Below are positions 1-64,000 of a DNA stretch of 64,000 bases, one piece after another; within the stretch, counting starts at the first letter, position 1, and every line of letters begins with the position of its first letter. Source of the DNA: Streptomyces sp. NBC_01276. Lineage in GTDB: Bacteria; Actinomycetota; Actinomycetes; Streptomycetales; Streptomycetaceae. The position numbers and the translations under genes are program-made. The stretch covers positions 1,240,001 through 1,304,000 of the forward strand of contig NZ_CP108442.1 of assembly GCF_041435355.1 (NCBI RefSeq), given 5' to 3'. Under the pieces are notes generated by a model, which saw only the letters and a program-made list of their open reading frames with translations, did not search any database and was not told the DNA's origin.

Positions 1-454
1 GTGCCTGCAGCTCGTTCGCGGGGCTCTGGTGGGTGACGTCGCCGCGCAGCTTCCCGAGCAGTTGCGCCCCCTCGTCGGAGGCGCCCTGCCCGGAGACCAG
101 CCGCGGCCAGTCCACGTTGACCGTGTGGGAGACGTACGCGTCCACCTCGCCGCGGATCCGGTCGCGGACGGGCGCCGGGTAGACGTCGGCGCGCTGGGTG
201 ACCTCGTAGAGGGACTGCGCCTCGCGGCGCACGCTGTCCTCCGCCCCGCCGCGCGCCTCCCAGACTCCCGCGATGGCCAGACCCAGGACGATCGCGTAGA
301 CCACGCCGACCATCATCGTCATGTACTCGATGACGTCAGGGGTTTCGCTGGTGTCCTCGTCGGCCGCGACCCGGCGGTGCCGGATCGCGGTGATGGCGAG
401 GACGACGGCGCAGACGAGCGCCATGGCGATGGCCAGGACCAGCCATTCGGACAC
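1..454 (-). CDS. DUF4239 (bestrophin-like) membrane protein, 3' part missing
   Basis: The reading frame runs off the left edge, so only the first 151 residues are seen. The protein opens with a hydrophobic helix (residues 4-20), then a short charged loop, then a second hydrophobic helix around residues 44-65, followed by the soluble segment with VRREAQSLYEVTQRADVYP typical of DUF4239 proteins. The GTG start at 454 is preceded by a GGGAG ribosome site. The family is known only as membrane proteins with a bestrophin-like fold; no substrate is established. It lies 42 bases downstream of the proline-rich membrane protein gene on the same strand, so the two are probably co-transcribed. Confidence 0.75.
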   Translation of the reverse strand, partial: MSEWLVLAIAMALVCAVVLAITAIRHRRVAADEDTSETPDVIEYMTMMVGVVYAIVLGLAIAGVWEARGGAEDSVRREAQSLYEVTQRADVYPAPVRDRIRGEVDAYVSHTVNVDWPRLVSGQGASDEGAQLLGKLRGDVTHQSPANELQA

Positions 455-496
455 GAGAAATCTCCCGTTCGTGGGTGCGTGGGTGCATGGGGTGCG

Positions 497-1078
497 TCAG
501 CCGCGGCTCTTGGAGCGGGGGCGCAGCGCGGCGGCCGCGAGCACGGCCGGGGTGGTGACCACCACCATGAGCATCATCGTGCTCAGGCCGTTCGGGCCGC
601 GCCGCTCCAGGGCCGCGGAACGGTACGGGCGCACGTGGAAGGCGCGCGCGGGCGTGGCGGCCCTCACCGGAGGCGGGGCGGGAGCCGCCGCGGGGACCGG
701 CTCCGGTCCGGGTCCGGGCGCCGGCGGAGCCGGGGGCGGCTGCGCCGGGGCGTCCGGCACCGGGACGTCGGGCGCGGGCGTCCCCGGAAGGCCGGGGGCC
801 TCCCCGGGGTGGTGCACGGTGGGCCGCTGCACGCCGGGCAGGGTCACCCGCACGGAGGGAACGGCCACGGGCGGCCCCGGCACCTCGGGCGGCGGCGGGC
901 CGGGCGGGCGCACCACGGGCGGCTCCGGATGCCCGCCCGGCACGCACACGTCCACCCGCGCCCCGTGGCCGTGACCGTGGCCGTGGCCGTCGGTTTCGCC
1001 CGCGACCGCCACGTGGCCGTGCAGGGGGCAGAGCACCGCCACCAGACCCGCCCCGGCGAAGTACTGCCAAGCCGTCAC
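497..1078 (-). CDS. Proline-rich membrane-anchored protein of unknown function
   Basis: A 193-residue protein with an N-terminal hydrophobic helix (about residues 5-18), then a His/Gly patch (GHGHGHGHG), a long Pro/Ala-rich linker (about residues 45-140), and a C-terminal hydrophobic segment (MMLMVVVTTPAVLAAAA) followed by a basic tail. The layout suggests two membrane anchors joined by an extended extracytoplasmic or periplasmic linker. The GTG at 1078 is chosen over in-frame upstream starts because GGGAGGAG lies directly before it. The His cluster could bind metal, which is speculation. It precedes the DUF4239 gene in a likely two-gene operon. I do not recognise a function. Confidence 0.6.
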   Translation of the reverse strand: MTAWQYFAGAGLVAVLCPLHGHVAVAGETDGHGHGHGHGARVDVCVPGGHPEPPVVRPPGPPPPEVPGPPVAVPSVRVTLPGVQRPTVHHPGEAPGLPGTPAPDVPVPDAPAQPPPAPPAPGPGPEPVPAAAPAPPPVRAATPARAFHVRPYRSAALERRGPNGLSTMMLMVVVTTPAVLAAAALRPRSKSRG

Positions 1079-1412
1079 CGCGCTCCTCCCGATTCGGCAG
1101 CCGATATGAGGGTTACGGCTGAAGAAACGATCAAGGCGCCGGTTCGACACGCGGCAGAAAGGTCAAGATCCGCCCTCGGAGGGTGACTTCGGGACGGCGG
1201 GAAGGACGCGGGGTCGCCTGATCGCCCGTCAGGCCGGTCCCGGAGGCCCCGGTCGGTCGGATCCGCCCCACGGGCGCAGGCGCGGGCCCCGCGGGCGCGG
1301 GCGCAAGCCCCGCGGGCGCAAGCCGGCCTCCGGGTCGGCCCACCGGTCCTGCCCGACCCGTCCGCCCACCCGTCGGCCCACAGCTCGGCCCCGGCAGGCC
1401 ACCGGCGGGGAG
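1079..1412. other. Intergenic region with GC-rich repeat
   Basis: No gene is supported here. Positions 1090-1170 are noticeably less GC-rich and probably hold the promoter for the leftward membrane-protein pair; a TTGATC hexamer is visible on the minus strand but no convincing -10 is. Positions about 1271-1325 hold an imperfect repeat of about 21 bases built on CGGGCGC and GCCCCG, two and a half copies. Confidence 0.4.
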
Positions 1413-1919
1413 TCAGGCCCCGTCCGCGCGCTCCACGTTGGCGATCATCGTGCGCAGCACCCGGAGCGCGGCGACGTACTCCTCGTCGGCGATGCCCTCG
1501 TGGACCACCGCGCGCAGTTCGGTCACCACGGCCCTCACCCGCGCCCTGGCCGCCTCGCCCGCCCCGGTGAGGTACAGCCGCTGCCCGGCGTCGACGCACA
1601 GCCATCCCCGGTGCACGAGCCGGTCGACGACCCGGGCGATCTCGTCCGGCCCGTCCGCGAGCGGCGTCAGCTGGACGACGGCCTCCGTGCGGGTGGGAGC
1701 CGCCGGGCCGCCGTGGACGCGGTTGAGCACCCAGTACTCGGGCTGGGTGACGTCGATCCGGGCCAGGGCGTCGCGCAGGTGACGGGTGACCTTCGCGTGG
1801 GCCAGGCCGCTCCAGTAGCCGATGGGCTGGGTGGCCAGGGCCTCGTCGGTCGCGGCCGGGTCTGCGGGGGCCTGGTCTGCGGGGGCCTGGTCTGCGGCCG
1901 GGCGCGTCGCGGATGTCAT
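1413..1919 (-). CDS. MarR-family transcriptional regulator
   Basis: A 168-residue winged-helix regulator. After a disordered Ala/Asp/Gln/Pro-rich head containing the repeat QAPADQAPADPA, the fold begins at IGYWSGLAHAKVTRHLRDAL. The recognition and wing region is the stretch TRTEAVVQLTPLADGPDEIARVVDRLVHRGWLCV, followed by LYLTGAGEAARARV, which matches the post-wing helix of MarR proteins. The ATG at 1919 is chosen because upstream in-frame codons read into low-complexity intergenic sequence. It is divergent from the DHFR-like reductase gene and may control it, as MarR proteins often do with divergent neighbours; that is inference. The ligand is unknown. Confidence 0.8.
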   Translation of the reverse strand: MTSATRPAADQAPADQAPADPAATDEALATQPIGYWSGLAHAKVTRHLRDALARIDVTQPEYWVLNRVHGGPAAPTRTEAVVQLTPLADGPDEIARVVDRLVHRGWLCVDAGQRLYLTGAGEAARARVRAVVTELRAVVHEGIADEEYVAALRVLRTMIANVERADGA

Positions 1920-2226
1920 GGCCCCCACGCTAGCCGCCGCAGTCGGCGCGGCCCTCGGGTCGCGCCGGAGCCCCGTCCCGGGTTGCGCCCCGGTACGCGC
2001 ACCCGCGTCGGGGACCCCCGACACGAGGATCCGCAGGGCGGCCTCCGAGCGCGAGTCGGCCTCCGCCGCGCACGCGATGAGGGTCCGGTCAGGGGTTCCC
2101 GAACCGCCCGAACCTCATGAGTCCGGACACCGCGTGGCCCGGTTTCCGATCGGTCACGGACGCGGCGATGAGTTTTCCCCGCCCGGAGAGTCTCACTGCC
2201 GTCGTCCGACAACACAGGAGGAACGC
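1920..2226. other. Divergent intergenic region
   Basis: About 300 bases between the leftward MarR gene and the rightward reductase gene. It should carry both promoters. Apart from the AGGAGG ribosome site before the GTG at 2227, I see no clear promoter hexamers or operator palindrome. Confidence 0.4.
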
Positions 2227-2871
2227 GTGGCTCAGCTCTTGAGGGTCCAGAACTTCAACGTCTCGACCGACGGCATCGGTGCCGGCGAGGATCAGAGCTT
2301 CGAGAATCCGTTCGGCCATGTCGATCCCGGGAGGCTGTTCGCCTGGGCCGGCGCCACGGCGAGCTGGCCCATGCGTACGGATCCCGGGGGCAGCCGGGGC
2401 CTCGACGACCACTTCACGCGGGACTACGCGGTCAACATCGGTGCCGAGATCATGGGCCGCAACAAGTTCGGGCCCCAGCGCGGGCCCTGGAACGACCACG
2501 AGTGGCGCGGCTGGTGGGGGGACGAGCCCCCGTTCCGCACCCCCGTGTTCGTCATGACCCACCACCGGCGTCCGTCGTTCTCGCTCTGCGACACCACCTT
2601 CCACTTCGTCGACGGCGACCCGGCCACGGTCCTGGAGCAGGCGCGGGAGGCGGCCCGGGGCAAGGACGTCCGACTCGGCGGCGGGGTCACGACCGTCCGG
2701 GCGTTCCTCGACGCCGACCTCGTCGACACCCTGCACGTGGCGGTCTCGCCGGTGAAGCTCGGGTCCGGACTGCGGCTGTGGGAATCACCCGATGAACTGC
2801 TCGACCGGTTCCACCTGGAGGTCGTGCCCAGCCCGAGCGGCGTCACGCACCACCTGTTCTGGCGCAGGTGA
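2227..2871 (+). CDS. Dihydrofolate reductase family protein (RibD C-terminal type)
   Basis: A 214-residue protein of the DHFR/RibD-C superfamily, which are NAD(P)H-dependent reductases of pterin or pyrimidine-like substrates. Recognisable features are the N-terminal strand LLRVQNFNVSTDG, the helix with GAEIMGRNKFGP, the central strand VFVMTHH and the nucleotide-binding GKDVRLGGGVTTVRAFLDA, then LVDTLHVAVSPVKLGSGLRLW. The length matches stand-alone members. The GTG at 2227 has an AGGAGG five bases upstream. Members of this type are common single genes in actinomycetes and rarely act as the main folate DHFR; the substrate cannot be read from the sequence. It is divergent from the MarR gene. Confidence 0.85.
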   Translation: MAQLLRVQNFNVSTDGIGAGEDQSFENPFGHVDPGRLFAWAGATASWPMRTDPGGSRGLDDHFTRDYAVNIGAEIMGRNKFGPQRGPWNDHEWRGWWGDEPPFRTPVFVMTHHRRPSFSLCDTTFHFVDGDPATVLEQAREAARGKDVRLGGGVTTVRAFLDADLVDTLHVAVSPVKLGSGLRLWESPDELLDRFHLEVVPSPSGVTHHLFWRR

Positions 2872-2922
2872 CCGTTCCCCGGGCCCGTCGGCCCGCGCGC
2901 CACAGCGCTTAGGCTGGGGCGC

Positions 2923-4227
2923 ATGTCCGGTGCCACCACCCCGCTCCCCGCTCCTCCGGTGGCCGTGTGGGCGGTGGGGCGGCGGCCGTGGCGGTTCCTG
3001 CGGTCCTGGTGGCCGTGGCGGTGCTGGGCGTACCTGGGCAGCGGGTTCCCCCTCGGGTACGCGGTACTGGTCGCCCTGGTGCTGCTCGTGGGCCTCGGGG
3101 TGGTGCTGGCGGTCGCCGGGGTCGGACTCCTGCTGCTGCTCGCCGCCGTCGCCGGTGCCGTGCCGCTGGCCGAGCTGGAGCGGCGCAGGCTCCGGTGGGT
3201 CGAGCCCGCTCCCGTCGCCGATCCGCACACCTCGCTCGCCGGGGCCGGCGCCGCCGCCTGGCTGCGCACCCGGCTGCGGGAACGGGCCACCTGGCGGGAG
3301 TTGGGCTACGCCGCCCTGCTGGGGGCCGTGTTCGGCGCGGCCGGTTTCGGGGTGCTGGCGCTGGTGGCGTTCTCGCTGCTCCTCGTGGTGTCACCGGTCG
3401 TCGTGTGGGCGCTGGCCCCGGAGCCGGTGATGCTGATACCCGGCCGGGCCGTGACGGGGCCCCTGGAGGCGCTGGGCGGGACGGCCGCCGGGCTGGCGGG
3501 GCTGGTGCTCGCGGCGTACGCGGGGGCGCTGATCGCCGGGGCGCAGGTGAAGACGGCCCGGCTGCTGCTCGGGCCGCGCGAGGAGGACGGCCGGGTGCTG
3601 GAGCTGACCCGGTCGCGGGTCCGGCTGGTGGAGGCCTTCGAGGCGGAACGGCGGCGCATCGAACGGGACCTGCACGACGGCGCCCAGCAACAACTGGTCG
3701 CCCTCAGCATGACCCTGGGCCTCGCGGAGCTGCGGCTGCGCGGGATCCCGGACGCGGCGGAGGCCACGGCCCTGGTCGGCCGGGGGCGCGCCGAGGCGAA
3801 GCTGGCGCTGGAGCAGCTGCGGGACCTGGTGCGCGGCATCCACCCCCAGGTGCTGACCGACCACGGCCTGGCGGCGGCCGTCGCCGAGGTGGCGCTGCGC
3901 CATCCCGTCCCGGTCACGGTGGACCTCGGCGGCCTGCCGCGGCTGCCCGAACCCGTGGAGACGACCGCCTACTTCACCGTCACCGAGGCCCTCGCCAACG
4001 CCGCCAAGCACAGCGGCGCGGCGCACGTCGGCGTCGCCGGTAGGGTCGAGGGGGACCGGCTCACTCTCACCATCACGGACGACGGCCGCGGCGGGGCCGA
4101 TCCCGGCGCGGGAGCGGGCCTGGCGGGTCTCGCGGACAGGGTGGCGATGTTGCAGGGCAGGCTGACGGTGTCCAGTCCGGTGGGCGGTCCGACGGAACTG
4201 CGCGTGGAGGTCCCGTGCTCCGTGTGA
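2923..4227 (+). CDS. Two-component sensor histidine kinase (NarL-type)
   Basis: A 434-residue membrane kinase. The N-terminal half has about four to six hydrophobic helices (roughly residues 30-75, 125-165 and 185-210) in a sensor domain without a large extracytoplasmic loop. The HisKA_3 dimerisation region contains RRIERDLHDGAQQQLVALSM with the phospho-accepting histidine near residue 251. The HATPase region follows with EALANAAKHSGA (N box), TITDDGRGGA and GLAGLADR. It should phosphorylate the response regulator encoded by the overlapping next gene (13-base overlap). A TAGGCT hexamer seven bases before the ATG hints at a leaderless or near-leaderless mRNA. The signal is unknown. Confidence 0.93.
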   Translation: MSGATTPLPAPPVAVWAVGRRPWRFLRSWWPWRCWAYLGSGFPLGYAVLVALVLLVGLGVVLAVAGVGLLLLLAAVAGAVPLAELERRRLRWVEPAPVADPHTSLAGAGAAAWLRTRLRERATWRELGYAALLGAVFGAAGFGVLALVAFSLLLVVSPVVVWALAPEPVMLIPGRAVTGPLEALGGTAAGLAGLVLAAYAGALIAGAQVKTARLLLGPREEDGRVLELTRSRVRLVEAFEAERRRIERDLHDGAQQQLVALSMTLGLAELRLRGIPDAAEATALVGRGRAEAKLALEQLRDLVRGIHPQVLTDHGLAAAVAEVALRHPVPVTVDLGGLPRLPEPVETTAYFTVTEALANAAKHSGAAHVGVAGRVEGDRLTLTITDDGRGGADPGAGAGLAGLADRVAMLQGRLTVSSPVGGPTELRVEVPCSV

Positions 4228-4877
4228 TCCTCGCGGAGGACTCCGTGCTGCTGCGTGCCGGCCTGACCGAACTGCTGGCCCTCGGCGGCCACCGGGTCCT
4301 CGCCGCCGTGGGCGACGCCCCCGCCCTCCTGGAGGCGGTGGAGGCCGAGCGGCCCGACGTGGTCGTCACGGACGTCCGGATGCCGCCCGGACTGAGCGAC
4401 GAGGGGCTGCGGGCCGCGCTCGAACTGCGCTCCCGGGACGCCTCGTTGCCGGTCCTGGTGCTCTCCCAGTACGTGGCGACGGCGTACGCGGCCCAGCTGT
4501 TCACCGGCGCGTCGGCGGCCGGGCTGGGCTACCTGCTCAAGGACCGGGTCGGCGAGGTGACCGAGTTCCTCGACGCCCTGGAACGGGTCCACGGCGGCCA
4601 GACGGTCATCGACCCGGAGGTGGTGCGCGTCCTGCTCGCGCGGCCATCGGCCCCGGACCGTCCGCTGGCCCGCCTCACCCCCCGCGAGCGCGAGGTGCTC
4701 GCGCTGATGGCCGAGGGGCTCAACAACCAGGCCCTGGCGGCCCGCCTGTTCATCACCGAGGCCTCCGTCGTCAAGCACGCGGGCAGCATCTTCACGAAGC
4801 TGGACCTGGACCCGACGGAGGGCAACCGCCGCGTCCTGGCGGTCCTGGCCCACCTGCGCGGGCTGGAGGCCGCATAG
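4215..4877 (+). CDS. Two-component response regulator, NarL/LuxR type
   Basis: A 220-residue regulator. The receiver domain (residues 1-120) has the acidic pair at ILAEDS, the phospho-accepting Asp53 in VVVTDVRMPP, the conserved Ser/Thr region VLVLSQY and the Lys in YLLKDRV. The C-terminal LuxR-type helix-turn-helix starts at LTPREREVLALMAEGLNN (about residue 148) and continues through ASVVKHAGSIFTKL. It overlaps the kinase gene by 13 bases, so translation is likely coupled. Phosphorylation should promote dimerisation and DNA binding; targets are unknown and could include the operon itself. The GTG start at 4215 gives a full receiver domain. Confidence 0.93.
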   Translation: MLRVILAEDSVLLRAGLTELLALGGHRVLAAVGDAPALLEAVEAERPDVVVTDVRMPPGLSDEGLRAALELRSRDASLPVLVLSQYVATAYAAQLFTGASAAGLGYLLKDRVGEVTEFLDALERVHGGQTVIDPEVVRVLLARPSAPDRPLARLTPREREVLALMAEGLNNQALAARLFITEASVVKHAGSIFTKLDLDPTEGNRRVLAVLAHLRGLEAA

Positions 4878-4882
4878 GGGAC

Positions 4883-4901
4883 CGGGCCGCCGCGCGGCCC
4901 G
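4883..4901. terminator. Hairpin after the two-component operon
   Basis: CGGGCCG and CGGCCCG flank a five-base loop, with extra outer pairing by ACCGGG and CCCGGT. There is no U-tract. It sits between two converging genes and could terminate from both sides. Confidence 0.4.
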
Positions 4902-4912
4902 CCCCGGTCGCC

Positions 4913-5332
4913 TCAGTCGAACGGGTCGATCTCGACGTGCCCCGGGGAGGCCGAGCAGACCTGCCACGTCTCGCCCGTGCGGTGCAGGTCGAGGGAGTGG
5001 GCGACGGCGGGGCCGTCGCCGGGCCTGAGGTCGATGTTGACCGTGGCCTCTCCGCCGCCCTCGGTGGAGGAGATGATCCGGTGCCCGAACCGCGCTCCGT
5101 GACGGCGCAGTTCCGCCGCCGGGTCGGCCGTGCCCGCGCAGGCGCCCGGGGGTGCGGCGCCGCCCGCGCCGACGGTGTCCAGGTACGCGTCCACGGCACG
5201 GTGCAGCGGGCTGCGGGCGGGATCGCCCGCCCGCACCGCCGCCGTCACCCCGACGGCGGTCGCCGCCAGGATCAGCAGCACACCCCCGACGAGCACCACC
5301 CTGCCGGTGCGGACCGGCCGTCCTGCGAACAC
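4913..5332 (-). CDS. Small single-pass membrane protein, unknown function
   Basis: A 139-residue protein. Residues 12-32 form one transmembrane helix (VVLVGGVLLILAATAVGVTA), followed by an extracytoplasmic domain with Cys residues (GACAG, WQVCSA) and strand-like segments such as ATVNIDLRP and SLDLHRTGETWQV. This resembles small lumazine-binding or DUF4878-like lipoprotein domains of actinomycetes, but I cannot assign it. The GTG at 5332 has a GGAGG four bases upstream. It converges with the response regulator gene. Function is unknown. Confidence 0.6.
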   Translation of the reverse strand: MFAGRPVRTGRVVLVGGVLLILAATAVGVTAAVRAGDPARSPLHRAVDAYLDTVGAGGAAPPGACAGTADPAAELRRHGARFGHRIISSTEGGGEATVNIDLRPGDGPAVAHSLDLHRTGETWQVCSASPGHVEIDPFD

Positions 5333-5462
5333 GATGCCTCCGTGGGCCCGCCGAGAAGTCCTTGTCCCCTGGGGGACGCGGTACGGCCCGCAGCCGTTCC
5401 CCGGCGAGCGGTGCGGCCTCGGGGCGCCGCAGGTGGAACCGCGCGGTCCGCCCACGCCGGGG

Positions 5463-6716
5463 TCACCGTGCGCGCAGCGTTCCCCCGGAGCGCCCGGCCC
5501 CCTCGCCGGCGGCCGATGAGCGGGCCACGACCCGCGAGGGGCCGCCGGTGGCCGGCGGGGTCGCGCAGCGCGCCCACACCACGAGCAGCAGCGGCAGTGC
5601 CAGGTAGCCGAAGCGGCCCGCCGGGGCCAGCAGGAAGGCCAGGGTCAGCCCCAGCGCGAGCCGGTCGGCGGCGGCGACGACCGTGCGCGGCGGGCGCGCC
5701 CACAGGGAGAGCGCCACCCCCAGTCCGGCCAGGGCCAGCAGGGCCACCGTCGCGTACCAGCCCCACGGTCCGAGTCCGGCGAGCAGGTGCCCCGGCAGGG
5801 GACTGCTCGCCGGGGTCGGCACGTCCGCCCGGCCCGTCGGGAAGGCGAAGACCTGCCGCCACAGTTCCGCCGGCTGGAGCAGCACCCCCGGGAGCACCAG
5901 CACCGCCGTGCCGGACACCGCCACCGCCGCGCAGCGCACCGCCGCCCGCGGGCCGCGACAGGCCCCGAGCACGGCGACGGCCACCGCCACCGCGGGCAGC
6001 GCGGTCCACTTCATGGCACACGCCGCCGCGAGCGCCGCCCCGGCCACCGCCGGACGGCCGGAGACGGCCGCCGCGAGCGCCAGGCAGCACAGCCCCGCCA
6101 GCGGCAGGTCCACCCCGCTCACCACCAGCGGAAGGGCCACCACCGGAGAGGCCACCAGCAGCGGGAGCAGCGGCGAGGGGCGACTGCCGAGCATCCGGCG
6201 GCCGGCCCACAGGGAGGTGAACAGGGCCGCCGCGCACCACATCCGGGCGTCGCCGAGGAGGCGGACCGCCCAGCCGTCGCCGCCGCCCAGCAGGGCGCGG
6301 GGGAGGCCGAGGAGGGCCGTGCCGGGCAGGTAGGGGGTGTACTCCTCGACTCCGGAGGGCCGGTCCACGTAGAGGCGGCCGGAATCCAGCAGGAGCCGCC
6401 CGGACCGTTCGATCACCCCCACCTCCGACTGGCCCTGACCGGTGAGGACCAGGTACAGCAGCGGCAGGACGACGGCTCCGGTCAGGGCCGCGGCCAGCGC
6501 CGAGCGCGGGCGGCCCACGGCGGTGGCCCCGGCGGCCACCAGGTATCCCGCGGCCGCGCAGCAGCCCCACAGCCGGTGCGGGCCGAGCGGGGAGAACAGG
6601 GGGAACGCCAGCGCCCAGACGGCCGCGAGCAGCCAGCCTGCGGTCCACCGGACGGTGGACGAGGCGGGCAGGAGACGGGGGGCCACGGGCGGGCGCGGGC
6701 GGGCGGAAGGGGTCAT
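5463..6716 (-). CDS. Polytopic membrane glycosyltransferase (GT87/DUF2029-like)
   Basis: A 417-residue protein with about ten hydrophobic helices, starting WTAGWLLAAVWALAFPLF. The extracytoplasmic loop after the second or third helix contains DSGRLYVDRPSGVEEYTPYL, in the position where polyprenyl-phosphate-mannose-dependent GT-C enzymes carry acidic residues. A later loop includes FAFPTGRADVPTPAS. Family members such as the mycobacterial alpha-mannosyltransferases use a lipid-linked sugar donor on the outer membrane face. The exact activity is unassigned. The ATG at 6716 is chosen because residues further upstream are Gly/Arg-rich and not membrane-like. It appears to be monocistronic. Confidence 0.75.
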   Translation of the reverse strand: MTPSARPRPPVAPRLLPASSTVRWTAGWLLAAVWALAFPLFSPLGPHRLWGCCAAAGYLVAAGATAVGRPRSALAAALTGAVVLPLLYLVLTGQGQSEVGVIERSGRLLLDSGRLYVDRPSGVEEYTPYLPGTALLGLPRALLGGGDGWAVRLLGDARMWCAAALFTSLWAGRRMLGSRPSPLLPLLVASPVVALPLVVSGVDLPLAGLCCLALAAAVSGRPAVAGAALAAACAMKWTALPAVAVAVAVLGACRGPRAAVRCAAVAVSGTAVLVLPGVLLQPAELWRQVFAFPTGRADVPTPASSPLPGHLLAGLGPWGWYATVALLALAGLGVALSLWARPPRTVVAAADRLALGLTLAFLLAPAGRFGYLALPLLLVVWARCATPPATGGPSRVVARSSAAGEGAGRSGGTLRAR

Positions 6717-6856
6717 GGACCCATTCCAGCCGCGCGGCCCCCCTCGGGTCTGCACGCCCAGGCGGAGCCTTCGTGGTGGGGTTTTCCCTACCCCGGCGGG
6801 TCCCGGGCCGGATCCCTCGCCCCGGCCGGGCCCGCGGGCCGCGGCCGCCGTGCACG

Positions 6857-6892
6857 CCGAAGGGCGCGACCTCGGCGGGTCGCGCCCTTCGG
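6857..6892. terminator. Terminator hairpin after metG
   Basis: Perfect 15-bp inverted repeat, CCGAAGGGCGCGACC paired with GGTCGCGCCCTTCGG around a six-base loop, 23 bases past the metG stop. It has no long U-tract, as is usual in high-GC actinomycetes. Confidence 0.75.
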
Positions 6893-6914
6893 GGAGCCGT
6901 TGGCGGCGGGGCCG

Positions 6915-8630
6915 TCAGGCCTCCGGGGAACCGCCGAAGCGCTCGCGGTAGGACTCCAGGTCCTCCTCGGTGATCCTCGCGAAGAGCACCGGCGGCACGG
7001 TGAACGGGGTCCCGGCCGGGACCGCGTCCAGCGCCTTGGCCTGCTCCGGGGTCACCCACACCGCCGTGTCGTCCGCGAGGTCGAACGCGGAGCGCATGGC
7101 GCGCGCGGAGGCCGGGATGAAGGGCTCGGAGACCACCGAGTAGAGGTGGATGAGGTTCATCGCGGTGCGCAGGGTGAGGGCCGCGCCCTCCAGGTCGGTC
7201 TTGACCTCCAGCCAGGGGGCCTTCTCGTCGAGGTACGCGTTCCCGGCCGACCACAGGGCGCGCAGCGCGGCCGCCGCCTTGCGGTACTGGAGGGCCTCCA
7301 TGTGGCCCTCGTACTCGGCGAGGAGCTCGGCGATCTGCTCGCCCAGCTTGGCCTCGGCCGCACCGGCGGCGGTGCCCGCGGGGACCTCGTCGCCGAACTT
7401 CTTGCGGGAGAAGGTCAGCACCCGGTTGACGAAGTTGCCGAGGGTGCCGCCGAGGTCCTTGTTGACCGTGGCGGCGAAGTGCTCCCACGTGAACGACGAG
7501 TCGTCCGACTCGGGCGCGTTCGCGATGAGGAAGTAGCGCCAGAAGTCGGCCGGGAGGATCTCCAGCGCCTGGTCGGTGAAGACGCCGCGCTTCTGCGAGG
7601 TGGAGAACTTGCCGCCGTAGTACGTCAGCCAGTTGAAGGCCTTGACGTAGTCGACCTTCTTCCACGGCTCGCGGGTGGCCAGCTGCGTGGCGGGGAACAT
7701 CACCGTGTGGAACGGGACGTTGTCCTTCGCCATGAACTGGGTGTAGCGGACGTCCTCGGCCTCGTACCACCAGGCCTTGTAGTCGCGGTTCGCCGGGTCC
7801 AGGTCGGCCCACTCCTTGGTGGCGCCGATGTACTCGATCGGGGCGTCGAACCAGACGTAGAAGACCTTGCCCTCGGCGGCCAGTTCGGGCCACGTGTCGG
7901 CGGGCACCGGGACGCCCCAGTCGAGGTCACGGGTGATGGCGCGGTCGTGCAGGCCCTCGGTCAGCCACTTGCGGGCGATGGAGGAGGCGAGCTGCGGCCA
8001 CTCCTCCTCGTGCTCGGCGACCCAGGCCTCGACCTCGTGCTGGAGCGCGGACTGGCGCAGGAACAGGTGCTTGGTCTCGCGGACCTCCAGCTCGGTGGAG
8101 CCGGAGATGGCCGAGCGGGGCTCGATCAGGTCCGTGGGGTCCAGGACGCGGGTGCAGTTCTCGCACTGGTCGCCGCGGGCCTTGTCGTAACCGCAGTGCG
8201 GGCAGGTGCCCTCGACGTAGCGGTCCGGCAGGAAGCGGCCGTCGACCGGCGAGTAGACCTGCCGGATCGCCCGCTCCTCGATGAAGCCGTTCTCCTGGAG
8301 CCTGCGCGCGAAGTGCTGGGTGATCTCGCGGTTCTGCTCGGAGGAGCTGCGGCCGAAGTAGTCGAAGGACAGCTCGAAGCCGTCGTAGACCGCCTTCTGG
8401 GCGTCGTGCGCCTGCGCGCAGAACTCGGCGACCGAGATCCCGGCCTCCTTGGCGGCGAGTTCGGCGGGGGTGCCGTGCTCGTCGGTGGCGCAGATGTACA
8501 GGACGTCGTGGCCGCGCTGGCGGAGGTACCGGGAGTACACATCCGCCGGAAGCATCGACCCGACCATGTTGCCCAGGTGCTTGATCCCGTTGATGTAGGG
8601 AAGCGCGCTGGTGATCAGGTGTCGAGCCAT
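6915..8630 (-). CDS. metG: Methionyl-tRNA synthetase
   Basis: A 571-residue class I aminoacyl-tRNA synthetase that charges tRNA-Met. The HIGH-like motif region is [17 protein letters not shown] at the extreme N-terminus. The zinc knuckle is present as [17 protein letters not shown]. The second catalytic loop reads KFSTSQKRG rather than the textbook KMSKS, a form I expect in actinobacterial MetG. The C-terminal anticodon-binding helical bundle follows ([16 protein letters not shown] onward), with no dimerisation extension. The ATG at 8630 ([15 protein letters not shown]) is chosen because GGAG lies nine bases upstream and the fold begins there. A strong hairpin 140 bases upstream separates it from the preceding gene. 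Confidence 0.97.
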
Positions 8631-8959
8631 CCTCGGATGCTCCATTCGTTTCATTTGTACGGGTTCATGCGTAACGGCGTGCCGTGACGGATTGTGATGC
8701 GGTTCATCGTATCGAACCGCCGAAAGGGCACGCGCCCGCATTTCGTCCGGGTGGACGTGACGCAAAAACAGCGAGGGCGGTGACCTCTCCGTCACGGCCC
8801 TCGCAATGGGCCCATGCTACAGCCGCGGTACGGGGCCCCCGACCGGTGTCCGGGGGACGGGCACCCCGCGCCGGGCGGCGCCCGCCCGGCCGCGCCGGGT
8901 GCCGCTTCCGAGCCCTCCGGGTGCGGCGTCCGCCCCCGCCGGGTGCCGCCGGCGGCCCC
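8631..8959. other. metG leader and intergenic region
   Basis: This gap contains the metG promoter and leader plus a strong minus-strand terminator at 8771-8804 (listed separately). The part from 8640 to 8770 is relatively AT-rich and is the likely metG promoter. I see no T-box or S-box architecture. Positions 8805-8959 are very GC-rich and hold nothing I can identify. Confidence 0.5.
8771..8804 (-). terminator. Intrinsic terminator upstream of metG
   Basis: On the minus strand, GCGAGGGC-CGTGAC and GTCACC-GCCCTCGC form a 14-position stem with one mismatch and a six-base loop, followed by TGTTTTTGCG. The U-tract gives direction. It lies between the frameshifted gene and metG, so it most likely ends the former's transcript; an attenuator in a long metG leader is the alternative. 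Confidence 0.75.
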
Positions 8960-10934
8960 TCAGTCGCGGCCGCCCGCCCCTCCGTCGAGGGCGGTGATCC
9001 GGGCGCCGCCGGTGAGCCGGCCCGTCAGGGAGACGGGGGCGCCCTCGGGTCCGGCGGGGGCGGTCAGGCTGCGGCCGTTCGCCTCCGCCCGGACGGCGCC
9101 GCTCGCGGTGAGGGCGGCGACCTCGCGGCTCCCCGCGGCGAGCTGGTACCAGCGGCCCGCTGGGGAACGCCACCGGGTGCCCACGAGGAGGTGCTGGCCG
9201 AAGCGGCCGCAGGCGGCCGTGGACCGCGCCCGGACCACCTCCTGAGGGGGCCCGGCGGGCGGGCGCAGCCGTACGAGGACGTCGCCGGGGCCGGCCCAGC
9301 CGGAGGCCCGGGTACAGCTCCAGGTGGCCCGGCCCGCGCCGTCGGGGAGTTCGGTTTCGGCGAAGTCCCAGACGTTCACGGCCCGGACGCCGCCGCCGCT
9401 CAGCTCGCGCAGCCCGCAGGCGCCCGGAGCCCAGGCGGCGCGGGCGGCCGGGCCGGTGGCCTCGCGGGGCTGCCGGGCGGGCACGGCGGCGGGGCCGTCG
9501 GGGAGCGGGGTGTGGGTGAGGTGGACGGGGGTGAGCCCGCCCAGGTCGGCCAGGACGAAGGAGTGCTTCTCGACGATGCGCCGGGAGGACGTCAGTTCGA
9601 GCGCGGGCCAGGCGTCGCAGGCCCCGGTGCCACGGGGGACGGCGGCCGGGGCCGTGACCCCGTCGGCGGCCACGGCCAGGGGCCGGGCCGGGTCCCCGGC
9701 GCGGAGCAGGTCGACGGTGGCGGCGGTGGCGATCCAGGGCGCGAGCAGGTAGCGCGCGGCCGGGCCGGCCCGGTCCCGGGTCAGGGCGAGGGCGGCCGCG
9801 GTGGTGACGCCCGCCTCGTCGGTACGGGCGAAGTCGAGGGTGCGCGGGCCGCGCGGGCCGCGCGGGGTCTCGGTGTAGCGCACCACGCGGTCGCCGTCGA
9901 GCAGGACCACGACCACCGTCGCGGGGCCGGGCCCGTCCCCCGGCCCCGCGACGGCGGCCGCTCCTCCGGGCGCCTCCGCTGCGGTCGCCCCGGCCGTCGA
10001 CGCCGCCGCCGTGCCCGCCGCCACACCCGTCCCCCGCTCCGCGCCGGGCACGTTCCCGGCGTACAGCAGCTGGGGCGGGTGCCCCGGCGGATCGGTCGGG
10101 GTGCCGGGCGCGGCCGTCGTCCGGACCCCGCCGGGCCGGGCCGCCCAGGCGCCCAGGGCCCGGGTGAGCAGGGCCCGGTCGCCGGTCCGGGCGCCCCGGG
10201 CGGGCCAGGCGGTGAAGTCCACGCGGGCGGTGTCGGCCCAGGCCCCGGCCGGGACCCTGCCCAGCCGGGCGGGGTCGAGCACCCCGGCGGCGACCGGTCC
10301 GGCCGACGGCGCCGCTTCGGTGCGCGGGGGCGAGGAGTCGGCCGCGAGGACCCCGTAGACCAGGGCCGGCACGGCCGCCGCGGCCCACCCGGCACGGACC
10401 CCGCGACGGCGGCGCAGCAGGTCGGTGGGGCGGGCGCTGACCACGCTGGCGTCGAACTCCGGGTTCCGCAGGGCCGGCAGGAGCGTTTCCCCCACGGGTA
10501 CGGCCAGCGCCTCGCGCACGGCGTCCGCCGCTCCGGCCGCGCCCGCGGACCCGGCCGCGCCCGCCGCGCCCAGCACCCGGGCGACCGCCTCCTCGGGCAG
10601 TCCGTCGATCCGGTGCAGGACGAAGGCGGCCCGGACCGGGCCCGCCGGGGCTGTCGGGGCCGCCCGGTCCGCCGGGGTCGCGGCCGCCGGGCCCTCGGGG
10701 CAGGGCGTGCTGGACGGCGCGATGCGCGAGGAGGACCCGGGTGTGCCGGCCCAGGGAGGGCGGGAGGGTCACGTAGGCGAGGCGGACCAGCCGGGGGTAC
10801 TGCTCGACGAGTACCGCCTCGGCCCGTTCGAGGGCCGTCCGCCCCGGGGGCGCGGGCGGCGCCGGGTACGGAGGGGACACGGGCTCGGCCGGCCGGCCGG
10901 GCTGCCCGGAGCCGGAACGCGGTGTTGTGGCCAC
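8960..10934 (-). pseudogene. Sigma-like/membrane protein gene with an apparent one-base frameshift
   Basis: The 5' part (GTG at 10934) encodes a Pro-rich head and then YPRLVRLAYVTLPPSLGRHTR and VLLAHRAVQHALP, reminiscent of the first helices of ECF sigma region 2. The frame is lost near 10697-10700, a run of four C on the coding strand. Removing one C joins it to the frame carrying RAAFVLHRIDGLPEEAVARVLG (sigma-4-like), a transmembrane helix (GWAAAAVPALVYGVLA) and a long extracytoplasmic C-terminal domain with several Trp and Cys residues, ending at 8960. The rejoined product would be 657 residues. Either this is a real frameshift or a base-calling error in a GC-rich run. Intact relatives in Streptomyces would favour an error. 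Function is unknown. Confidence 0.65.
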
Positions 10935-11056
10935 GGTCGGACAAACGAGTGAATCATGGGATGGTCACACGCCGTGTCCGCGGCGGGCGCCCGCCGCACG
11001 TCCGCCCCGCGCTCCGGCATATGCGTACGCACTGGCCGGACCGCCGATCGGTCGAT

Positions 11057-11078
11057 ATCGATCACCAATCGATCATCA
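11057..11078. repeat. Adjacent 11-bp direct repeats in a divergent promoter region
   Basis: ATCGATCACCA at 11057-11067 is followed directly by ATCGATCATCA at 11068-11078, with further CGATC motifs just upstream. The repeats lie in the AT-richer core of the region between the frameshifted gene and the sigma-factor gene, where a regulator-binding site would be expected. An 11-base period places both copies on the same face of the helix. Confidence 0.5.
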
Positions 11079-11170
11079 CCAAACGTAATATTTCCAGGTT
11101 TCTTCTCTGCGCCCTCCGAGTGCGCCCGCGCTGCTTCCATGGACCCGCACAGGGGATGAGGTGGGGAACG

Positions 11171-11773
11171 GTGAGCGATGGCGGACCGGAGGAGTCCGGC
11201 GGGGCCGTGGGACTGCCCAGCCGCAGGCGGCAGCCGACGCCCATGAGCCAGTGGGATCCGACCGCGCGCCTGTCGTACTGGGCCTTCCACGCCAACCGGC
11301 GGCCCGCGTACATGCGCTTCGCGTACCTCCAGCTCGGCTCCGACACGGCCGCCGAGGACGCCGTGGACGCCACCTTCGAATCGATCATGAACGAGTGGCT
11401 CCGCATGCTGCACATGGACCGGCTCGACGCCTACGCCTGGACCGTCCTCAAGCAGCGGATCGTCGACTGGCAGCGGCGCCGCGACCCCCGCCACCACCGG
11501 CCCGAGCCGATGGACACCAGCGCCTTCGAGGCGGCCCTCAAGGAGGCCCACGCCGATCAGTACGAGGTGCTCACCGACACCATCCGCTTCTACTCGGCGG
11601 TCTCCCGCCTCGCCGAGCGCCAGCGGGACGCCGTGATGCTGCGCTACGGACTCCAGTGCACCCCCGGCGAGGCCGCCTCCGTGATGGGCGTCGACGAGGC
11701 CACCGTCCGCTCCCAGCTCGGCCAGGCCCACCGCCGCCTCGCCCGGCTCCTCGACGCGTCCGCCGGATCATGA
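11171..11773 (+). CDS. ECF-like RNA polymerase sigma factor
   Basis: A 200-residue sigma-70-family protein. Region 2 is represented by FHANRRPAYMRFAYLQLG and the following DTAAEDAVDATFESIMNEW, which match the 2.1/2.2 helices of ECF factors. Region 4 is RLAERQRDAVMLRYGLQC followed by TPGEAASVMGVDEATVRSQL, a clear helix-turn-helix. The GTG at 11171 has a GAGG nine bases upstream; an ATG at 11156 is also in frame but lacks one. The stop overlaps the start of the next gene by ATGA, so the two are translationally coupled. No anti-sigma factor with a zinc motif is adjacent. Confidence 0.85.
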   Translation: MSDGGPEESGGAVGLPSRRRQPTPMSQWDPTARLSYWAFHANRRPAYMRFAYLQLGSDTAAEDAVDATFESIMNEWLRMLHMDRLDAYAWTVLKQRIVDWQRRRDPRHHRPEPMDTSAFEAALKEAHADQYEVLTDTIRFYSAVSRLAERQRDAVMLRYGLQCTPGEAASVMGVDEATVRSQLGQAHRRLARLLDASAGS

Positions 11774-13668
11774 GGCCACGCGGGACCGACGCCGACGGCG
11801 CCCCCGCGGGATCCCCGCGCGCGCTGGCCGAGTTCCTGGCACGGGCGGGCGTGCGCGACCGCTACCCGCACTACGACCTCGGCGCGGCCGAGTCCCGGCT
11901 GCTGCGCGCCCCGCGCGCCCCCGGCGCGACCGCGGCGACGGTCAGGAACCGGCGCCGCCCCTTCGGGTGGAGCGACCCGGCCCGGGACTGCCCCCTCGAC
12001 GCCGAACGGGCGCGCCGGGACCTCAAGGCCGCCTGCCTCGCCGTGGTCTGCGACCCGCGCGCCGCGCACGACCTCGGGCGCTTCACCGACGGCCGGCACA
12101 GCGACCTGCCCGGGGCGGTGGTCTTCGGCTGTCTGCTGCACCTCGCGGGGCTGCGCGAGGGCTCCCGCTTCTGGTGGCAGTTCGCCGCGGGCTCCGGCAG
12201 CCCCCGCACCGCCCCCGCCGCGTACTGCCTCTTCCTCGACCACTCCCGCCGCGGCGAACACCACGACGCCCGGCTCTGGGCACGGGAGCTGGGGCGGCGG
12301 GGATTCCGCCCCGGCGGCCGCCGCGAGCTGCGCGAGGTACGGCTGTGCGCCCAGGCGGCCGTCCTGCGCTACGTGGACCAGCCCGACGACCCCGACCTGG
12401 GCCCGGTGCCGCTGCCCCGGGCGGGGCTGCCCGCGGTGCTCGCCGCGTTCCTGCCGCCGCCCCCGTCCCCGCCCCCGGCGCGCGGGCCCGGCCCCGGACC
12501 CGGCCCGCTGCGGCACCCCGCGCTGACGTCGGCCGCGCGGGGGACGGTCGTCCAGACCGGCACGGGCGGGGCCCTGGCGGAGGCACGGCGCGCACTGGCC
12601 GTCGTACGGGTCCTGGAGCGGCACCCCCTGGGGGTGCGGACCGCCCGGCTCGCACGCGACTCCGGCCTGACCGAGGCGGCGCTGCGCCCGCTCCTGGCCA
12701 TGCTGTGCGAGGAGCAGTACGCGTACCGGCCGGGCGCGGGGGTGTACGCGCGCGGCCCGGCCCTGGACCGGCTCGCCGCCCCCGGCGGCAGGGGCCTGGC
12801 GGGGCAGCTCCAGCGCACCCTCGCCCTGGCCCGCGACAGCGCGGGCGCCGCCGTGTACCTCAGCCGGTACGCGGAGGGCGAGGTCCGGATCACCCAGATG
12901 GCGGACGGGCCGGGGGCTCCGCCGGTGCGGGAGTGGGTGGACTTCCGGGCGGCCGCGCACGCCAGCGCGGTCGGCAAGTGCCTGCTGACCCAGCTGGGCC
13001 ACCGGGACCGGGCCGACCACGTGGCCCGCCACCGCCCGGCCCGGCTGACGGCGCGGACGATCACCGACAGCCGGACCCTGTTCGGCGCCCTGGACGCGGT
13101 GGCTCCGGGCGCTCCCGTCTTCGACCTGCGCGAGTACTCCCCCGGGGTCGTCTGCGCGGCGGTGCCGATCGCCACCGGCGGCGCCGCGGGGAGCCTGGCG
13201 CTCTCGCTGCCGGCGAGCCACGCGCACCGGCTGCGCTCCGCGACCGAGGCCCTGCGCCGCAAGGCCGTACCCATCCTCCTGGCCCTCCTCCTGTCCGGCG
13301 CCATCCCCCCGGACCCCGCCCCTGACGCCACCCCGGTTCCCGCCCCCGCGACCGCTCCGGATCCCCCGCCCGCCCGCTCCGCCGCCCCGCACGCGCCGGC
13401 CACCCCGCCCGGCCCGGCCTCCGCCACCCGCATGACCCCGGAGACCCTGCGCCTGCTGGGCCGCCTCTTCCGCACCCCACTCACCCGAGCCACCGCACCG
13501 GAGGGCCCCCACCTGGTCAGCGACCCCGCGACGGCGGCGGCCTACCTCTTCGAGGCCGACGCCCCACCGGACCCCGACCATCCCCGCCTCGCCCTCCCCC
13601 GCACCTTCACCCAGGTCACCCCGGGCACCCTCCCCGCCCCGAACGGCCTGGTGGTCCTCCACATGTGA
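11770..13668 (+). CDS. Large IclR-type regulator with N- and C-terminal extensions
   Basis: A 632-residue protein whose middle resembles an IclR regulator. A winged-helix region lies near residues 272-330 (ALAVVRVLERHPLGVRTARL, then DSGLTEAALRPLLAMLCEE). An IclR effector-like domain follows (residues about 340-510) with AAHASAVGKCLLTQL and the strand VFDLREYSPGVVCAAVPI. The first 270 residues (FWWQFAAGSGS, YCLFLDHSRRGEHHDARLWA) and the Pro/Ala-rich C-terminal 130 residues are not part of a standard 250-residue IclR protein. The ATG overlaps the stop of the sigma-factor gene (ATGA), so the two are made together. Ligand and targets are unknown. Confidence 0.75.
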   Translation: MRPRGTDADGAPAGSPRALAEFLARAGVRDRYPHYDLGAAESRLLRAPRAPGATAATVRNRRRPFGWSDPARDCPLDAERARRDLKAACLAVVCDPRAAHDLGRFTDGRHSDLPGAVVFGCLLHLAGLREGSRFWWQFAAGSGSPRTAPAAYCLFLDHSRRGEHHDARLWARELGRRGFRPGGRRELREVRLCAQAAVLRYVDQPDDPDLGPVPLPRAGLPAVLAAFLPPPPSPPPARGPGPGPGPLRHPALTSAARGTVVQTGTGGALAEARRALAVVRVLERHPLGVRTARLARDSGLTEAALRPLLAMLCEEQYAYRPGAGVYARGPALDRLAAPGGRGLAGQLQRTLALARDSAGAAVYLSRYAEGEVRITQMADGPGAPPVREWVDFRAAAHASAVGKCLLTQLGHRDRADHVARHRPARLTARTITDSRTLFGALDAVAPGAPVFDLREYSPGVVCAAVPIATGGAAGSLALSLPASHAHRLRSATEALRRKAVPILLALLLSGAIPPDPAPDATPVPAPATAPDPPPARSAAPHAPATPPGPASATRMTPETLRLLGRLFRTPLTRATAPEGPHLVSDPATAAAYLFEADAPPDPDHPRLALPRTFTQVTPGTLPAPNGLVVLHM

Positions 13669-13794
13669 TCCCTCCTCCACGACAGCGACCGGCGAGCTTG
13701 CCGGGACCCGGTCGGCCGGGGTCCGGTAGATTCGATCAACAGCCGATCGGCGAGAGAAGCGGCCGGGTGCCGCGCACGTCACAGGGGGCGGGGA

Positions 13795-16700
13795 GTGCGG
13801 AGCCGACAGGGGCAGGACCACCGCCGGGAAGCGCTGCTGGAATGCTGGCGCGCCATCGAGCTGTTCGGTCCGCCCGGCATCCCGGCATTACCCCGACGGC
13901 GTCCCGCCGCACGGTCCGGGCCGCGGAGCGAGTACGTCGTCGACCTGACGCCGCTGCCCGGACGTGTGACGCCGCAGCTGCCGTGGGACGCCGACCATCC
14001 GGATACGGGCGCGCGACGTGCACCGGCCGGCCGGATGTGGCGGCACGAAATCTACTGCGGGGTCTTCGATCTGGAGCTGCTCCGCCAGGCGATGATCGCC
14101 GTACTGCCCGCGGGGACCGATCCGGATCCCGGTGTGCCGCAGTCCGAGCTGACGCTGCCGGGCCAGAGCGCGATGTTCGCCTTGGTCGTGGACGATGAGG
14201 GGCGACCGGTGGAGGACACGTCCGTGATCTCCGCCTGCGCCTGGGCGACCGGCCGCCTCTTCGATCCGGGACCCTCCGCACCCGGTTGGCTGGACGGCTT
14301 CGAGGACCTCGACGAGGCGTTCGGCGCGGCGATCGACGAGCTGACGGCCACCGCGATCCCCTACGGCTCCGCCGCCCCCGACCCCGGCACGGCGTACGAG
14401 CGGCGGCCCGGCTCCGGCCATGGGCCGGGAACCGCGGCCGGGGCCGACCGCGTGAGCTGGCAGCGCCTGCTCGGCGAGATCCTGGGCGGCGCCGCCGTCG
14501 GCGCGGTCGGGGCCCTGTTCGGCGAGGTCGCCGGCGCCGCCCTGCAGGGCGCGGCCGAGCCCCTGGTGCGCCGCGCCGCCGACTGGGCCGCGGCCCGCCG
14601 ACCTGCCGGGGACCAAGCGGAATCCGAGCATCCGGACGATGGCGGGAGCATTCCCGAGCGGGCACCGGCCGGCTCCGCGGACGTGTTCGAGGCGTACGGG
14701 GGCGACTCCGGTCCCCGTGCGCTCGGGTTCGCCGATCTCGTCGCCCTGACCGCGCAGATCGCCGACCTGTGCGGGGTGCAGGACCGTCTGCGGCCCCGGG
14801 TGGTCCGGGTACGGAGCAGGCTGGTCCCCCGGCCTCGGGACCCCCGGGCGAAGGCGGCCGCGGCGGCGCCTTTCCTGAACAGCCTGCTCCCTCCCGACCT
14901 CGCGCGCGTGGCCGAAGCTGTCGGCAAGGGGATCGGACCGGCTCTGGGCGCGTATCTGTCCGAGCACGATGCCGTTGCCGCGGGGATGCGGACCGATGTG
15001 CGCCGGGAGCGCGGAGCCGTCCTGGCCGGGGTGGATCCGGAGCTGGTTCCGGCCGGGCGGTGGCCCGCACCGGCGGATCGCCCGCTCGCGCTGAGCCAGC
15101 AGTTCGCGGTCGACCGGATGCTCGCCGACCGCGCGGGCACCGAGGGCGGGCTGTTCTCCGTGAACGGCCCGCCCGGCACGGGCAAGACGACGATGTTGCG
15201 CGACCTGGTCGCCGCACTGGTGGTCGAGCGGGCGGCGGTGCTGGCCACGTTCGACCGGCCCGGACAGGCATTCACCGGTCCGGCGTGGCGGGGTAAGGAC
15301 CGCCAGGGCAGGCACGCGCGGTTCGTGTCGCGGCTCGACCCCCGGCTGACCGGGTTCGAGATCGTGGTCGCCTCCTCCAACAACGGCGCGGTCGAGAACA
15401 TCACCGCCGAACTGCCCGGCATCGGCGCGCTCGGTGAGCACTGGCACGGCGGCCCCGACCATTTCTCCGACCTCGCCTCCGCCCTCCTCGGCGGCCCCGC
15501 GTGGGGGTTGGTCGCGGCGGTGCTCGGCAACAAGACCAACCGCAAGGAGTTCGGCGACCGGTTCTGGTGGGGGCGGCTGCCCAAGAAGGAGGCCGACGCC
15601 CGGTCCGCGGCGGGGCTGCCACCGCTGCGCGGCATGCAGTTCGTCCTGAGCGACTGGATCCCGCCGAGGACCGCGCCCGGCAGCCGCCCCTCCGCCCCGG
15701 CGGACCGGGACGCCGCGGCCGGGCCCGCCGAGCCCGTGCCGTCGTGGACCGCCGCCGTAGCCGCCTTCCGCACCGCCCGGGCCGAGGTCGAGCGGCTGCG
15801 TGTCGGGCGTGCCCGGCTGGCCTCGGCGCTGGCGGCCGTCGAGTCCCCGGCGGCCGCGCAGCGTATCGCGGACCTGGAAGCCGCCGTCCCCCGCGCAGAC
15901 CAGCAGGTCACCGCCGCGACGGCCGCCCTGGAACGGGCCGCCGCCGCCACCGGGGCAGCACGGAATGCCACCGCCGCGGCCGAGGCCGGACACCGAACGG
16001 CCACCGCGCACGTACCACGGGCCCGGCAGGAGCTGGCCGCCGCCCGTGCGGACCTGTCGGCCGCCCGTGAGCTGGCCGCACACCACCGCGAGTACGTCAC
16101 CGCGCTCACTGCCCACCGGGACGCTCCACCTGCCGTCGAACGGGGCCTGCGCGCCGGGCTGCGGCGCCTGCTGCAGAGCTCCGCCGACCGGCAGGCGGCC
16201 GAATCGCGGCAGGAACGCGCCGACGCCGAGCTCGCGCGATCGCTCGTCCAGCAGCGCGCTTCCCTCGACAGCTCCCTGGAGCAGGTCGCCGCCGCCGTAC
16301 GCGCCGAGTCCCTGGCCGCGGGCCGGAGCTCCTGGGCCGCCACCACCGTCGACGAAGCGGCCGCCGTCCTCACCACGGCCCTCGCACACGAACGGACCGC
16401 GCACGCCCGGCAGGCCGCGGCGGACACCGTGCTGCGGCGGGCCCGGCAGGCCGCCGAGGCGGTCCGCCACGATCTTCGGGCCGCCGTGACCGAGCTCGAC
16501 GGACGCCACCACGAGCTGAGGCAGGCGGCTCGGACGCTCCCCTCACTGCCCCTCGGCTGGCGGCACCTCGACGAAGCCGATCAGGAACTCGGCTCCCCCT
16601 GGTCCGACGAGGCGTGGTCCACCGCGCGCAGTGACCTGTTCCTGCGCGCTCTCGACCTGCACCGAGCCTTCGTGGCCGGGGCCGCCAAGAAGGTCCGGGG

Positions 16701-17760
16701 CAATCTCCAGGTCCTCGTGGAGCTGATGGCCGGGACGAACGGGCCGCTGCCGGACGAAGAGGTCGAGCACGCCTGGCAGACCCTCTTCCTCCTGGTCCCC
16801 GTCGTCTCCACCACGTTCTCCTCCGTCGGCAGCATGTTCGCGCGCCTCGGCCGGGAGTCGATCGGCTGGCTGCTCGTCGACGAGGCCGGGCAGGCCACCC
16901 CGCAGGCCGCCGTGGGCGCGCTGTGGCGGGCCCGCCGTGCCGTGCTGGTCGGCGATCCGCTCCAGCTGGAGCCCGTGGTCACCATGCCCACGGCTCTGCA
17001 GCGCCGGCTGCTGCGCGCCTACGGCGTCGACGAACGGTGGCTGCCCTCGGCCACCTCGGCCCAGGCCGTGGCCGACCGGACCAACCGCTACGGCACCTAC
17101 CTGCCGACCCCCGACGGGGACGACGAGCACGTCTGGGTGGGTTCACCGTTGCGCGTCCACCGCCGCTGCGAGGAACCGATGTTCAGCGTCAGCAATGAGG
17201 TCGCGTACGGCGGCCTCATGGTCTACGGCACCGGGCAACAGGCGTTCCCCGACGGGGAACGGGACGGTCTGCTGCCCAGCCGCTGGCTGAACACCGATGA
17301 CCCCGCCCGCCCGGCCGACGCCCCGTGGGGCGAACGCGACCGCCGTGCCTTCGAATTCGTCCTCGACCTCTTGGACCGGCACGGGGTGGGTGTCGAGCGC
17401 CTACGCGTCATCGCCCCGTTCCGGGCCCTCGTCGCCGAGTGCAAGAGGGTCTGCGCCGGCCGTGAAGGCTGGACCGCCGAGCTCCTCGACGAACGCTGCG
17501 CCACCGTCCACCGGGCACAGGGCAAGGAAGCCGACGTCGTCATCCTCGTGCTCGGCGGTGGCCGCCCCGGAGCCCGCGCGTGGGCGGCGCGCACCCCGCA
17601 TCTGCTCAACGTCGCCGCGAGCCGTGCCAAGCGCCGCCTCTACGTCATCGGTGAGCGCGGTTTGTGGGCCCCGCTCCGCCATTTCGATGTCCTGGCCGAC
17701 GAACTGGCGGAATTCGACCACGTCCGCGACCGCACGACCTGGCCGCCGGAGGGCGACTGA
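13795..17760 (+). CDS. SF1 (UPF1/DNA2-like) helicase with coiled-coil insertion; TTA codon
   Basis: A 1321-residue superfamily 1 helicase/ATPase. Motifs in order: Q-like SQQFAVDRML before Walker A GPPGTGKTT (458-466); Walker B DEAGQ (1029-1033); motif III GDPLQLEP (1053-1060); motif V-type HRAQGKEADVV (from 1239); motif VI VAASRAKRRL (from 1273). Between Walker A and B is an insertion of about 560 residues, with an Ala/Arg/Glu-rich coiled coil at about 650-910. The N-terminal 420 residues are unassigned and contain a hydrophobic glycine-zipper stretch (LLGEILGGAAVGAVGALFGE, about 225-245). Codon 32 is TTA (13888-13890), the rare bldA-decoded leucine codon. It stands alone next to tRNA genes. 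A role in defence or RNA/DNA surveillance is inference. Confidence 0.85.
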   Translation: MRSRQGQDHRREALLECWRAIELFGPPGIPALPRRRPAARSGPRSEYVVDLTPLPGRVTPQLPWDADHPDTGARRAPAGRMWRHEIYCGVFDLELLRQAMIAVLPAGTDPDPGVPQSELTLPGQSAMFALVVDDEGRPVEDTSVISACAWATGRLFDPGPSAPGWLDGFEDLDEAFGAAIDELTATAIPYGSAAPDPGTAYERRPGSGHGPGTAAGADRVSWQRLLGEILGGAAVGAVGALFGEVAGAALQGAAEPLVRRAADWAAARRPAGDQAESEHPDDGGSIPERAPAGSADVFEAYGGDSGPRALGFADLVALTAQIADLCGVQDRLRPRVVRVRSRLVPRPRDPRAKAAAAAPFLNSLLPPDLARVAEAVGKGIGPALGAYLSEHDAVAAGMRTDVRRERGAVLAGVDPELVPAGRWPAPADRPLALSQQFAVDRMLADRAGTEGGLFSVNGPPGTGKTTMLRDLVAALVVERAAVLATFDRPGQAFTGPAWRGKDRQGRHARFVSRLDPRLTGFEIVVASSNNGAVENITAELPGIGALGEHWHGGPDHFSDLASALLGGPAWGLVAAVLGNKTNRKEFGDRFWWGRLPKKEADARSAAGLPPLRGMQFVLSDWIPPRTAPGSRPSAPADRDAAAGPAEPVPSWTAAVAAFRTARAEVERLRVGRARLASALAAVESPAAAQRIADLEAAVPRADQQVTAATAALERAAAATGAARNATAAAEAGHRTATAHVPRARQELAAARADLSAARELAAHHREYVTALTAHRDAPPAVERGLRAGLRRLLQSSADRQAAESRQERADAELARSLVQQRASLDSSLEQVAAAVRAESLAAGRSSWAATTVDEAAAVLTTALAHERTAHARQAAADTVLRRARQAAEAVRHDLRAAVTELDGRHHELRQAARTLPSLPLGWRHLDEADQELGSPWSDEAWSTARSDLFLRALDLHRAFVAGAAKKVRGNLQVLVELMAGTNGPLPDEEVEHAWQTLFLLVPVVSTTFSSVGSMFARLGRESIGWLLVDEAGQATPQAAVGALWRARRAVLVGDPLQLEPVVTMPTALQRRLLRAYGVDERWLPSATSAQAVADRTNRYGTYLPTPDGDDEHVWVGSPLRVHRRCEEPMFSVSNEVAYGGLMVYGTGQQAFPDGERDGLLPSRWLNTDDPARPADAPWGERDRRAFEFVLDLLDRHGVGVERLRVIAPFRALVAECKRVCAGREGWTAELLDERCATVHRAQGKEADVVILVLGGGRPGARAWAARTPHLLNVAASRAKRRLYVIGERGLWAPLRHFDVLADELAEFDHVRDRTTWPPEGD

Positions 17761-17841
17761 CCGCAGCCGGGTGCGGCCCGGCGTGGGCACGCGGGTGACC
17801 AGTCCAAACGCCCGGCCGCAGCCGACCGGTTCACCACAGAC

Positions 17842-17888
17842 GAAAGAGCCGGCCAGAGCGACGTCGCGTCGCTCTGGCCGGCTCTTTC
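17842..17888. terminator. Strong bidirectional terminator hairpin
   Basis: A perfect 21-bp inverted repeat (arms 17842-17862 and 17868-17888) around a five-base loop. On either strand it ends in CTCTTTC. It lies downstream of both the rightward helicase and the leftward first tRNA-Leu gene and can serve both. Confidence 0.85.
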
Positions 17889-17905
17889 AGGTCGTCCGAC
17901 CACGG

Positions 17906-17990
17906 TGTCCGAGGGGGGACTTGAACCCCCACGCCCGATAAAGGGCACTAGCACCTCAAGCTAGCGCGTCTGCCATTCCGCCACCCGGAC
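17906..17990 (-). tRNA. tRNA-Leu (anticodon GAG), copy 1
   Basis: An 85-base class II tRNA. Acceptor stem GTCCGGG pairs with CTCGGAC (one G-U). The anticodon arm is CTAGC-TTGAGGT-GCTAG, giving anticodon GAG, which reads CUC and CUU. The long variable arm GCCC-TTTAT-CGGGC and the T arm GGGGG-TTCAAGT-CCCCC are intact. CCA is not encoded (ACCG follows the acceptor). It is identical to the copy 321 bases upstream. Confidence 0.96.
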
Positions 17991-18197
17991 CGGGTGATGC
18001 CTCCGCAGGGTGATCCCCGCAGCGACACGGACCACCTTATCAAGCGCTGAGAGCACTGCTGACCAGGGCTTTCCCTCCTGGATCGCGCGCCCTCCCGCCG
18101 GTGCGGGCGTCTGCGCTTCGGCGTCGGCGGGATCGATCGCGGGGTTGGCCGCGGGTTCTTCGCGGGATTGGCCGCGCCGTCGCCCGGAAACACAAAA

Positions 18198-18219
18198 GAA
18201 CCCCACCGGAGTGGGGTTC
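18198..18219 (-). terminator. Intrinsic terminator of tRNA-Leu copy 2
   Basis: On the minus strand GAACCCCAC and GTGGGGTTC form a perfect nine-base-pair stem with a TCCG loop, followed by TTTTGTGTTTCC. It lies seven bases past the 3' end of the second tRNA and means the two tRNAs are transcribed, at least partly, as separate units. Confidence 0.9.
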
Positions 18220-18226
18220 CTGCTGG

Positions 18227-18311
18227 TGTCCGAGGGGGGACTTGAACCCCCACGCCCGATAAAGGGCACTAGCACCTCAAGCTAGCGCGTCTGCCATTCC
18301 GCCACCCGGAC
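18227..18311 (-). tRNA. tRNA-Leu (anticodon GAG), copy 2
   Basis: Same 85-base sequence as the copy at 17906-17990, with all class II tRNA-Leu arms intact and anticodon GAG. A similar leader is seen upstream of both copies on the minus strand (18014-18043 and 18330-18359 share most positions, including TGTCGC), which suggests that the gene was duplicated together with part of its promoter or leader. Confidence 0.96.
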
Positions 18312-18507
18312 TAGGTGGTCGGCCCCGGTTTCCCGCGGCGACATGGACAACAATAGCAAAGGATCGGCGGGGTTCCGACCACTTATCCGGGCGGCGGAAC
18401 GGCAGACGCGCCGCGCTGACCTGCGGGCATGCGTGGGCGGGGGTGGCGAGACGGGGCGTCTCGGTGGTTGCGCGCGGCCCGGCCCGTCGCCGTGCGGGGC
18501 GGGTGCG

Positions 18508-18541
18508 CGCGAGGCCCGCCCCGGGCGGGGCGGGCCTCGCG
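18508..18541. terminator. Hairpin beyond fabH
   Basis: CGCGAGGCCCGCCCC and its exact complement form a 15-bp stem with a four-base loop. It lies leftward of the MITE-like element, so it probably ends fabH transcription that reads through the element. Confidence 0.6.
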
Positions 18542-18563
18542 TGTGCGTACGGGTGCGCCGCGG

Positions 18564-18731
18564 CTAGGGGGTGTCTGACGGATATCCGCGGCGTCGCGAC
18601 GCCCGGCACGCACTCTCGCCGCACCGACCGAAAGCCCAAGTACGTCCAGTACGCGGGCTTCCGGTCGGCACGCCGAGAGCACGCACCGGACGCCGCTCCT
18701 TCCCCACGGACATCCGTCAGACACCCCCTAG
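18564..18731. mobile_element. 168-bp MITE-like palindromic element
   Basis: Perfect 20-bp terminal inverted repeats CTAGGGGGTGTCTGACGGAT at 18564-18583 and 18712-18731. The interior is also imperfectly palindromic: CCGACCGAAAGCCC at 18624-18637 pairs with GGGCTTCCGGTCGG at 18655-18668 with one mismatch, and further pairing flanks it. There is no open reading frame of note. The outer CTAG on both sides could be a 4-bp target duplication with inner ends GGGGTGTCTGACGGAT, as some IS5-family elements make; that is inference. The right CTAG provides the fabH stop codon. Confidence 0.75.
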
Positions 18732-19669
18732 GGGCAGTGGATGACCTGGCCGGCGTAGGAGAGGTTGCCGCCGAAGCCGAAGAGCAGGACCGGGGCGCCG
18801 GAGGGGATCTCGCCCCGCTGGACCAGTTTGGAGAGGGCCATCGGGATGCTGGCCGCCGAGGTGTTGCCGGAGTCGACGACGTCGCGTGCGACCACGGCGT
18901 TCACGGCGCCGATCCTGGCGGCGAGCGGCTCGATGATCCGCAGGTTCGCCTGGTGCAGGACGACCCCCGCCAGGTCCTCGGGGGTGATCCCGGCCTTTTC
19001 GCAGACCTTGCGGGCGAGCGGCGGGAGCTGGCTGGTGGTCCAGCGGTAGACGGACTGGCCCTCCTGCGCGAAGACGGGCGGGGAGCCCTCGATGCGCACG
19101 GCGTGGCCCATCTCCGGCACCGAGCCCCACAGGACGGGGCCGATGCCCGGCTCCGCGCTGGCCTCGACGACGGCCGCGCCCGCGCCGTCGCCGGTCAGCA
19201 CGCAGGTGGTGCGGTCGGCGTAGTCGGTGATCTCGGTCATCTTGTCGGCGCCGATGACCAGGGCGCGGGTCGCGGCGCCGGCCCGGATCGCGTGGTCGGC
19301 GGTGGCCAGGGCGTGGGTGAAGCCCGAGCACACGACGTTGATGTCCATCACCGCGGGCGCCCCGCCCATGCCCAGCTTCGCGGCGACCCGCGCGGCCATG
19401 TTGGGGGAACGGTCGATGGCGGTGGAGGTGGCCACCAGAACGAGGTCGACGTCGTCCGGGATCAGACCGGCGTTCGCGAGGGCCTTGCCGGCGGCCTGGT
19501 AGGCCAGCTCGTCCACGGGCTCCTCGGGACCCGCGACGTGCCGGGTCCGGATGCCGACGCGCGACCGGATCCACTCGTCGTTGGTGTCGACCATGGCCGC
19601 GAGGTCCTCGTTGGTGAGCACTTTCGCGGGCTGGTAGTGCCCTAGCGCCACCACGCGTGAACCGGTCAT
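18728..19669 (-). CDS. fabH: 3-oxoacyl-ACP synthase III (FabH family)
   Basis: A 313-residue thiolase-fold condensing enzyme. The catalytic triad of KAS III enzymes is complete: Cys114 in VVCSGFTHA, His239 in LHQANLR and Asn269 in DSGNTSAAS. The C-terminal glycine motif [13 protein letters not shown] is present. KAS III enzymes condense an acyl-CoA starter with malonyl-ACP to begin fatty acid or polyketide chains. No fabD, acpP or fabF lies nearby, so this is probably an extra copy rather than the main one. The stop codon falls inside a MITE-like repeat, which may have replaced the original end. It is divergent from fdhD across 206 bases. Confidence 0.92.
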
Positions 19670-19754
19670 GGGCGGGGTCCCCCTCTGTACGGCGGTCAGG
19701 AATTACCCAGCTTCGCCTGCTACCGGTGGGTACGGGTGCGTGTGACCCGACAGG

Positions 19755-19783
19755 ATTCCTGCACCGGAATTTGGAGAATTCCG
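19755..19783. promoter_or_regulatory. Interlocking inverted repeats between fabH and fdhD
   Basis: ATTCC (19755-19759), GGAATT (19766-19771) and AATTCC (19777-19782) form two overlapping inverted repeats. The stronger one is CGGAATT-TGGAG-AATTCCG, with perfect seven-base arms. In this GC-rich setting the AT-rich half-sites stand out. They lie between the divergent fabH and fdhD genes and look like an operator. No cognate regulator gene is adjacent. Confidence 0.5.
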
Positions 19784-19875
19784 AGCAACTTCCTGCCGGG
19801 AGCCCCGTGGGCCGCGAATCCGCGAGAATGTCCTCGTCAAGAGCACGACGAGTACGGAACGGGTGGCTGATCGCC

Positions 19876-20718
19876 ATGGGACGGGTCACCGAGCGGCGCC
19901 GGGTCGTACGGATCCGGGGCGGGGCCGTCGGGGCGCGCCCCGACACGCTGGTCGCGGAGGAGCCGCTGGAGATCCGGCTCAACGGCAAGCCGCTGGCCAT
20001 CACGATGCGCACCCCGGGTGACGACTTCGCGCTGGCGGTGGGCTTCCTCGCCAGTGAGGGCGTGGTCGCGCACGCCTCGGACGTCCAGGCCGTCACCTAC
20101 TGCGAGGGTGCGACCGAGGACGGTTCCAACACCTACAACGTGGTCAACGTGCAGCTGGCCCGCGGAGTGCCGGTGCCCGACATCACGCTGGAGCGGAACG
20201 TCTACACCACCTCCTCCTGCGGTCTGTGCGGCAAGGCCAGCCTGGACGCGGTCCGTACGGCGACCCGTTTCCCGGGGCTCGCCGCCGACCCGGTACGGGT
20301 GACGGCCGGCCTCCTCGGCGAGCTGCCGGACCGGCTGCGCGCGGCGCAGAAGGTCTTCGACCGCACGGGCGGGCTGCACGCGGCCGGGCTGTTCTCGGCG
20401 GACGGAGAGCTGCTCGACGTACGGGAGGACGTGGGCCGGCACAACGCCGTGGACAAGATCATCGGGCGGGCCCTGCAGGCGGGACGGCTGCCGCTGGCCG
20501 GTGCGGTGCTCCTGGTGTCGGGCCGGGCCTCCTTCGAGCTCGCGCAGAAGGCCGTCATGGCCGGGATCCCGGTGCTGGCGGCGGTTTCGGCGCCGTCCTC
20601 GCTGGCGGTGGACCTGGCCCTGGAGTCCGGCCTGACCCTGGTGGGCTTCCTGCGGGGCCCGGACATGAACATCTACGCGGGCGACCACCGCATCGTCCTG
20701 CCCGCCGGACCCGCGTAG
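19876..20718 (+). CDS. fdhD: Formate dehydrogenase accessory sulfurtransferase FdhD
   Basis: A 280-residue FdhD protein, which transfers sulfur from a cysteine desulfurase to the molybdenum cofactor needed by formate dehydrogenase. The defining cysteines are in [14 protein letters not shown]. Other family landmarks are [47 protein letters not shown] and [14 protein letters not shown], and the C-terminal [11 protein letters not shown]. The ATG at 19876 is the start matching the usual length. No formate dehydrogenase subunit is in this window, so its client lies elsewhere. It is divergent from fabH, with candidate operator repeats in between. Confidence 0.95.
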
Positions 20719-20756
20719 GGGCGCCCGGCCCCAGGACCACGGAGGCCGCTGCGGCG

Positions 20757-20780
20757 GCCGCCGGCGCTAGCGCCGGCGGC
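20757..20780. terminator. Palindrome at converging gene ends
   Basis: GCCGCCGGCG-CTAG-CGCCGGCGGC is a perfect palindrome between fdhD and the leftward ferredoxin-like gene. It overlaps that gene's TAG stop codon and last codons, so coding sequence and terminator share the same bases. No U-tract is seen. Confidence 0.6.
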
Positions 20781-21192
20781 CCCGGCGCGGGGTGGTGGGC
20801 TCCTTCGGGGCCGGGGGGTCGATGCGGTGCAGGTCCAGGGTGGCGGGGACCGGGGTGCTGCCGGGACCGCCGGACCGGGCCCAGTCGATGATCTCGTCCG
20901 TGGCGGTGTCGTCGAGGGCCCAGCCGAACCAGACGGCCCGGGCGCCCCGGCTCCGGGCCTCGCTGGTGGGCTGGACCACGATCACGTTGGCCTGCGCGCA
21001 CGGTCCGAGGCAGTCGCTGGTACGGACCGCCAGCCGGCCCCCGGACGCGGCGGCGGCCTCCCGCAGCCGGGCGAGCTGGCCGGCGTGGTCGGAACCGGGG
21101 TTCTTGCGGGGGTCCCCGCAGCAGCAGCCGCGGCAGACCACCAGGGTGCAGGGGCGCGGGGCATGGGCGGCGAGCGGGCGTATCCAGGTCAC
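20767..21192 (-). CDS. Thioredoxin-fold [2Fe-2S] ferredoxin-like protein
   Basis: A 141-residue protein with cysteines arranged as in (2Fe-2S) thioredoxin-like ferredoxins: CRGCCCG near residue 20 and SDCLGPCAQAN near residue 60. These would ligate a [2Fe-2S] cluster and pass electrons to an unknown partner. The C-terminal 20 residues are basic and probably disordered (PTTPRRGRRR). The GTG start at 21192 overlaps the stop of the upstream transporter gene by four bases (GTGA), so the two are coupled. Its stop lies inside a palindromic terminator. Proteins of this type in actinomycetes are often annotated in cobalamin or redox contexts, but nothing here fixes the role. Confidence 0.8.
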   Translation of the reverse strand: MTWIRPLAAHAPRPCTLVVCRGCCCGDPRKNPGSDHAGQLARLREAAAASGGRLAVRTSDCLGPCAQANVIVVQPTSEARSRGARAVWFGWALDDTATDEIIDWARSGGPGSTPVPATLDLHRIDPPAPKEPTTPRRGRRR

Positions 21193-22253
21193 CGCCGCAC
21201 GTTACCGGCCCTGCGGGGCCGGGTGTTGGGCCAGGGGCGAGACCTCCGCCACACACCCCGGGGGGAGTTCGCTCCCGGGGCCCCCGGGTCCCGGGAGCGG
21301 CGCCGGGCCAGGACCGCGCAGACCATCAGCTGCATCTGGTGGAAGAGCATCAGCGGCAGCACCGCGAGCGCGGCCTGGGCGCCGAACAGGACGCTGGCCA
21401 TGGGGAGTCCGGCGGCGAGGCTCTTCTTCGACCCGGCGAACTGGATCGCGATCCGGTCCTCGCGGCCGAATCCGAGGCGTCCGGCCCCGTACCAGGTGAC
21501 GAGGAGCATCACGGCGAGGAGTACGGCCTCCACCGCCAGCAGCGCGCCGAGCCTCGGGAGGCTGACGCGGTGCCAGACTCCGGCGGCCATGCCCGCGCTG
21601 AAGGCGGCGTAGACGACGAGCAGGATCGAGCCCCGGTCGACGTAGCCGAGCACCCTCTTGTGGCGGACCAGGAAGCCGCCCACCCAGCGGCGCAGGGCCT
21701 GGCCGAGGAGGAAGGGCAGCAGCAGCTGGACGACGATCTTGAGGAGGGAGTCCGGGGAGAAGCCTCCCGCGTCGGCGCCGAGCAGGCCGGCGGCGAGGAG
21801 GGGGGTGAGGACGATGCCGGCGAGGCTGGAGAAGGAGCCGGCGCAGATCGCGGCGGGGACGTTGCCCCGGGCGATGGAGGTGAAGGCGATGGAGGACTGG
21901 ACGGTCGAGGGGACCAGGCAGAGGAAGAGCAGGCCGCTGTACAGAGGCTGGGTCAGCAGGGTGGGGACGAGGCCGCGGGCGGCCAGGCCGAGGAGCGGGA
22001 AGAGCACGAAGGTGCAGGCCAGCACGGTGACGTGGAGGCGCCAGTGGCGCAGCCCGTCGAGGGCCTCGCGGGTGGAGAGCCGGGCCCCGTAGAGGAAGAA
22101 GAGCAGGGCGACGGCGCCGGTGGAGGCGCCGTCGGCGACGGTGGCGGCCGCGCCCCGGGCCGGGAGCAGCGCGGCGAGGCCCACGGTGGCGAGCAGGGCC
22201 AGTACGTACGGGTCCAGGGGCAGCCGGGCGGGGAGGCGGGGACGGCGTCGCAT
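21189..22253 (-). CDS. Bile acid:sodium symporter (BASS) family transporter
   Basis: A 354-residue membrane protein with about nine to ten hydrophobic helices. It resembles the YfeH-type SBF-like branch of the BASS family: LLFFLYGARLSTREALDGLRH at the third helix, LCLVPSTVQSSIAFTSIARGN and NVPAAICAGSFSSLAGI in the crossover region, and QFAGSKKSLAAGLPMASVLF near the end. Members move organic anions with sodium. The C-terminal 30 residues are a basic tail. The ATG at 22253 is the only start that keeps the first helix. It overlaps the ferredoxin-like gene and is divergent from a LysR gene that may regulate both. The substrate is unknown. Confidence 0.88.
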   Translation of the reverse strand: MRRRPRLPARLPLDPYVLALLATVGLAALLPARGAAATVADGASTGAVALLFFLYGARLSTREALDGLRHWRLHVTVLACTFVLFPLLGLAARGLVPTLLTQPLYSGLLFLCLVPSTVQSSIAFTSIARGNVPAAICAGSFSSLAGIVLTPLLAAGLLGADAGGFSPDSLLKIVVQLLLPFLLGQALRRWVGGFLVRHKRVLGYVDRGSILLVVYAAFSAGMAAGVWHRVSLPRLGALLAVEAVLLAVMLLVTWYGAGRLGFGREDRIAIQFAGSKKSLAAGLPMASVLFGAQAALAVLPLMLFHQMQLMVCAVLARRRSRDPGAPGANSPRGVWRRSRPWPNTRPRRAGNVRR

Positions 22254-22370
22254 GGTCGGTGTTCACTCGCTGTGGGTCGGGGCGGAGGGCCGCGGGAGGG
22301 AGCTGGAAGCAGAGGGGGTCGTCCGTTCATGCTCGCGGGTGCGCGGTCATCGGGAAACACGCACACTGCA

Positions 22371-22399
22371 CTGACTGTCATCACGAAGCGCAATAGGCT
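22371..22399 (+). promoter_or_regulatory. Probable promoter of a leaderless LysR gene
   Basis: CTGACT (22371-22376), a 17-base spacer and TAGGCT (22394-22399) match a housekeeping promoter. Transcription starting six to seven bases after the -10 would begin at the A of the ATG at 22406, giving a leaderless mRNA. No ribosome site precedes the ATG. Confidence 0.6.
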
Positions 22400-22405
22400 G
22401 GTTCC

Positions 22406-23257
22406 ATGTACGACCCCGTTCAGCTGCGGACCTTCCTCACGGTGGCCCAGACGCTCAGCTTCACGCAGGCCGCCGCCCGGCTCGGCGTGCGGCAGTCCAC
22501 GGTCAGCCAGCACGTGCGGCGGCTGGAGGGGGCGACGGGGCGGACGCTGTTCGTCCGGGACACCCACAGCGTCGGGCTCACGGAGGACGGCGAGGCGCTC
22601 CTGGGCTTCGCGCGGACCATCCTGGAGGCGCACGAGCGGGCGGCTGCCTTCTTCACCGGGACGCGGTTGCGGGGGCGGCTGCGGTTCGGGGCGTCGGAGG
22701 ACTTCGTGCTGACCCGGCTCCCCGAGATCCTGGAGGGGTTCCGGCACGAGCATCCGGAAGTGGACCTGGAGCTGTCGGTCGAGCTCTCGGGGATCCTGCA
22801 CGAGCGGCTGGACGCGGGGCGCCTCGACCTGGTCCTGGCCAAGCGGCGCGGGCCGGGGGACGAGCGGGGCCGGCTGGTGTGGCGGGACCGGATGGTGTGG
22901 ATCGGGGCGGAGGGGGCGCGCGTGGACCCGGAGCGTCCGGTGCCGCTGATCGTGTTCCCGCCGCCGGGCATCACCCGGGCGCGGGCCCTGGAGGTGCTGG
23001 AGCGGGACGGGCGTGCGTGGCGGATCGCGTGTACGAGCGGCAGCCTCAGCGGTCTGATCGCGGCGGCCCGTGCCGGGCTCGGGGTGATGGCGCACACCCG
23101 GGGGCTGATCCCGCCGGGGCTGGTACGGGTGGGCGGGCTGCCGGAGCTGGGGCCGGTGGAGTTCGCCCTGCTCCAGGGGCGGCGCCCCACCCCGGCGGCG
23201 GAGGCGCTGGCGGCCGCGGTCCTGGCGGGCGGCGACCGCCTGAGCCGGCCGGCGTAG
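22406..23257 (+). CDS. LysR-family transcriptional regulator
   Basis: A 283-residue regulator. The N-terminal helix-turn-helix is classic: QLRTFLTVAQTLSFTQAAAR, then LGVRQSTVSQHVRRLEGATG and RTLFVRDTHSVGLTEDGEAL. The effector-binding domain starts near residue 90 (RLRFGASEDFVLTRLPEIL) with GRLDLVLAKR and a second subdomain (GSLSGLIAAARAGLGVMA). LysR proteins usually act as tetramers and control the divergent neighbour, here the BASS transporter and ferredoxin-like operon; that is inference. The ATG at 22406 seems to be used without a leader. The inducer cannot be read from sequence. Confidence 0.93.
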   Translation: MYDPVQLRTFLTVAQTLSFTQAAARLGVRQSTVSQHVRRLEGATGRTLFVRDTHSVGLTEDGEALLGFARTILEAHERAAAFFTGTRLRGRLRFGASEDFVLTRLPEILEGFRHEHPEVDLELSVELSGILHERLDAGRLDLVLAKRRGPGDERGRLVWRDRMVWIGAEGARVDPERPVPLIVFPPPGITRARALEVLERDGRAWRIACTSGSLSGLIAAARAGLGVMAHTRGLIPPGLVRVGGLPELGPVEFALLQGRRPTPAAEALAAAVLAGGDRLSRPA

Positions 23258-23289
23258 TTCCGGGACGGGGCGGGGCGGGGTTCCGGGGG

Positions 23290-24018
23290 CTATCCGGGCA
23301 GCCCCTCGCGGGCCTGGAGGTCACGGGGGCGGGGCTGGACCTCGAAGGGGGTGTCCCCGGTGTACAGGCTGGTGCCCGCCGGCAGGCAGTTGTCCTCGCG
23401 GACGTTTCCGAGGCCGTCGCAGTGCTCGGCCTTGAGGGTGATCAACACGGTGGAGGTGTGCGCACCGACGGGGAGCGCCTTGAAGGGCGGTGAGGCGATC
23501 CCCGTGAAGGGGAGTCCGTCGTCGCCGACGAAGCCGGTGCGCAGGACGTCCTTCTTCCTGAAGGTGAAGGTCTTCTCCCGCGGGGTGCCCCGGTCCTGCA
23601 CGTAGGTGGCGCTCTCGAACTTGGCGTTGAAGTCCTCGACGGGGGCGATCCCGGGGCGGAGCGGCCGGTAGCCCTCCGGATAGACGGCGGTCCGGGCGTC
23701 CGCGGCGGTCGTCCAACTCGGCACGACCCTGACCCAGGGCTCCCCGGCGAAGGCGACCCGGCAGGCCGAGGGGCCGATGATCCGCTGCTTGATGTGGAAG
23801 AGCTTGTTGATGTCGACGCCGTCCGGGGCCAGGCAGTGCGGTACGGGCGGCCTGACGGTGGGCACGGCAGACGCGGCGGACACAGCGGGCGCGGCGGACA
23901 CGGCGGGCGCCGCGGACACGGCGGCCGCGGCCGACGCGGGCGGGCTCGCCGCGGCACCGCAGAGCGCCGCCGCGAGCAGGGTCGGGAAGGCCGTGGCGAG
24001 GAGGCGGGGACGGTTCAT
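23290..24018 (-). CDS. Secreted protein of unknown function
   Basis: A 242-residue exported protein. The signal peptide is MNRPRLLATAFPTLLAAALC with a probable Ala-X-Ala cleavage near residue 30. It is followed by a short low-complexity stretch made of AAPAVS and ASAVP repeats. The mature domain has paired cysteines (PHCLAPDG, SACRVAF, EHCDGLG, DNCLPAG) that probably form disulfides, and a strand-rich body with KTFTFRKKDVLRTGFVGD. I do not recognise the family. The ATG at 24018 has GGTGG upstream. It converges with the LysR gene with only 32 bases between stops. Confidence 0.7.
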   Translation of the reverse strand: MNRPRLLATAFPTLLAAALCGAAASPPASAAAAVSAAPAVSAAPAVSAASAVPTVRPPVPHCLAPDGVDINKLFHIKQRIIGPSACRVAFAGEPWVRVVPSWTTAADARTAVYPEGYRPLRPGIAPVEDFNAKFESATYVQDRGTPREKTFTFRKKDVLRTGFVGDDGLPFTGIASPPFKALPVGAHTSTVLITLKAEHCDGLGNVREDNCLPAGTSLYTGDTPFEVQPRPRDLQAREGLPG

Positions 24019-24270
24019 CTGGAACCACCTGTCGGAGTGGACGGAAGGGCCGCCCGGCAGCCGATCACGGGACGGGGCCCGGTATCCGGGCGACATCCCG
24101 CGGGGCGGGACCGGACAGCGGACCGGCTCACCCGTCCGGGCGACGTACGCGCCCCGACCAGGGCCGTGGGGGCACGCGGGCCCGGGGGGATCTTGTGGAG
24201 GTTTCCGCGGGGGTGCCGGTGCCCCGGGCCGGTGGGGTAGCGTCGCGGCGCTCGGCAGGAGAGGAGCGGA

Positions 24271-26097
24271 ATGTTGCGCGAGTTCGGCGTTCCACCCGTG
24301 GTCACGGGCCCTGCGGTCGGCGGACTGGCCGACTGCGTCTTCCAGTACGCCGGGGAGGAGCCCGAACGGGTGGTGCTCGGGCGCAAGGTGGACGGCGTCT
24401 GGCGGGACGTGACCTCCGGGGAGCTGGCCGCCGAGGTGCTGGCGCTCGCCAAGGGGCTGCTGGCGCAGGGGATCGGTTTCGGGGACCGGGTCGCCGTGAT
24501 GTCCCGTACCCGCTACGAGTGGACCCTGTTCGACTTCGCCCTGTGGGCGATCGGCGCCCAGCCCGTCCCCGTCTACCCGACGTCCTCGGCGGACCAGGTG
24601 CACTGGATCCTCTACGACTCCGGCTGCGCCGGCTGCGTCGTGGAGGACGAGGACCAGGCCATGACGGTCGGCTCGGTGATCGAGCGGCTGCCGGGGCTGC
24701 GCCTGCTGTGGCAGCTCGACGCGGGGGCGGTCGGGGAGCTGGTGGAGGCGGGCCGGTCGGTGGACGGGGACGTGGTGCACCGTCACCGCCGGGCCGTGAC
24801 CCCGGACGCGGTCGCCACCGTCATCTACACCTCGGGGACCACGGGCCGGCCCAAGGGCTGCGTGCTCACCCACGCGAACTTCATGTTCGAGGCGGACACC
24901 CTGGTGGACCGCTGGGAGTCGGTGTTCCGGGCCGGACCGGGCGAGCAGCCGTCGACGCTGCTCTTCCTGCCGCTGGCCCACGTCTTCGGGCGGATGGTGG
25001 AGGTGGCCGCCGTACGGGCCCGGGTCAAGCTGGGGCACCAGCCGGTGCTCGCCGCCGCCGAACTGCTGCCGGACCTCGCGGCCTTCCGGCCGACCTTCGT
25101 GCTGGGGGTCCCGTACGTCTTCGAGAAGGTGTTCGCGGCGGCCCGCCGCAAGGCGGAGGCGGAGGGGCGCCGGGGTCCCTTCGACCGGGCGGTGGAGACG
25201 GCGGTGCGGTACGCGGAGGCGCGCGAGCAGAAGGCGTTCGGCACCGGGCCGGGGCCGTCGACGGGGCTGCGGATGGAGCACCAGCTCTTCGAGAAGCTGG
25301 TGTACGGGAAGGTGCGCGAGGCGCTGGGCGGCCGGGTCCGGCACGCGATGTCGGGCGGGTCGGCGATGTCACGCCGGCTGGGGCTGTTCTTCGACGGCGC
25401 CGGGATCACGGTGTTCGAGGGGTACGGGCTGACCGAGTCCTGCGCCGCCGCCACGGCGAATCCGCCGGGGGCGACGAAGTACGGGACGGTGGGGCGGCCG
25501 ATCCCGGGCAGCACGGTGCACATCGCCGACGACGGGGAGGTGTGGCTGCGCGGCGATCACGTCTTCTCGGGGTACCTGAACGATCCCCGGGCCACGGAGG
25601 AGGTGCTGCGCGGCGGCTGGCTGGCGACCGGGGACCTGGGGCGCCTCGACCGGGACGGGTACCTGACGATCACCGGGCGGAAGAAGGAGATCCTGGTGAC
25701 CTCCAACGGCAAGAGCGTGGCGCCGACCGTGCTGGAGGAGCGGGTGCGGTCGCATCCGCTGGTGTCGCAGTGCGTGCTGGTGGGCAACGACCGGCCGTTC
25801 ATCGCGGCGCTGGTGACCCTGGACGTGGAGGGGATGGCGCACTGGCTGTCGATGCGCGGGCTGCCGCAGCGGCCCGCGGAGCAATTGGTGGGTGACCCGG
25901 AGCTGGCGGCGGAGGTGCGGCGGGCGGTGGTGGCCGCCAACACGCTGGTCTCGCAGGCCGAGGGGATCCGGGCCTTCCGGGTGCTGCCGGGGCAGTTCAC
26001 GGAGGAGCGCGGGCTGCTGACGCCGTCGCTGAAGCTGAAGCGGCGGGCGATCGAGAAGGCGTACGCGCGGGAGGTCGCGGAGCTGTACCCGTCCTGA
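24271..26097 (+). CDS. Long-chain fatty acid / acyl-CoA ligase (FadD15-like)
   Basis: A 608-residue ANL-superfamily adenylating enzyme. The P-loop TSGTTGRPKG lies at residues 187-196. Downstream are FLPLAHVFGRM, the adenylate-binding GYGLTESCAA, and the hinge/catalytic regions GWLATGDLGRLDRDGYLTI and GRKKEILVTSNGKSVAP. The large insertion between P-loop and GYGLTE motifs (residues about 230-370) is typical of long-chain acyl-CoA ligases of the FadD15 type. It converts a carboxylate, ATP and CoA to acyl-CoA, AMP and pyrophosphate. It precedes a branched-chain-type ABC importer, which suggests, by inference, that the imported compound may be a carboxylic acid activated here. Confidence 0.92.
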   Translation: MLREFGVPPVVTGPAVGGLADCVFQYAGEEPERVVLGRKVDGVWRDVTSGELAAEVLALAKGLLAQGIGFGDRVAVMSRTRYEWTLFDFALWAIGAQPVPVYPTSSADQVHWILYDSGCAGCVVEDEDQAMTVGSVIERLPGLRLLWQLDAGAVGELVEAGRSVDGDVVHRHRRAVTPDAVATVIYTSGTTGRPKGCVLTHANFMFEADTLVDRWESVFRAGPGEQPSTLLFLPLAHVFGRMVEVAAVRARVKLGHQPVLAAAELLPDLAAFRPTFVLGVPYVFEKVFAAARRKAEAEGRRGPFDRAVETAVRYAEAREQKAFGTGPGPSTGLRMEHQLFEKLVYGKVREALGGRVRHAMSGGSAMSRRLGLFFDGAGITVFEGYGLTESCAAATANPPGATKYGTVGRPIPGSTVHIADDGEVWLRGDHVFSGYLNDPRATEEVLRGGWLATGDLGRLDRDGYLTITGRKKEILVTSNGKSVAPTVLEERVRSHPLVSQCVLVGNDRPFIAALVTLDVEGMAHWLSMRGLPQRPAEQLVGDPELAAEVRRAVVAANTLVSQAEGIRAFRVLPGQFTEERGLLTPSLKLKRRAIEKAYAREVAELYPS

Positions 26098-26175
26098 ACG
26101 GGCTTCCCGGGAGCGCTGCGCGGCGAACCTCCACGAGTCGAGCTGATGGATCGTCACTTCATCGGGTCACCGATA

Positions 26176-26204
26176 TTGACGGTCCGTCAGGTCGCGCACA
26201 GAAT
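26176..26204 (+). promoter_or_regulatory. Housekeeping-type promoter of the ABC importer operon
   Basis: TTGACG (26176-26181), 17 bases, CAGAAT (26199-26204). This is one of the best HrdB-type promoters in the window. It lies 32 bases before the ATG at 26236, between the acyl-CoA ligase and the binding-protein gene, so the importer has its own promoter. Confidence 0.7.
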
Positions 26205-26235
26205 GCGGGGATTCCTACCGGAGGGGATCCTCACC

Positions 26236-27507
26236 ATGTCGCGAACCGTCCGCGCCCTGGCCGCCGCAGCGGCCGCCCTCGCGTTCGTCTCCGCCTGCAA
26301 CTCCGCCTCCGCCTCCCACGGCCCCGCTCCCGACGGGCCGGGAGGCCGGACCGGGAACACGCGCGGGGTGGGCGCGGACTCCGTCAAGGTCGGCGGCATC
26401 GTGTCGATGACCAGCGCGAGCGGCTACAGCAAGAAGGACACCGACCTCGGGGCCAGGGCCCGGTTCCTGAGAGCGAACGCCGAGGGCGGAGTCGCCGGGC
26501 GCAGGATCGACTACATCGGCGCGGAGGACGACGGCCAGGACCCGGGGAAGAACCTGGCGGCCGCCCGCAAGCTGGTCCAGCAGGACAAGGTCTTCGCGGT
26601 GTCCCCGATGAGCTCGGTGACCTTCTCCGGCGCCGACTTCCTGGAAAAGGAGAAGGTCCCCACCTTCGGCTGGGGCACCCTGCCGTCCTTCTGCGGGCCG
26701 GAGTACGTCTACGGGTTCAACGGCTGCCTGGTCCCCTCCCCCGGCGGCACCCTCAACCAGACCTGGCCCGAGGGCATCGGCCGGGTGCTCGGCGGGGCCG
26801 GGGGCAAGTCGGTCGCGATCATCGCCAACGACAGCGACGCCGGGAAGTTCGGCATCCGCACCTTCCGGCAGGGCTTCACCGCCGCCGGGTTCACGGTGTC
26901 CTACGCCAAGGCCTCCGTACCGGCCACGGCCGTGCCCAGCGACTGGTCGGCCTACGTCAAGGAGCTCCTGGCGGGCCCCGACGGGAAGGCCCCGGACGCC
27001 GTGGTCTCCGTCATGCAGACCCCCAGCAACATCGGGTTGTTCACCGCGCTCAAGCGGGCCGACTACCGGGGCGTGCTCACCGATCCCACGGACTACGACC
27101 CGGGGCTCCTCGCCAAGGACGCCACCAGGCAGGCCCTCGACGGGGTCTACGTGCTGCTCCAGTTCCAGCCCTTCGAGTCCGCGGACCCGAAGATGGAGCG
27201 GTTCAAGGCCGACGTCAAGGCGGCGGCGAACGGACAGGACGTACCGCTGAACATGCACATGCTGACCGGGTACATGTCGGCCGACCTGTTCCTGTCCATC
27301 GCGGCGAAGGCGGGCCGCGACCTCACCGTGGAGTCCTTCCAGGCGGCCGCCCGGGGCTTCTCCGACACGGGGACCCTGGTCGGCGACCGGTCGGAGCCCA
27401 AGGGCCAGAAGGACAGCTTCGGCTGCGGTGCGCTGGTGCGGCTGAAGGACGGGGCGTACGAGGTGGCCGTGCCGTTCGCCTGCCACCAGCCCGTCCCCTT
27501 CGCGTAG
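26236..27507 (+). CDS. ABC importer substrate-binding lipoprotein (LivJ-like)
   Basis: A 423-residue type I periplasmic-binding-fold protein. The signal peptide ends in a lipobox-like FVSACNS, so the mature protein is probably anchored to the membrane by Cys22. The mature start VKVGGIVSMTSASGYSKKD and GVAGRRIDYIGAEDDGQDPG are typical of branched-chain amino acid-type binding proteins. The second lobe begins near VLGGAGGKSVAIIANDSDAG. The ATG at 26236 is chosen over in-frame upstream codons because GGAGGGG lies nine bases before it and the signal peptide begins there. It is followed after nine bases by the fused permease-ATPase gene. The ligand is unknown. Confidence 0.9.
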   Translation: MSRTVRALAAAAAALAFVSACNSASASHGPAPDGPGGRTGNTRGVGADSVKVGGIVSMTSASGYSKKDTDLGARARFLRANAEGGVAGRRIDYIGAEDDGQDPGKNLAAARKLVQQDKVFAVSPMSSVTFSGADFLEKEKVPTFGWGTLPSFCGPEYVYGFNGCLVPSPGGTLNQTWPEGIGRVLGGAGGKSVAIIANDSDAGKFGIRTFRQGFTAAGFTVSYAKASVPATAVPSDWSAYVKELLAGPDGKAPDAVVSVMQTPSNIGLFTALKRADYRGVLTDPTDYDPGLLAKDATRQALDGVYVLLQFQPFESADPKMERFKADVKAAANGQDVPLNMHMLTGYMSADLFLSIAAKAGRDLTVESFQAAARGFSDTGTLVGDRSEPKGQKDSFGCGALVRLKDGAYEVAVPFACHQPVPFA

Positions 27508-27516
27508 GGGCCCGCC

Positions 27517-30354
27517 ATGGGGGATCTGCTCGTCTTCGTGCTGAGCGGTCTGGTCTCCGGAGCCCTGTACGCGCTGCTGGCCACCGGGCTGGTGCTGTCG
27601 TACTCGGCGTCCGGGCTGTTCAACTTCGCCCACGGGGCCACCGCCTACCTGTGCGCCCTGGTCTTCTACGAACTGCACTCCGGGCTCGGCTGGCCCGCCG
27701 TCCCGGCGGCCCTGCTGGTGGTCTGCGGACTGGCGCCCGGACTCGGGTGGGGGCTGGACCGGCTGATGTTCCGACGGCTCGCGCGGGTCGGGGAGAGCGC
27801 GCAGATCGTGGCGACCATCGGCCTGCTGGTGGCGCTGCCCGCCGCCGGGCTGTGGGCGGTGGAGCTGCTCTCGGACGCGGGCGCGCCGCTCAAGCCGGCG
27901 GAGAACCAGTTCGGGCTGCCGGGGGTCGGGCCGAGCCCGGCGAGGTCGTGGCGGCTCGCGGACGGCGTCGGCGTCGACTCCGACCAGCTGATCACCTGGG
28001 TGGTCACGGCGGTGGTGGCGGCGGCCCTGTGGGTGCTGCTGCGCCACACCCGGCTGGGGCTGCGGCTGCGGGCCGCCGTGGACGACCGGTCCCTGACCGA
28101 GCTGCGCGGGATCAGCGCCGACCGGCTGTCGTCGGTCGCGTGGATGATCGCGTCGGGGCTGGCGGGCCTCGCCGGGGTGCTGGCGACCCCGCTGCTGGGG
28201 CTGTCCGCGCACGACTTCACCCTGTTCCTCTTCGTGTCCGCGACGGCGGCGGTGATCGGGCGGTTCGCGTCCGTGCCGCTGGCGTTCGCGGGCGGGCTGG
28301 GGCTGGGGGTGCTGCAGAACCTGGTCGCCGGGTACGCGTCCTTCGCCGAGTCCGTCACCGGGTTCAGGACGGCGGTGCCCTTCCTGATCCTGTTCGGCGG
28401 GCTGCTGGTGCTCACCCGGCGGGCGCGCACCGCCGGGGTCGCCCCGGCGGACGCGCCGTCGCCGGACCATCTGGCCGGGGCCCCGTGGGCACGGCGGTGG
28501 GGGGTGTGGGCGGCCGGCGCCGGGCTGCTGTGCGTGGCCCTCTACACCGTCACCACCCCTTTCTGGAGCGGGTTGCTCGCGCAGGGGCTGGCCGTCGGCC
28601 TGGTGTTCCTGTCCTTCACGGTGGTGACCGGGCTCGGCGCGATGGTCTCCCTGGCGCAGGCCACCTTCGTCACCGCCTCGGCCCTCGTGGCGGGGCTGCT
28701 GATGAGCCGGGGCTGGCCGTTCGTGGCGGCGCTGGCGGTCGGCACCTGCGTGGCCGCCGCGCTGGGGGCGCTGGTCGCGCTGCCGGCCCTGCGGCTCGGC
28801 GGGCGGTCGCTGGCGCTGGCCACCCTGGCGCTGGCGTTCCTGGCCGACCAGGTGCTGTTCCAGATGCGGTGGCTGCGGGGCGGGGACGCCGGGTGGGCGG
28901 TGCCGAGGCCCGTGGTCGGGCCGGTGGACCTCTCCGACGACCGGGCGCTGGGGGTGGCGCTGGTGGTGCTGATCGCACTGGTGGCGGCCGGGCTGAGCGC
29001 GCTGCGCGACTCGCCGTCGGGGCGGGCGATGCTGGCCGTGCGGTCGGCGCCGGCCGCGGCGATGGCCTCGGGGGTGTCCGTGCTGCGCACGAAGCTGCTG
29101 CTGTTCACCCTGTCGGCGGGACTGGCGGGCTTCGGGGGCGTGATGTACGCCTCGTACAACACCCGGATCACGGCCACGGACTTCACCGCGATGACGGGGC
29201 TGGTGTGGCTGGCGGTGGTGGTCGCGGCGGGCGTGCGGAGGCCGCCGTACGCGGTGGTGGCGGGGCTGGTCTACGCGGTGGCCCCGCGGCTGCTGTCGGA
29301 CTACGTGACGGAGTCGGCGCACCTGCCGGTGATCCTGTTCGGGCTGGCCGGACTGGCGCTGGCCAACGACCCCGACGGGTACTGCGCGGCCGTTCCGCTG
29401 CGCCGGGCGAAACGCCGGGCCCGTGCCGGGGGCGACCGGCCGGCGGGCTCCCCGGCCGGGGTGGCGGGGGCGGAGCCGGGCTCCACGGGGCGGTCCCCCG
29501 CCCCGGCCCTTCCCGACACCGGAGGCGAGCCCCCGGGCCACGGCGGGCGCACCGGCCCGGGAGGGGGGTCCCGCCCCGGAGAGGGGTCCGGGGCGCGGCG
29601 CGCGGCCCCGACCGGCGGCGTTCCGCGCCCCGCGCACCCCGCCCGGGCACCGGCCGGCCACCGGGCCGCGCTGGAGCTGCGCGGGATCCGGGCCGGCTAC
29701 GACGGGGGGAACGTGCTGCGCGGGGTGGACCTCGGCGTGCGGCGCGGGGAGGTGCTGGCCGTGCTCGGGCCCAACGGGGCCGGGAAGAGCACCGCCTGCC
29801 GGGTGGCCGCCGGGCTGCTGCCCGCCACGGGCGGGTCGGTCTTCGTGGCCGGGCGGGACGCCACGCGTGACGGCCCCGTACGCCGCGCCCGGGCCGGGGT
29901 GCTCCTCGCCCCCGAGGGGCGGGGGATCTTCCCGGCGCTCACCGTGGAGGAGAACCTCGCCCTGCACCTCGAGGACCCCGGGGAACGACGGGCCGTGTAC
30001 GACCGTTTCCCCCGGCTCGGGGAGCGGCGCAGGGTGGCCGCCGGGGCCCTGTCGGGCGGGGAGCAGCAGATGCTGTCGCTGGCCCCGCTGTTGCAGCGCC
30101 CGCCGGCGGTGCTGCTCGCCGACGAGCCCTCGCTCGGCCTCGCTCCGCGCGTCGTGGAGGAGGTGTACGCGCTGCTCACCGAGCTCCGCGGGGCGGGTTG
30201 CGCGGTGCTGCTGGTGGAGGAGAGGGCCGACGCTGTACTCGGGATCGCCGACCGCGTGGCCTTCCTCGCCCGGGGCCGGGTCTCCTGGTGCGGCCCGCGG
30301 GCCGAGGTGGACGCGGAGCGGCTCACCGAGGCCTACCTGGGGGTGGCGCGGTGA
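27517..30354 (+). CDS. Fused LivH-LivM-LivF ABC importer protein
   Basis: A 945-residue fusion of three components usually made from separate genes. Residues 1-305 are a LivH-type permease (GLVSGALYALLATGLVLSYS, FNFAHGATAYL). Residues about 325-625 are a LivM-type permease (GLVFLSFTVVTGLGAMVSLA, PALRLGGRSLALATLALAFL). After a Pro/Gly/Arg-rich linker (about 630-705), residues 710-945 are a LivF-type ATPase with Walker A GPNGAGKST (751-759), signature LSGGE (845-849) and Walker B VLLADEPSLGLAP. The Walker B glutamate and D loop are intact. It pairs with the overlapping LivG-type ATPase (GTGA). The chain length and in-frame linker argue against annotation error. Confidence 0.92.
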   Translation: MGDLLVFVLSGLVSGALYALLATGLVLSYSASGLFNFAHGATAYLCALVFYELHSGLGWPAVPAALLVVCGLAPGLGWGLDRLMFRRLARVGESAQIVATIGLLVALPAAGLWAVELLSDAGAPLKPAENQFGLPGVGPSPARSWRLADGVGVDSDQLITWVVTAVVAAALWVLLRHTRLGLRLRAAVDDRSLTELRGISADRLSSVAWMIASGLAGLAGVLATPLLGLSAHDFTLFLFVSATAAVIGRFASVPLAFAGGLGLGVLQNLVAGYASFAESVTGFRTAVPFLILFGGLLVLTRRARTAGVAPADAPSPDHLAGAPWARRWGVWAAGAGLLCVALYTVTTPFWSGLLAQGLAVGLVFLSFTVVTGLGAMVSLAQATFVTASALVAGLLMSRGWPFVAALAVGTCVAAALGALVALPALRLGGRSLALATLALAFLADQVLFQMRWLRGGDAGWAVPRPVVGPVDLSDDRALGVALVVLIALVAAGLSALRDSPSGRAMLAVRSAPAAAMASGVSVLRTKLLLFTLSAGLAGFGGVMYASYNTRITATDFTAMTGLVWLAVVVAAGVRRPPYAVVAGLVYAVAPRLLSDYVTESAHLPVILFGLAGLALANDPDGYCAAVPLRRAKRRARAGGDRPAGSPAGVAGAEPGSTGRSPAPALPDTGGEPPGHGGRTGPGGGSRPGEGSGARRAAPTGGVPRPAHPARAPAGHRAALELRGIRAGYDGGNVLRGVDLGVRRGEVLAVLGPNGAGKSTACRVAAGLLPATGGSVFVAGRDATRDGPVRRARAGVLLAPEGRGIFPALTVEENLALHLEDPGERRAVYDRFPRLGERRRVAAGALSGGEQQMLSLAPLLQRPPAVLLADEPSLGLAPRVVEEVYALLTELRGAGCAVLLVEERADAVLGIADRVAFLARGRVSWCGPRAEVDAERLTEAYLGVAR

Positions 30355-31121
30355 GCGGGTACGTGTTCGAGGCGCGGGGGGTCGGCGTGCGGTTCGGCGG
30401 GGTCCGGGCCCTGACCGGGGTGGACCTCGGGGTCCGGGCCGGGGAGGTGTGCGGGCTGATCGGGCCGAACGGGGCCGGGAAGACCACCCTGTTCGACGTG
30501 CTGTCGGGGCTCCGGCGGCCGGACCGCGGGCGGATGTTCCTCGACGGGGTGGACGTCACCCGCCGTTCCCCGGTGTGGCGGGCCCGGCACGGCGTGCGCC
30601 GGACCTTCCAGCGCCGACAGTTGTTCGGGCAGCTGAGCGTGGCCGACAACGTGCTCGTCGCCCAGGAGTGGCGGGGCGGCGGGGGCGGTCTGGCCGCCGG
30701 CCTGCCGGCCGCGCCGGGCCGGCGGGCCCGGGAACGGGCCCGCCGGGAGCGGGGCGGGGAGCTGCTGGCGGAGTGCGGGATCGGGGCCCTGGGGCCCGCG
30801 TACCCGAGCGGGCTGCCGGCCGGGCGGGCCCGGATGGTGGAGCTGGCCCGCGCGGTGGCCGACCGGCCGCGGGTGCTGCTGCTGGACGAGCCCGCCTCGG
30901 GGCTGTCGGGGGCGGAGCGGGAGCGGCTCGCCGCGGTGGTGCGGAGGCTGGCCGGGGAGGAGGGCTGCGCGGTGCTGCTGGTCGAGCACGACGTGGCCTT
31001 CGTGATGGAGCTGTGCGCGCGGGTGGTGGTCCTGGACCTCGGTACGGTCCTCGCCGAGGGAACCCCGGCCGAGGTCCGGGCGAACCCGCTGGTGCGGGAG
31101 GCGTACCTGGGTCCGCGGTGA
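30351..31121 (+). CDS. ABC importer ATPase, LivG-like, atypical signature motif
   Basis: A 256-residue ATPase. Walker A GPNGAGKTT is at residues 38-46, Walker B reads VLLLDEPASGLS with the catalytic Glu, and the switch His is in LLVEHDVAFVM. LivG features include RTFQRRQLFGQLSVADNVLV. The ABC signature is atypical: where LivG proteins carry LSYGQQ or LPYGDQ, this has GLPAGRARMVELARA. The GTG overlaps the fusion gene by four bases. It presumably forms the heterodimer with the LivF domain of the fusion. A degenerate signature is often tolerated at one of two sites in asymmetric ABC proteins; whether that holds here is inference. Confidence 0.88.
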   Translation: MSGYVFEARGVGVRFGGVRALTGVDLGVRAGEVCGLIGPNGAGKTTLFDVLSGLRRPDRGRMFLDGVDVTRRSPVWRARHGVRRTFQRRQLFGQLSVADNVLVAQEWRGGGGGLAAGLPAAPGRRARERARRERGGELLAECGIGALGPAYPSGLPAGRARMVELARAVADRPRVLLLDEPASGLSGAERERLAAVVRRLAGEEGCAVLLVEHDVAFVMELCARVVVLDLGTVLAEGTPAEVRANPLVREAYLGPR

Positions 31122-31170
31122 CCACGCCGCGGGAGCGCCGCCCCGGTGGGCCGTACGAGGTCCGGGCGAG

Positions 31171-31299
31171 GTCCGCGCGGGTCGGCGCCGGGTCCGCGCG
31201 GGGTCGGCGCCGGGTCCGCGCGGGTCGGCGCCGGGTCCGCGCGGGTCGGCGCCGGGTCCGGGCGGGGTCGCCGCCGGGTCCGGGCGGGGTCGCCGCCGG
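31171..31299. repeat. Six tandem 21-22 bp repeats
   Basis: Six back-to-back copies of a 21-22 base unit starting GTCCGCGCGGGTCGG and ending CGCCGG. Units 1-4 are nearly identical; units 5 and 6 carry GTCCGGGCGGGGTCG. A partial copy follows. They fill the gap between the LivG gene and the aldo/keto reductase gene. No spacers, so not a CRISPR array. Confidence 0.85.
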
Positions 31300-31422
31300 G
31301 TCCGGCGGAGGCCTGTGAGGTCCGCCCCGATGGCGGGAATAGGGCGTACGGGCGGCCGGTTGTCGCCCGTCGTACGCCGTGGCACGGACCACACCGCCCC
31401 GACCCCGAGGGAACGACCAGAC

Positions 31423-32271
31423 GTGAACCAGGTCCCCAGCATCAAGCTCAACAACGGCACGGCCATGCCCCAGCTCGGTTTCGGCGTCTGGCAGGTCCCG
31501 GACTCCGAGGCCGAGCGGGCCGTGGGTACGGCGCTGGAGGCCGGCTACCGGAGCATCGACACGGCGGCGATCTACGGCAACGAGCGCGGCACCGGCCGCG
31601 CCGTGGCCGCGTCCGGGGTGCCGCGCGAGGAACTGTTCGTCACCACCAAGCTGTGGAACGGTCCGAAGCGGCGCTGGGGCCGGGACGAGGTGCTGCGGGC
31701 CTTCGACGACTCGCTCGACAAGCTGGGCCTCGACCACCTCGACCTGTACCTGATCCACTGGCCGCGCCCGATGCGCGACGACTTCCTCGCCATCTGGAAG
31801 ACCTTCGAGGAGATCGCGGCGTCCGGCCGGGCCAAGGCCGTCGGCGTGTCGAACTTCCGCCCGGCGGACCTGGAGCGGCTCCGCGGCGAGAGCGCCCTGG
31901 TGCCGGCGGTGAACCAGGTCGAGCTGCACCCGCTGTTCCCGCAGGAGGAGCTGCGGGCGCTGCACGCCTCCCTCGGCATCGTCACCGAGGCCTGGTCCCC
32001 GCTCGGCCAGGGCAAGGAGCTGCTGACCCTTCCCGCGGTCGCCGCCGTCGCCGCCCGGCACGGCCGCAGCGCCGCGCAGGTGGTACTGCGCTGGCACCTG
32101 CAGCTCGGCAACGTCGTGATCCCGAAGTCGGTGACGCCCTCCCGGATCCGGGAGAACCTGGACGTGTTCGGCTTCGAGCTGGGCGCCGCGGACCTCGCGG
32201 AGCTGTCCGCCCTCGGTGCGGGCGCGGCGGGCCGCCGGATCGGCCCGGACCCGGCCGTCTTCGACGTCTGA
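31423..32271 (+). CDS. Aldo/keto reductase
   Basis: A 282-residue NADPH-dependent (alpha/beta)8 oxidoreductase. The catalytic tetrad of the family is visible: Asp in YRSIDTAAIYGNE, Tyr in the same motif, Lys in VTTKLWNG and His in DLYLIHWPRP. The cofactor end shows GNVVIPKSVTPSRIRENLDV, the Lys/Ser/Arg pattern that holds the NADPH 2'-phosphate. The sequence resembles actinobacterial 2,5-diketo-gluconate reductase-like enzymes, but the substrate is not determined. The GTG at 31423 is preceded by AGGGA. The lectin-domain gene begins 11 bases after its stop, so the two are likely co-transcribed. Confidence 0.93.
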   Translation: MNQVPSIKLNNGTAMPQLGFGVWQVPDSEAERAVGTALEAGYRSIDTAAIYGNERGTGRAVAASGVPREELFVTTKLWNGPKRRWGRDEVLRAFDDSLDKLGLDHLDLYLIHWPRPMRDDFLAIWKTFEEIAASGRAKAVGVSNFRPADLERLRGESALVPAVNQVELHPLFPQEELRALHASLGIVTEAWSPLGQGKELLTLPAVAAVAARHGRSAAQVVLRWHLQLGNVVIPKSVTPSRIRENLDVFGFELGAADLAELSALGAGAAGRRIGPDPAVFDV

Positions 32272-32282
32272 GGAGCGGGCGC

Positions 32283-32708
32283 GTGAACCTCGTGGACGGG
32301 GTCTACCGGATCCGCAACGTGGAGAGCGGCCTGGTGCTGCAGCTGGAGGGCGCCTCCCGGGTGCGGGTGGGCCCGGACGGGCCGCCCGCGCCCGCCGCCG
32401 CCCGCCGGTGGCGGATCTCGCCGGTGCACAGCGGCGGCGGGATCTTCCACGTCGTGAGCGAGGACAACGGGCGGCGCCTGGACGTGGCGAACGCCTCGAC
32501 GGACAGCGGGGCCCGGGTGCAGGTGTGGCGGGCCAATGCCTTCGGGGCGCAGGAGTGGCTCGTCGAGGAACACCTCGACGAGCCGGGGGTGGTGTCGCTG
32601 GTGGCGTGCATCAGCGGGCTGTCGCTGGAGGCCGACGCCGAGGGCCGGGCCCGGCAGGGCGAGGACACCGACTCCCCGTCGCAGTGGTGGCGGCTGGAGC
32701 CGGTGTGA
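32283..32708 (+). CDS. Small RICIN-type beta-trefoil lectin protein
   Basis: A 141-residue stand-alone beta-trefoil domain. The pattern of a ricin-type lectin is seen in VYRIRNVESGLVLQL (first lobe), IFHVVSEDNGRRLDVANAST (second) and VSLVACISGLSLEADA (third), with the QxW-like elements AQEWLV and SQWWRLEPV. There is no signal peptide or transmembrane helix, which is unusual because most Streptomyces ricin domains are attached to secreted enzymes. The GTG at 32283 follows GGAG. It is directly downstream of the aldo/keto reductase gene. A role in binding an intracellular sugar or as an adaptor is possible but unproven. Confidence 0.75.
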   Translation: MNLVDGVYRIRNVESGLVLQLEGASRVRVGPDGPPAPAAARRWRISPVHSGGGIFHVVSEDNGRRLDVANASTDSGARVQVWRANAFGAQEWLVEEHLDEPGVVSLVACISGLSLEADAEGRARQGEDTDSPSQWWRLEPV

Positions 32709-32839
32709 ACCCGCGCCGGACGGCTGCGGGGCGCGCGGCGTCGCAGACCCCTGGCCGGCCGCGGCCCCGGCCCCTGCGCTGTGGCCGGGCGGGGCCGGTC
32801 GGGGCCTCGCGGGACCGGGCGGGGCGGCGGCGCCGGGTG

Positions 32840-33145
32840 TCAGCTCGCGCCGTGGGCGGGTGCGAGGGATTCGACGCGTTCGGCGAGGGCGAAGTCCTTC
32901 TCGGTGACCAGGCCGCCGGCGTCGTGGCTGTTCACCGACAGGCGCACGGTGTCGTAGCCCAGGGTGAGGTCCGAGTGGTGGTTCAACTCGTCCTGCACCA
33001 CGGTGACGTGGGTGACCAGCGCACTGGCGGCCCGGTGCGTGGCCAGCCGGTAGGTGCGGACGATGTGGTCGTCCTCGAAGGACCAGCCGGGGAGTTCCCG
33101 CAGCCGGTCCTCGATCTCCTTCTGCGAAAGCGGTTCGCTTGGCAT
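32840..33145 (-). CDS. 4a-hydroxytetrahydrobiopterin dehydratase (PCD/DCoH)
   Basis: A 101-residue pterin-4a-carbinolamine dehydratase. The active-site pattern of the family is present in ELNHHSDLTLGYDTVRLSV and SHDAGGLVTEKD: the double His, the aromatic Tyr position and the third His-Asp pair. The N-terminus EIEDRLRELPGWSFEDD is also typical. It dehydrates 4a-hydroxytetrahydropterin made by aromatic amino acid hydroxylases. No such hydroxylase is in this window, so its partner lies elsewhere, or it acts in another pterin context. The ATG at 33145 gives the normal length. It stands alone and is divergent from the oxidoreductase gene. Confidence 0.92.
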   Translation of the reverse strand: MPSEPLSQKEIEDRLRELPGWSFEDDHIVRTYRLATHRAASALVTHVTVVQDELNHHSDLTLGYDTVRLSVNSHDAGGLVTEKDFALAERVESLAPAHGAS

Positions 33146-33314
33146 CCGCGTTCTCCTTCCCCGTGACGTGTGGTCAGTTTCCCATAGGTGCGCCGGATCG
33201 AACCTTTCGCGCCATAGTGCGACCGGGTGCTCCCGCGCAGCTTCCGGGCCCCGGGCGGGCGCCCTATGCTCCTGCGCCGGACAGGCGTTACCACCGGTAA
33301 CAAGGAGGCGGGGC

Positions 33315-35108
33315 ATGGCGGCTCGTACGGGCGGTTCCAGGCGCGCGTTCATCGCGGGCGCGGCGGCGACCACGGCGGGCGCCCTGTCGGCCGCGGGGGC
33401 GGGCACCGCGCGGGCGGCCGCCGGCTCCGGCGCCGGCGCCGCGGCGGACCGGCGCACCGTCGCGGTCCTCGGCGGCGGGGTGGCCGGGATGACCGCGGCG
33501 CACGAGCTCGCCGAGCGCGGGTACGCCGTCACGGTGTACGAACGCCGGGCGCTCGGGGGCAAGGCCCGCAGCATGGACGTCCCCGGCAGCGCCCGGGGCG
33601 GGCGGCGCCCCCTGCCGGCGGAGCACGGATTCCGCTTCATCCCCGGCATCTACCACAACCTGCCCGACACCATGCGGCGCATCCCGTTCCCCGGGAACCC
33701 CAACGGGGTGTGGGACAACCTCGTCGCCCCCCGGGAGATGATGTTCGCCCGGTCGGGCGGACGCGAGGACCTGCGCGCCCCCGTCCCCTGGCCCGGCCAC
33801 TCCCCCGCCGGGCTGACGCCCGAGGAGATCGGCCGCGCCCTGACCGGGATCCTGCAGACCCTGGTCCGGCTGCCCGCGCACGAGACGGCGTACTTCGTCA
33901 ACCGCGTGCTCGTCTTCCTCACCAGCTGCGACGAGCGTCGCGAGGAGGTGTGGGAGCGCACCCCGTGGTGGGAGTTCACCCGGGCGGCCCGGATGTCGAC
34001 CGAGTACCAGCGCATCCTGGCGATCGGCGTCACCCGCAACATCGTGGCCACCAAGGCCGAGGAGGCCTCCACCCGTACGGTGGGCACCCTGGGCGAGGCC
34101 TTCGTCTTCAACCTCCTGGGGCGCGGCGCCGACGGCCCGCCGGACCGGATCCTCAACCTCCCGACCAACGAGGCGTGGATCACTCCGTGGGAGACCCATC
34201 TGCGCTCCCTCGGAGTGGAGTTCAGGATCGGCTGGACCGTCGAGGAGGTCCGCTGCGACGGCGGCCGGGTGAGCGGGGTCGCGGTGCTGGAGCCGTCCGG
34301 GGCGCGCCGCACGGTCACCGCCGACCACTACGTCAGCGCGCTGCCCGTCGAACACGCCCGCCGCACCTGGAGCCCGGCCCTGCGGGCCGCGGACCCGATG
34401 CTGGGGCGCTGCGACGCGCTCCGGACGGACTGGATGACCGGCATCCAGTTCTACCTCACCGAACGCGCCCCGCTCGTCCACGGACACCTCAACTGCATCG
34501 ACTCCCCCTGGTCGTTGACGGCCATCCAGCAAGCCGAACACTGGCCCTCCCGTGACTTCCCCGCCGACTACGGCGACGGGACGGCCGTGGACTGCCTGTC
34601 CGTGGACGTCTCCGAATGGGACAGGCCCGGGATCCTGTACGGGAAGACGGCCAAGGAGTGCACGCGCGAGGAGGTGGCCCGCGAGGTGTGGGCGCAGCTG
34701 AAGGCCTCCCTGAACGACACCGGGGCCGCTCCGCTCCGGGACGCCACGCTGCACTCCTGGTTCCTGGACCCGGGGGTCGACAGCCTCGGCACGCCGCACC
34801 CCACCAACCAGGACGAACTGCTGATCCATCCCACCGGCACCTTCCACAACCGGCCGAGCGCGGGAACCCGCGTCCCCAACTTCTTCCTCAGCGGGGACTA
34901 CGTGGCGGTCGACATCGACCTCGCGACGATGGAGGGCGCCAACGCCTCGGCCCGTGCGGCGGTCAACGCCCTGCTGGACCGGGAGGGTTCGGCGGCGGAC
35001 CGGTGCACCGTCACCGGTCTCTACCGGGCCCCCGAGGTGGAGTCGGCCAGGCGGCACGACCTGTGGCGCCACCGTCTCGGACTGCGGAACGTCTTCGACG
35101 TGGGCTGA
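33315..35108 (+). CDS. Tat-exported FAD-dependent amine oxidase-like protein
   Basis: A 597-residue flavoprotein. The N-terminus carries a twin-arginine signal (SRRAFIAGAAATTAGAL, Arg9-Arg10) ending at an Ala-rich cleavage site. The dinucleotide-binding motif VAVLGGGVAGMTAAHELAER starts near residue 49, followed by VYERRALGGKARS. The C-terminal FAD motif is FFLSGDYVAVDIDLATMEGA. It resembles hydroxysqualene dehydroxylase or phytoene desaturase-like amine oxidases, including EHGFRFIPGIYHNLPDTM. The ATG at 33315 has AAGGAGG six bases upstream. Export of a pre-folded flavoprotein fits the Tat route. The substrate is unknown; no carotenoid or hopanoid genes are nearby. Confidence 0.88.
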   Translation: MAARTGGSRRAFIAGAAATTAGALSAAGAGTARAAAGSGAGAAADRRTVAVLGGGVAGMTAAHELAERGYAVTVYERRALGGKARSMDVPGSARGGRRPLPAEHGFRFIPGIYHNLPDTMRRIPFPGNPNGVWDNLVAPREMMFARSGGREDLRAPVPWPGHSPAGLTPEEIGRALTGILQTLVRLPAHETAYFVNRVLVFLTSCDERREEVWERTPWWEFTRAARMSTEYQRILAIGVTRNIVATKAEEASTRTVGTLGEAFVFNLLGRGADGPPDRILNLPTNEAWITPWETHLRSLGVEFRIGWTVEEVRCDGGRVSGVAVLEPSGARRTVTADHYVSALPVEHARRTWSPALRAADPMLGRCDALRTDWMTGIQFYLTERAPLVHGHLNCIDSPWSLTAIQQAEHWPSRDFPADYGDGTAVDCLSVDVSEWDRPGILYGKTAKECTREEVAREVWAQLKASLNDTGAAPLRDATLHSWFLDPGVDSLGTPHPTNQDELLIHPTGTFHNRPSAGTRVPNFFLSGDYVAVDIDLATMEGANASARAAVNALLDREGSAADRCTVTGLYRAPEVESARRHDLWRHRLGLRNVFDVG

Positions 35109-35131
35109 GGGGGCCGGGTTACCGTCCGGGT

Positions 35132-35965
35132 ATGACGACGGCGAGTGTGGGAATGCTGCTGCGCACCTGGCGGGAGCGGCGCGGGATCAGCCAGCTGGAG
35201 CTGGCGGGCCGCGCCGACTCCTCGTCCCGGCACATCAGTTTCGTGGAGAACGGCAGGTCCCGGCCGAGCGAGGAGATGGTGCTGCGGCTCGCCGACCACC
35301 TCGACGTGCCGGTGCGGGAGCGCAACGCCCTGCTCCTGGCGGCCGGTTACGCGCCCCGGTACGCGCACACCCCGCTGGACGCGCCCGCCATGGGAGCCCT
35401 GCGCGCGGGCATGGAGCAGCTGCTGACCGGCTACGAGCCGTACCCGGCACTGGTGGTGGACGGGACGTACACGGTGGTGGCGGCCAACCGGGGCATCGCG
35501 ATGCTGCTGGACGGGGTGCCCGAGGACCTGCTGGAGCCGCCGCTGAACGCCATGCGGCTGACCCTGCACCCGCGCGGGCTGGCCCCCAGGATCCGCAACC
35601 TGCGCCAGTGGCGCGGTCATCTGCTGGCGCAGATGGAGCGGCAGATCGCGCTGTCGCGCTCGGAGCCGTTGCGCGCCCTGCACGAGGAGGTGGCGGCGTA
35701 CCCGTTGCCGCCGGAGCCGGAGCCGGAGCCGGCGTCCGACGCGCACCGGCCGGGGGGCGCGGACGGCGGGGAGGGAGGCGAGGAGCCGGTCCCGTACATC
35801 GCGCTGCCCCTGCTGATCGAGCACGACGGGCACCTGCTGTCCTTCGTGTCCTCGATCTCGACCTTCAACACGCCGCTGGACGTGACGGTCGCCGAGCTGG
35901 CCATCGAGACCTTCCTCCCCGCCGACCCGGCGACGGTGAAGTACCTGCGTTCACTGGCTCCCTGA
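35132..35965 (+). CDS. XRE-family regulator with MmyB-type ligand domain
   Basis: A 277-residue regulator. An XRE helix-turn-helix lies at residues 8-62: LLRTWRERRGISQLELAG, then SSSRHISFVENGRSRPSEEM. The rest matches the MmyB-like ligand-binding domain: YEPYPALVVDGTYTVVAANRG, the region MRLTLHPRGLAPRIRNLRQW and the end VAELAIETFLPADPATVKYL. A Pro/Glu/Gly-rich linker interrupts the domain (about residues 190-215). Such regulators commonly control a neighbouring oxidoreductase gene, here either the flavin oxidoreductase upstream or the downstream cluster; both are inference. A TACCGT hexamer six bases before the ATG hints at leaderless translation. Confidence 0.9.
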   Translation: MTTASVGMLLRTWRERRGISQLELAGRADSSSRHISFVENGRSRPSEEMVLRLADHLDVPVRERNALLLAAGYAPRYAHTPLDAPAMGALRAGMEQLLTGYEPYPALVVDGTYTVVAANRGIAMLLDGVPEDLLEPPLNAMRLTLHPRGLAPRIRNLRQWRGHLLAQMERQIALSRSEPLRALHEEVAAYPLPPEPEPEPASDAHRPGGADGGEGGEEPVPYIALPLLIEHDGHLLSFVSSISTFNTPLDVTVAELAIETFLPADPATVKYLRSLAP

Positions 35966-36325
35966 GCCGGCCGCGCGCAGCGCCGGCTGCCGGAGCGGCG
36001 CGAAGCGGGCGAGGCCGTCGCCGGTCGCCTCCGTCGGGGTCGGTCGGTGGATGTCGGGGGTGCGGGTCCCGGAGCCGAGTGCGCGGCCCCGGAGCCCGTG
36101 GACCCCACTGTGCCCGCGCCCCGGAAAGGGGTCGATTACCTCCGGGGTCATGGCGGGGTGCGGGCGTGCCCGGCCGGGGGCCGCCATTGCGGGAGGCGCT
36201 GGTTGGGGGGCGGCAACGGCGGCTAGGCTGCGCTCAAAACAAACTGATCGAACGTCTTGTCGACATATGGAGAATCACCCCGTGCGAGCCGCCGCCCGGC
36301 CCCACCCCGTCGGGGATGAGGCGCC
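35966..36325. other. Upstream region of the HExxH/monooxygenase cluster
   Basis: No gene is supported. The last 100 bases shift from GC-rich to AT-rich: TAGGCT at 36224-36229 is a possible -10 with TTGGGG at 36203-36208 (15-base spacer, short). Downstream of it, 36236-36269 is unusually AT-rich and holds GATCGAACG and GTCGACATATGG, a candidate operator or untranslated leader. The first 250 bases show nothing I can interpret. Confidence 0.45.
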
Positions 36326-36904
36326 ATGAGGACCACACGGACCATGCGCGGGCTCGGCGCCGACCTGCTGGCCGGCACGCGGATCACCCGGCCCACCGAC
36401 GTCGCCGGGGTCATCGGCGCCCTCTGTGCCGCCTTCGAACGCCGGCGCGCCGGACGGCCGGTCGACTTCCACTTCGCCCCGTTCCCCCCGGACTCGGCGA
36501 GCGGACTGTGGCTGGACCTCGACGACCGCGACCTGATCGTCATCGAGGCGCACACCCGCCCCGAGCACCAGCTCGTCATCGCCTGCCACGAGCTGTGGCA
36601 CGTGGAGGAGGGGACCTCCTTCGACCTCGGTCCGGGCATGACGGTCGCCGCCCGCCTGACGGGGCGCCACGGCTGCCTCGCCGGACTCGTGGAGTCCGAG
36701 ACCGGGCTGGCCTCGGTGATCCGGCGGGCCGCCGCCCGGGCCGACCTGGGGGACCCGGCGGAGATCCGGGCCGAGACCTTCGGCCTGCACCTGGGCAAAC
36801 TCCTGCGGCCCTACCTCCAGGGCCCCCGGGAGGAGCGGTTCCCCGAGGCGATCGAGCGGATCAGCACCTCGCTCGGCTGGGGAAGCCCCACGCCCCGCCG
36901 GTGA
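36326..36904 (+). CDS. Small HExxH protein, ImmA/IrrE-like or toxin-component type
   Basis: A 192-residue protein with a zinc-protease-like motif, HELWH, at residues 88-92, within VIACHELWHVEEG. The strand-helix context (LIVIEAHTRPEHQLVIACHE) is like the minimal gluzincin fold of ImmA/IrrE peptidases, which cleave XRE-type repressors. The C-terminal half is helical, with no transmembrane helix. Streptomyces homologues are often labelled toxin or regulatory components beside the same two downstream families. The ATG at 36326 has a GAGG four bases upstream. A third zinc ligand is not obvious, so activity is uncertain. An XRE gene lies 360 bases upstream and is a possible partner. Confidence 0.65.
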   Translation: MRTTRTMRGLGADLLAGTRITRPTDVAGVIGALCAAFERRRAGRPVDFHFAPFPPDSASGLWLDLDDRDLIVIEAHTRPEHQLVIACHELWHVEEGTSFDLGPGMTVAARLTGRHGCLAGLVESETGLASVIRRAAARADLGDPAEIRAETFGLHLGKLLRPYLQGPREERFPEAIERISTSLGWGSPTPRR

Positions 36905-36978
36905 CCGGCGCCCCCACCGGCCGCCGCCCCCGCGCGCCGCTGCCCCGGCCGCGGCCCCAGACAGAGAGCACGCCCACG

Positions 36979-38460
36979 ATGAACCAGTCATCCGCGTCCC
37001 GCCACGCCGTCGTGATCGGCGGCAGCCTGATCGGCCTCCTCGCGGCCGCCGTACTGGCCGAACACGCGACGGTCACCGTCATCGAGGCGGACGTGCTGCC
37101 CGAGGGCCCCGCGCCGCGCCGGGGACTCCCCCAAGCCCGCCACACCCACCTGCTCTGGTCGGGCGGGGCGCGCGCCTTCGAGCGGATCCTGCCCGGCATC
37201 ACCGACGACTGGACGGCTGCGGGCGCCCTGCGCCGCAGTCTGCCCACGGACCTGGCCACCATGACCGCGCAGGGCTGGATCTCGCGGTGCGGGGAGAAGC
37301 AGTTCAACATCTCCTGCAGCCGCGACCTCCTCGACTCGGTGGTCCGCGCCCGGGTGACCGGCCTCGACGGGGTCCGCGTCCTCCAGCGGAGCCGGGTCCG
37401 CGGCCTGGAGGGCACCGCGGCCCGGATCACCGGCGTCCGGGTCGACACCCCCGACGAGCGGAACCGGACGGTGGACGCCGACCTCGTGATCGACGCGAGC
37501 GGACGCGGTTCGCGGGCCACGGCCTGGCTCGGGGCGCTCGGCGTGAACGGCATCCGGCGGTCCGAGGTCGACTCCGGTCTCGTCTACGCGACGCGGATCT
37601 TCGAGGCCCCGGCCGGGGCGCACGCGGCGGGGTTCCCCATCGTCAACGTGCAGTCCGACCCCCGCGTGCCCGTACCCGGGCGGACGGCCACGATCGTGCC
37701 CGTCGAGGACGGCCGGTGGCAGGCCACCCTCTCCGGCACCCGGGGCGGCGAGCCGACCGGGGACCCCGACCTGTTCGTCCCGTTCGCCAAGGGGCTGCGG
37801 GACCCGATCGTCGGCGAACTGCTGGAGGGCAGGAAACCCCTGACGGACGTCGCCGTCACCCGGGGCAACGCCAACCGCCGCGTCTTCTTCGAGAAGGCGG
37901 AGCTGCCCGACGGCTTCTTCGCCGTCGGCGACGCCGTCGCCACCTTCAACCCGCTGTACGGGCAGGGCATGTCGGTCGCCGCGCAGGGGCTGCTGGCCGT
38001 ACGGGAGCTGCTCCGGGCGAAGGGGCTCGGCCACCCCGGCATCGGCCGCGCGGCACAGCGGGCGCTCACCCCGCGGGTGAGCACCGCCTGGGAGCTCGCC
38101 ACGACGCAGGACATCCGCTACCCGGGGGCCACCGGCATGGAGCCGCGGCCCGGGGCCGGGCTCCTCGACGCGTACGTCGGGCGGCTGATGACGGGCGCCA
38201 CCACCGACGAGGTGCTCACCGCGGCCCTGTTCGACGTCATCACCATGAGCGACGCGCCCACCCACTGGCTGCGCCCGTCGGTGCTCTGGCACGTACTGCG
38301 CGCTTCGGACCGGGGCGCGTCCCCGGTGCCGCCGCTCACCGCGGGGGAGCGGGCCGTCGGCGGGCTCCCCCCGGCGGCCGGACCCGCGGACCCTGCGGCC
38401 GGAACGGCGGACCCGGCGGACCCGGCGGACCCCGTCGACCCCCTCGGGCAGGGCCGGTGA
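36979..38460 (+). CDS. FAD-dependent monooxygenase-like oxidoreductase
   Basis: A 493-residue protein. The FAD motif is HAVVIGGSLIGLLAAAVLA at the N-terminus, a slightly altered GxGxxG (GGSLIG). The second flavin site is FFAVGDAVATFNPLYGQGMS, the GD motif of class A flavoprotein monooxygenases and halogenase-like enzymes. Between them lies DADLVIDASGRGSRATAW, the DG-like motif. The C-terminal 40 residues are a Pro/Ala/Asp repeat tail (ADPADPADPVD). It is 74 bases after the HExxH gene and overlaps the following membrane-protein gene by GTGA. The substrate is unknown; secondary-metabolite or lipid oxidation is possible. Confidence 0.85.
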   Translation: MNQSSASRHAVVIGGSLIGLLAAAVLAEHATVTVIEADVLPEGPAPRRGLPQARHTHLLWSGGARAFERILPGITDDWTAAGALRRSLPTDLATMTAQGWISRCGEKQFNISCSRDLLDSVVRARVTGLDGVRVLQRSRVRGLEGTAARITGVRVDTPDERNRTVDADLVIDASGRGSRATAWLGALGVNGIRRSEVDSGLVYATRIFEAPAGAHAAGFPIVNVQSDPRVPVPGRTATIVPVEDGRWQATLSGTRGGEPTGDPDLFVPFAKGLRDPIVGELLEGRKPLTDVAVTRGNANRRVFFEKAELPDGFFAVGDAVATFNPLYGQGMSVAAQGLLAVRELLRAKGLGHPGIGRAAQRALTPRVSTAWELATTQDIRYPGATGMEPRPGAGLLDAYVGRLMTGATTDEVLTAALFDVITMSDAPTHWLRPSVLWHVLRASDRGASPVPPLTAGERAVGGLPPAAGPADPAAGTADPADPADPVDPLGQGR

Positions 38461-39659
38461 GCGGCGGGATCCTGGTGCAGCTGCCGGGAATCCTGATGGT
38501 CCTGGCGCTGCTGATCAAGGCCCCGAGCATGCGCCGGGACTGGGACCAGCCCCTGAACCGGACCGCGTGCGCGCTGCTCGTCCTGGGCGCCCCCATCAAC
38601 TTCCTGGCGTCGCCGCCGACGATCTCGGCGGTCAACCGTCTCACCGGCGTGGTCAACTTCTCCGCGCCGTTGGTGTTCTGCCTGGCCACGCTGTTCTCCG
38701 GGGCGTGCGTCGTCCTCGTCCTGCAGTGGCGCGGCGGGCCGCCCGCGGCCGTGCGACGGGCCACGCGGCGGACGATCGCCGTCTTCGGCGCGGCGGCCGT
38801 CGCGATCGTCGCCCTGTTCGTGATCGGCGACGCGCCGGTGGAGCGGCTCCAGGACCTGGACACGTACTACGCCACGACGCCCTGGATCCGCGAGATGATC
38901 GTCTGCTTCCTCGTGGCGCACACCGTGGGCACCTCGGCGCTGACCTGGCTGTGCGGGAAGTGGCTGTGGCGGGCGGACCGCTCGCTGCGACCGTTGCGCA
39001 GCGGGCTGGCCCTGATCGTGCTCGGCGGGGCGCTGGACCTGTCCTACCTCGCCGCCAAGTGGGCCTCGGTGGCCGCCCGCTGGGCCGGCCGCGACTGGGT
39101 GCACCTGTCCACGGACGTGGCACCGCCGCTGGCCGCCGCGGCCGGTGTGATGGTCGGGGCGGGGTTCATCGTGCCCCTGGCCGGCGGCTCGGAGGCCTGG
39201 CGGGACTTCAGCCAGTACCGCAGGCTGCGTCCGCTGTGGAAGGCGCTGCGCGGGTTCGCGTCCCGCAACGTGACGACGGTCCCGCTGACCTGGTGGTCAC
39301 CGGTGGGGATCCGGCTGGTCCACCGCGAGTCGGTGATCGACGACGGGCTGCTGGCCCTGGCCGGCTGGTTCGACCCCGAGGTGCGCACGGCGGCGTACGG
39401 GGCCGCGCGCCGGCAGGGCCTGGACGAGCCGGCCGCCTCGGTGGTGGCGGACGCCGCCATGCTCGCCGCCGCCTGCCGGCTCCGGGCGGCCGCCGACCGG
39501 AACGGCTCCGGCGGCTCCGGCGGCCGGGCGGCCGGGACGGGGCGGAAGGACGCCGTCCCGCACCGGCTGGGCTCCCAGCCCCTGACGGCGCTCGCCCGGG
39601 AGTTCCGCGCGTCCCCGATCGTCGCGGCGGCCCGCCGGGGTGCGCCGGCGGCGGGCTGA
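38457..39659 (+). CDS. Multi-helix membrane protein (MAB_1171c-like)
   Basis: A 400-residue protein. The first 250 residues hold about seven hydrophobic helices, beginning ILVQLPGILMVLALLIKAP and including FSAPLVFCLATLFSGACVVL and AALVVLG-type segments. The C-terminal 150 residues are soluble and helical (PLWKALRGFASRNV, RLVHRESVIDDGLLAL, and PLTALAREFRASPIV). This architecture matches actinobacterial proteins of the MAB_1171c family, which often sit beside small HExxH and FAD oxidoreductase genes. The GTG overlaps the monooxygenase stop by four bases, so the two are coupled. It is not a recognised transporter; the function is unknown. Confidence 0.7.
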   Translation: MSGGILVQLPGILMVLALLIKAPSMRRDWDQPLNRTACALLVLGAPINFLASPPTISAVNRLTGVVNFSAPLVFCLATLFSGACVVLVLQWRGGPPAAVRRATRRTIAVFGAAAVAIVALFVIGDAPVERLQDLDTYYATTPWIREMIVCFLVAHTVGTSALTWLCGKWLWRADRSLRPLRSGLALIVLGGALDLSYLAAKWASVAARWAGRDWVHLSTDVAPPLAAAAGVMVGAGFIVPLAGGSEAWRDFSQYRRLRPLWKALRGFASRNVTTVPLTWWSPVGIRLVHRESVIDDGLLALAGWFDPEVRTAAYGAARRQGLDEPAASVVADAAMLAAACRLRAAADRNGSGGSGGRAAGTGRKDAVPHRLGSQPLTALAREFRASPIVAAARRGAPAAG

Positions 39660-39737
39660 GCCGTCCGCAGGCCCCGGACCGGCCCGGCGGGACCCGCCGG
39701 GCGCGGTGACCCCTCGGCCGTCCTGTCCGGAGCACGG

Positions 39738-39771
39738 CGAACGCCCCGGACCGAAGGGTCCGGGGCGTTCG
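39738..39771. terminator. Bidirectional terminator between converging genes
   Basis: CGAACGCCCCGGACC and its exact complement form a 15-bp stem with a GAAG tetraloop, between the rightward membrane-protein gene and leftward folD. Confidence 0.85.
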
Positions 39772-39801
39772 TACTCCGTACGCCGTCGCGTGCGGTGGGG
39801 G

Positions 39802-40671
39802 TCAGAGGGCCGCGAGGTCCAGGCCGGCCTGCGCCGCCGCGGCCTGCACCGTCTGCTCCAGCAGGACGGCGATGGTCATCGGGCCGACGCCGCCGGGCAC
39901 CGGGGTGATCAGGGAGGCGCGGGCGGCGGCCGACTCGAAGTGGACGTCGCCGACGTTGCCCTCGTTGTAGCCGGCGTCGAGCACGACCGCGCCCGGCTTG
40001 ATGTCCTCGCCGCGGATGAACTCGGCCTTGCCCACGGCGGCGACGAGCACGTCGGCCTGGCGCACGATCGAGGGCAGGTCCACGGTGCGGGAGTGACAGT
40101 AGGTGACCGTGGCGTTGCGCTCCAGCAGCAGCATGCCGGCCGGCTTGCCCAGGATGGCGCTGCGGCCGACGACGACGGCGTGCTTGCCGGTGAGGTCGAC
40201 GTCGTAGGCCTCCAGGAGGCGCATGATGCCGCCGGGGGTGCAGGAGACGAAGCCCGGCAGCCCGAAGCCCATGGCGGCGAAGGAGTGCATGGTGACCCCG
40301 TCGACGTCCTTGCCCGGGGCGATGGCCTCGAAGGCGGCGCGCTCGTCGATGTGGTGCGGAACGGGGTGCTGGAGCAGGATGCCGCTGATCTCCGGGTCCT
40401 CGGAGAGCTCGGTGAGGGCGGCCACCAGCTCCTCCGTGGTGGTCGAGGCGGGCAGCTCCACGTGGCGGGAGGTGATCCCGGCCTTGGCGCAACGGTTCTG
40501 CTTCATGCGTACGTAGGTGACGGACGCGGGGTCCTCGCCGACGAGGACGGTGGCGAGGCAGGGCGCGGTACCGGTGCGCTCGGTGATCTTCGCCGCGAGG
40601 GCGGCGGTCTGCTCGGAGATGCGGCGGGCGAGGGCGGTGCCGTCCATCAGCTGGGCGGTGGCGGTCGTCAT
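39802..40671 (-). CDS. folD: Methylenetetrahydrofolate dehydrogenase/cyclohydrolase
   Basis: A 289-residue bifunctional FolD enzyme, which interconverts 5,10-methylene- and 10-formyl-tetrahydrofolate with NADP+. Landmarks are ATVLVGEDPASVTYVRMKQN (with the catalytic Lys region YVRMK), GILLQHPVPHHID, PGKDVDGVTMHS, the Rossmann motif HAVVVGRSAILGKPAGMLLL and the end PVPGGVGPMTIAVLLEQTV. The usual active-site Tyr and Lys are present. The ATG at 40671 has GGAGA five bases upstream; upstream in-frame codons are not part of the fold. Monocistronic, divergent from a methyltransferase gene. One-carbon metabolism in the cytoplasm. Confidence 0.95.
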   Translation of the reverse strand: MTTATAQLMDGTALARRISEQTAALAAKITERTGTAPCLATVLVGEDPASVTYVRMKQNRCAKAGITSRHVELPASTTTEELVAALTELSEDPEISGILLQHPVPHHIDERAAFEAIAPGKDVDGVTMHSFAAMGFGLPGFVSCTPGGIMRLLEAYDVDLTGKHAVVVGRSAILGKPAGMLLLERNATVTYCHSRTVDLPSIVRQADVLVAAVGKAEFIRGEDIKPGAVVLDAGYNEGNVGDVHFESAAARASLITPVPGGVGPMTIAVLLEQTVQAAAAQAGLDLAAL

Positions 40672-40853
40672 GGGGTCTCCTGAACGTCGCTGCGGATCGC
40701 GGATCGCCCAGGCGCGCGGCAGTCGACGTACGGAGGTGGGCACGCCGGGCCGCTCCCCGGTGGTGATCCACCCGAACGCCAGTCACGGCCCGTCGCACAG
40801 TCTAGTCGACATATCCGGTGGTCGGCCTGGGCCCGGCCTGGGACGATCGGGGC

Positions 40854-41615
40854 ATGACGCGCACTTTCGACCATCTCGTCGCCGAAGCCGAGACCGTCTC
40901 CGTGGACGGCTGGGACTTCTCCTGGCTGGACGGCCGGGCCACCGAGCAGCGGCCCTCCTGGGGGTACCAGCGGCTGCTGGCCGATCGGCTGGCACGGGTC
41001 CGGTCCGCCCTCGACATCCAGACCGGCGGGGGCGAGGTGCTGGCGGGCGCGGGCCCCCTTCCCGCGCTGACGGCGGCCACGGAGTCCTGGCCGCCGAACA
41101 TCGACAGGGCGACCCGGCTGCTGCACCCGCTCGGCGCGGTGGTGGTGGCCGACGCCGACGAGCCGCCGCTGCCCTTCGGCGACGAGGCCTTCGAGCTGGT
41201 CGCGAGCAGGCACCCGGTGACCATCTGGTGGGAGGAGATCGCGCGGGTGCTGACACCGGGCGGGACGTACCTCTCGCAGCAGGTCGGACCGGCCAGCGTG
41301 TTCGAGCTCGTCGAGTACTTCCTGGGCCCGCAGCCGGAGGAGGTGCGCCGCGCCCGCCACCCCGACGACGCGGTCGCCGACGCCACGAAGGCGGGCCTGG
41401 AAGTGGTCGATCTGCGCTCCGAGCGGCTGCGGACGGAGTTCCACGACATCGGAGCCGTGATCTACTTTCTCCGGAAGGTGATCTGGATGGTGCCCGGCTT
41501 CACGGTCGGGCAGTACCGGGACCGGCTGCGCGAGCTCCACGAACGGATCGAGCGCGAGGGCCCGTTCGTCGCGCACACCGCCCGTTTCCTGATCGAAGCT
41601 CGCAAAACGGACTGA
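40854..41615 (+). CDS. SAM-dependent methyltransferase-like protein
   Basis: A 253-residue protein with a class I methyltransferase layout. Motif I is a weak ALDIQTGGGEVL (DxxxGxG relaxed), then AVVVADADEPPLPFGDEAFELV as motifs II-III and WEEIARVLTPGGTYLSQQVG as the post-I/motif IV region. The glycine loop is degenerate, but related Streptomyces proteins are annotated as class I methyltransferases. The ATG at 40854 gives the domain without extra residues. It is divergent from folD and ends before a perfect 11-bp hairpin that separates it from hrdB. The substrate is unknown. Confidence 0.75.
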   Translation: MTRTFDHLVAEAETVSVDGWDFSWLDGRATEQRPSWGYQRLLADRLARVRSALDIQTGGGEVLAGAGPLPALTAATESWPPNIDRATRLLHPLGAVVVADADEPPLPFGDEAFELVASRHPVTIWWEEIARVLTPGGTYLSQQVGPASVFELVEYFLGPQPEEVRRARHPDDAVADATKAGLEVVDLRSERLRTEFHDIGAVIYFLRKVIWMVPGFTVGQYRDRLRELHERIEREGPFVAHTARFLIEARKTD

Positions 41616-41632
41616 GGTCGGACCGGCGGAAG

Positions 41633-41661
41633 GCGTGGATCCGGCGCGGACGGATCCACGC
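41633..41661. terminator. Terminator hairpin between methyltransferase gene and hrdB
   Basis: GCGTGGATCCG and its exact complement CGGATCCACGC flank a seven-base loop, 18 bases after the methyltransferase stop. No U-tract. Confidence 0.6.
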
Positions 41662-41764
41662 GGAATCGGTTGCGCGGCCACAGCGTGGCGCAGGTCACTC
41701 AATTCAGCGCGTAACGAATCGACTCGGGCATGCGATGAACCGACAGGTGTCCTCGCGCGGCCCC

Positions 41765-41792
41765 GGAATACAGACCCCCCTCGGGTCTGTTT
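41765..41792 (+). promoter_or_regulatory. Sigma-R-type promoter of hrdB with hairpin spacer
   Basis: GGAAT (41765-41769), 19 bases, GTTT (41789-41792). This matches the GGAAT-N18/19-GTT consensus of sigma-R, the thiol-stress sigma factor of Streptomyces, which is known to drive one of the hrdB promoters in S. coelicolor. The spacer holds AGACCC and GGGTCT, a six-base inverted repeat between the -35 and -10. Confidence 0.75.
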
Positions 41793-41852
41793 CCCGAGTT
41801 CGCGCGATGATGTCCCGCCCACCCCTTATCTGTTCGCAACGAGAGGCTCCTT

Positions 41853-43436
41853 GTGTCGCTCAGCCCGTCCCGTACGTTCCCTCCGGAGATCGCCGAATCG
41901 GAGGCCCTCGTCGCGCTCGTCGAGCGCGGCCGCGAGCAGGGTCACATCAACGGTGACGATGTGCGCCAGGCCTTCGAGGCCGGCCGCATCCCGGTGGACC
42001 AGTGGAAGCGGGTCCTGCGCAGCCTGAACCAGGTCCTGGACGAGGAGGGTGTCGCCCTCCACGTCAGCGCCGCCCCCGCCACCAAGGCCGCCGCCAAGAA
42101 GCCCCGCAAGGCGGCCGCCGCCCCCGCCCGCACCGTGACGAAGAAGGCCGCCCCGCCGCGCCCCATCGGCGCGCGCAAGACCTCGGCCACGGCCCCCGCC
42201 ACCGCGGCGGCGATATCCGCTCCGTCGGCCGCCGCCACCGGGGACGAGGCGACGGCCGAGGCCGCCGCCGAGCCGAAGAAGCGCACGGTCAAGAAGACCG
42301 CGGCCAAGAAGGCCACGGCCACCAAGAAGACCGCCGCCACCAAGAAGGCCGGCGCCAAGGACGCGGACGACGCCGAGAACCCGGGCGCCGAGGGCGAGGA
42401 CTGGGCCGTCGAGGACCTCGCCGACGAGGCCGAGGAGGAGACGCCCAAGGCGGCCGGAACCCAGGGCTTCGTGCTGTCCGACGACGACGAGGACGACGCC
42501 CCGGCGCAGACCGTCATGGTCGCCGGCGCCACCGCCGACCCCGTCAAGGACTACCTGAAGCTGATCGGCAAGGTGCCGCTGCTCAACGCCGAGCAGGAGG
42601 TCGAGCTCGCCAAGCGCATCGAGGCGGGTCTCTTCTCCGAGTACAAGCTCGAAGAGGAGGAGGACCACAAGCCCGCGTTCAAGCGCGAGCTGGAGATCCT
42701 CGTCGAGGACGGCCGCCGGGCCAAGAACCACCTGCTGGAGGCCAACCTCCGCCTCGTGGTCTCGCTGGCCAAGCGCTACACGGGCCGCGGCATGCTCTTC
42801 CTGGACCTGATCCAGGAGGGCAACGTCGGTCTGATCCGCGCCGTGGAGAAGTTCGACTACACCAAGGGCTTCAAGTTCTCCACGTACGCGACCTGGTGGA
42901 TCCGGCAGGCGATCACGCGTGCCATGGCCGACCAGTCGCGCACGATCCGCATCCCCGTCCACATGGTCGAGATCATCAACAAGCTGGCGCGCGTGCAGCG
43001 CCAGATGCTCCAGGACCTCGGCCGGGAGCCCACTCCGGAGGAGCTGGGCAAGGAACTCGACATGACCCCCGAGAAGGTCATCGAGGTCCAGAAGTACGGC
43101 CGCGAGCCGATCTCCCTGCACACCCCGCTGGGTGAGGAGGGCGACAGCGAGTTCGGTGACCTCATCGAGGACTCCGAGGCGGTCGTCCCGGCCGACGCCG
43201 TGTCGTTCACGTTCCTCCAGGAGCAGCTGCAGTCGATCCTGGGCACGCTCTCGGAGCGTGAGGCGGGCGTCGTCTCGATGCGTTACGGCCTGAACGACGG
43301 CCAGCCGAAGACCCTGGACGAGATCGGCCGCGTGTACGGGGTCACCCGTGAGCGCATCCGCCAGATCGAGTCCAAGACCATGTCGAAGCTGCGCCACCCG
43401 TCGCGTTCGCAGGTGCTGCGCGACTACCTCGACTGA
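41853..43436 (+). CDS. hrdB: Principal RNA polymerase sigma factor HrdB
   Basis: A 527-residue group 1 sigma factor. Region 1.1-like sequence opens the protein ([20 protein letters not shown]), followed by a Lys/Ala/Thr-rich stretch (about 75-180) with histone-like KKTAAKK repeats and an acidic run (SDDDEDD). Region 1.2 is [20 protein letters not shown]; regions 2.1-2.4 include [20 protein letters not shown], and [20 protein letters not shown]; region 3 [17 protein letters not shown]; region 4 [20 protein letters not shown]. The N-terminal Lys/Ala block is characteristic of Streptomyces HrdB. The GTG at 41853 has GAGAGG seven bases upstream. A sigma-R-type promoter precedes it. Confidence 0.97.
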
Positions 43437-43468
43437 GTCGGCCGCCGGGCCCGCGGGCCCGGCGGCGG

Positions 43469-43512
43469 AACGCGGAAGCCCGCGCCGTTCGTACGGCGCG
43501 GGCTTCCGCGTT
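43469..43512. terminator. Strong bidirectional terminator after hrdB
   Basis: A perfect 19-bp stem (AACGCGGAAGCCCGCGCCG and its complement) around TTCGTA, between hrdB and the converging SRPBCC gene. Confidence 0.9.
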
Positions 43513-43514
43513 CC

Positions 43515-43964
43515 TCAGGCGGCCGGGTGTTCGAGCATGTGCTTCAGCTTCTCCTCGCCCCGGGGCATCTCCTTGCGGGCGAAGGGCCGCACGAGGAGCG
43601 GTACGAGGGCCCGGCCGATGCCGTGGCCCTCGAAGTCCATGGCGAGGGTCACCCGGGAGCGCCGGCCGTCGCCGAGGGGTTCGATGGTGCCCCGCACGTC
43701 GGGCCGCACGGGGCCGTCGATCCCGTGCAGGTGCCAGCTCCTGGGCGGGTCCAGTTCCAGGAACTCGATGGTCGTGGGGAACTCCCGCTTGCCGATCCGC
43801 CGGGTGACCTCGACCCGGGAGCCGACGTGGACCGGCATGTCGCCCAGCGGGTGGACCGACACCGCGCTGCCCTGCCATTCCGGCAGGCGCGTCGGGTCCG
43901 TCACGTAGGAGTAGACCTCGGCCGGGCTGCGGGAGATGTCGATGGTCTCCCTGATCGCCGACAT
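43515..43964 (-). CDS. SRPBCC (polyketide cyclase-like) family protein
   Basis: A 149-residue helix-grip-fold protein. The N-terminus ETIDISRSPAEVYSYVTDPT and the strand-rich body (VEVTRRIGKREFPTTIEFLE, GRRSRVTLAMDFEGHGIGR) with a long C-terminal helix are typical of SRPBCC proteins, which bind hydrophobic ligands in a central cavity. Some are polyketide cyclases, others are lipid-binding or unassigned. No cluster is present to give context. It converges on hrdB, separated only by the shared terminator. The ATG at 43964 gives the full N-terminal strand. The ligand is unknown. Confidence 0.88.
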   Translation of the reverse strand: MSAIRETIDISRSPAEVYSYVTDPTRLPEWQGSAVSVHPLGDMPVHVGSRVEVTRRIGKREFPTTIEFLELDPPRSWHLHGIDGPVRPDVRGTIEPLGDGRRSRVTLAMDFEGHGIGRALVPLLVRPFARKEMPRGEEKLKHMLEHPAA

Positions 43965-44018
43965 GGCGACCCCCTTTCGACCCCCTGGCGGTCCCCTCCG
44001 ACCACGCTACTCCGCAGG

Positions 44019-45434
44019 TCAGGCAGGGGCCCGGTGTTTGCGGGCGGCCATCAGCGCATAGAGCAGGACGCCCGCGAAGAGGAAGAGCACGCCCTGGTAG
44101 ACGGCCGCGTAGCCGGATCCGGCGACCAGCCACATCGAGAAGGCGAAGGCCAGACCGGCGAGGACGGCGTCGCGCACCAGCTGCCCGCGCCGGACCCGCT
44201 CGCTCCGGCCGGAGGCCAGGAAGTAGAGCTGTGCGGCGGTGGACAGCAGGTAGGGGACGGTGGCCGTGAAGGTGGTGACCAGCACCAGCATCTCGAAGAC
44301 GCCCGCGGAGCCGGCCGTGTAGTTGTAGACGGTCAGCGCGGAGGCCAGCACGGCCGTGACCAGGACGCCGACCACCGGGACCCCGCGCTTCCTCGTCTCG
44401 AAGACCTTCGGGAAGAGCCCGTCCCGGGCGGCGGCGTACGGGGTCTGCGCGCTGAGCAGGGTCCAGCCGTTGAGCGCGCCGACCATCGAGATCACCGCGG
44501 CGCAGGCGACGGCCGTGCCGCCCCAGGTGCCGCCGAACATCGCGTTGACGGCGTCCGAGAAGGGGGCCTGGGAGGAGACCAGCTTCTCGTGGGCGACCAG
44601 CCCGAAGACGGAGAGGGTGCCGAGGAGGTAGACGACCGCGGCGCCCGCCGTGCCCAGGATGGTGGCCCGGCCGACGTTGCGGGCGGGGTCGCGGACCTCG
44701 CCCGCGCTCACCGCGGCGGATTCCACGCCGAGGTAGCTGAAGAGCAGGATCGCGGCGGAGGCCGACACGGCCCCGACGGGGCTCTGGTCGGTGGTCCGGA
44801 ACGGGCCGAGGTTCGCGGGGTCGAAGAAGAACAGTCCGCCGACGGCCACCAGCAGCAGCGGGGCCAGCTTCAGGACGGTCGCGACGAGCTGGACGGCGCC
44901 CACGTACCGGGTGCCGGCGAGGTTGGCGAGGGCGGGCAGCCACTGGACGGCCAGGGCGGCCAGGCACATGGACCACCGGTGGGCGCCGACCGCGGGGAAG
45001 AGCACCCCGAGGTAGCCGACCGCCGCGACCGCGAGGGCGGCGTTGGAGACCCAGGTGGTGATCCAGTAGCTGTAGGCGGCGAGGAATCCCGCGAAGTCCC
45101 CGAATGCGGCGCGGACGTACACGTACGGCCCGCCGGTCTGCGGGTGGCGCTCGGCGAGGCGGCCGAAGACCAGGGCCAGGGCGATCGCGCCGGCGGTGAG
45201 GACGGCGAAGGCCACGAGGCTGACCGTGCCGAAGGGTGCCACCGAGGCGGGGAGCAGGAAGATCCCGCCGCCGATGATGTTGCCCATGACCAGGCAGATG
45301 GCGATCGGGAGGCCGAAGCGGCGGGTGTGCCGGTCCCCGGGGCGGTCGCCCGGCGGGACGGCGGCGGACCCGGGGGCCGCGGGGGCTTCGGAGGCCCGGT
45401 CGACCTCGGTCGGCGGGGCTGCGGTGCTGCTCAT
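44019..45434 (-). CDS. APC-superfamily amino acid permease
   Basis: A 471-residue transporter with about twelve transmembrane helices. The unwound first helix motif GNIIGGGIF (residues 51-59) is diagnostic of the APC superfamily and resembles AdiC-type antiporters. Further marks are TGGPYVYVRAAFGDFAGFLA and FSYLGVESAAVSAGEVRDPA, the region with the conserved Glu. The first 35 residues are hydrophilic and Pro/Ala-rich, probably cytoplasmic. The ATG at 45434 is the only start that keeps a normal length. It is likely to move a basic or neutral amino acid or polyamine; the sequence does not fix which. Monocistronic. Confidence 0.9.
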   Translation of the reverse strand: MSSTAAPPTEVDRASEAPAAPGSAAVPPGDRPGDRHTRRFGLPIAICLVMGNIIGGGIFLLPASVAPFGTVSLVAFAVLTAGAIALALVFGRLAERHPQTGGPYVYVRAAFGDFAGFLAAYSYWITTWVSNAALAVAAVGYLGVLFPAVGAHRWSMCLAALAVQWLPALANLAGTRYVGAVQLVATVLKLAPLLLVAVGGLFFFDPANLGPFRTTDQSPVGAVSASAAILLFSYLGVESAAVSAGEVRDPARNVGRATILGTAGAAVVYLLGTLSVFGLVAHEKLVSSQAPFSDAVNAMFGGTWGGTAVACAAVISMVGALNGWTLLSAQTPYAAARDGLFPKVFETRKRGVPVVGVLVTAVLASALTVYNYTAGSAGVFEMLVLVTTFTATVPYLLSTAAQLYFLASGRSERVRRGQLVRDAVLAGLAFAFSMWLVAGSGYAAVYQGVLFLFAGVLLYALMAARKHRAPA

Positions 45435-45509
45435 CGGTGGTGCGCCTCGGAATGTCTCACATGGTGGGCAGGTCAGCACATGGTTGACCACGCCGGGGAC
45501 TGCACCAAA

Positions 45510-47615
45510 TCACCGGTTTTCGTCCGGTGCGGACACCCCTGCGGAAGGAAGGGTTCCGCCCGGCGGGCCGTCCGGCCGGTGATCCTCCGGACCCCGGCCG
45601 GTGCCGGTCAGCGGGACCTGCGGCCCGTCCGCCTCGCGCAGCCAGCGGCGCAGCACGTGGTGCACGGCCTCGGCGCCGACCAGCTCCCGACCGGGCTCCG
45701 ACAGCTCCGTCGGCCACATCAGGAAGGGGCGGCCCTGCTCCCCGCCGAGGCCCCCGTGCGAGCCGATCTGCTCCTCGAAGGCGTGCACGGCCCCGCTCTC
45801 CGGGTCGTACGCGGAGTTGACCATGATGTCCGCCACGTGCGGGAACGAGTCCGTCCGGCGGACCGCGTCGGCCGCGCCCGGGCCGAAGGCCGCCAGCAGC
45901 TCCTCCGCCGCGCCGGGCACGTCCAGCCGGGCCGCCGCCCCGGCCGGCCCGAGCACCTCCCCGTCCACCAGGAGGAAGCCCACGCCGGGATGGTTCGCCA
46001 GGGTGGGCAGCAGGGCGGGGTGCGCCCGTTCGATCCACTGCCGTGAGGCACGCCCCGGCACGTCGGGGAAGGAGATCAGCCCGAGGTTGCCCGAGGCCAG
46101 CACCAGCGGATCCGGTCCGGGCTCCGGGCGGGCCTCCTCGTCCGCCTCCTCCACCGGCCGGTGCAGGGCGGCCCGTACGGCCGCGCGTGCCTCGGCGCCG
46201 CTGCGGGTCCGGCCGGCCCGGCGCGGGACGGGCAGCCCGCAGCCTGCCCGGACCAGGTCCTTCAGGCTCAGGCCGTAACGGCCGAGGAAGGTCTCCCCGG
46301 GGCTCTGTCCGTGGTCCGACAGCAGGACGAACCGGTACTCCCGCGGCGCGTGCTCGGCGACCCGGGCGATCAGCGCCAGGCTCCGGTCGAGGCGGGCCAG
46401 CACCTGGTCGGTGTCGCGGCCGTGCGGTCCCGAGTGGTGCGCGACCTCGTCGTAGGCGACCAGGTCGGCGTAGACGCAGGCGCGGCCCGCGAGCATGTCC
46501 CCGAGCACCGCGTAGACGACCACGTCGCGTTCGATGACCGTCGCGAAGGCCCTGATCAGCGGGTACAGGCCACCGCGGGAGACCCGGGGCGCCACCTTCC
46601 GGGCACGGGCGCGCAGCGACTGGCCGATCTCCCGGACCACCTCGGCGGCCAGGGACAGGGTGGTGCGCACCGCGTTGGCCGGGTCGGAGAAGTAGGCGAA
46701 GTACCCGGAGCGGGAACGGTGGGCGGGGCCCCGGCGGGCCGCGACCGACAGCACCAGGGCCAGCTGGTCGGCGCCCCCGCCGAACAGGTTGCCGCGGCTG
46801 GCGCCGTCGAGGGTGAGCAGACCGCCGTCGCCGGTGCGCTCGACGGCGCGGCGCTGGAGTTCGGCCGCGCTGGTGGGCCGGTTGCAGACCATCACCTCGC
46901 GGGAGTCCTTCTCGTACCAGCGGAAGGCCGGGACGTCGAAGTTGGAGCCGTGCAGGATGCCGAGCTGGCTCGCGCCGGTCTGGCTGGACCAGTCGGTGCG
47001 CCAGGACGTCACGCGGTGGCTGCGCTCCAGCCAGTCCGCCACCGTCGGCATCAGGCCCTCGGCCGCGGCGCGGCGCAGCACCTCGAAGCCGACCCCGTCG
47101 AGCTGGACGCACAGCAGTCCGGGGCTGCCTCCCCGCGGCGTCCCGTAGCGGCGCCGGCGGCGGTCGGCGAGCCGGTACAGGCGGCGCCGGTAGGCCTCGT
47201 CGTCGCGTACCGCGAGGGCGGTGGAGGTGGCCGAGGCGACGGCGGACATCACCGCCGCGACGACCACCGCGGTGTCGGGCGCGACCTCGGCGCCCCGCTC
47301 CCCGGGGATCAGGTTCAACACCATCAGCAGCAGGGAACCGTTGAGGAAGAACACCAGCAGTCCGAGCACCAGGGCGGGCACGAGCAGCAGGGCGCGGACG
47401 AGGGCGGGCCAGACCAGGGCGCTCAGCAGGCCGAAGGCCCCGGCGGCCCAGGCGGCGGTCAGCCCGACCCGGGTGACGCTGTCGCCGTCGGCCGACTGGA
47501 GGCGGAAATCGGGCAGGAGCGCGGCGAGCGCGAGCATGGTGAGGGTGGACACCGCCCACACGACGAGCACCCGTACCAGCGCGCCGCCCGCGGCCCGCCA
47601 CCGCCCTCGCCTCAC
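45510..47615 (-). CDS. Holin-like membrane domain fused to phosphodiesterase-type domain
   Basis: A 701-residue protein. The first 190 residues carry about four helices resembling the phage holin superfamily IV domain (VRVLVVWAVSTLTMLALAAL, then FGLLSALVWPALVRALLLVP and VVVAAVMSAVASATSTALAV). From about residue 205 an alkaline-phosphatase-fold hydrolase begins: LLCVQLDGVGFEVLRRAAAE, WSSQTGASQLGILHGSNFDV, VYADLVAYDEVAHHSGPHGR and FVLLSDHGQSPGETFLGRYG hold the metal-ligand Asp/His residues. The GTG at 47615 is chosen over upstream in-frame codons because the membrane domain starts there. Likely a membrane-anchored phosphodiesterase facing outward; substrate unknown. Confidence 0.85.
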   Translation of the reverse strand: MRRGRWRAAGGALVRVLVVWAVSTLTMLALAALLPDFRLQSADGDSVTRVGLTAAWAAGAFGLLSALVWPALVRALLLVPALVLGLLVFFLNGSLLLMVLNLIPGERGAEVAPDTAVVVAAVMSAVASATSTALAVRDDEAYRRRLYRLADRRRRRYGTPRGGSPGLLCVQLDGVGFEVLRRAAAEGLMPTVADWLERSHRVTSWRTDWSSQTGASQLGILHGSNFDVPAFRWYEKDSREVMVCNRPTSAAELQRRAVERTGDGGLLTLDGASRGNLFGGGADQLALVLSVAARRGPAHRSRSGYFAYFSDPANAVRTTLSLAAEVVREIGQSLRARARKVAPRVSRGGLYPLIRAFATVIERDVVVYAVLGDMLAGRACVYADLVAYDEVAHHSGPHGRDTDQVLARLDRSLALIARVAEHAPREYRFVLLSDHGQSPGETFLGRYGLSLKDLVRAGCGLPVPRRAGRTRSGAEARAAVRAALHRPVEEADEEARPEPGPDPLVLASGNLGLISFPDVPGRASRQWIERAHPALLPTLANHPGVGFLLVDGEVLGPAGAAARLDVPGAAEELLAAFGPGAADAVRRTDSFPHVADIMVNSAYDPESGAVHAFEEQIGSHGGLGGEQGRPFLMWPTELSEPGRELVGAEAVHHVLRRWLREADGPQVPLTGTGRGPEDHRPDGPPGGTLPSAGVSAPDENR

Positions 47616-47760
47616 GCCGCACCCGCCTCGCTCCACGGTCCGCGCCCCGCCCGCGGTCCCCTCGCCAGCGTCGCACAGGGCCGTGGACCCGGCCGGTCGA
47701 CACGGGTGGCGCACGGACGCGGGCCACGGGCGTGCGGAAGGGGTGTGCGGAAGGGGCGGC

Positions 47761-48165
47761 CTACGTGCCGTCGTATCCGGCGGTGGGCATGGACAGGCGG
47801 CGGTGCACCTCGGCCTTCATGGCGGTGGTGTAGTGCGGTTCGTCGAGTCCGGTGGTCTCCAGGCGGACCCCGCGGCGCGCGCACTCGGCGGTGAACTCCT
47901 CGACGGAGCGCAGCGCGCGGGCGAGGACGCGCCGGTTGGGGGCGACGAACAGGTCGACCTGCCCGGCGTCCACGTCGCACCAGAGCCCGCAGTGGTCGGC
48001 CCGCAGCCCGTAGAAGAGCAGGTGGCGGGTGACCACGTAGCCCTGCTCGGCGGCCCAGCGCGCGCACATGGCGTGCTGGCCGCGGGTGTCCACGGCGAAG
48101 GGGTCGGCGTCGAGTTCCTCGAGCGGGGCCAGGCTGGCGATCGCGGCCACGCGCAGCTCTTCCAT
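47761..48165 (-). CDS. Small protein with resolvase-like sequence pattern
   Basis: A 134-residue protein. The pattern Q-HAMCARWAAEQGYVV-x-R followed by VDLFVAPNRRVLARALRSVE and RRGVRLETTGLD recalls the N-terminal catalytic domain of serine recombinases (Q..c..wA...G, then a DxxxV..l.R..R helix and Gv.l). The N-terminus reads VAAIASLAPLEEL, so the position of the catalytic Ser is not clearly kept as in YxRxS. No C-terminal DNA-binding domain is present. It may be a domesticated or degenerate fold. The ATG at 48165 fits a divergent promoter with the MBL-fold gene. Function is unknown. Confidence 0.55.
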   Translation of the reverse strand: MEELRVAAIASLAPLEELDADPFAVDTRGQHAMCARWAAEQGYVVTRHLLFYGLRADHCGLWCDVDAGQVDLFVAPNRRVLARALRSVEEFTAECARRGVRLETTGLDEPHYTTAMKAEVHRRLSMPTAGYDGT

Positions 48166-48306
48166 GGCGCCCGACCCTACTCCGTTGTGGGCTCCGGGAG
48201 GAGGGGGCCGTCGGGTTCCGGTTGTCCGCGACCGCCTTGCGCGCGGATCGGCGGGGGAAGACCTACGCTCGGTGGACCGTGGGGGTCCGAGGGAGGGAGT
48301 GCCGGG

Positions 48307-49083
48307 GTGCCGGTGGAGATCACCTGGTGGGGTCATGCCACGTGCACGGTGCGGGATTCGGGGGTACAGGTGCTGACGGACCCGTTGTTCGCCCGGCGGT
48401 TCGCGCACCTGCGGCGGCGCCGCGGTGCGGTGCCCCCGCCGGAGGCGGCGGAGGCGGACGTGGTGCTGGTGTCGCACCTGCACGCCGACCACCTGCACCT
48501 GCCGTCGCTGGCCCGGCTGCCGGTGGGCAGCCGGCTGGTGGTGCCGCGCGGGGCGTGCCGGGCGGTGCCGGGGCTGGCCCGGCTGGCACGGATCCGTCGG
48601 CTGACGGTGACGGAGGTGGCCCCGGGGGACGAGGTCGCGGTGCGCGAGGGCGTACGGGTACGGGCGGTCAGCGCCCGGCACGACGGGCGGCGGCTGCCGT
48701 TCGGGCCGCAGCGGGCACCGGCCCTGGGGTACGTGGTCCAGGGCGCGGCCCGCACGTACTTCGCCGGTGACACCGGGCTGTTCGAGGCCATGGCCGAGGA
48801 GGTCGGGCCGGTGGACGTGGCCCTGCTGCCGGTCGGCGGCTGGGGCCCCTGTCTGGGGCCGGGGCACCTGGATCCGGAGCGGGCGGCGCGGGCGGCGGCG
48901 CTGCTGGGTCCGACGGCGGCGGTGCCGGTCCACTACGGGACGTACTGGCCGATCGGCATGGACGCGGTGCGGCCGCACGAGTTCCACTCGCCGGGCGAGG
49001 AGTTCGCCCGGTGCGCGCTGCGGCTCGCGCCGAAGGTGACCGTACGGGTCCCGGGGCACGGGGAGCGGGTGCGGCTGCCGTGA
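48307..49083 (+). CDS. Metallo-beta-lactamase fold hydrolase
   Basis: A 258-residue MBL-fold protein of the UlaG/RNase Z-like branch. The metal motif is VVLVSHLHADHLHLPSLA (HxHxDH). Other ligand regions are VSARHDG, the Asp in YFAGDTGLF and the final His in VPVHYGTYWP. The N-terminus VEITWWGHATCTVRDSG is typical of the branch. It is probably a cytoplasmic phosphoesterase or lactonase-like enzyme. The GTG at 48307 has GAGGGAG upstream. The DedA gene overlaps its stop by GTGA, so they form a coupled pair; a shared envelope role is possible but unproven. Confidence 0.9.
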   Translation: MPVEITWWGHATCTVRDSGVQVLTDPLFARRFAHLRRRRGAVPPPEAAEADVVLVSHLHADHLHLPSLARLPVGSRLVVPRGACRAVPGLARLARIRRLTVTEVAPGDEVAVREGVRVRAVSARHDGRRLPFGPQRAPALGYVVQGAARTYFAGDTGLFEAMAEEVGPVDVALLPVGGWGPCLGPGHLDPERAARAAALLGPTAAVPVHYGTYWPIGMDAVRPHEFHSPGEEFARCALRLAPKVTVRVPGHGERVRLP

Positions 49084-49793
49084 CGCCGTGGTGGGAGGCG
49101 GCGGAGGTCGTCGGCCGGGTGCCGCCGGAGACCACGCAGCGGGCGGTGGGGTACCCGGCGCTGTTCGTGCTGGTGGCCCTGGGGGCGCTGGTACCGGTGG
49201 TCCCCACGGGGGCGCTGGTGAGTTCGGCGGCCGTGGTGGCCTTCCATCAGCAGGCATTGCCGTTCGGGGTGTTGGGGGTGTTCGCGGTGGCGGCGGTCGC
49301 GGCCTTCTGCGGTGACGTCGCCCTGTACTGGCTCGGGCAGCGGGGGGTGCGTTCGCGGGGCGGCTCGCGACGGCTCGAATCCCTGCGGGGGCGGGCCACG
49401 CCGGAGCGGCTGGAACGCGCGCAGGCGAAGCTGGACGAGCACGGGGTGCTGGTGCTGGTGCTGTCGCGGCTGGTCCCGGCGGGGCGGATCCCGGTGATGC
49501 TGGCCTGCCTGCTGGGCGGGGTGCCGCTGCGGCGGTTCGTGCGGGGGGACGCGCCGGCTTGTCTGGCCTGGGCGGCGACGTACGCGCTGATCGGGATCCT
49601 GGGCGGCTCGCTGTTCTCCGAGCCGTGGAAGGGCGTGGTCCTGGCGGTGGGCCTGACGCTGCTGATCAGCGCGGTCCCGGCGGTGTGGCGACGGCTGCGG
49701 CCCGAGGGCCCGTACGGGCCGGACCGGGGGAAGGGGCCGGACGGGCCGGGCGGGGCGGACCGGCCGGACGGGGCGGACCCGGCGGGTCCCTGA
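49080..49793 (+). CDS. DedA-family membrane protein
   Basis: A 237-residue protein of the DedA/Tvp38 (VTT) family. The signature region is FGVLGVFAVAAVAAFCGDVA with LYWLGQR, and the later VLVLSRLVPAGRIPVMLACL with the conserved Arg. Members are lipid scramblase or undecaprenyl-phosphate recycling proteins in the cytoplasmic membrane. The C-terminal 30 residues are a Gly/Pro/Asp-rich tail. The GTG overlaps the upstream MBL-fold gene by four bases. The start gives the normal length. Which lipid it moves is unknown. Confidence 0.9.
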   Translation: MTPWWEAAEVVGRVPPETTQRAVGYPALFVLVALGALVPVVPTGALVSSAAVVAFHQQALPFGVLGVFAVAAVAAFCGDVALYWLGQRGVRSRGGSRRLESLRGRATPERLERAQAKLDEHGVLVLVLSRLVPAGRIPVMLACLLGGVPLRRFVRGDAPACLAWAATYALIGILGGSLFSEPWKGVVLAVGLTLLISAVPAVWRRLRPEGPYGPDRGKGPDGPGGADRPDGADPAGP

Positions 49794-49870
49794 GCGCGTC
49801 CGGCCGGGCCTGCGGCGACGCCGGGCCCGCGCCCCGAGTCGACGCCGGGCCCGCGCCCCCGGCGGGTCCG

Positions 49871-51283
49871 TCAGAGGGCCAGGCCGGGGATGCGGTGGGC
49901 CCACGGGCGGGCGGCTTCGAGCTGGGCACAGACCTTCAGGACGGTCGCCTCGTCGTGCTGCCGGCCCACCAGCTGGACGGCGAGCGGCAGTCCGTCCGTA
50001 CCGAAGCCGGCCGGGAGGGAGGCGGCGGGGTTGCCGGTGACGTTCCACAGGGCCGTGTAGGCGATCATCGGGAGGGAGCGCAGCATCGCCCCCGTCATGC
50101 CCGCGCCGTCCAGGGCACCCACCCGGCGCGGCCGCCGGGCGAGCGTCGGGGTGAGCAGCAGGTCGGCGCGGTCGAAGACGCGGTTGGCCCGTACCGCCAT
50201 CCGCTCCCCCGCGCGCACGGCCCGCTCCACGGCCGCCTCGGGTACCAGCCGGGCGAACCGCAGGGTCTGCCGGGTGCGGCGTTCGAGCAGGTCGGGCCGG
50301 TCGGCGGTGCGGGCCTCCGCGCGGACGCCCCCGCAGAACTGCGGCAGGAACGCGGCCGTGGTGTCGGGGTAGCGGGGGTCGACCTCCCTTACGTCGTGGC
50401 CCAGTTCGCGCAGGGCCGCCACCGTCCGCCGCAGGGCCGCCGCGTGTTCGGGGTGGGGGCGCACGCCGGGTACCGCGGGGGTGTCCGACCAGCCGATCCG
50501 CAGCCGGCCGGGCTCGGTGGAGGCCGCCCGCACGAAGCTCGTCGTGGCGGGCCGGGCCGCCCAGCGGTCGCCGGGGGCCGGGCCGGCGAGGACGTCGTAG
50601 AGCAGGGCGCTGTCGAGCACGGAGCGGGTGAGCGGTCCGATGGTGCCGAGGGCGTACCAGAGGTGGGGGTGCGGGGCCGTGGAGACGCGGCCGCGCTGCG
50701 GTTTGAGGGCGAAGAGCCCGCAGCAGGCGGCCGGGATGCGCAGGGATCCGCCTCCGTCCCCGCCGAGCGCGGCGCCGGCCAGTCCGGCGGCGACGGCGGC
50801 GGCGCTGCCGCCGCTGGAGCCACCGGTGGTGCGGGCCGTGTCCCAGGGGTTGCGGGCGTAGCCGTGCGCGGACGACTCCGTGAACGGCCACTGGCCGTAC
50901 TCCGGCATCGCGGTCTTGCCGATGATCACGGCGCCGGCCGCCCGCAGCCGGCGGACCGCCTCGGAGTCCTTGGCGGCCGGGACGCGGTGGGCGGCGCCGC
51001 CGAACGTGGTGACCTCACCGGCGACGTCGAGCTCGTCCTTGACGGCGACGGGCACCCCGAGCAGGGGCAGGTCCCCCTCGCCGGCCGCGCGGGCCGCGTC
51101 GCGGGCGTCGGCCTCTGCGAGGGCCGGCCCGGCGAGGACCGTGCGGAACGCCCCGAGCCGGGGGTCCAGGCGTTCGGTCCGCCGGAGCGCGGCCTCGGTC
51201 AGCGCCCGCGCGGTGACCTTCCCGGACCGTACGAGGTCGGCCTGCCGGGCCGCCCCCAGGAACAGCAGTTCGCCGTCGTCCAC
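49871..51283 (-). CDS. Amidase signature family hydrolase
   Basis: A 470-residue amidase. The Ser-cisSer-Lys triad regions are present: Lys in VPVAVKDELDVAG, cis-Ser in TTGGSSGGSAAAVAAGLAG, and the nucleophile region LGGDGGGSLRIPAACCG. The C-terminal NVTGNPAASLPAGF is the usual substrate-pocket segment. Amidases of this class hydrolyse amide bonds of small molecules or act as subunits of GatA-like systems; no GatB or GatC is nearby. The GTG at 51283 is chosen because AGGGG lies seven bases before it and residues start VDDGELLFLGA. It follows the SUMF1-fold gene on the same strand with about 100 bases between. Confidence 0.9.
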   Translation of the reverse strand: MDDGELLFLGAARQADLVRSGKVTARALTEAALRRTERLDPRLGAFRTVLAGPALAEADARDAARAAGEGDLPLLGVPVAVKDELDVAGEVTTFGGAAHRVPAAKDSEAVRRLRAAGAVIIGKTAMPEYGQWPFTESSAHGYARNPWDTARTTGGSSGGSAAAVAAGLAGAALGGDGGGSLRIPAACCGLFALKPQRGRVSTAPHPHLWYALGTIGPLTRSVLDSALLYDVLAGPAPGDRWAARPATTSFVRAASTEPGRLRIGWSDTPAVPGVRPHPEHAAALRRTVAALRELGHDVREVDPRYPDTTAAFLPQFCGGVRAEARTADRPDLLERRTRQTLRFARLVPEAAVERAVRAGERMAVRANRVFDRADLLLTPTLARRPRRVGALDGAGMTGAMLRSLPMIAYTALWNVTGNPAASLPAGFGTDGLPLAVQLVGRQHDEATVLKVCAQLEAARPWAHRIPGLAL

Positions 51284-51380
51284 GTACGCGCCCCTCACGG
51301 TGGGTTGTGTGCCGGAACCGGCACGGTATGCCAGGCGGGGCCGGGTGCGACAGGGGGTCGACGGGGCCGGCGCGGCGGGT

Positions 51381-52049
51381 TCAGGCCGCGCCGGAGCGGG
51401 CGAGGCGGAAGCCGACGTCGTCGACGCGGAAGGTGGGGTGGCTGCGGCGGCGGGCCGAGGCACGGCAGCTCCAGTGCTCGTCGAACCAGCCGCCGCCGCG
51501 CAGCACCCGGTAGGTGCCGTAGACCTCGGGGTCGTAGAGGTCCCAGCACCAGTCCCAGACGTTGCCGAGCATGTCGTGCAGGCCCCACGCGTTGGGGAGT
51601 TTGCCGCCCGCCTCGTGGAGGGTCCCGTCCGAGTTGCCGCGGTACCAGGCGATGTCGTCGAGCGGGCCGTGGCGCGGGCCGTCGGTGCCGGCGCGGCAGG
51701 CGTGTTCCCATTCGGCCTCGGTGGGCAGCCGGTAGCCGTCGGCGGAGGTGTCCCATGCGGCGCTCTCGCCGTCGAGGCGGTAGGCGGGGGCGAGGCCCTC
51801 GCGCAGGGAGAGGGCGTTGCAGAAACGGACCGCGTCCCACCAGGAGACGCCCTCGACGGGCAGCCGGTCCCCGTGGACGGTGCTCGGGCGTAGACCGGTG
51901 ACCCGCGCGTACAGCCCCTGGGTGACGGGCAGGGCGGAGAGCCGGCAGGGTTCGAGTGCGACCTGCCAGCTGCGCTGCGTCCGCCGGTCGGAGAGGGTCA
52001 CCCGCCCGCCGGGAATGGAGATCATCTTGATGCCCGTACCGAGGTCCAT
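51381..52049 (-). CDS. SUMF1/EgtB-fold protein lacking one FGE cysteine
   Basis: A 222-residue formylglycine-generating-enzyme-like (SUMF1) domain. Family marks include VEGVSWWDAVRFCNALS, GYRLPTEAEWEHACRAGTDG, NAWGLHDMLGNVWDWCWD and the end FRVDDVGFRLA. FGE needs two cysteines near its end (W-x-C-x4-C type); here the segment reads GGGWFDEHWSCRASARR, keeping only the second. It is therefore unlikely to be a classical formylglycine-generating enzyme and may be a related iron enzyme or binding protein. No sulfatase gene is nearby. The ATG at 52049 gives the complete fold. Confidence 0.85.
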   Translation of the reverse strand: MDLGTGIKMISIPGGRVTLSDRRTQRSWQVALEPCRLSALPVTQGLYARVTGLRPSTVHGDRLPVEGVSWWDAVRFCNALSLREGLAPAYRLDGESAAWDTSADGYRLPTEAEWEHACRAGTDGPRHGPLDDIAWYRGNSDGTLHEAGGKLPNAWGLHDMLGNVWDWCWDLYDPEVYGTYRVLRGGGWFDEHWSCRASARRRSHPTFRVDDVGFRLARSGAA

Positions 52050-52109
52050 GAACAGGTGATCCTATCGGTACGAACCCCAACCGATCCGTCCACGACCGCT
52101 GTTGGGGTC

Positions 52110-53312
52110 CTACGCTCCGCTCCGGAGGGCGGGAGCCGGGGCGTCGGGGCACGGCGGTGGGGGGCCGAGGGTGCGGGAGCCTCCGACGGGGAGGTCCCAG
52201 AGGTCCCGGCGGGGCAGCCCCGCGCGGGCCCAGGCGGCGCGGGCGCGGTGCAGGGGCTCCATGACCGGTTCCGCGGAGAGGACGAAGGTGGCCCAGTGCA
52301 TCGGGGCCATGCGGCGGGCCCCGAGGTCGAGGCAGGCCCGGACGGCCTCCTCCGGGTCGGCGTGCACGTCGCGCAGCCACCAGCGCGGGGCGTAGGCCCC
52401 GATGGGCAGGAGCGCGAGGTCGATCCCCGGGTGGCGGCGGCCGATCTCGGCGAACCAGTGGCCGTAGCCGGTGTCCCCCGCGAAGTAGACCTTCCGGCCG
52501 CTCGCCGCGTCGGTCAGCACCCAGCCTCCCCACAGGGTGCGGCAGGTGTCCAGCAGCGAGCGCCTGGACCAGTGATGGGCGGGAACGAAGTCGAACCGTA
52601 CGCGGCCCAGTTCGGCGGACTCCCACCAGTCGAGCTCGGTCACCCGGGTGAAGCCCCGGCGGCGGCACCATCGGGCGAGGCCGGCCGGGACGAACAGGGC
52701 GGTGTCGCGGGGCAGCCGCTTGAGGGTCGGGGCGTCGAGGTGGTCGTAGTGGTTGTGGCTGATCACCACCGCGTCGACGGGCGGCAGTTCCTCCCAGCGC
52801 ACCCCGACGGGCGTCATCCGGGCCGGGGTTCCCAGGATCCGGCGGGACCAGACGGGGTCGGTGAGCACGGTCAGCCCGCCGGTCCGCAGCACCCAGCTGG
52901 CGTGTCCGGCCCAGGTGACGCAGACGCCGCCGGGGGCGGCGGGGGGCAGCGGGGCGGGGGCGTACGGCAGGTCGGGGATACCGCTCAGCCCGTCGGGGCC
53001 GGGGCGGAAGGCGCCCTCGCGGGCCAGCCGGGCGAAGGCCCGGACACCGGGGAGCGGGGTCGTCAGCCGGTCCGCGAACGAACGCGGCCACGCCCGCCGT
53101 TCACCGGGCGGCCTGGACGCGCGGCCGCCCGCCGGCGCGGGGGCGGGGCCCGGCCCGGGGGTGTCGGAGCACCCGTCGGCGGCCGTCCGGGGCGCGGGGG
53201 CCGCGTCGGCGGGCGCCGAACCCGACGGGAGCGGGGACGCGGGGACGGCCGGGGGCGGGGCGGGTGGGGGTGTGGGGGCGGGCGGCGCGGGGGCGTCCGT
53301 CTGGTCCCTCAT
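52110..53312 (-). CDS. MBL-fold hydrolase, NAPE-PLD-like
   Basis: A 400-residue MBL-fold protein. After a Pro/Ala-rich head (residues 1-70) comes ADRLTTPLPGVRAFARLA and the core. The metal motif is VVISHNHYDHLDAPTLKRLP (HxHxDH), with VPAHHW, VYFAGDTGYG and MHWATFVL as the other ligand regions. The layout with WAGHASWVLRTGGLTVLTDP is that of NAPE-PLD/UlaG-like hydrolases, which cleave phosphodiester bonds of lipids or similar. It is not close to the MBL gene at 48307. It is transcribed leftward in a group with the SUMF1-fold and amidase genes. The substrate is unknown. Confidence 0.88.
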   Translation of the reverse strand: MRDQTDAPAPPAPTPPPAPPPAVPASPLPSGSAPADAAPAPRTAADGCSDTPGPGPAPAPAGGRASRPPGERRAWPRSFADRLTTPLPGVRAFARLAREGAFRPGPDGLSGIPDLPYAPAPLPPAAPGGVCVTWAGHASWVLRTGGLTVLTDPVWSRRILGTPARMTPVGVRWEELPPVDAVVISHNHYDHLDAPTLKRLPRDTALFVPAGLARWCRRRGFTRVTELDWWESAELGRVRFDFVPAHHWSRRSLLDTCRTLWGGWVLTDAASGRKVYFAGDTGYGHWFAEIGRRHPGIDLALLPIGAYAPRWWLRDVHADPEEAVRACLDLGARRMAPMHWATFVLSAEPVMEPLHRARAAWARAGLPRRDLWDLPVGGSRTLGPPPPCPDAPAPALRSGA

Positions 53313-53355
53313 CGAGGAGTCTCCGTTCAGCGCGGCCGGATCGAGCGGGGGAAGG

Positions 53356-54654
53356 TCAGTCGGCCAGCCCGGCGAGCACCGACCCGAGCCGGTCCAGCGC
53401 GCCCCGGACGTGCGGCAGCCCCAGCGGGTCGCGGGCGCCGAGCGTGGCGAGCCGTTCCTCCGGGGTGGCCCCCAGCAGCGGTCCGGTCGCCAGCCGCACG
53501 CGCAGCGCGCCCAGGTCGTCCGCGAACCGCTGCCCGCCGGGTGTCGGCGCGCCCAGCCGGGCGCCGAGCCAGTCCTCCAGCTCCATCGCGTCGCCTACAC
53601 CGTGCCGGGCCAGCCCGGCCCGCAGCGGGTTCAGGTCCGCGTACAGGTGCCGCCCGGCCTGCGGGGGCCGGGCGAGCGCGCCTACGGCCAGCAGTTCCCG
53701 GTGTGCGGCGGCGGCGACCGCGCCGTGCATCGCGGCGGCCGCGTACGCCCGCCCGGCGACGGCGTCGGGTTCGTCGAGCGCGTGCGCGGCGGCCCCCGCG
53801 ACCGGCCCGGCGACCAGGGCTCCCGTGGCCGTGAGGACGTCGAGGGTGCGGGCCCTGAGCCAGGTGCCCCTCGGGGTGCCGGGGAAACGGAGCACGGCGG
53901 CGGGCCAGCCGGCCGGCAGCAGCGATCCGGCCAGGTCCACCAGGACGGCGGCCTGTTCGGGGAGCATCTCGGCGGGGCTGAGCACCAGGGTGTCGTACGG
54001 CCGGTGCACAGTGTCGCGCCAGCTCTCGTCGCTCACCACGAACAGCCCGGCCGACTCCGCCGCCTCGCAGGCCTCCCGCACCATCTCGGGCGGAGGCACC
54101 GTCGCGGTGGGGTCGTCGGCCACCGACAGCAGCAGGACGCGCGGGTCCCCGCCCTCGGCCCGGACCCGTCGGACGGTCTCCAGCAGCGCGTAGGGGTCGG
54201 GGATGCCGCCGCACTCCGCGGGGGTGGGCACGTGGTAGGCCCGGCGTCCCAGCAGCCGGACCTGCGGAGTCCACCAGGCGGGACACGGCCGGGGCAGCAT
54301 GACATCGCCGCCGTACGCGCCGAGCAGGGCCAGCAGCAGGGCGGGGGCGCCGGGCCCGGCGGCCACGTTCTCGGGGGCGGTGGCGAGCCCGCGCCGGCCC
54401 CAGTGCCGGCAGGCCGCCTCGCGGACGGCCCCGCCGCCGCCCGGGGGTTCGGGGGCGGCCCGGCCGGCCGCGTCCGCGAGCACGGCGGTCAGCTCCGGCA
54501 GGACGGGCAGGCCGGGCTGCGGCGCGGGGGGACCGTAGCGGACCGGACCGCGTCCCCGCGCGCCCGAGCGCCAGTCCCCGGACACCCCGGGCACCCCGGC
54601 CGGCCCGTCCGCCATCCCCACCACGTGTCCGCCTCCCGCCGCTGCCACCGACAC
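53356..54654 (-). CDS. Aminotransferase-fold protein with no lysine
   Basis: A 432-residue protein resembling class I/II (fold type I) PLP enzymes. The cofactor-region analogues are DESWRDTVHRPYDTLVLS (208-225, the Asp/Tyr region) and VDLAGSLLPAGWPAAVLRFP (239-258), where aminotransferases carry the Schiff-base Lys in an S-x-S-K pattern. Here no Lys is present in that motif, and I find no lysine anywhere in the chain. It therefore cannot form the usual internal aldimine. It might bind PLP noncovalently, act as a regulator or be enzymatically dead. The GTG at 54654 gives the full domain. The sequence is otherwise intact and rich in Ala, Gly and Arg. Confidence 0.8.
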   Translation of the reverse strand: MSVAAAGGGHVVGMADGPAGVPGVSGDWRSGARGRGPVRYGPPAPQPGLPVLPELTAVLADAAGRAAPEPPGGGGAVREAACRHWGRRGLATAPENVAAGPGAPALLLALLGAYGGDVMLPRPCPAWWTPQVRLLGRRAYHVPTPAECGGIPDPYALLETVRRVRAEGGDPRVLLLSVADDPTATVPPPEMVREACEAAESAGLFVVSDESWRDTVHRPYDTLVLSPAEMLPEQAAVLVDLAGSLLPAGWPAAVLRFPGTPRGTWLRARTLDVLTATGALVAGPVAGAAAHALDEPDAVAGRAYAAAAMHGAVAAAAHRELLAVGALARPPQAGRHLYADLNPLRAGLARHGVGDAMELEDWLGARLGAPTPGGQRFADDLGALRVRLATGPLLGATPEERLATLGARDPLGLPHVRGALDRLGSVLAGLAD

Positions 54655-54754
54655 CCATGCCGTCGCCGTCGCCGCTGAACGATCAGCTCCGACCTTTATA
54701 CGATTATTCGCCCCACTATGCCCGCCGACCGCGTGCCCGGTCGGCCGCGCGCCC

Positions 54755-55327
54755 TCATCCGCGCCTCCCGGTCATGGCCAGCAACCGGGTCTGCGCGTCC
54801 GCCCCGGCGGGCACGTCCAGCGGCGCGGCGAACATGCCGCTCGCCGCGAGGCTGTCCACGTAGGGCATGACCTCCTTGATCGCGAACTCCACCAGCCCGT
54901 CCGGCAGCCGGTCGTCCGCGCCGATCGCCCGCGCGAGGTCCCAGGTGTGCACGACGCAGTCGGTGATCAGCTCCGAGCAGTACGCCGACCCGCGCGTGGG
55001 CCCGTAGGAGAGCGCGACGGTCCGTTCCAGCGCACCCGGCGCGGCGAAGGCGGCGCTCGCTCCGGCCGCCGCCCGGTCCCAGGAGGCCACCGGGTCCGCG
55101 CCGAGGAGGTCCCCGGCGAGCGCGTCGCCGACCTCCGCGACCGTGCGGCCCTCGGTGAGCAGGGGCGGGATCCAGCGCTGCTCGCCGGTGACGTGGTTGA
55201 CCAGGTCCCGCACGTTCCATTCGGTGCAGGGGGTCGGCGCGTCCCACTGCGCGTCCGCGACCTCCCGTACGCGCTCGCCGAACAGCCGCAGCGCCGCGGC
55301 GTGCTGTTCGAGCAGCGTCTCCGGCAT
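54755..55327 (-). CDS. MDMPI/DinB-type protein (TIGR03086-like)
   Basis: A 190-residue protein of the mycothiol-dependent maleylpyruvate isomerase N-terminal (MDMPI)/DinB superfamily. The metal-site pattern is in TPCTEWNVRDLVNHVTGEQR (His45) and SELITDCVVHTWDLARA (Asp and His127). The fold is a four-helix bundle that usually holds a divalent metal. Many such actinobacterial proteins are thiol-linked transferases or unassigned. The ATG at 55327 is the best start. It is divergent from a methyltransferase gene. Substrate unknown. Confidence 0.85.
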   Translation of the reverse strand: MPETLLEQHAAALRLFGERVREVADAQWDAPTPCTEWNVRDLVNHVTGEQRWIPPLLTEGRTVAEVGDALAGDLLGADPVASWDRAAAGASAAFAAPGALERTVALSYGPTRGSAYCSELITDCVVHTWDLARAIGADDRLPDGLVEFAIKEVMPYVDSLAASGMFAAPLDVPAGADAQTRLLAMTGRRG

Positions 55328-55515
55328 GGGTCTCACCGTCCTCCGCGGTCGGGTCCCCCTGGGGCCCACTGTCCTCGCCCCTGCCTTTCCCTGCCACCGA
55401 CCCGCCCAATCCCCTTGAAACACAAGGATGGTGTCCACATGTCAAAACGGCCATCTCAGATTCCGATCGAACCGCTACCGTGATCATCACGCTTCGAACG
55501 AAGAGGAGTGCAGCC

Positions 55516-56382
55516 ATGAACGACACGCACGGGACCCACGAAGCCCACGAGCCGCACGAGCCCCGCAAGCCCCACGAGCGCGCCGTCTACACGCACGGCC
55601 ACCACGAGTCGGTCCTGCGCTCCCACCGCTGGCGCACGGCGGCCAACTCGGCGGCCTACCTGATCCCCGAACTGCGTCCGGGCATGCACGTCCTGGACGT
55701 GGGCTGCGGACCGGGCACCATCACGGCGGACCTGGCGCGGCTGGTGGCCCCGGGCGGCCGGGTCACGGCGGTCGACGCGGCGGCGGGCGTCCTGGAGCAG
55801 GCGGGCGCCCACGTGCGCGAACACGGGCCGGCCGGGTCCGTCGACTTCGCCGTCGCGGACGTCCACGCGCTGGACTTCCCCGACGACTCCTTCGACGTGG
55901 TCCACGCCCACCAGGTGCTGCAGCACGTCGGCGATCCGGTACGGGCCCTGCGCGAGATGCGGCGGGTCTGCCGCCCCGGCGGGATCGTGGCCGTGCGCGA
56001 CGCCGACTACGCGGCGATGACCTGGTACCCGGCCTCCCCGGTCCTGGACGAATGGCAGGCCCTGTACCGCCGGGTCGCCCGTGCCAACGGCGGGGAACCG
56101 GACGCCGGGCGGCGGCTGCGCGCCTGGGCGCGGGAGGCGGGGTTCACGGACCTGACCTGCTCGGCCACGGCCTGGTGCTACGCGACTCCGGAGGAGACCG
56201 CCTGGTGGTCGGCGCTGTGGGCGGACCGTACGACGGCCTCCGCGTACGCGGACGTCGCGGTCCGGGGCGGCCACGCGACGGCCTCCGGCCTGGCCTCCAT
56301 CGCCGAGGCCTGGCACGCCTGGGGGGCCCACCCCGACGCCTGGTTCTCCGTTCTGAACGGCGAACTGCTGTGCCGGGTCTGA
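55516..56382 (+). CDS. Class I SAM-dependent methyltransferase
   Basis: A 288-residue UbiE/Coq5-like methyltransferase. Motif I is VLDVGCGPGTITADLARL (residues 59-76), then RVTAVDAAAGVL (motif II), DVHALDFPDDSFDVVHAHQV (motif III/IV) and REMRRVCRPGGIVAVRD. The first 30 residues are His/Glu/Pro-rich (HEAHEPHEPRKPHE), an unusual metal-binding-like head. The ATG at 55516 has GAGGAG seven bases upstream. It is divergent from the MDMPI-type gene. Such enzymes methylate small molecules; the substrate is unknown. Confidence 0.92.
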   Translation: MNDTHGTHEAHEPHEPRKPHERAVYTHGHHESVLRSHRWRTAANSAAYLIPELRPGMHVLDVGCGPGTITADLARLVAPGGRVTAVDAAAGVLEQAGAHVREHGPAGSVDFAVADVHALDFPDDSFDVVHAHQVLQHVGDPVRALREMRRVCRPGGIVAVRDADYAAMTWYPASPVLDEWQALYRRVARANGGEPDAGRRLRAWAREAGFTDLTCSATAWCYATPEETAWWSALWADRTTASAYADVAVRGGHATASGLASIAEAWHAWGAHPDAWFSVLNGELLCRV

Positions 56383-56499
56383 CGGGTGCCGGTCCGGGGG
56401 CCGGTCCCGGGGCCGGCGCCGCGGAGCCGGTCGCCGCGGAGCCGGTCGCCGCGGTGCGGTGCGGAACTCCGTTGATCGGGGTGCGGGGGCCGTGACACC

Positions 56500-57252
56500 G
56501 TGAGTGCCGTGACCACCGACCCCCTCGCCCAGGCGCGACGTCTGACCCGTGACCTCTTCCCCGACGCGACGGCCGTCGTCCTCGCCGGGTCCACGGCGTC
56601 CGGGCGGGCCACCGCGCTCAGCGACCTCGACATCGCCGTACTGATCGGGGACGGGGGCGAGACCTACCGCGAGACGCTCCGCTTCGAGGGCCGGGTCGTG
56701 GAGCTCTTCGTCCACACCCCCACCGGCCTCGCGGAGCTCTTCGCGGCGGACGTCGCCGCCCGCCGCGCGGTACTGCAGAGCATGTACGCCACCGGTCTCG
56801 TACTCGCCGACACGGACGGCGCGGCCGGGCGGGCCCGTGCCCGCGCCGAGGCGGACCTGCGCGCGGGGCCTCCCGCGCTGGACCCGGCGACGGTCGAGAC
56901 CAAGCGGTACGGGCTGACGGACGCCCTGGACGACCTCGCCGACGCGGGCGACCGGAGCGAACGCCTCACGGTGGCCGGCGTCGTGTTCGACGCCGCGGCC
57001 GACCTGCTCCTCGACCACCGCCGCGCCTGGACCGGCACCGGGAAGTGGCTGCCCAGGCGCCTGCTCCGGGCGGACCCGCGGCTCGGGGCAGCCCTCCTCG
57101 ACGGGCACCTGCGCGCAGCCGGGGAGGGTGATCCGGCCCCGCTCGCCGAGGCGGCGTCGGAGGTCCTCGGCCTGACCGGCGGGCCCCTGCGCGAGGGGTA
57201 CCGCCGGACCTGGCGCGGCACCATCGACTCGATCGCCGCCGCCGGCCGCTGA
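56500..57252 (+). CDS. Nucleotidyltransferase-domain protein (MNT-like)
   Basis: A 250-residue protein with the minimal nucleotidyltransferase motif: LAGSTASGRATALSDLDIAV, where GS (30-31) and the pair Asp42/Asp44 are the nucleotide and metal ligands. A helical region follows (SERLTVAGVVFDAAADLLL, WLPRRLLRADPRLGAAL). Some such proteins are aminoglycoside nucleotidyltransferase-like, others MNT antitoxins; there is no HEPN partner gene nearby. The GTG at 56500 is the best start. It converges with the DUF5107 gene with only 13 bases between stops. Function is unknown. Confidence 0.8.
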   Translation: MSAVTTDPLAQARRLTRDLFPDATAVVLAGSTASGRATALSDLDIAVLIGDGGETYRETLRFEGRVVELFVHTPTGLAELFAADVAARRAVLQSMYATGLVLADTDGAAGRARARAEADLRAGPPALDPATVETKRYGLTDALDDLADAGDRSERLTVAGVVFDAAADLLLDHRRAWTGTGKWLPRRLLRADPRLGAALLDGHLRAAGEGDPAPLAEAASEVLGLTGGPLREGYRRTWRGTIDSIAAAGR

Positions 57253-57265
57253 CCCGGCCACCCGG

Positions 57266-59233
57266 CTACCCCGGCGGCCGCATGCGGAAGTCGTAGGCCG
57301 GGGGCAGCGGGGCGTCCGTGAGGGTGGACCAGATCTCCGAGAGGGTCTCCTCGCCCTCCCGCAGGTCGGGCAGTTCGAAGCCGTCCTCGAAGACCCGGCG
57401 GGCGGCGCCCACGTGCCCTTCGGCCGCCAGCAGCCGCGCGGCGAGCAGCCGGAACCGCCCCTGCTCCCGCAGCACGGGCCGCAGCCGGTCCCAGACCGCG
57501 CGGGCCGCCGCCAGGCGTCCGGCGGCGAGCAGCGCGGTCATCGCCTCCCGCCCCAGCGCGGACTCGGCGGCCTCCCAGCGTTCGCCGCCCCGGCTCTCCC
57601 CCGCCAGGTCCTCGAAGGCCTCCGCGTACCGGTCGGCGGACCGTTCCCGGTCCCCGGCCAGCGCGTCGGCCACCGCGAGGGCGCGCAGCAGCGGCCAGCG
57701 GGAGGGCGCCAGCGCCAGCCCGCGCTCCCAGCTGCGCACGGCCTGGGCGGTGTCGCCCGCGTGCCACTGGGCCACGCCCAGGTGGTACTCGGTCAGCGGG
57801 TCGGCCGGGGCGGTCTCCAGCATGTCCCGCCAGTGCGGCGCGACCAGCGCCGGCCCGGGCGGCACCACCTTGCGCGGGGTGGGGAAGACCCCGCTGCGCC
57901 ACAGCTCCAGCCAGGGCCGCTGGTCCTCCCCCAGGGTGGACTCCGGGAAGGGGGTGCCGGGGAGCTTGAAGCCCCCGCACAGCACCTCCAGCGCGCCCCA
58001 GCCGGAGCCTTCGGCCAGCCGCTCCCCCGGTTCGGTGTCGGCGTGCCCGCGCCACGCCCCGTAGGCGGCCTCCAGCGCCTCGGCCGGCAGCGCGGTGTCG
58101 AGGGCCGCCGAGGCCGCACCGCGGGCCGCCGCCCAGTCGGCGCCGTGGACGGCCGACGGCTCCGCCGAGAGCGGCCCGTACGCCTCCATCCAGGCGAACT
58201 CCGCCCCGGCCTCCAGACGTACGTGTTCCAGCTGGGTCCGGGCCAGCCCGGCCTGGATCTCGGCGTAGCCGCCGGTGCCCGGGGCGGTGAGCCATTCCTG
58301 CCAGCGCCGGCCGCCCGCGCCGGCGCCCCACACGAACAGCTTGCGGCCGCGCAGCCGCCCGGTGGAGGCCTGCGCCAGGCCGTGCCCCTCCGCGTCGAGG
58401 GAGGCGATCCAGGGCCGGTCCGCGTCCTGGACCTCGTAGAAGAAGTCCGCCGGGTGGGCGCTGTTGAGCGGGTACGTGCGGTCGGCGTCCTCCCAGCGCG
58501 GCACGGGGATCCGGCGCAGCGCACGCTCGTACCCGAAGTGCCAGGCCTCCTCGGCGGGGGCGAGCACGCGGCGGCCCGGCTCCTCCGGGACGGCGGTGTT
58601 GGACCACCAGTACACGGGGACGGGCCGCTCGTGCGGGTTGCGCACGCGGACGCCGACGTGGAGGAAGTCCGAGTCGGCGGGCAGCCACAGGTCCACCTGG
58701 AAGGGCAGGTCGCGCAGCCGCTCCCACTCCCACAGCCGCACCATCACGCCGCCGTCGGGGGCGGGGACGAGCGCGGCGTGCAGGGGGGCGCAGGACAGGG
58801 TGGTGTGTCCGGTGGCGCCGATGTTCCACTCGATGCCGCCGGAGAACCAGGCGCCGTTGAGGGCGAAGTTGGCGGGCTGGAACACCGGGTTGCGGTAGAG
58901 GAGTTCGCGTCCGGTGGGGAGGTGGACGAGGGAGTGGACCCGCCCGCCCAGCCCCGGCAGCACCGTGACGCGCAGGCGGCCGTTGTCGATGACGACCGCC
59001 TCGAACTCCCGCTCCGCGCGCTCGCGTCCGTAGCCGTCGCGGAGGTGCACCGGAAGCAGCGAGCGCAGCGGTTCGTGGCCGACCTGGCGGGCCATGTCGC
59101 GCGGCAGTCCGTGGCGCGAGCGCTCGTCCAGTTCGTGCACCGCTTCGGGCGCGCGCAGGGCGGGGAGGGGGTTGTCGGGTCCCAACGGGGCTGCCGGGAG
59201 GGTCAGTAGGGCACGTCGGACGGTGGTGGCCAT
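57266..59233 (-). CDS. DUF5107 / TPR protein (sugar-related family)
   Basis: A 655-residue protein. The N-terminal 350 residues are the DUF5107 beta-sandwich, with DNGRLRVTVLPGLGGRVHSL, GGIEWNIGATGHTTLSCAP and the region HVGVRVRNPHERPVPVYWWS that resembles galactose-mutarotase-like folds. The C-terminal half is helical with TPR-like repeats (PADPLTEYHLGVAQWHAGDT, SRWPLLRALAVADALAGDRE). DUF5107 proteins often accompany glycoside or inositol metabolism. The ATG at 59233 is chosen because homologues start MATTV. No carbohydrate genes flank it here. Role unknown. Confidence 0.88.
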   Translation of the reverse strand: MATTVRRALLTLPAAPLGPDNPLPALRAPEAVHELDERSRHGLPRDMARQVGHEPLRSLLPVHLRDGYGRERAEREFEAVVIDNGRLRVTVLPGLGGRVHSLVHLPTGRELLYRNPVFQPANFALNGAWFSGGIEWNIGATGHTTLSCAPLHAALVPAPDGGVMVRLWEWERLRDLPFQVDLWLPADSDFLHVGVRVRNPHERPVPVYWWSNTAVPEEPGRRVLAPAEEAWHFGYERALRRIPVPRWEDADRTYPLNSAHPADFFYEVQDADRPWIASLDAEGHGLAQASTGRLRGRKLFVWGAGAGGRRWQEWLTAPGTGGYAEIQAGLARTQLEHVRLEAGAEFAWMEAYGPLSAEPSAVHGADWAAARGAASAALDTALPAEALEAAYGAWRGHADTEPGERLAEGSGWGALEVLCGGFKLPGTPFPESTLGEDQRPWLELWRSGVFPTPRKVVPPGPALVAPHWRDMLETAPADPLTEYHLGVAQWHAGDTAQAVRSWERGLALAPSRWPLLRALAVADALAGDRERSADRYAEAFEDLAGESRGGERWEAAESALGREAMTALLAAGRLAAARAVWDRLRPVLREQGRFRLLAARLLAAEGHVGAARRVFEDGFELPDLREGEETLSEIWSTLTDAPLPPAYDFRMRPPG

Positions 59234-59297
59234 GAGGAAATGGAACACGCCGTCCCGGCCGGTGCACAGGGGTTCCGCGCATCACCACCGGTCAGGA

Positions 59298-59891
59298 TTA
59301 CGCAAAGGAGCCCGTGGCCGGTCCGGCGGGCCGCGGGGTCGTACACATGTCCGCCGTCACGGCCCAGCGTTCGTGGTCCCGCCAGGCTCCGGCCACGTGG
59401 AGGAAGTCCGGCGAGAGCCCCTCCAGACGGAAGCCGCGCCCCCGGACGAGGGCGATGGAGGCGGCGTTGCCCGGCTGGACGTTCGCCTCCAGGCGGTGCA
59501 GCCCGAGGCCGCCGCCCTCCTGCGGGGCGAAGGCGTGGGCGAGGACCAGGTCGAGGGCCTCGCCCAGGAGTCCGCGGCCGGCGGCGTGCGCGAAGGCCCC
59601 GTAGCCCAGGGCGCCGCAGCGGAAGGCGCCGAGAACGATGTTGTTGATGTTGACGAAGCCCGCGAGGTCCCCGGTGGCGCGTTCGCGGACGAGGAACCCG
59701 GCCCGCCCCTCGCCCCCGGCCAGCCGGGCGGCGTAGGGCTCGTACTCCTCCACCGTGGTGGGCGGGAACAGCCAGGGCTCGTGCAGGTCGCGGCTCTCGC
59801 GGGCGCGGGCGGTGAACTCGGGTCCGTCGGCGGGGCGGTAGGGGGCGAGGCCGACCCGGGGGCCCGTCACGAGGTACGGAGGAAATGGCAT
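59298..59891 (-). CDS. GNAT acetyltransferase (RimJ/RimL-like)
   Basis: A 197-residue N-acetyltransferase. The acetyl-CoA pyrophosphate loop is GRGLLGEALDLVLAHAFA, the V-shaped strands are AGFVNINNIVLGAFRCGALG, and the later LHRLEANVQPGNAASIALVR and RGRGFRLEG are typical of RimJ/RimL-type enzymes that modify ribosomal protein or antibiotic amines. The ATG at 59891 lies six bases after TAGCCT (59898-59903, minus strand), so the mRNA may be leaderless. It is divergent from a hypothetical gene. The substrate is unknown. Confidence 0.9.
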   Translation of the reverse strand: MPFPPYLVTGPRVGLAPYRPADGPEFTARARESRDLHEPWLFPPTTVEEYEPYAARLAGGEGRAGFLVRERATGDLAGFVNINNIVLGAFRCGALGYGAFAHAAGRGLLGEALDLVLAHAFAPQEGGGLGLHRLEANVQPGNAASIALVRGRGFRLEGLSPDFLHVAGAWRDHERWAVTADMCTTPRPAGPATGSFA

Positions 59892-59925
59892 CGTCCCAGG
59901 CTACGAGGCGTGGCAGCATTCCGGT

Positions 59926-60684
59926 GTGATCATCACCCCCCGGAATTCCGAAACCGTCGGCACCGCGACCCTGGTGCTCGCGGCGGCCCGCAACAACGCC
60001 GAGTGGGTCGCGGCCGTCTGCCGCGACGGAGCCTTCTCCGGCTCCGTGTGGAGCAGCGCGCGGCGCACCCCGCCGCTCTACCCCGACGCGGTCTCCCTCA
60101 CCCCGGAGGCCTCGGCGCAGGAGGTGGTGGCCGGGATCGACACCGGCTCCCCCGGCTGCTCGGTCAAGGACAGCTTCGCCTCGCTGGACCTGGCCCCGGC
60201 CGGCTTCGAGGTGCTGTTCGAGGCGCAGTGGATCCACCGCCCGGCGGGGCCGGCCGGGCGGCCGGCCCCGGGCACGCAGTGGTCCGAGGTCCGGACCGCC
60301 GCCGAGCTGGACGCCTGGGAGGCGGCCTGGGACGGTGCGGCGAGCACCGGGCTGTTCCACGCGGACCTGCTCGCCCGGGACCTCGTCTTCCTCGCGGGCC
60401 GCTCGGGAGGGCGGATCGTGGCGGGGGCCGTCGCGAGCGCCGGGGGCGGCGTAGTCGGCGTGTCCAACCTCTTCACGGTGGACGGGGCGCACGGGGCGGG
60501 CTCCGACCCGGACGGGGCGGCCGCGGCGGTCGGCGCGGCCTGGGCGGCCGTCCTGGAGGCCGTCGCGGCCCGCTGGCCCGGCCTGCCGGTGGTGGGGTAC
60601 GAGCAGGGGGAGGACCTCGACGCGGCCGTGCGCGCCGGGTTCACCCCGATCGGCCCGCTGCGCGTCTGGCTGCACACCGCCTGA
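59926..60684 (+). CDS. Hypothetical protein, possibly GNAT-fold
   Basis: A 252-residue protein. It has GNAT-like features (VGVSNLFTVDG, WAAVLEAVAARWPGLPVVGY, and the end AGFTPIGPLRVWLHT), with an N-terminal half around VAAVCRDGAFSGSVWSSARR. These suggest an acetyltransferase fold without the standard RxxGxG/A loop being clear. The GTG at 59926 shares a short divergent region with the GNAT gene at 59891. It converges on the S9 peptidase operon. I cannot assign a substrate. Confidence 0.6.
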   Translation: MIITPRNSETVGTATLVLAAARNNAEWVAAVCRDGAFSGSVWSSARRTPPLYPDAVSLTPEASAQEVVAGIDTGSPGCSVKDSFASLDLAPAGFEVLFEAQWIHRPAGPAGRPAPGTQWSEVRTAAELDAWEAAWDGAASTGLFHADLLARDLVFLAGRSGGRIVAGAVASAGGGVVGVSNLFTVDGAHGAGSDPDGAAAAVGAAWAAVLEAVAARWPGLPVVGYEQGEDLDAAVRAGFTPIGPLRVWLHTA

Positions 60685-60777
60685 TCCGGCGGGTGCCGGC
60701 CACGGTCCCCGCCGGGCCCCCGGGCGGCGCCGGCGGGCGGGCCGTGGCCCCGTGACCGCCCGCACCGGCCGCGGGGG

Positions 60778-62769
60778 TCAGCCGTGCAGGGCCAGACGGG
60801 GGACGTCGTCCCGCACGAACCCGAAGACCTGCGCGTACAGGGACAGCTCCGCCTCCAGCGCCCGCACCATCGTCTCCGCGCGCCGGAAGCCGTGCCCCTC
60901 GCCCTCGAAGGCGACGTACGCGTGCGGCACGCCGCGCCCGCGCAGCGCGGCCAGCAGCCGTTCGGCCTGGGCGGGCGGGCAGACCGGGTCGTCGAGGCCC
61001 TGGAGCAGCACGAAGGGCGCGGCGATCCGGTCGGCTCGGGCCACCGGGGAGCGCTCGCGGCAGCGCACGGCCAGGGTCGGCGGCGGTCCGGCGAGACCGT
61101 CCACGTAGCGCGATTCCAGGTCGTGGGTCTCGGCGGCGAAGCCCCGCAGGTCCAGGACGGGGTAGATGATCGCCGCGCACGCGTACAGGTCGGTGGCGGC
61201 CAGCGAGGCCGCCGCCGTCCAGCCGCCCGCGCTGCCGCCCCGGATGGCGAGCCGGCCGGGGTCGGCGGTGCCCTCGGCGGCCAGGGCGCGGGCGACGGCG
61301 GCGCAGTCCTCGACGTCGACGACGCCCCACTGCTCGCGCAGCCGCTCGCGGTAGGCGCGGCCGTAGCCGGTGGAGCCGCCGTAGTTGACCTCGACGACGC
61401 CGATGCCGCGCGAGGTGAAGTAGGCGATGTGCAGGTCGAGCACGGGCGGCACGTGGTCGGTGGGGCCGCCGTGCGCCCACACCACGTACGGGGGCAGTTC
61501 GTCGGCGGGGGCCCGCCGGGCGGGGTGGTGCGGCGGGTAGACGTGGGCGTGGATCTCCCGGCCGCCGGGGCCGGGGAAGGTCCTGGTCTGCGGTTCCGGG
61601 TAGTGGGCGGGGTCGACCGGGTCGGTGGCGCGGGCGCCGGCCACCCGGGTGTGGCCGGTCGCGGTGTCGAGTTCGACGATCTCGTAGCCGCTGCGGGGAC
61701 TCGCGGCGACCCCGTAGACGCGGGTGCCGCTGACGGCCAGCGCGGGCTGCCAGGCGGTCCAGGGGCCGGCCGCGTCGACCAGGTGGCCGCTCTCCGGGTC
61801 GAGGATGCCGAGGACGGCGGCGCCCTGGCCGTGCAGGACGGCGATCAGCCGGTCGGGCAGCGGGGCGATCCAGCTCAGCCCGGGTTTCCACAGCGCGCCG
61901 CCGAACTCCTCCTCGCGGGGGCAGAGGTTGACGGCCTCTCCGCCGTCCGGGTCCACCCGGTACGGGTTCCACCAGCCGCTGCGGTCGCTCACCGCGAGCA
62001 GGGTCCCGTCGGCCGCCCACGCCACCTGGGCCACGGCCTCCTCGGGGCCGCCGAGGACGGTGCGGGGGGCGGTGAGGGTGCCGTCGGGGGTGATGTCGGC
62101 GAGCTGCAGTTCGGTGCCGTCCCAGGGCATCCGGGGGTGGTCCCACACCAGCCAGGCCGCCCGCCGGCCGTCCGGGGAGAGCCTGGGGCCGGTCCGGAAA
62201 CGGTGGCGGTCGTCGGTGAGTTCCCGTACGGCGGCCCGGTCCCCGGCGGCCGATCCGTCGAGCGGGACGGCGGCCGTGACCCGGCGCACGTCGGTCGGCC
62301 CGGGGCCGGTGAACTCCTCCAGCACGCACCAGACCTCGGCGCCCCGCAGCACCGGGTCGGCCCAGCGCAGGCCGCCGCCGACCGGGGAGAGGGGGGTGAG
62401 GGGACGGGGGTCCGGGCTTGCGGGCGCGTCGGGCTCGTACGCGTACAGCCGCTGGTCGCCGTGGTGGACGAACACCACGAGCGGTCCCCCCGAGGGCTGT
62501 TGGGCACCCGCCCAGGGCAGGCCCCCGTACTCGGTGAGGCGGCTGCGCACGTTCCACGGCGCGGGCAGCACCGAGCGGGCGGCGCGGCCGTCGGCGGGCC
62601 GGCGCACCAGGGTCCGGCGGCCGCCCTCGCCGGGGCGGGGCTCGGTCCACCACACCTCGTCGCCGACGGTCCCCAGGTACTCGGGGCGGCCGTCGTGGGC
62701 GGCGGCGAGGGCGGCGTCGATCGGCGAGGGCCAGCTGCCGTAGGGGCCGTCGGAGGCGGGCGGATCCAT
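60778..62769 (-). CDS. S9-family prolyl oligopeptidase-like peptidase
   Basis: A 663-residue protein with an N-terminal beta-propeller (VGDEVWWTEPRPGEGGRRTL, FVHHGDQRLYAYEPD, LYGVAA-type strands) and a C-terminal alpha/beta-hydrolase domain. The nucleophile elbow is LAIRGGSAGGWTAAASLAAT, with the Asp in LLQGLDDPVCPPAQAERLL and the His in FEGEGHGFRRAETM. The family cleaves short peptides after Pro or other residues. The ATG at 62769 has GAGGGG nine bases upstream. The upstream M20 gene ends 13 bases before it, so the two peptidases form an operon, probably for peptide nutrition. Confidence 0.93.
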   Translation of the reverse strand: MDPPASDGPYGSWPSPIDAALAAAHDGRPEYLGTVGDEVWWTEPRPGEGGRRTLVRRPADGRAARSVLPAPWNVRSRLTEYGGLPWAGAQQPSGGPLVVFVHHGDQRLYAYEPDAPASPDPRPLTPLSPVGGGLRWADPVLRGAEVWCVLEEFTGPGPTDVRRVTAAVPLDGSAAGDRAAVRELTDDRHRFRTGPRLSPDGRRAAWLVWDHPRMPWDGTELQLADITPDGTLTAPRTVLGGPEEAVAQVAWAADGTLLAVSDRSGWWNPYRVDPDGGEAVNLCPREEEFGGALWKPGLSWIAPLPDRLIAVLHGQGAAVLGILDPESGHLVDAAGPWTAWQPALAVSGTRVYGVAASPRSGYEIVELDTATGHTRVAGARATDPVDPAHYPEPQTRTFPGPGGREIHAHVYPPHHPARRAPADELPPYVVWAHGGPTDHVPPVLDLHIAYFTSRGIGVVEVNYGGSTGYGRAYRERLREQWGVVDVEDCAAVARALAAEGTADPGRLAIRGGSAGGWTAAASLAATDLYACAAIIYPVLDLRGFAAETHDLESRYVDGLAGPPPTLAVRCRERSPVARADRIAAPFVLLQGLDDPVCPPAQAERLLAALRGRGVPHAYVAFEGEGHGFRRAETMVRALEAELSLYAQVFGFVRDDVPRLALHG

Positions 62770-62782
62770 CAACGGGTGCCCC

Positions 62783-64000
62783 TCACAGGGTCCGCAGCGC
62801 GCGGTCGAGGACGCGGACGCCGAAGTGGAGGGCGTCGACCGGGACCCGCTCGTCGACGCCGTGGAAGAGGGCCCAGTAGTCGAAGCCGGGCGGCAGCTTG
62901 AGCGGGGAGAAGCCGTAGCCGGTGATGCCGAGGCGGGAGAACTGTTTGGCGTCGGTGCCGCCGGCCATGCAGAAGGGGACCACGTGCCCGTCGGGGTCGA
63001 AGTGTTCGACGGCCTCGCGCAGGATCCCGTAGGTCCGCCCGTCCACGGGGGCTTCGAGGGCGACCTCGCGGTGGTGGAACTCCCAGTGGACCTCGGGCCC
63101 GGTGAGCGCGTCGAGGGTGGCGGCGAACTCGGCTTCGCCGCCGGGCAGCGTGCGCCCGTCGACGTACCCGGTGGCGCGTCCGGGGACCACGTTGAGCTTG
63201 TAACCGGCTTCCAGCATCGTCGGGTTGGCGCTGTTGCGGACCGTGGCCTCCACCAGTGCGCCGGCCGGGCCCAGCTTGCCGAGGACGGCGTCGAGGTCGA
63301 AGCCGGGGGCGCGCGGATCCACCGACAGGCCCTGGAGGGCCGCGAGTTCGGTGATGCAGGCGGCGACCGTGCCGGTGAGCCGGACCGGCCACTCGTGTTC
63401 GCCGATCCGGGCGACGGCGGCGGCGAGCCGGCTGACGGCGTTGGCCTTGTTGGGCTTGGAGCCGTGTCCGGTGGTGCCGTGCGCGGTGAGCTTCAGCCAG
63501 GCGGTGCCGCGTTCGCCGGCCGCGATGGGGTAGAGGGACCGGCCCGGCCCGGTGTGCAGGGTGAAGGCTCCGGACTCGCTGATGCCCTCCGTGCATCCCT
63601 CGAAGAGGTGCGGGTGGTGGTCGGCGAGGAAGCCCGATCCGTCGACGGCGCTGTCCTCCTCGTCGGCGGTGTAGGCGATCACGATGTCCCGGCGCGGCCG
63701 TACGCCGTGGCGCGCCCAGGCCCGTACGACGGCCAGCACCATCGCGTCCATGTTCTTCATGTCGACCGCCCCGCGGCCCCAGACGACGCCGTCGCGGACC
63801 TCCCCGGAGAAGGGGTCCACGCTCCAGTCGGCGGCGTCGGCGGGGACCACGTCGAGGTGGCCGTGGACGAGGAGGGCGGGCGCGGTGGGGTCGGTGCCCT
63901 CGACGCGGGCCACCACGTTGGTCCGGCCCGGGGTGCGTTCCAGCAGGGCCGGCTCCAGTCCGGCGCCGGCGAGACGTTCCGCCACGTACTCGGCGGCGGG
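62783..64000 (-). CDS. M20-family peptidase, N-terminus beyond window
   Basis: The visible 405 residues lack the very start, which lies past the right edge. Metal ligands are visible in ALLVHGHLDVVPADAADWSV, VVWGRGAVDMKNMDAMVLAV and YTADEEDSAVDGSGFLADHH (the Glu-Glu pair), and the dimerisation/lid domain includes GTTGHGSKPNKANAVSRL. The last ligand His is in the final GGTDAKQFSRLGITGYGFSP region. The protein resembles ArgE/DapE/ACY1-type amidohydrolases, with M20/M25/M40 dipeptidases the closest general class. It is followed by the S9 peptidase gene in the same operon. Confidence 0.9.
   Translation of the reverse strand, partial: PAAEYVAERLAGAGLEPALLERTPGRTNVVARVEGTDPTAPALLVHGHLDVVPADAADWSVDPFSGEVRDGVVWGRGAVDMKNMDAMVLAVVRAWARHGVRPRRDIVIAYTADEEDSAVDGSGFLADHHPHLFEGCTEGISESGAFTLHTGPGRSLYPIAAGERGTAWLKLTAHGTTGHGSKPNKANAVSRLAAAVARIGEHEWPVRLTGTVAACITELAALQGLSVDPRAPGFDLDAVLGKLGPAGALVEATVRNSANPTMLEAGYKLNVVPGRATGYVDGRTLPGGEAEFAATLDALTGPEVHWEFHHREVALEAPVDGRTYGILREAVEHFDPDGHVVPFCMAGGTDAKQFSRLGITGYGFSPLKLPPGFDYWALFHGVDERVPVDALHFGVRVLDRALRTL

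Follow-up and report, generated by a model that had tools for sequence, protein, structure and literature searches.

The helicase gene and its immediate surroundings

The window, i.e. the whole stretch of 64,000 nucleotides of Streptomyces sp. NBC_01276 analysed here, contains an SF1 helicase gene (13795..17760, forward strand, as are all features within the gene), reported by the ORF call as a full-length reading frame of 1321 aa with a GTG start. This start is considered credible, because the alignments show the motif W-R-A-x-E-L-F-x-P (about aa 18-26) in relatives from several phyla. The product matches the Pfam families AAA_11, AAA_12 and Viral_helicase1. As claimed in the preliminary description, the SF1 motifs are intact: SQQFAV (aa 434-439), Walker A (GPPGTGKTT, 15166..15192, aa 458-466), motif Ia (aa 524-536), Walker B or motif II (LLVDEAGQATPQ, 16870..16905, aa 1026-1037), VLVGDPLQLEPV (aa 1050-1061), motif IV (aa 1205-1213), motif V (aa 1236-1250) and motif VI (LNVAASRAKRRLYVIG, 17605..17652, aa 1271-1286) were all located. 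Only 35 residues follow motif VI.

The N-terminus contains a conserved domain in two parts. The first (13795..14391, aa 1-199) is supported by alignments A1, A2 and A6 and by the AlphaFold model, where pLDDT, in blocks of ten, ranges between 71 and 96 up to residue 190; the second (14707..15114, aa 305-440), recognized in the alignments, contains the motifs FLNS and GRWP. The description of this region as unassigned holds, in that it is conserved and without a family, but it is far from unique, recurring in relatives from Pseudomonas, Burkholderia and Bacteroidota. No convincing match was obtained in the PDB, nor any match at E <= 0.001 in a library of viral structures; the absence of a trustworthy match in these fold searches is not taken as indicating a new fold.

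Between the two parts lies the expected glycine-zipper insert (14458..14574, aa 222-260), a glycine-rich segment where W222, E228, L230, G231, A233, A234, A237, G243, P256 and R260 are invariant among 28 chosen sequences. Its hydropathy (Kyte-Doolittle, 19 residues) has a borderline peak of 1.69 at aa 225-243, and two segments of the helicase core score 1.68 and 1.66, so that hydropathy alone does not mark out the zipper. According to crude scores, with 25 rows lacking a hydropathy value and 6 of the 80 loci (L021, L041, L045, L076, L077 and L081) left out of the tree, the zipper is confined to one actinobacterial clade, with varied sequence, and is absent from three of its 17 members (L028, L030 and L047). 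AlphaFold confidence over the zipper is low. The coiled-coil-like segment, also anticipated, is inserted between Walker A and Walker B (15760..16509, aa 656-905); its heptad pattern and 3.5-residue periodicity were evaluated by a home-made score rather than a published predictor, in which a 5.0-residue period scores nearly as high. The insert is shorter in a second group of relatives, as judged from the alignment.

Codon 32, within the first part of the N-terminal domain, is TTA (13888..13890), as previously reported. It is not the only in-frame TTA of the window: of the 47 ORFs delimited by a home-made procedure, two contain one, the other being at codon 79 of ORF 33054-35108, where it may precede the true start of the gene.

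Downstream, a 47-bp inverted repeat (17842..17888, 94%, self-blastn) is a probable terminator, separating the helicase gene from two tRNA-Leu(GAG) genes on the reverse strand (17904..17990 and 18224..18311), 87% identical over 140 bp. The adjacency to tandem tRNA genes is therefore real, but the idea of a tRNA-Leu hotspot for the helicase gene is suggestive only, being based on the window and on one of five other orthologous loci (G286), located 5.9 kb from a tRNA-Leu(GAG). One tRNA-Leu copy lies near KAS III in two of eight relatives fetched, and the other six stretches contain none. No integrase was found by Pfam among the 13 neighbouring ORFs scanned in the window.

Distribution and boundaries of the mobile unit

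Close orthologues were found in 6 of the 392 Streptomyces genomes sampled, own genome included. The five other proteins are 81-87% identical to that of the window along almost their entire length, and at all five loci DNA similarity to the window ends 75-100 bp upstream of the start codon and less than 20 bp past the stop, the blastn limits being 13695-17762, 13720-17771, 13719-17763, 13701-17771 and 13720-17777. In the flanks fetched, blastn revealed nothing in common with the window, except for the tRNA-Leu region at one locus. Since the gene is found in so few genomes and without shared flanks, it is not universal at one locus, and its presence in nearly all Streptomyces at a single site, which would have spoken against an accessory nature, is not what is observed. 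The gene can accordingly be described as accessory, as proposed, and mobile.

The blastn limits define a module (13720..17770, +) composed of the gene with roughly 75 bp of sequence before it and 10 bp after it. At its left end lies the block GGTCCGGTAGATTCG (13720..13734, +), identical in five of the six upstream regions aligned and carrying one substitution in the sixth (L127); it contains TAGATT (13727-13732), which resembles a -10 box, and may act as a promoter. Two of the five other orthologues lie on multi-megabase contigs, the contigs of the remaining three measuring 37-388 kb. A search of the sampled genomes for an empty site gave no clean example; G012, whose right flank most closely resembles that of the window, has this flank at 8.451 Mb, with the left-flank gene about 286 kb away at 8.739 Mb.

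Neighbouring genes

Neighbours of the orthologues and of genes from a sister clade were compared with PADLOC and Pfam profiles. In at least 5 of 13 sister loci, the helicase gene has a Cas I-E, BrxHI-like, Hhe-like, STAND or PDC-S27 gene nearby, counting matches at E <= 1e-20: a Hhe-like PDC-S37 gene is about 120 bp from the helicase in L133, Cas8e/7e/5e genes and a type I methyltransferase-specificity protein are found close to it in L134, STAND_TPR in L135, PDC-S27 in L139, and a BrxHI-like helicase, on the same strand and about 60 bp away, in L140. When 20 of the 91 sister neighbours, from 10 of the 13 loci and picked by length, were scored one by one, 12 gave nothing at 1e-20. As four sister loci have flanking genes in common, the 13 loci are not independent, and this clade appears less mobile.

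Among ten proteins flanking the orthologues, Pfam assigned seven to ordinary families and one to the integrases, two having no match; the tyrosine integrase lies about 150 bp from the copy in G320. Matches to HEC-05 (8.6e-48) and PDC-M55C (3.6e-32) were also obtained near orthologues, at the level of the neighbourhood, and both families are absent from the 25 control families listed of 46. Matches to mad3, mad8, AriA, ATPase-Toprim and HEC-02A were discounted, as the control contains them too. The control neighbourhoods, which are whole 20-kb stretches set against the 7 nearest genes of the test, also contain HamB-like and PDC-M23 matches, indicating that the presence of defence genes in variable Streptomyces DNA is not unusual. 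The association with defence genes, suggested as a check on the defence hypothesis, is thus frequent for sister genes, but the genes directly beside the orthologues mostly look ordinary. A partner gene was sought among 1133 neighbour ORFs from 80 loci, and none is shared by more than 9 loci.

Interpretation and relation to known systems

On balance, we favour the reading of the gene as an accessory single-gene SF1 helicase module, COG1112/MkoC-like, whose most likely role is protection against phages or other invading elements. A helicase carrying its own promoter-like site would have arrived at its various loci either alone or as cargo, in keeping with the integrase next to the G320 copy and the plasmid-borne matches described below. 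The N-terminal domain and the helicase would jointly recognize abnormal nucleic acid (foreign RNA, an RNA-DNA hybrid or damaged DNA), and ATP-driven movement, transmitted by the coiled coil, would trigger an output. Since the protein lacks the PLD nuclease of MkoC, this output would have to be located elsewhere. Within the clade, the zipper hairpin is a candidate, which may oligomerize or enter the membrane, stopping the infected cell, although we hold such a membrane-output step to be rather improbable. Similarly doubtful is a distinct form of single-protein immunity, where an SF1 sensor would be combined with a hitherto undescribed cross-phylum N-terminal domain, which in one actinobacterial clade would have gained the zipper hairpin as a membrane-perturbing effector, replacing the Mokosh nuclease.

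An accessory helicase of RNA or DNA metabolism, i.e. one that spreads by transfer and optionally assists RNA surveillance or the rescue of replication forks, without a role in defence, would fit the ordinary neighbours of the orthologues and the resemblance of the core to IGHMBP2-type and Dna2 helicases; we judge it unlikely, given the rare and patchy distribution, the isolated occurrence at unrelated loci, the defence genes near sister copies, and the MkoC defence helicase being by far the best family match. Cargo serving a mobile element, by assisting the transfer or replication of conjugative plasmids or ICEs, or their exclusion of rivals, appears less likely still. Local matches occur on 583 plasmid records, of which 530 are predicted to be conjugative, and one match lies a few kb from traF/traH/traG; flanking genes common to L012, L035, L076 and L080 resemble conjugative-element genes, and the integrase adjoining the G320 copy points the same way. 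Against this, two of the five other orthologues lie on multi-megabase contigs, no transfer gene occurs among the ten flanking proteins scanned, and the Kitasatospora plasmid carrying a close relative (68.6% identity over 76% of the length) is typed as non-mobilizable; moreover, rival exclusion is itself a form of defence. Phage records gave three local matches, covering 27-29%.

Control by bldA, as in a developmental or accessory gene, was hinted at by the TTA codon, which lies inside a conserved domain, some TTA being present in three of the six orthologues. The three of the five other orthologues that could be placed at that column (L125, L126 and L128) have TTG, CTG and CTC, however, the other TTAs occur elsewhere (codon 59 in L128, codon 1162 in L129), and only 2 of 12 sister genes examined contain any. 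As the codon is not kept, conserved bldA control is unsupported, and we regard this explanation as very improbable. Least credible is a decaying or non-functional relic: the Kitasatospora relative is broken up in the annotation into several genes, L002 looks frameshifted and the L138 copy occupies two ORFs, but the window copy is full-length with intact motifs and is 81-87% identical, as a protein, to its five orthologues over nearly their whole length.

Should the favoured defence role be correct, the label "AAA domain-containing protein" would conceal a widespread family, with an output unlike that of Mokosh. If effectors can be exchanged on a helicase core, this would offer a testable model for the way in which sensor helicases acquire new outputs. 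The movement of a single gene together with a promoter-like site, most copies having no visible element, is in itself an unexplained transfer route. A literature search, based on titles and abstract openings and with most subscription papers outside its coverage, returned no paper describing the window protein.

Among known helicases, IGHMBP2-type and Dna2 proteins have the core motifs in common with the window protein, but TIGR00376 scores 47.4 bits against a curated cut-off of 348.9, and the Dna2 match in the PDB covers aa 996-1295 only. The PLuB helicase NF040671, also considered, was rejected (51 bits, cut-off 999). Hhe and PDC-S37, both DUF4011 helicases, match weakly around motif II (4.9e-7 and 5e-4); one sister copy adjoins such a gene, but Pfam finds no DUF4011 in the window protein, which reaches 21.6 bits against an NCBIfam cut-off of 2000. 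The MkoA profile of Mokosh type I matches at 7.6e-24, but the serine-threonine kinase domain typical of type I is absent (Pfam), and no PLD family, as expected for its partner, was found by Pfam among the 13 neighbouring ORFs of the window.

Mokosh type II is defined, in the relevant passages of PMC11672841 and PMC10740426, by a COG1112-type RNA helicase core and a C-terminal PLD nuclease within a single gene. MkoC is the top PADLOC match for all eight relatives tested, and for the window protein it gives an E-value of 3.5e-55, the best stretch pairing aa 716-1290 with positions 390-946 of the 1136 in the profile. Like MkoC, the window protein is one large polypeptide with a COG1112-type SF1 core, and it occurs as a lone unit in five of five orthologous loci, with no recurrent partner. 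The C-terminal PLD nuclease is absent, neither a Pfam match nor HxKx4D being found, and the N-terminal domain and zipper fall outside the MkoC match. The MkoC profile itself has about 240 positions ahead of its helicase, which might be a diverged version of this N-terminal domain. Relatives L055, L059 and L062 have longer C-termini, but HxKx4D is missing from all three and a Pfam PLD match from L059 and L062, so that these relatives provide no confirmed MkoC for a tree. By sequence comparison, the helicase core belongs with MkoC, and the proposal of an undescribed single-gene defence is hence only partly right: the nearest described protein is indeed anti-phage, but the core is not undescribed. 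The gene is probably an uncharacterized variant of bacterial phage defence, a mobile, Mokosh-like single-gene helicase with a different effector arrangement.

The helicase gene and its relatives

The helicase gene is a single long ORF (13795-17760, plus strand, 1321 aa), in which all SF1 helicase motifs are intact and the core is recognized by the Pfam models AAA_11, AAA_12 and Viral_helicase1. Upstream of residue 430, Pfam returned nothing but DUF7382, below threshold (19.8 of 27.4 bits). The GTG start is credible on alignment grounds, because residues 1-80 align with relatives from other phyla. An alternative start, a methionine matching residue 81, is used in some deposited orthologues: it leaves out the TTA codon, and the conserved W-R-A-x-E-L-F motif is lost too.

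The TTA codon is found at 13888-13890, as reported in the preliminary description. It is not the only one in the window, another being present at codon 79 of ORF 33054-35108, a home-made gene call in which this codon may lie upstream of the true start. In the three orthologues placed by script (the other two were not placeable), the TTA column is occupied by TTG, CTG or CTC; TTA occurs elsewhere in the gene in two orthologues (L128 and L129) and in 2 of 12 sister-clade genes. The codon fits the proposed accessory status, while the variable column speaks against conserved bldA control.

By protein search, 104 of the best 120 of 1607 proteins are 64-93% identical to the window protein, those bearing a name being from Streptomyces or Kitasatospora; the remaining 16 show 41-53% identity. 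At the DNA level, 6 of 392 sampled Streptomyces genomes, including the own genome, with its one copy, match 967-981 of the 981 query bases at 87-100% identity, and a further 13 cover roughly half of it at 71-75%. The other 373 show no match at E <= 1e-40, a cut-off which passes over more distant relatives. The gene is therefore rare, rather than present in nearly all Streptomyces.

From a scan of genome contigs, the best 80 of 448 loci encoding relatives were retained; besides Actinomycetota, they come from Pseudomonadota, Bacteroidota, Bacillota and other groups. When 74 of them and the window were put into a quick tree, the window was placed in an actinobacterial clade of 17 rows (starred). 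No cluster of the 1133 neighbour ORFs called recurred at more than 9 of the 80 loci. Seven relatives (L014, L015, L016, L018, L036, L057 and L065) carry, by eye, another N-terminal segment (~RPYF...EL.HRST...) ahead of the helicase, and one from a Legionella MAG (L027:1516-5493) has an N-terminal DUF5710 (9.5e-17) fused to it. L055, L059 and L062 extend about 300-345 residues past the start of motif VI; the HxKx4D motif was not found in these C-termini, which are possibly other effectors, and Pfam detected no PLD domain in the two scanned, L059 and L062.

Mobility and the tRNA site

DNA similarity between the window and the five other orthologous loci starts at 13695-13720 and stops at 17762-17777, the common stretch being the gene, with about 75-100 bp upstream and less than 20 bp downstream. 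The upstream part includes a conserved block, GGTCCGGTAGATTCG, with one substitution in one of six upstream regions, which may be a promoter. Fourteen window neighbour genes gave only low-identity protein matches (30-34%, common families) at these loci. Further flanks were compared on both sides in G059, G073 and G268 and on one side in G286 and G320; at E <= 1e-10, the only DNA they have in common with the 64-kb window is a tRNA-Leu region in G286. The G320 orthologue has a tyrosine integrase (L128:2401-3681; PF00589, 1.6e-19) about 150 bp from its stop codon. A relative on a Kitasatospora plasmid (68.6% identity over 76% of the length) is probably broken, since its annotation splits the gene, and two Streptomycetaceae loci, L002 and L003, have no flanking gene in common. 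The accessory reading is thus borne out: the helicase is genuinely mobile, rare and intact. Plasmid records matching the helicase number 583, of which 508 are from Klebsiella; on one conjugative plasmid, a distant relative (L178:8861-11392) follows an IS3 transposase, with traF/traH/traG a few kb away.

The tandem tRNA genes beside the helicase proved to be two tRNA-Leu(GAG) genes (17904-18311), 87% identical over 140 bp. To their right, the KAS III/fdhD stretch has a DNA match in all 37 same-genus genomes, own included; to their left, none of the 8 relatives fetched shows similarity to the window. The left-flank gene, which ends at 13668, has long matches in G053, G041, G038, G045 and G012, none of which contains the helicase at E <= 1e-40; in G012 the two window flanks lie about 286 kb apart. 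One tRNA-Leu is present in the stretches fetched from G003 and G023, none in the other six. The G286 orthologue has a tRNA-Leu(GAG) 5.9 kb away, in the same relative orientation, which suggests a hotspot, although the window and G286 alone do not prove it.

At 18564-18731 there is a 168-bp element whose terminal inverted repeats (CTAGGGGGTGTCTGACGGAT...) are nearly identical; its end overlaps the KAS III ORF, as called (18728-19669, minus strand), at the stop codon. With up to 2 mismatches allowed, the 25-base repeat occurs 33 times in the own genome, in 17 forward and 16 reverse copies. Of these, 28 form 14 pairs 143 bp apart: the element belongs to a MITE-like family.

Defence genes near the relatives

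The 91 neighbour proteins at the 13 sister-clade loci matched 153 PADLOC families, compared with 18 families, one protein each, for 31 proteins at the 5 orthologous loci, and 46 for 113 proteins at a control locus (KAS III/fdhD in 8 genomes); these figures count families, not proteins, and related models raise them. The 25 control families listed, out of 46, were HamB-like and PDC-M23 models, together with generic ones. When 20 of the 91 sister neighbours, picked mainly by length from 10 of the 13 loci, were scanned one by one, 8 proteins at 5 loci (L133, L134, L135, L139 and L140) gave PADLOC matches at E <= 1e-20, and 12 gave none. At L140, the sister SF1 helicase (3628-7089) is preceded on its own strand, at a distance of about 60 bp, by a BrxHI-like helicase gene (7151-9001), the two helicases forming an operon-like pair. 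L131, L132, L133 and L140 have two flanking gene families in common, one of about 540 aa near the helicase, and are therefore not independent.

Among 10 proteins flanking the orthologues, Pfam identified 7 ordinary ones and 1 integrase, and 2 were without match. The evidence for a defence island therefore stands on the sister clade, with its strong matches at five loci.

Role and kinship with Mokosh helicases

MkoC, the Mokosh type II helicase profile, is the top PADLOC match for the window protein and for all 8 relatives tested. Because of this kinship and of the neighbours of the sister genes, defence against phages or plasmids is the most likely role. Helicase and N-terminal domain would jointly sense nucleic acid; more speculatively, in the window protein's clade, the output might pass through the glycine zipper.

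Passages of two published descriptions (PMC11672841, PMC10740426) define Mokosh type II by a COG1112 helicase that bears a PLD nuclease at its C-terminus. The window protein resembles it in the helicase core, but the nuclease is absent; the protein thus falls outside Mokosh type II, its core kinship notwithstanding. The candidate for an undescribed single-gene defence or surveillance system originally proposed would be a variant without the Mokosh nuclease, of a kind already known.
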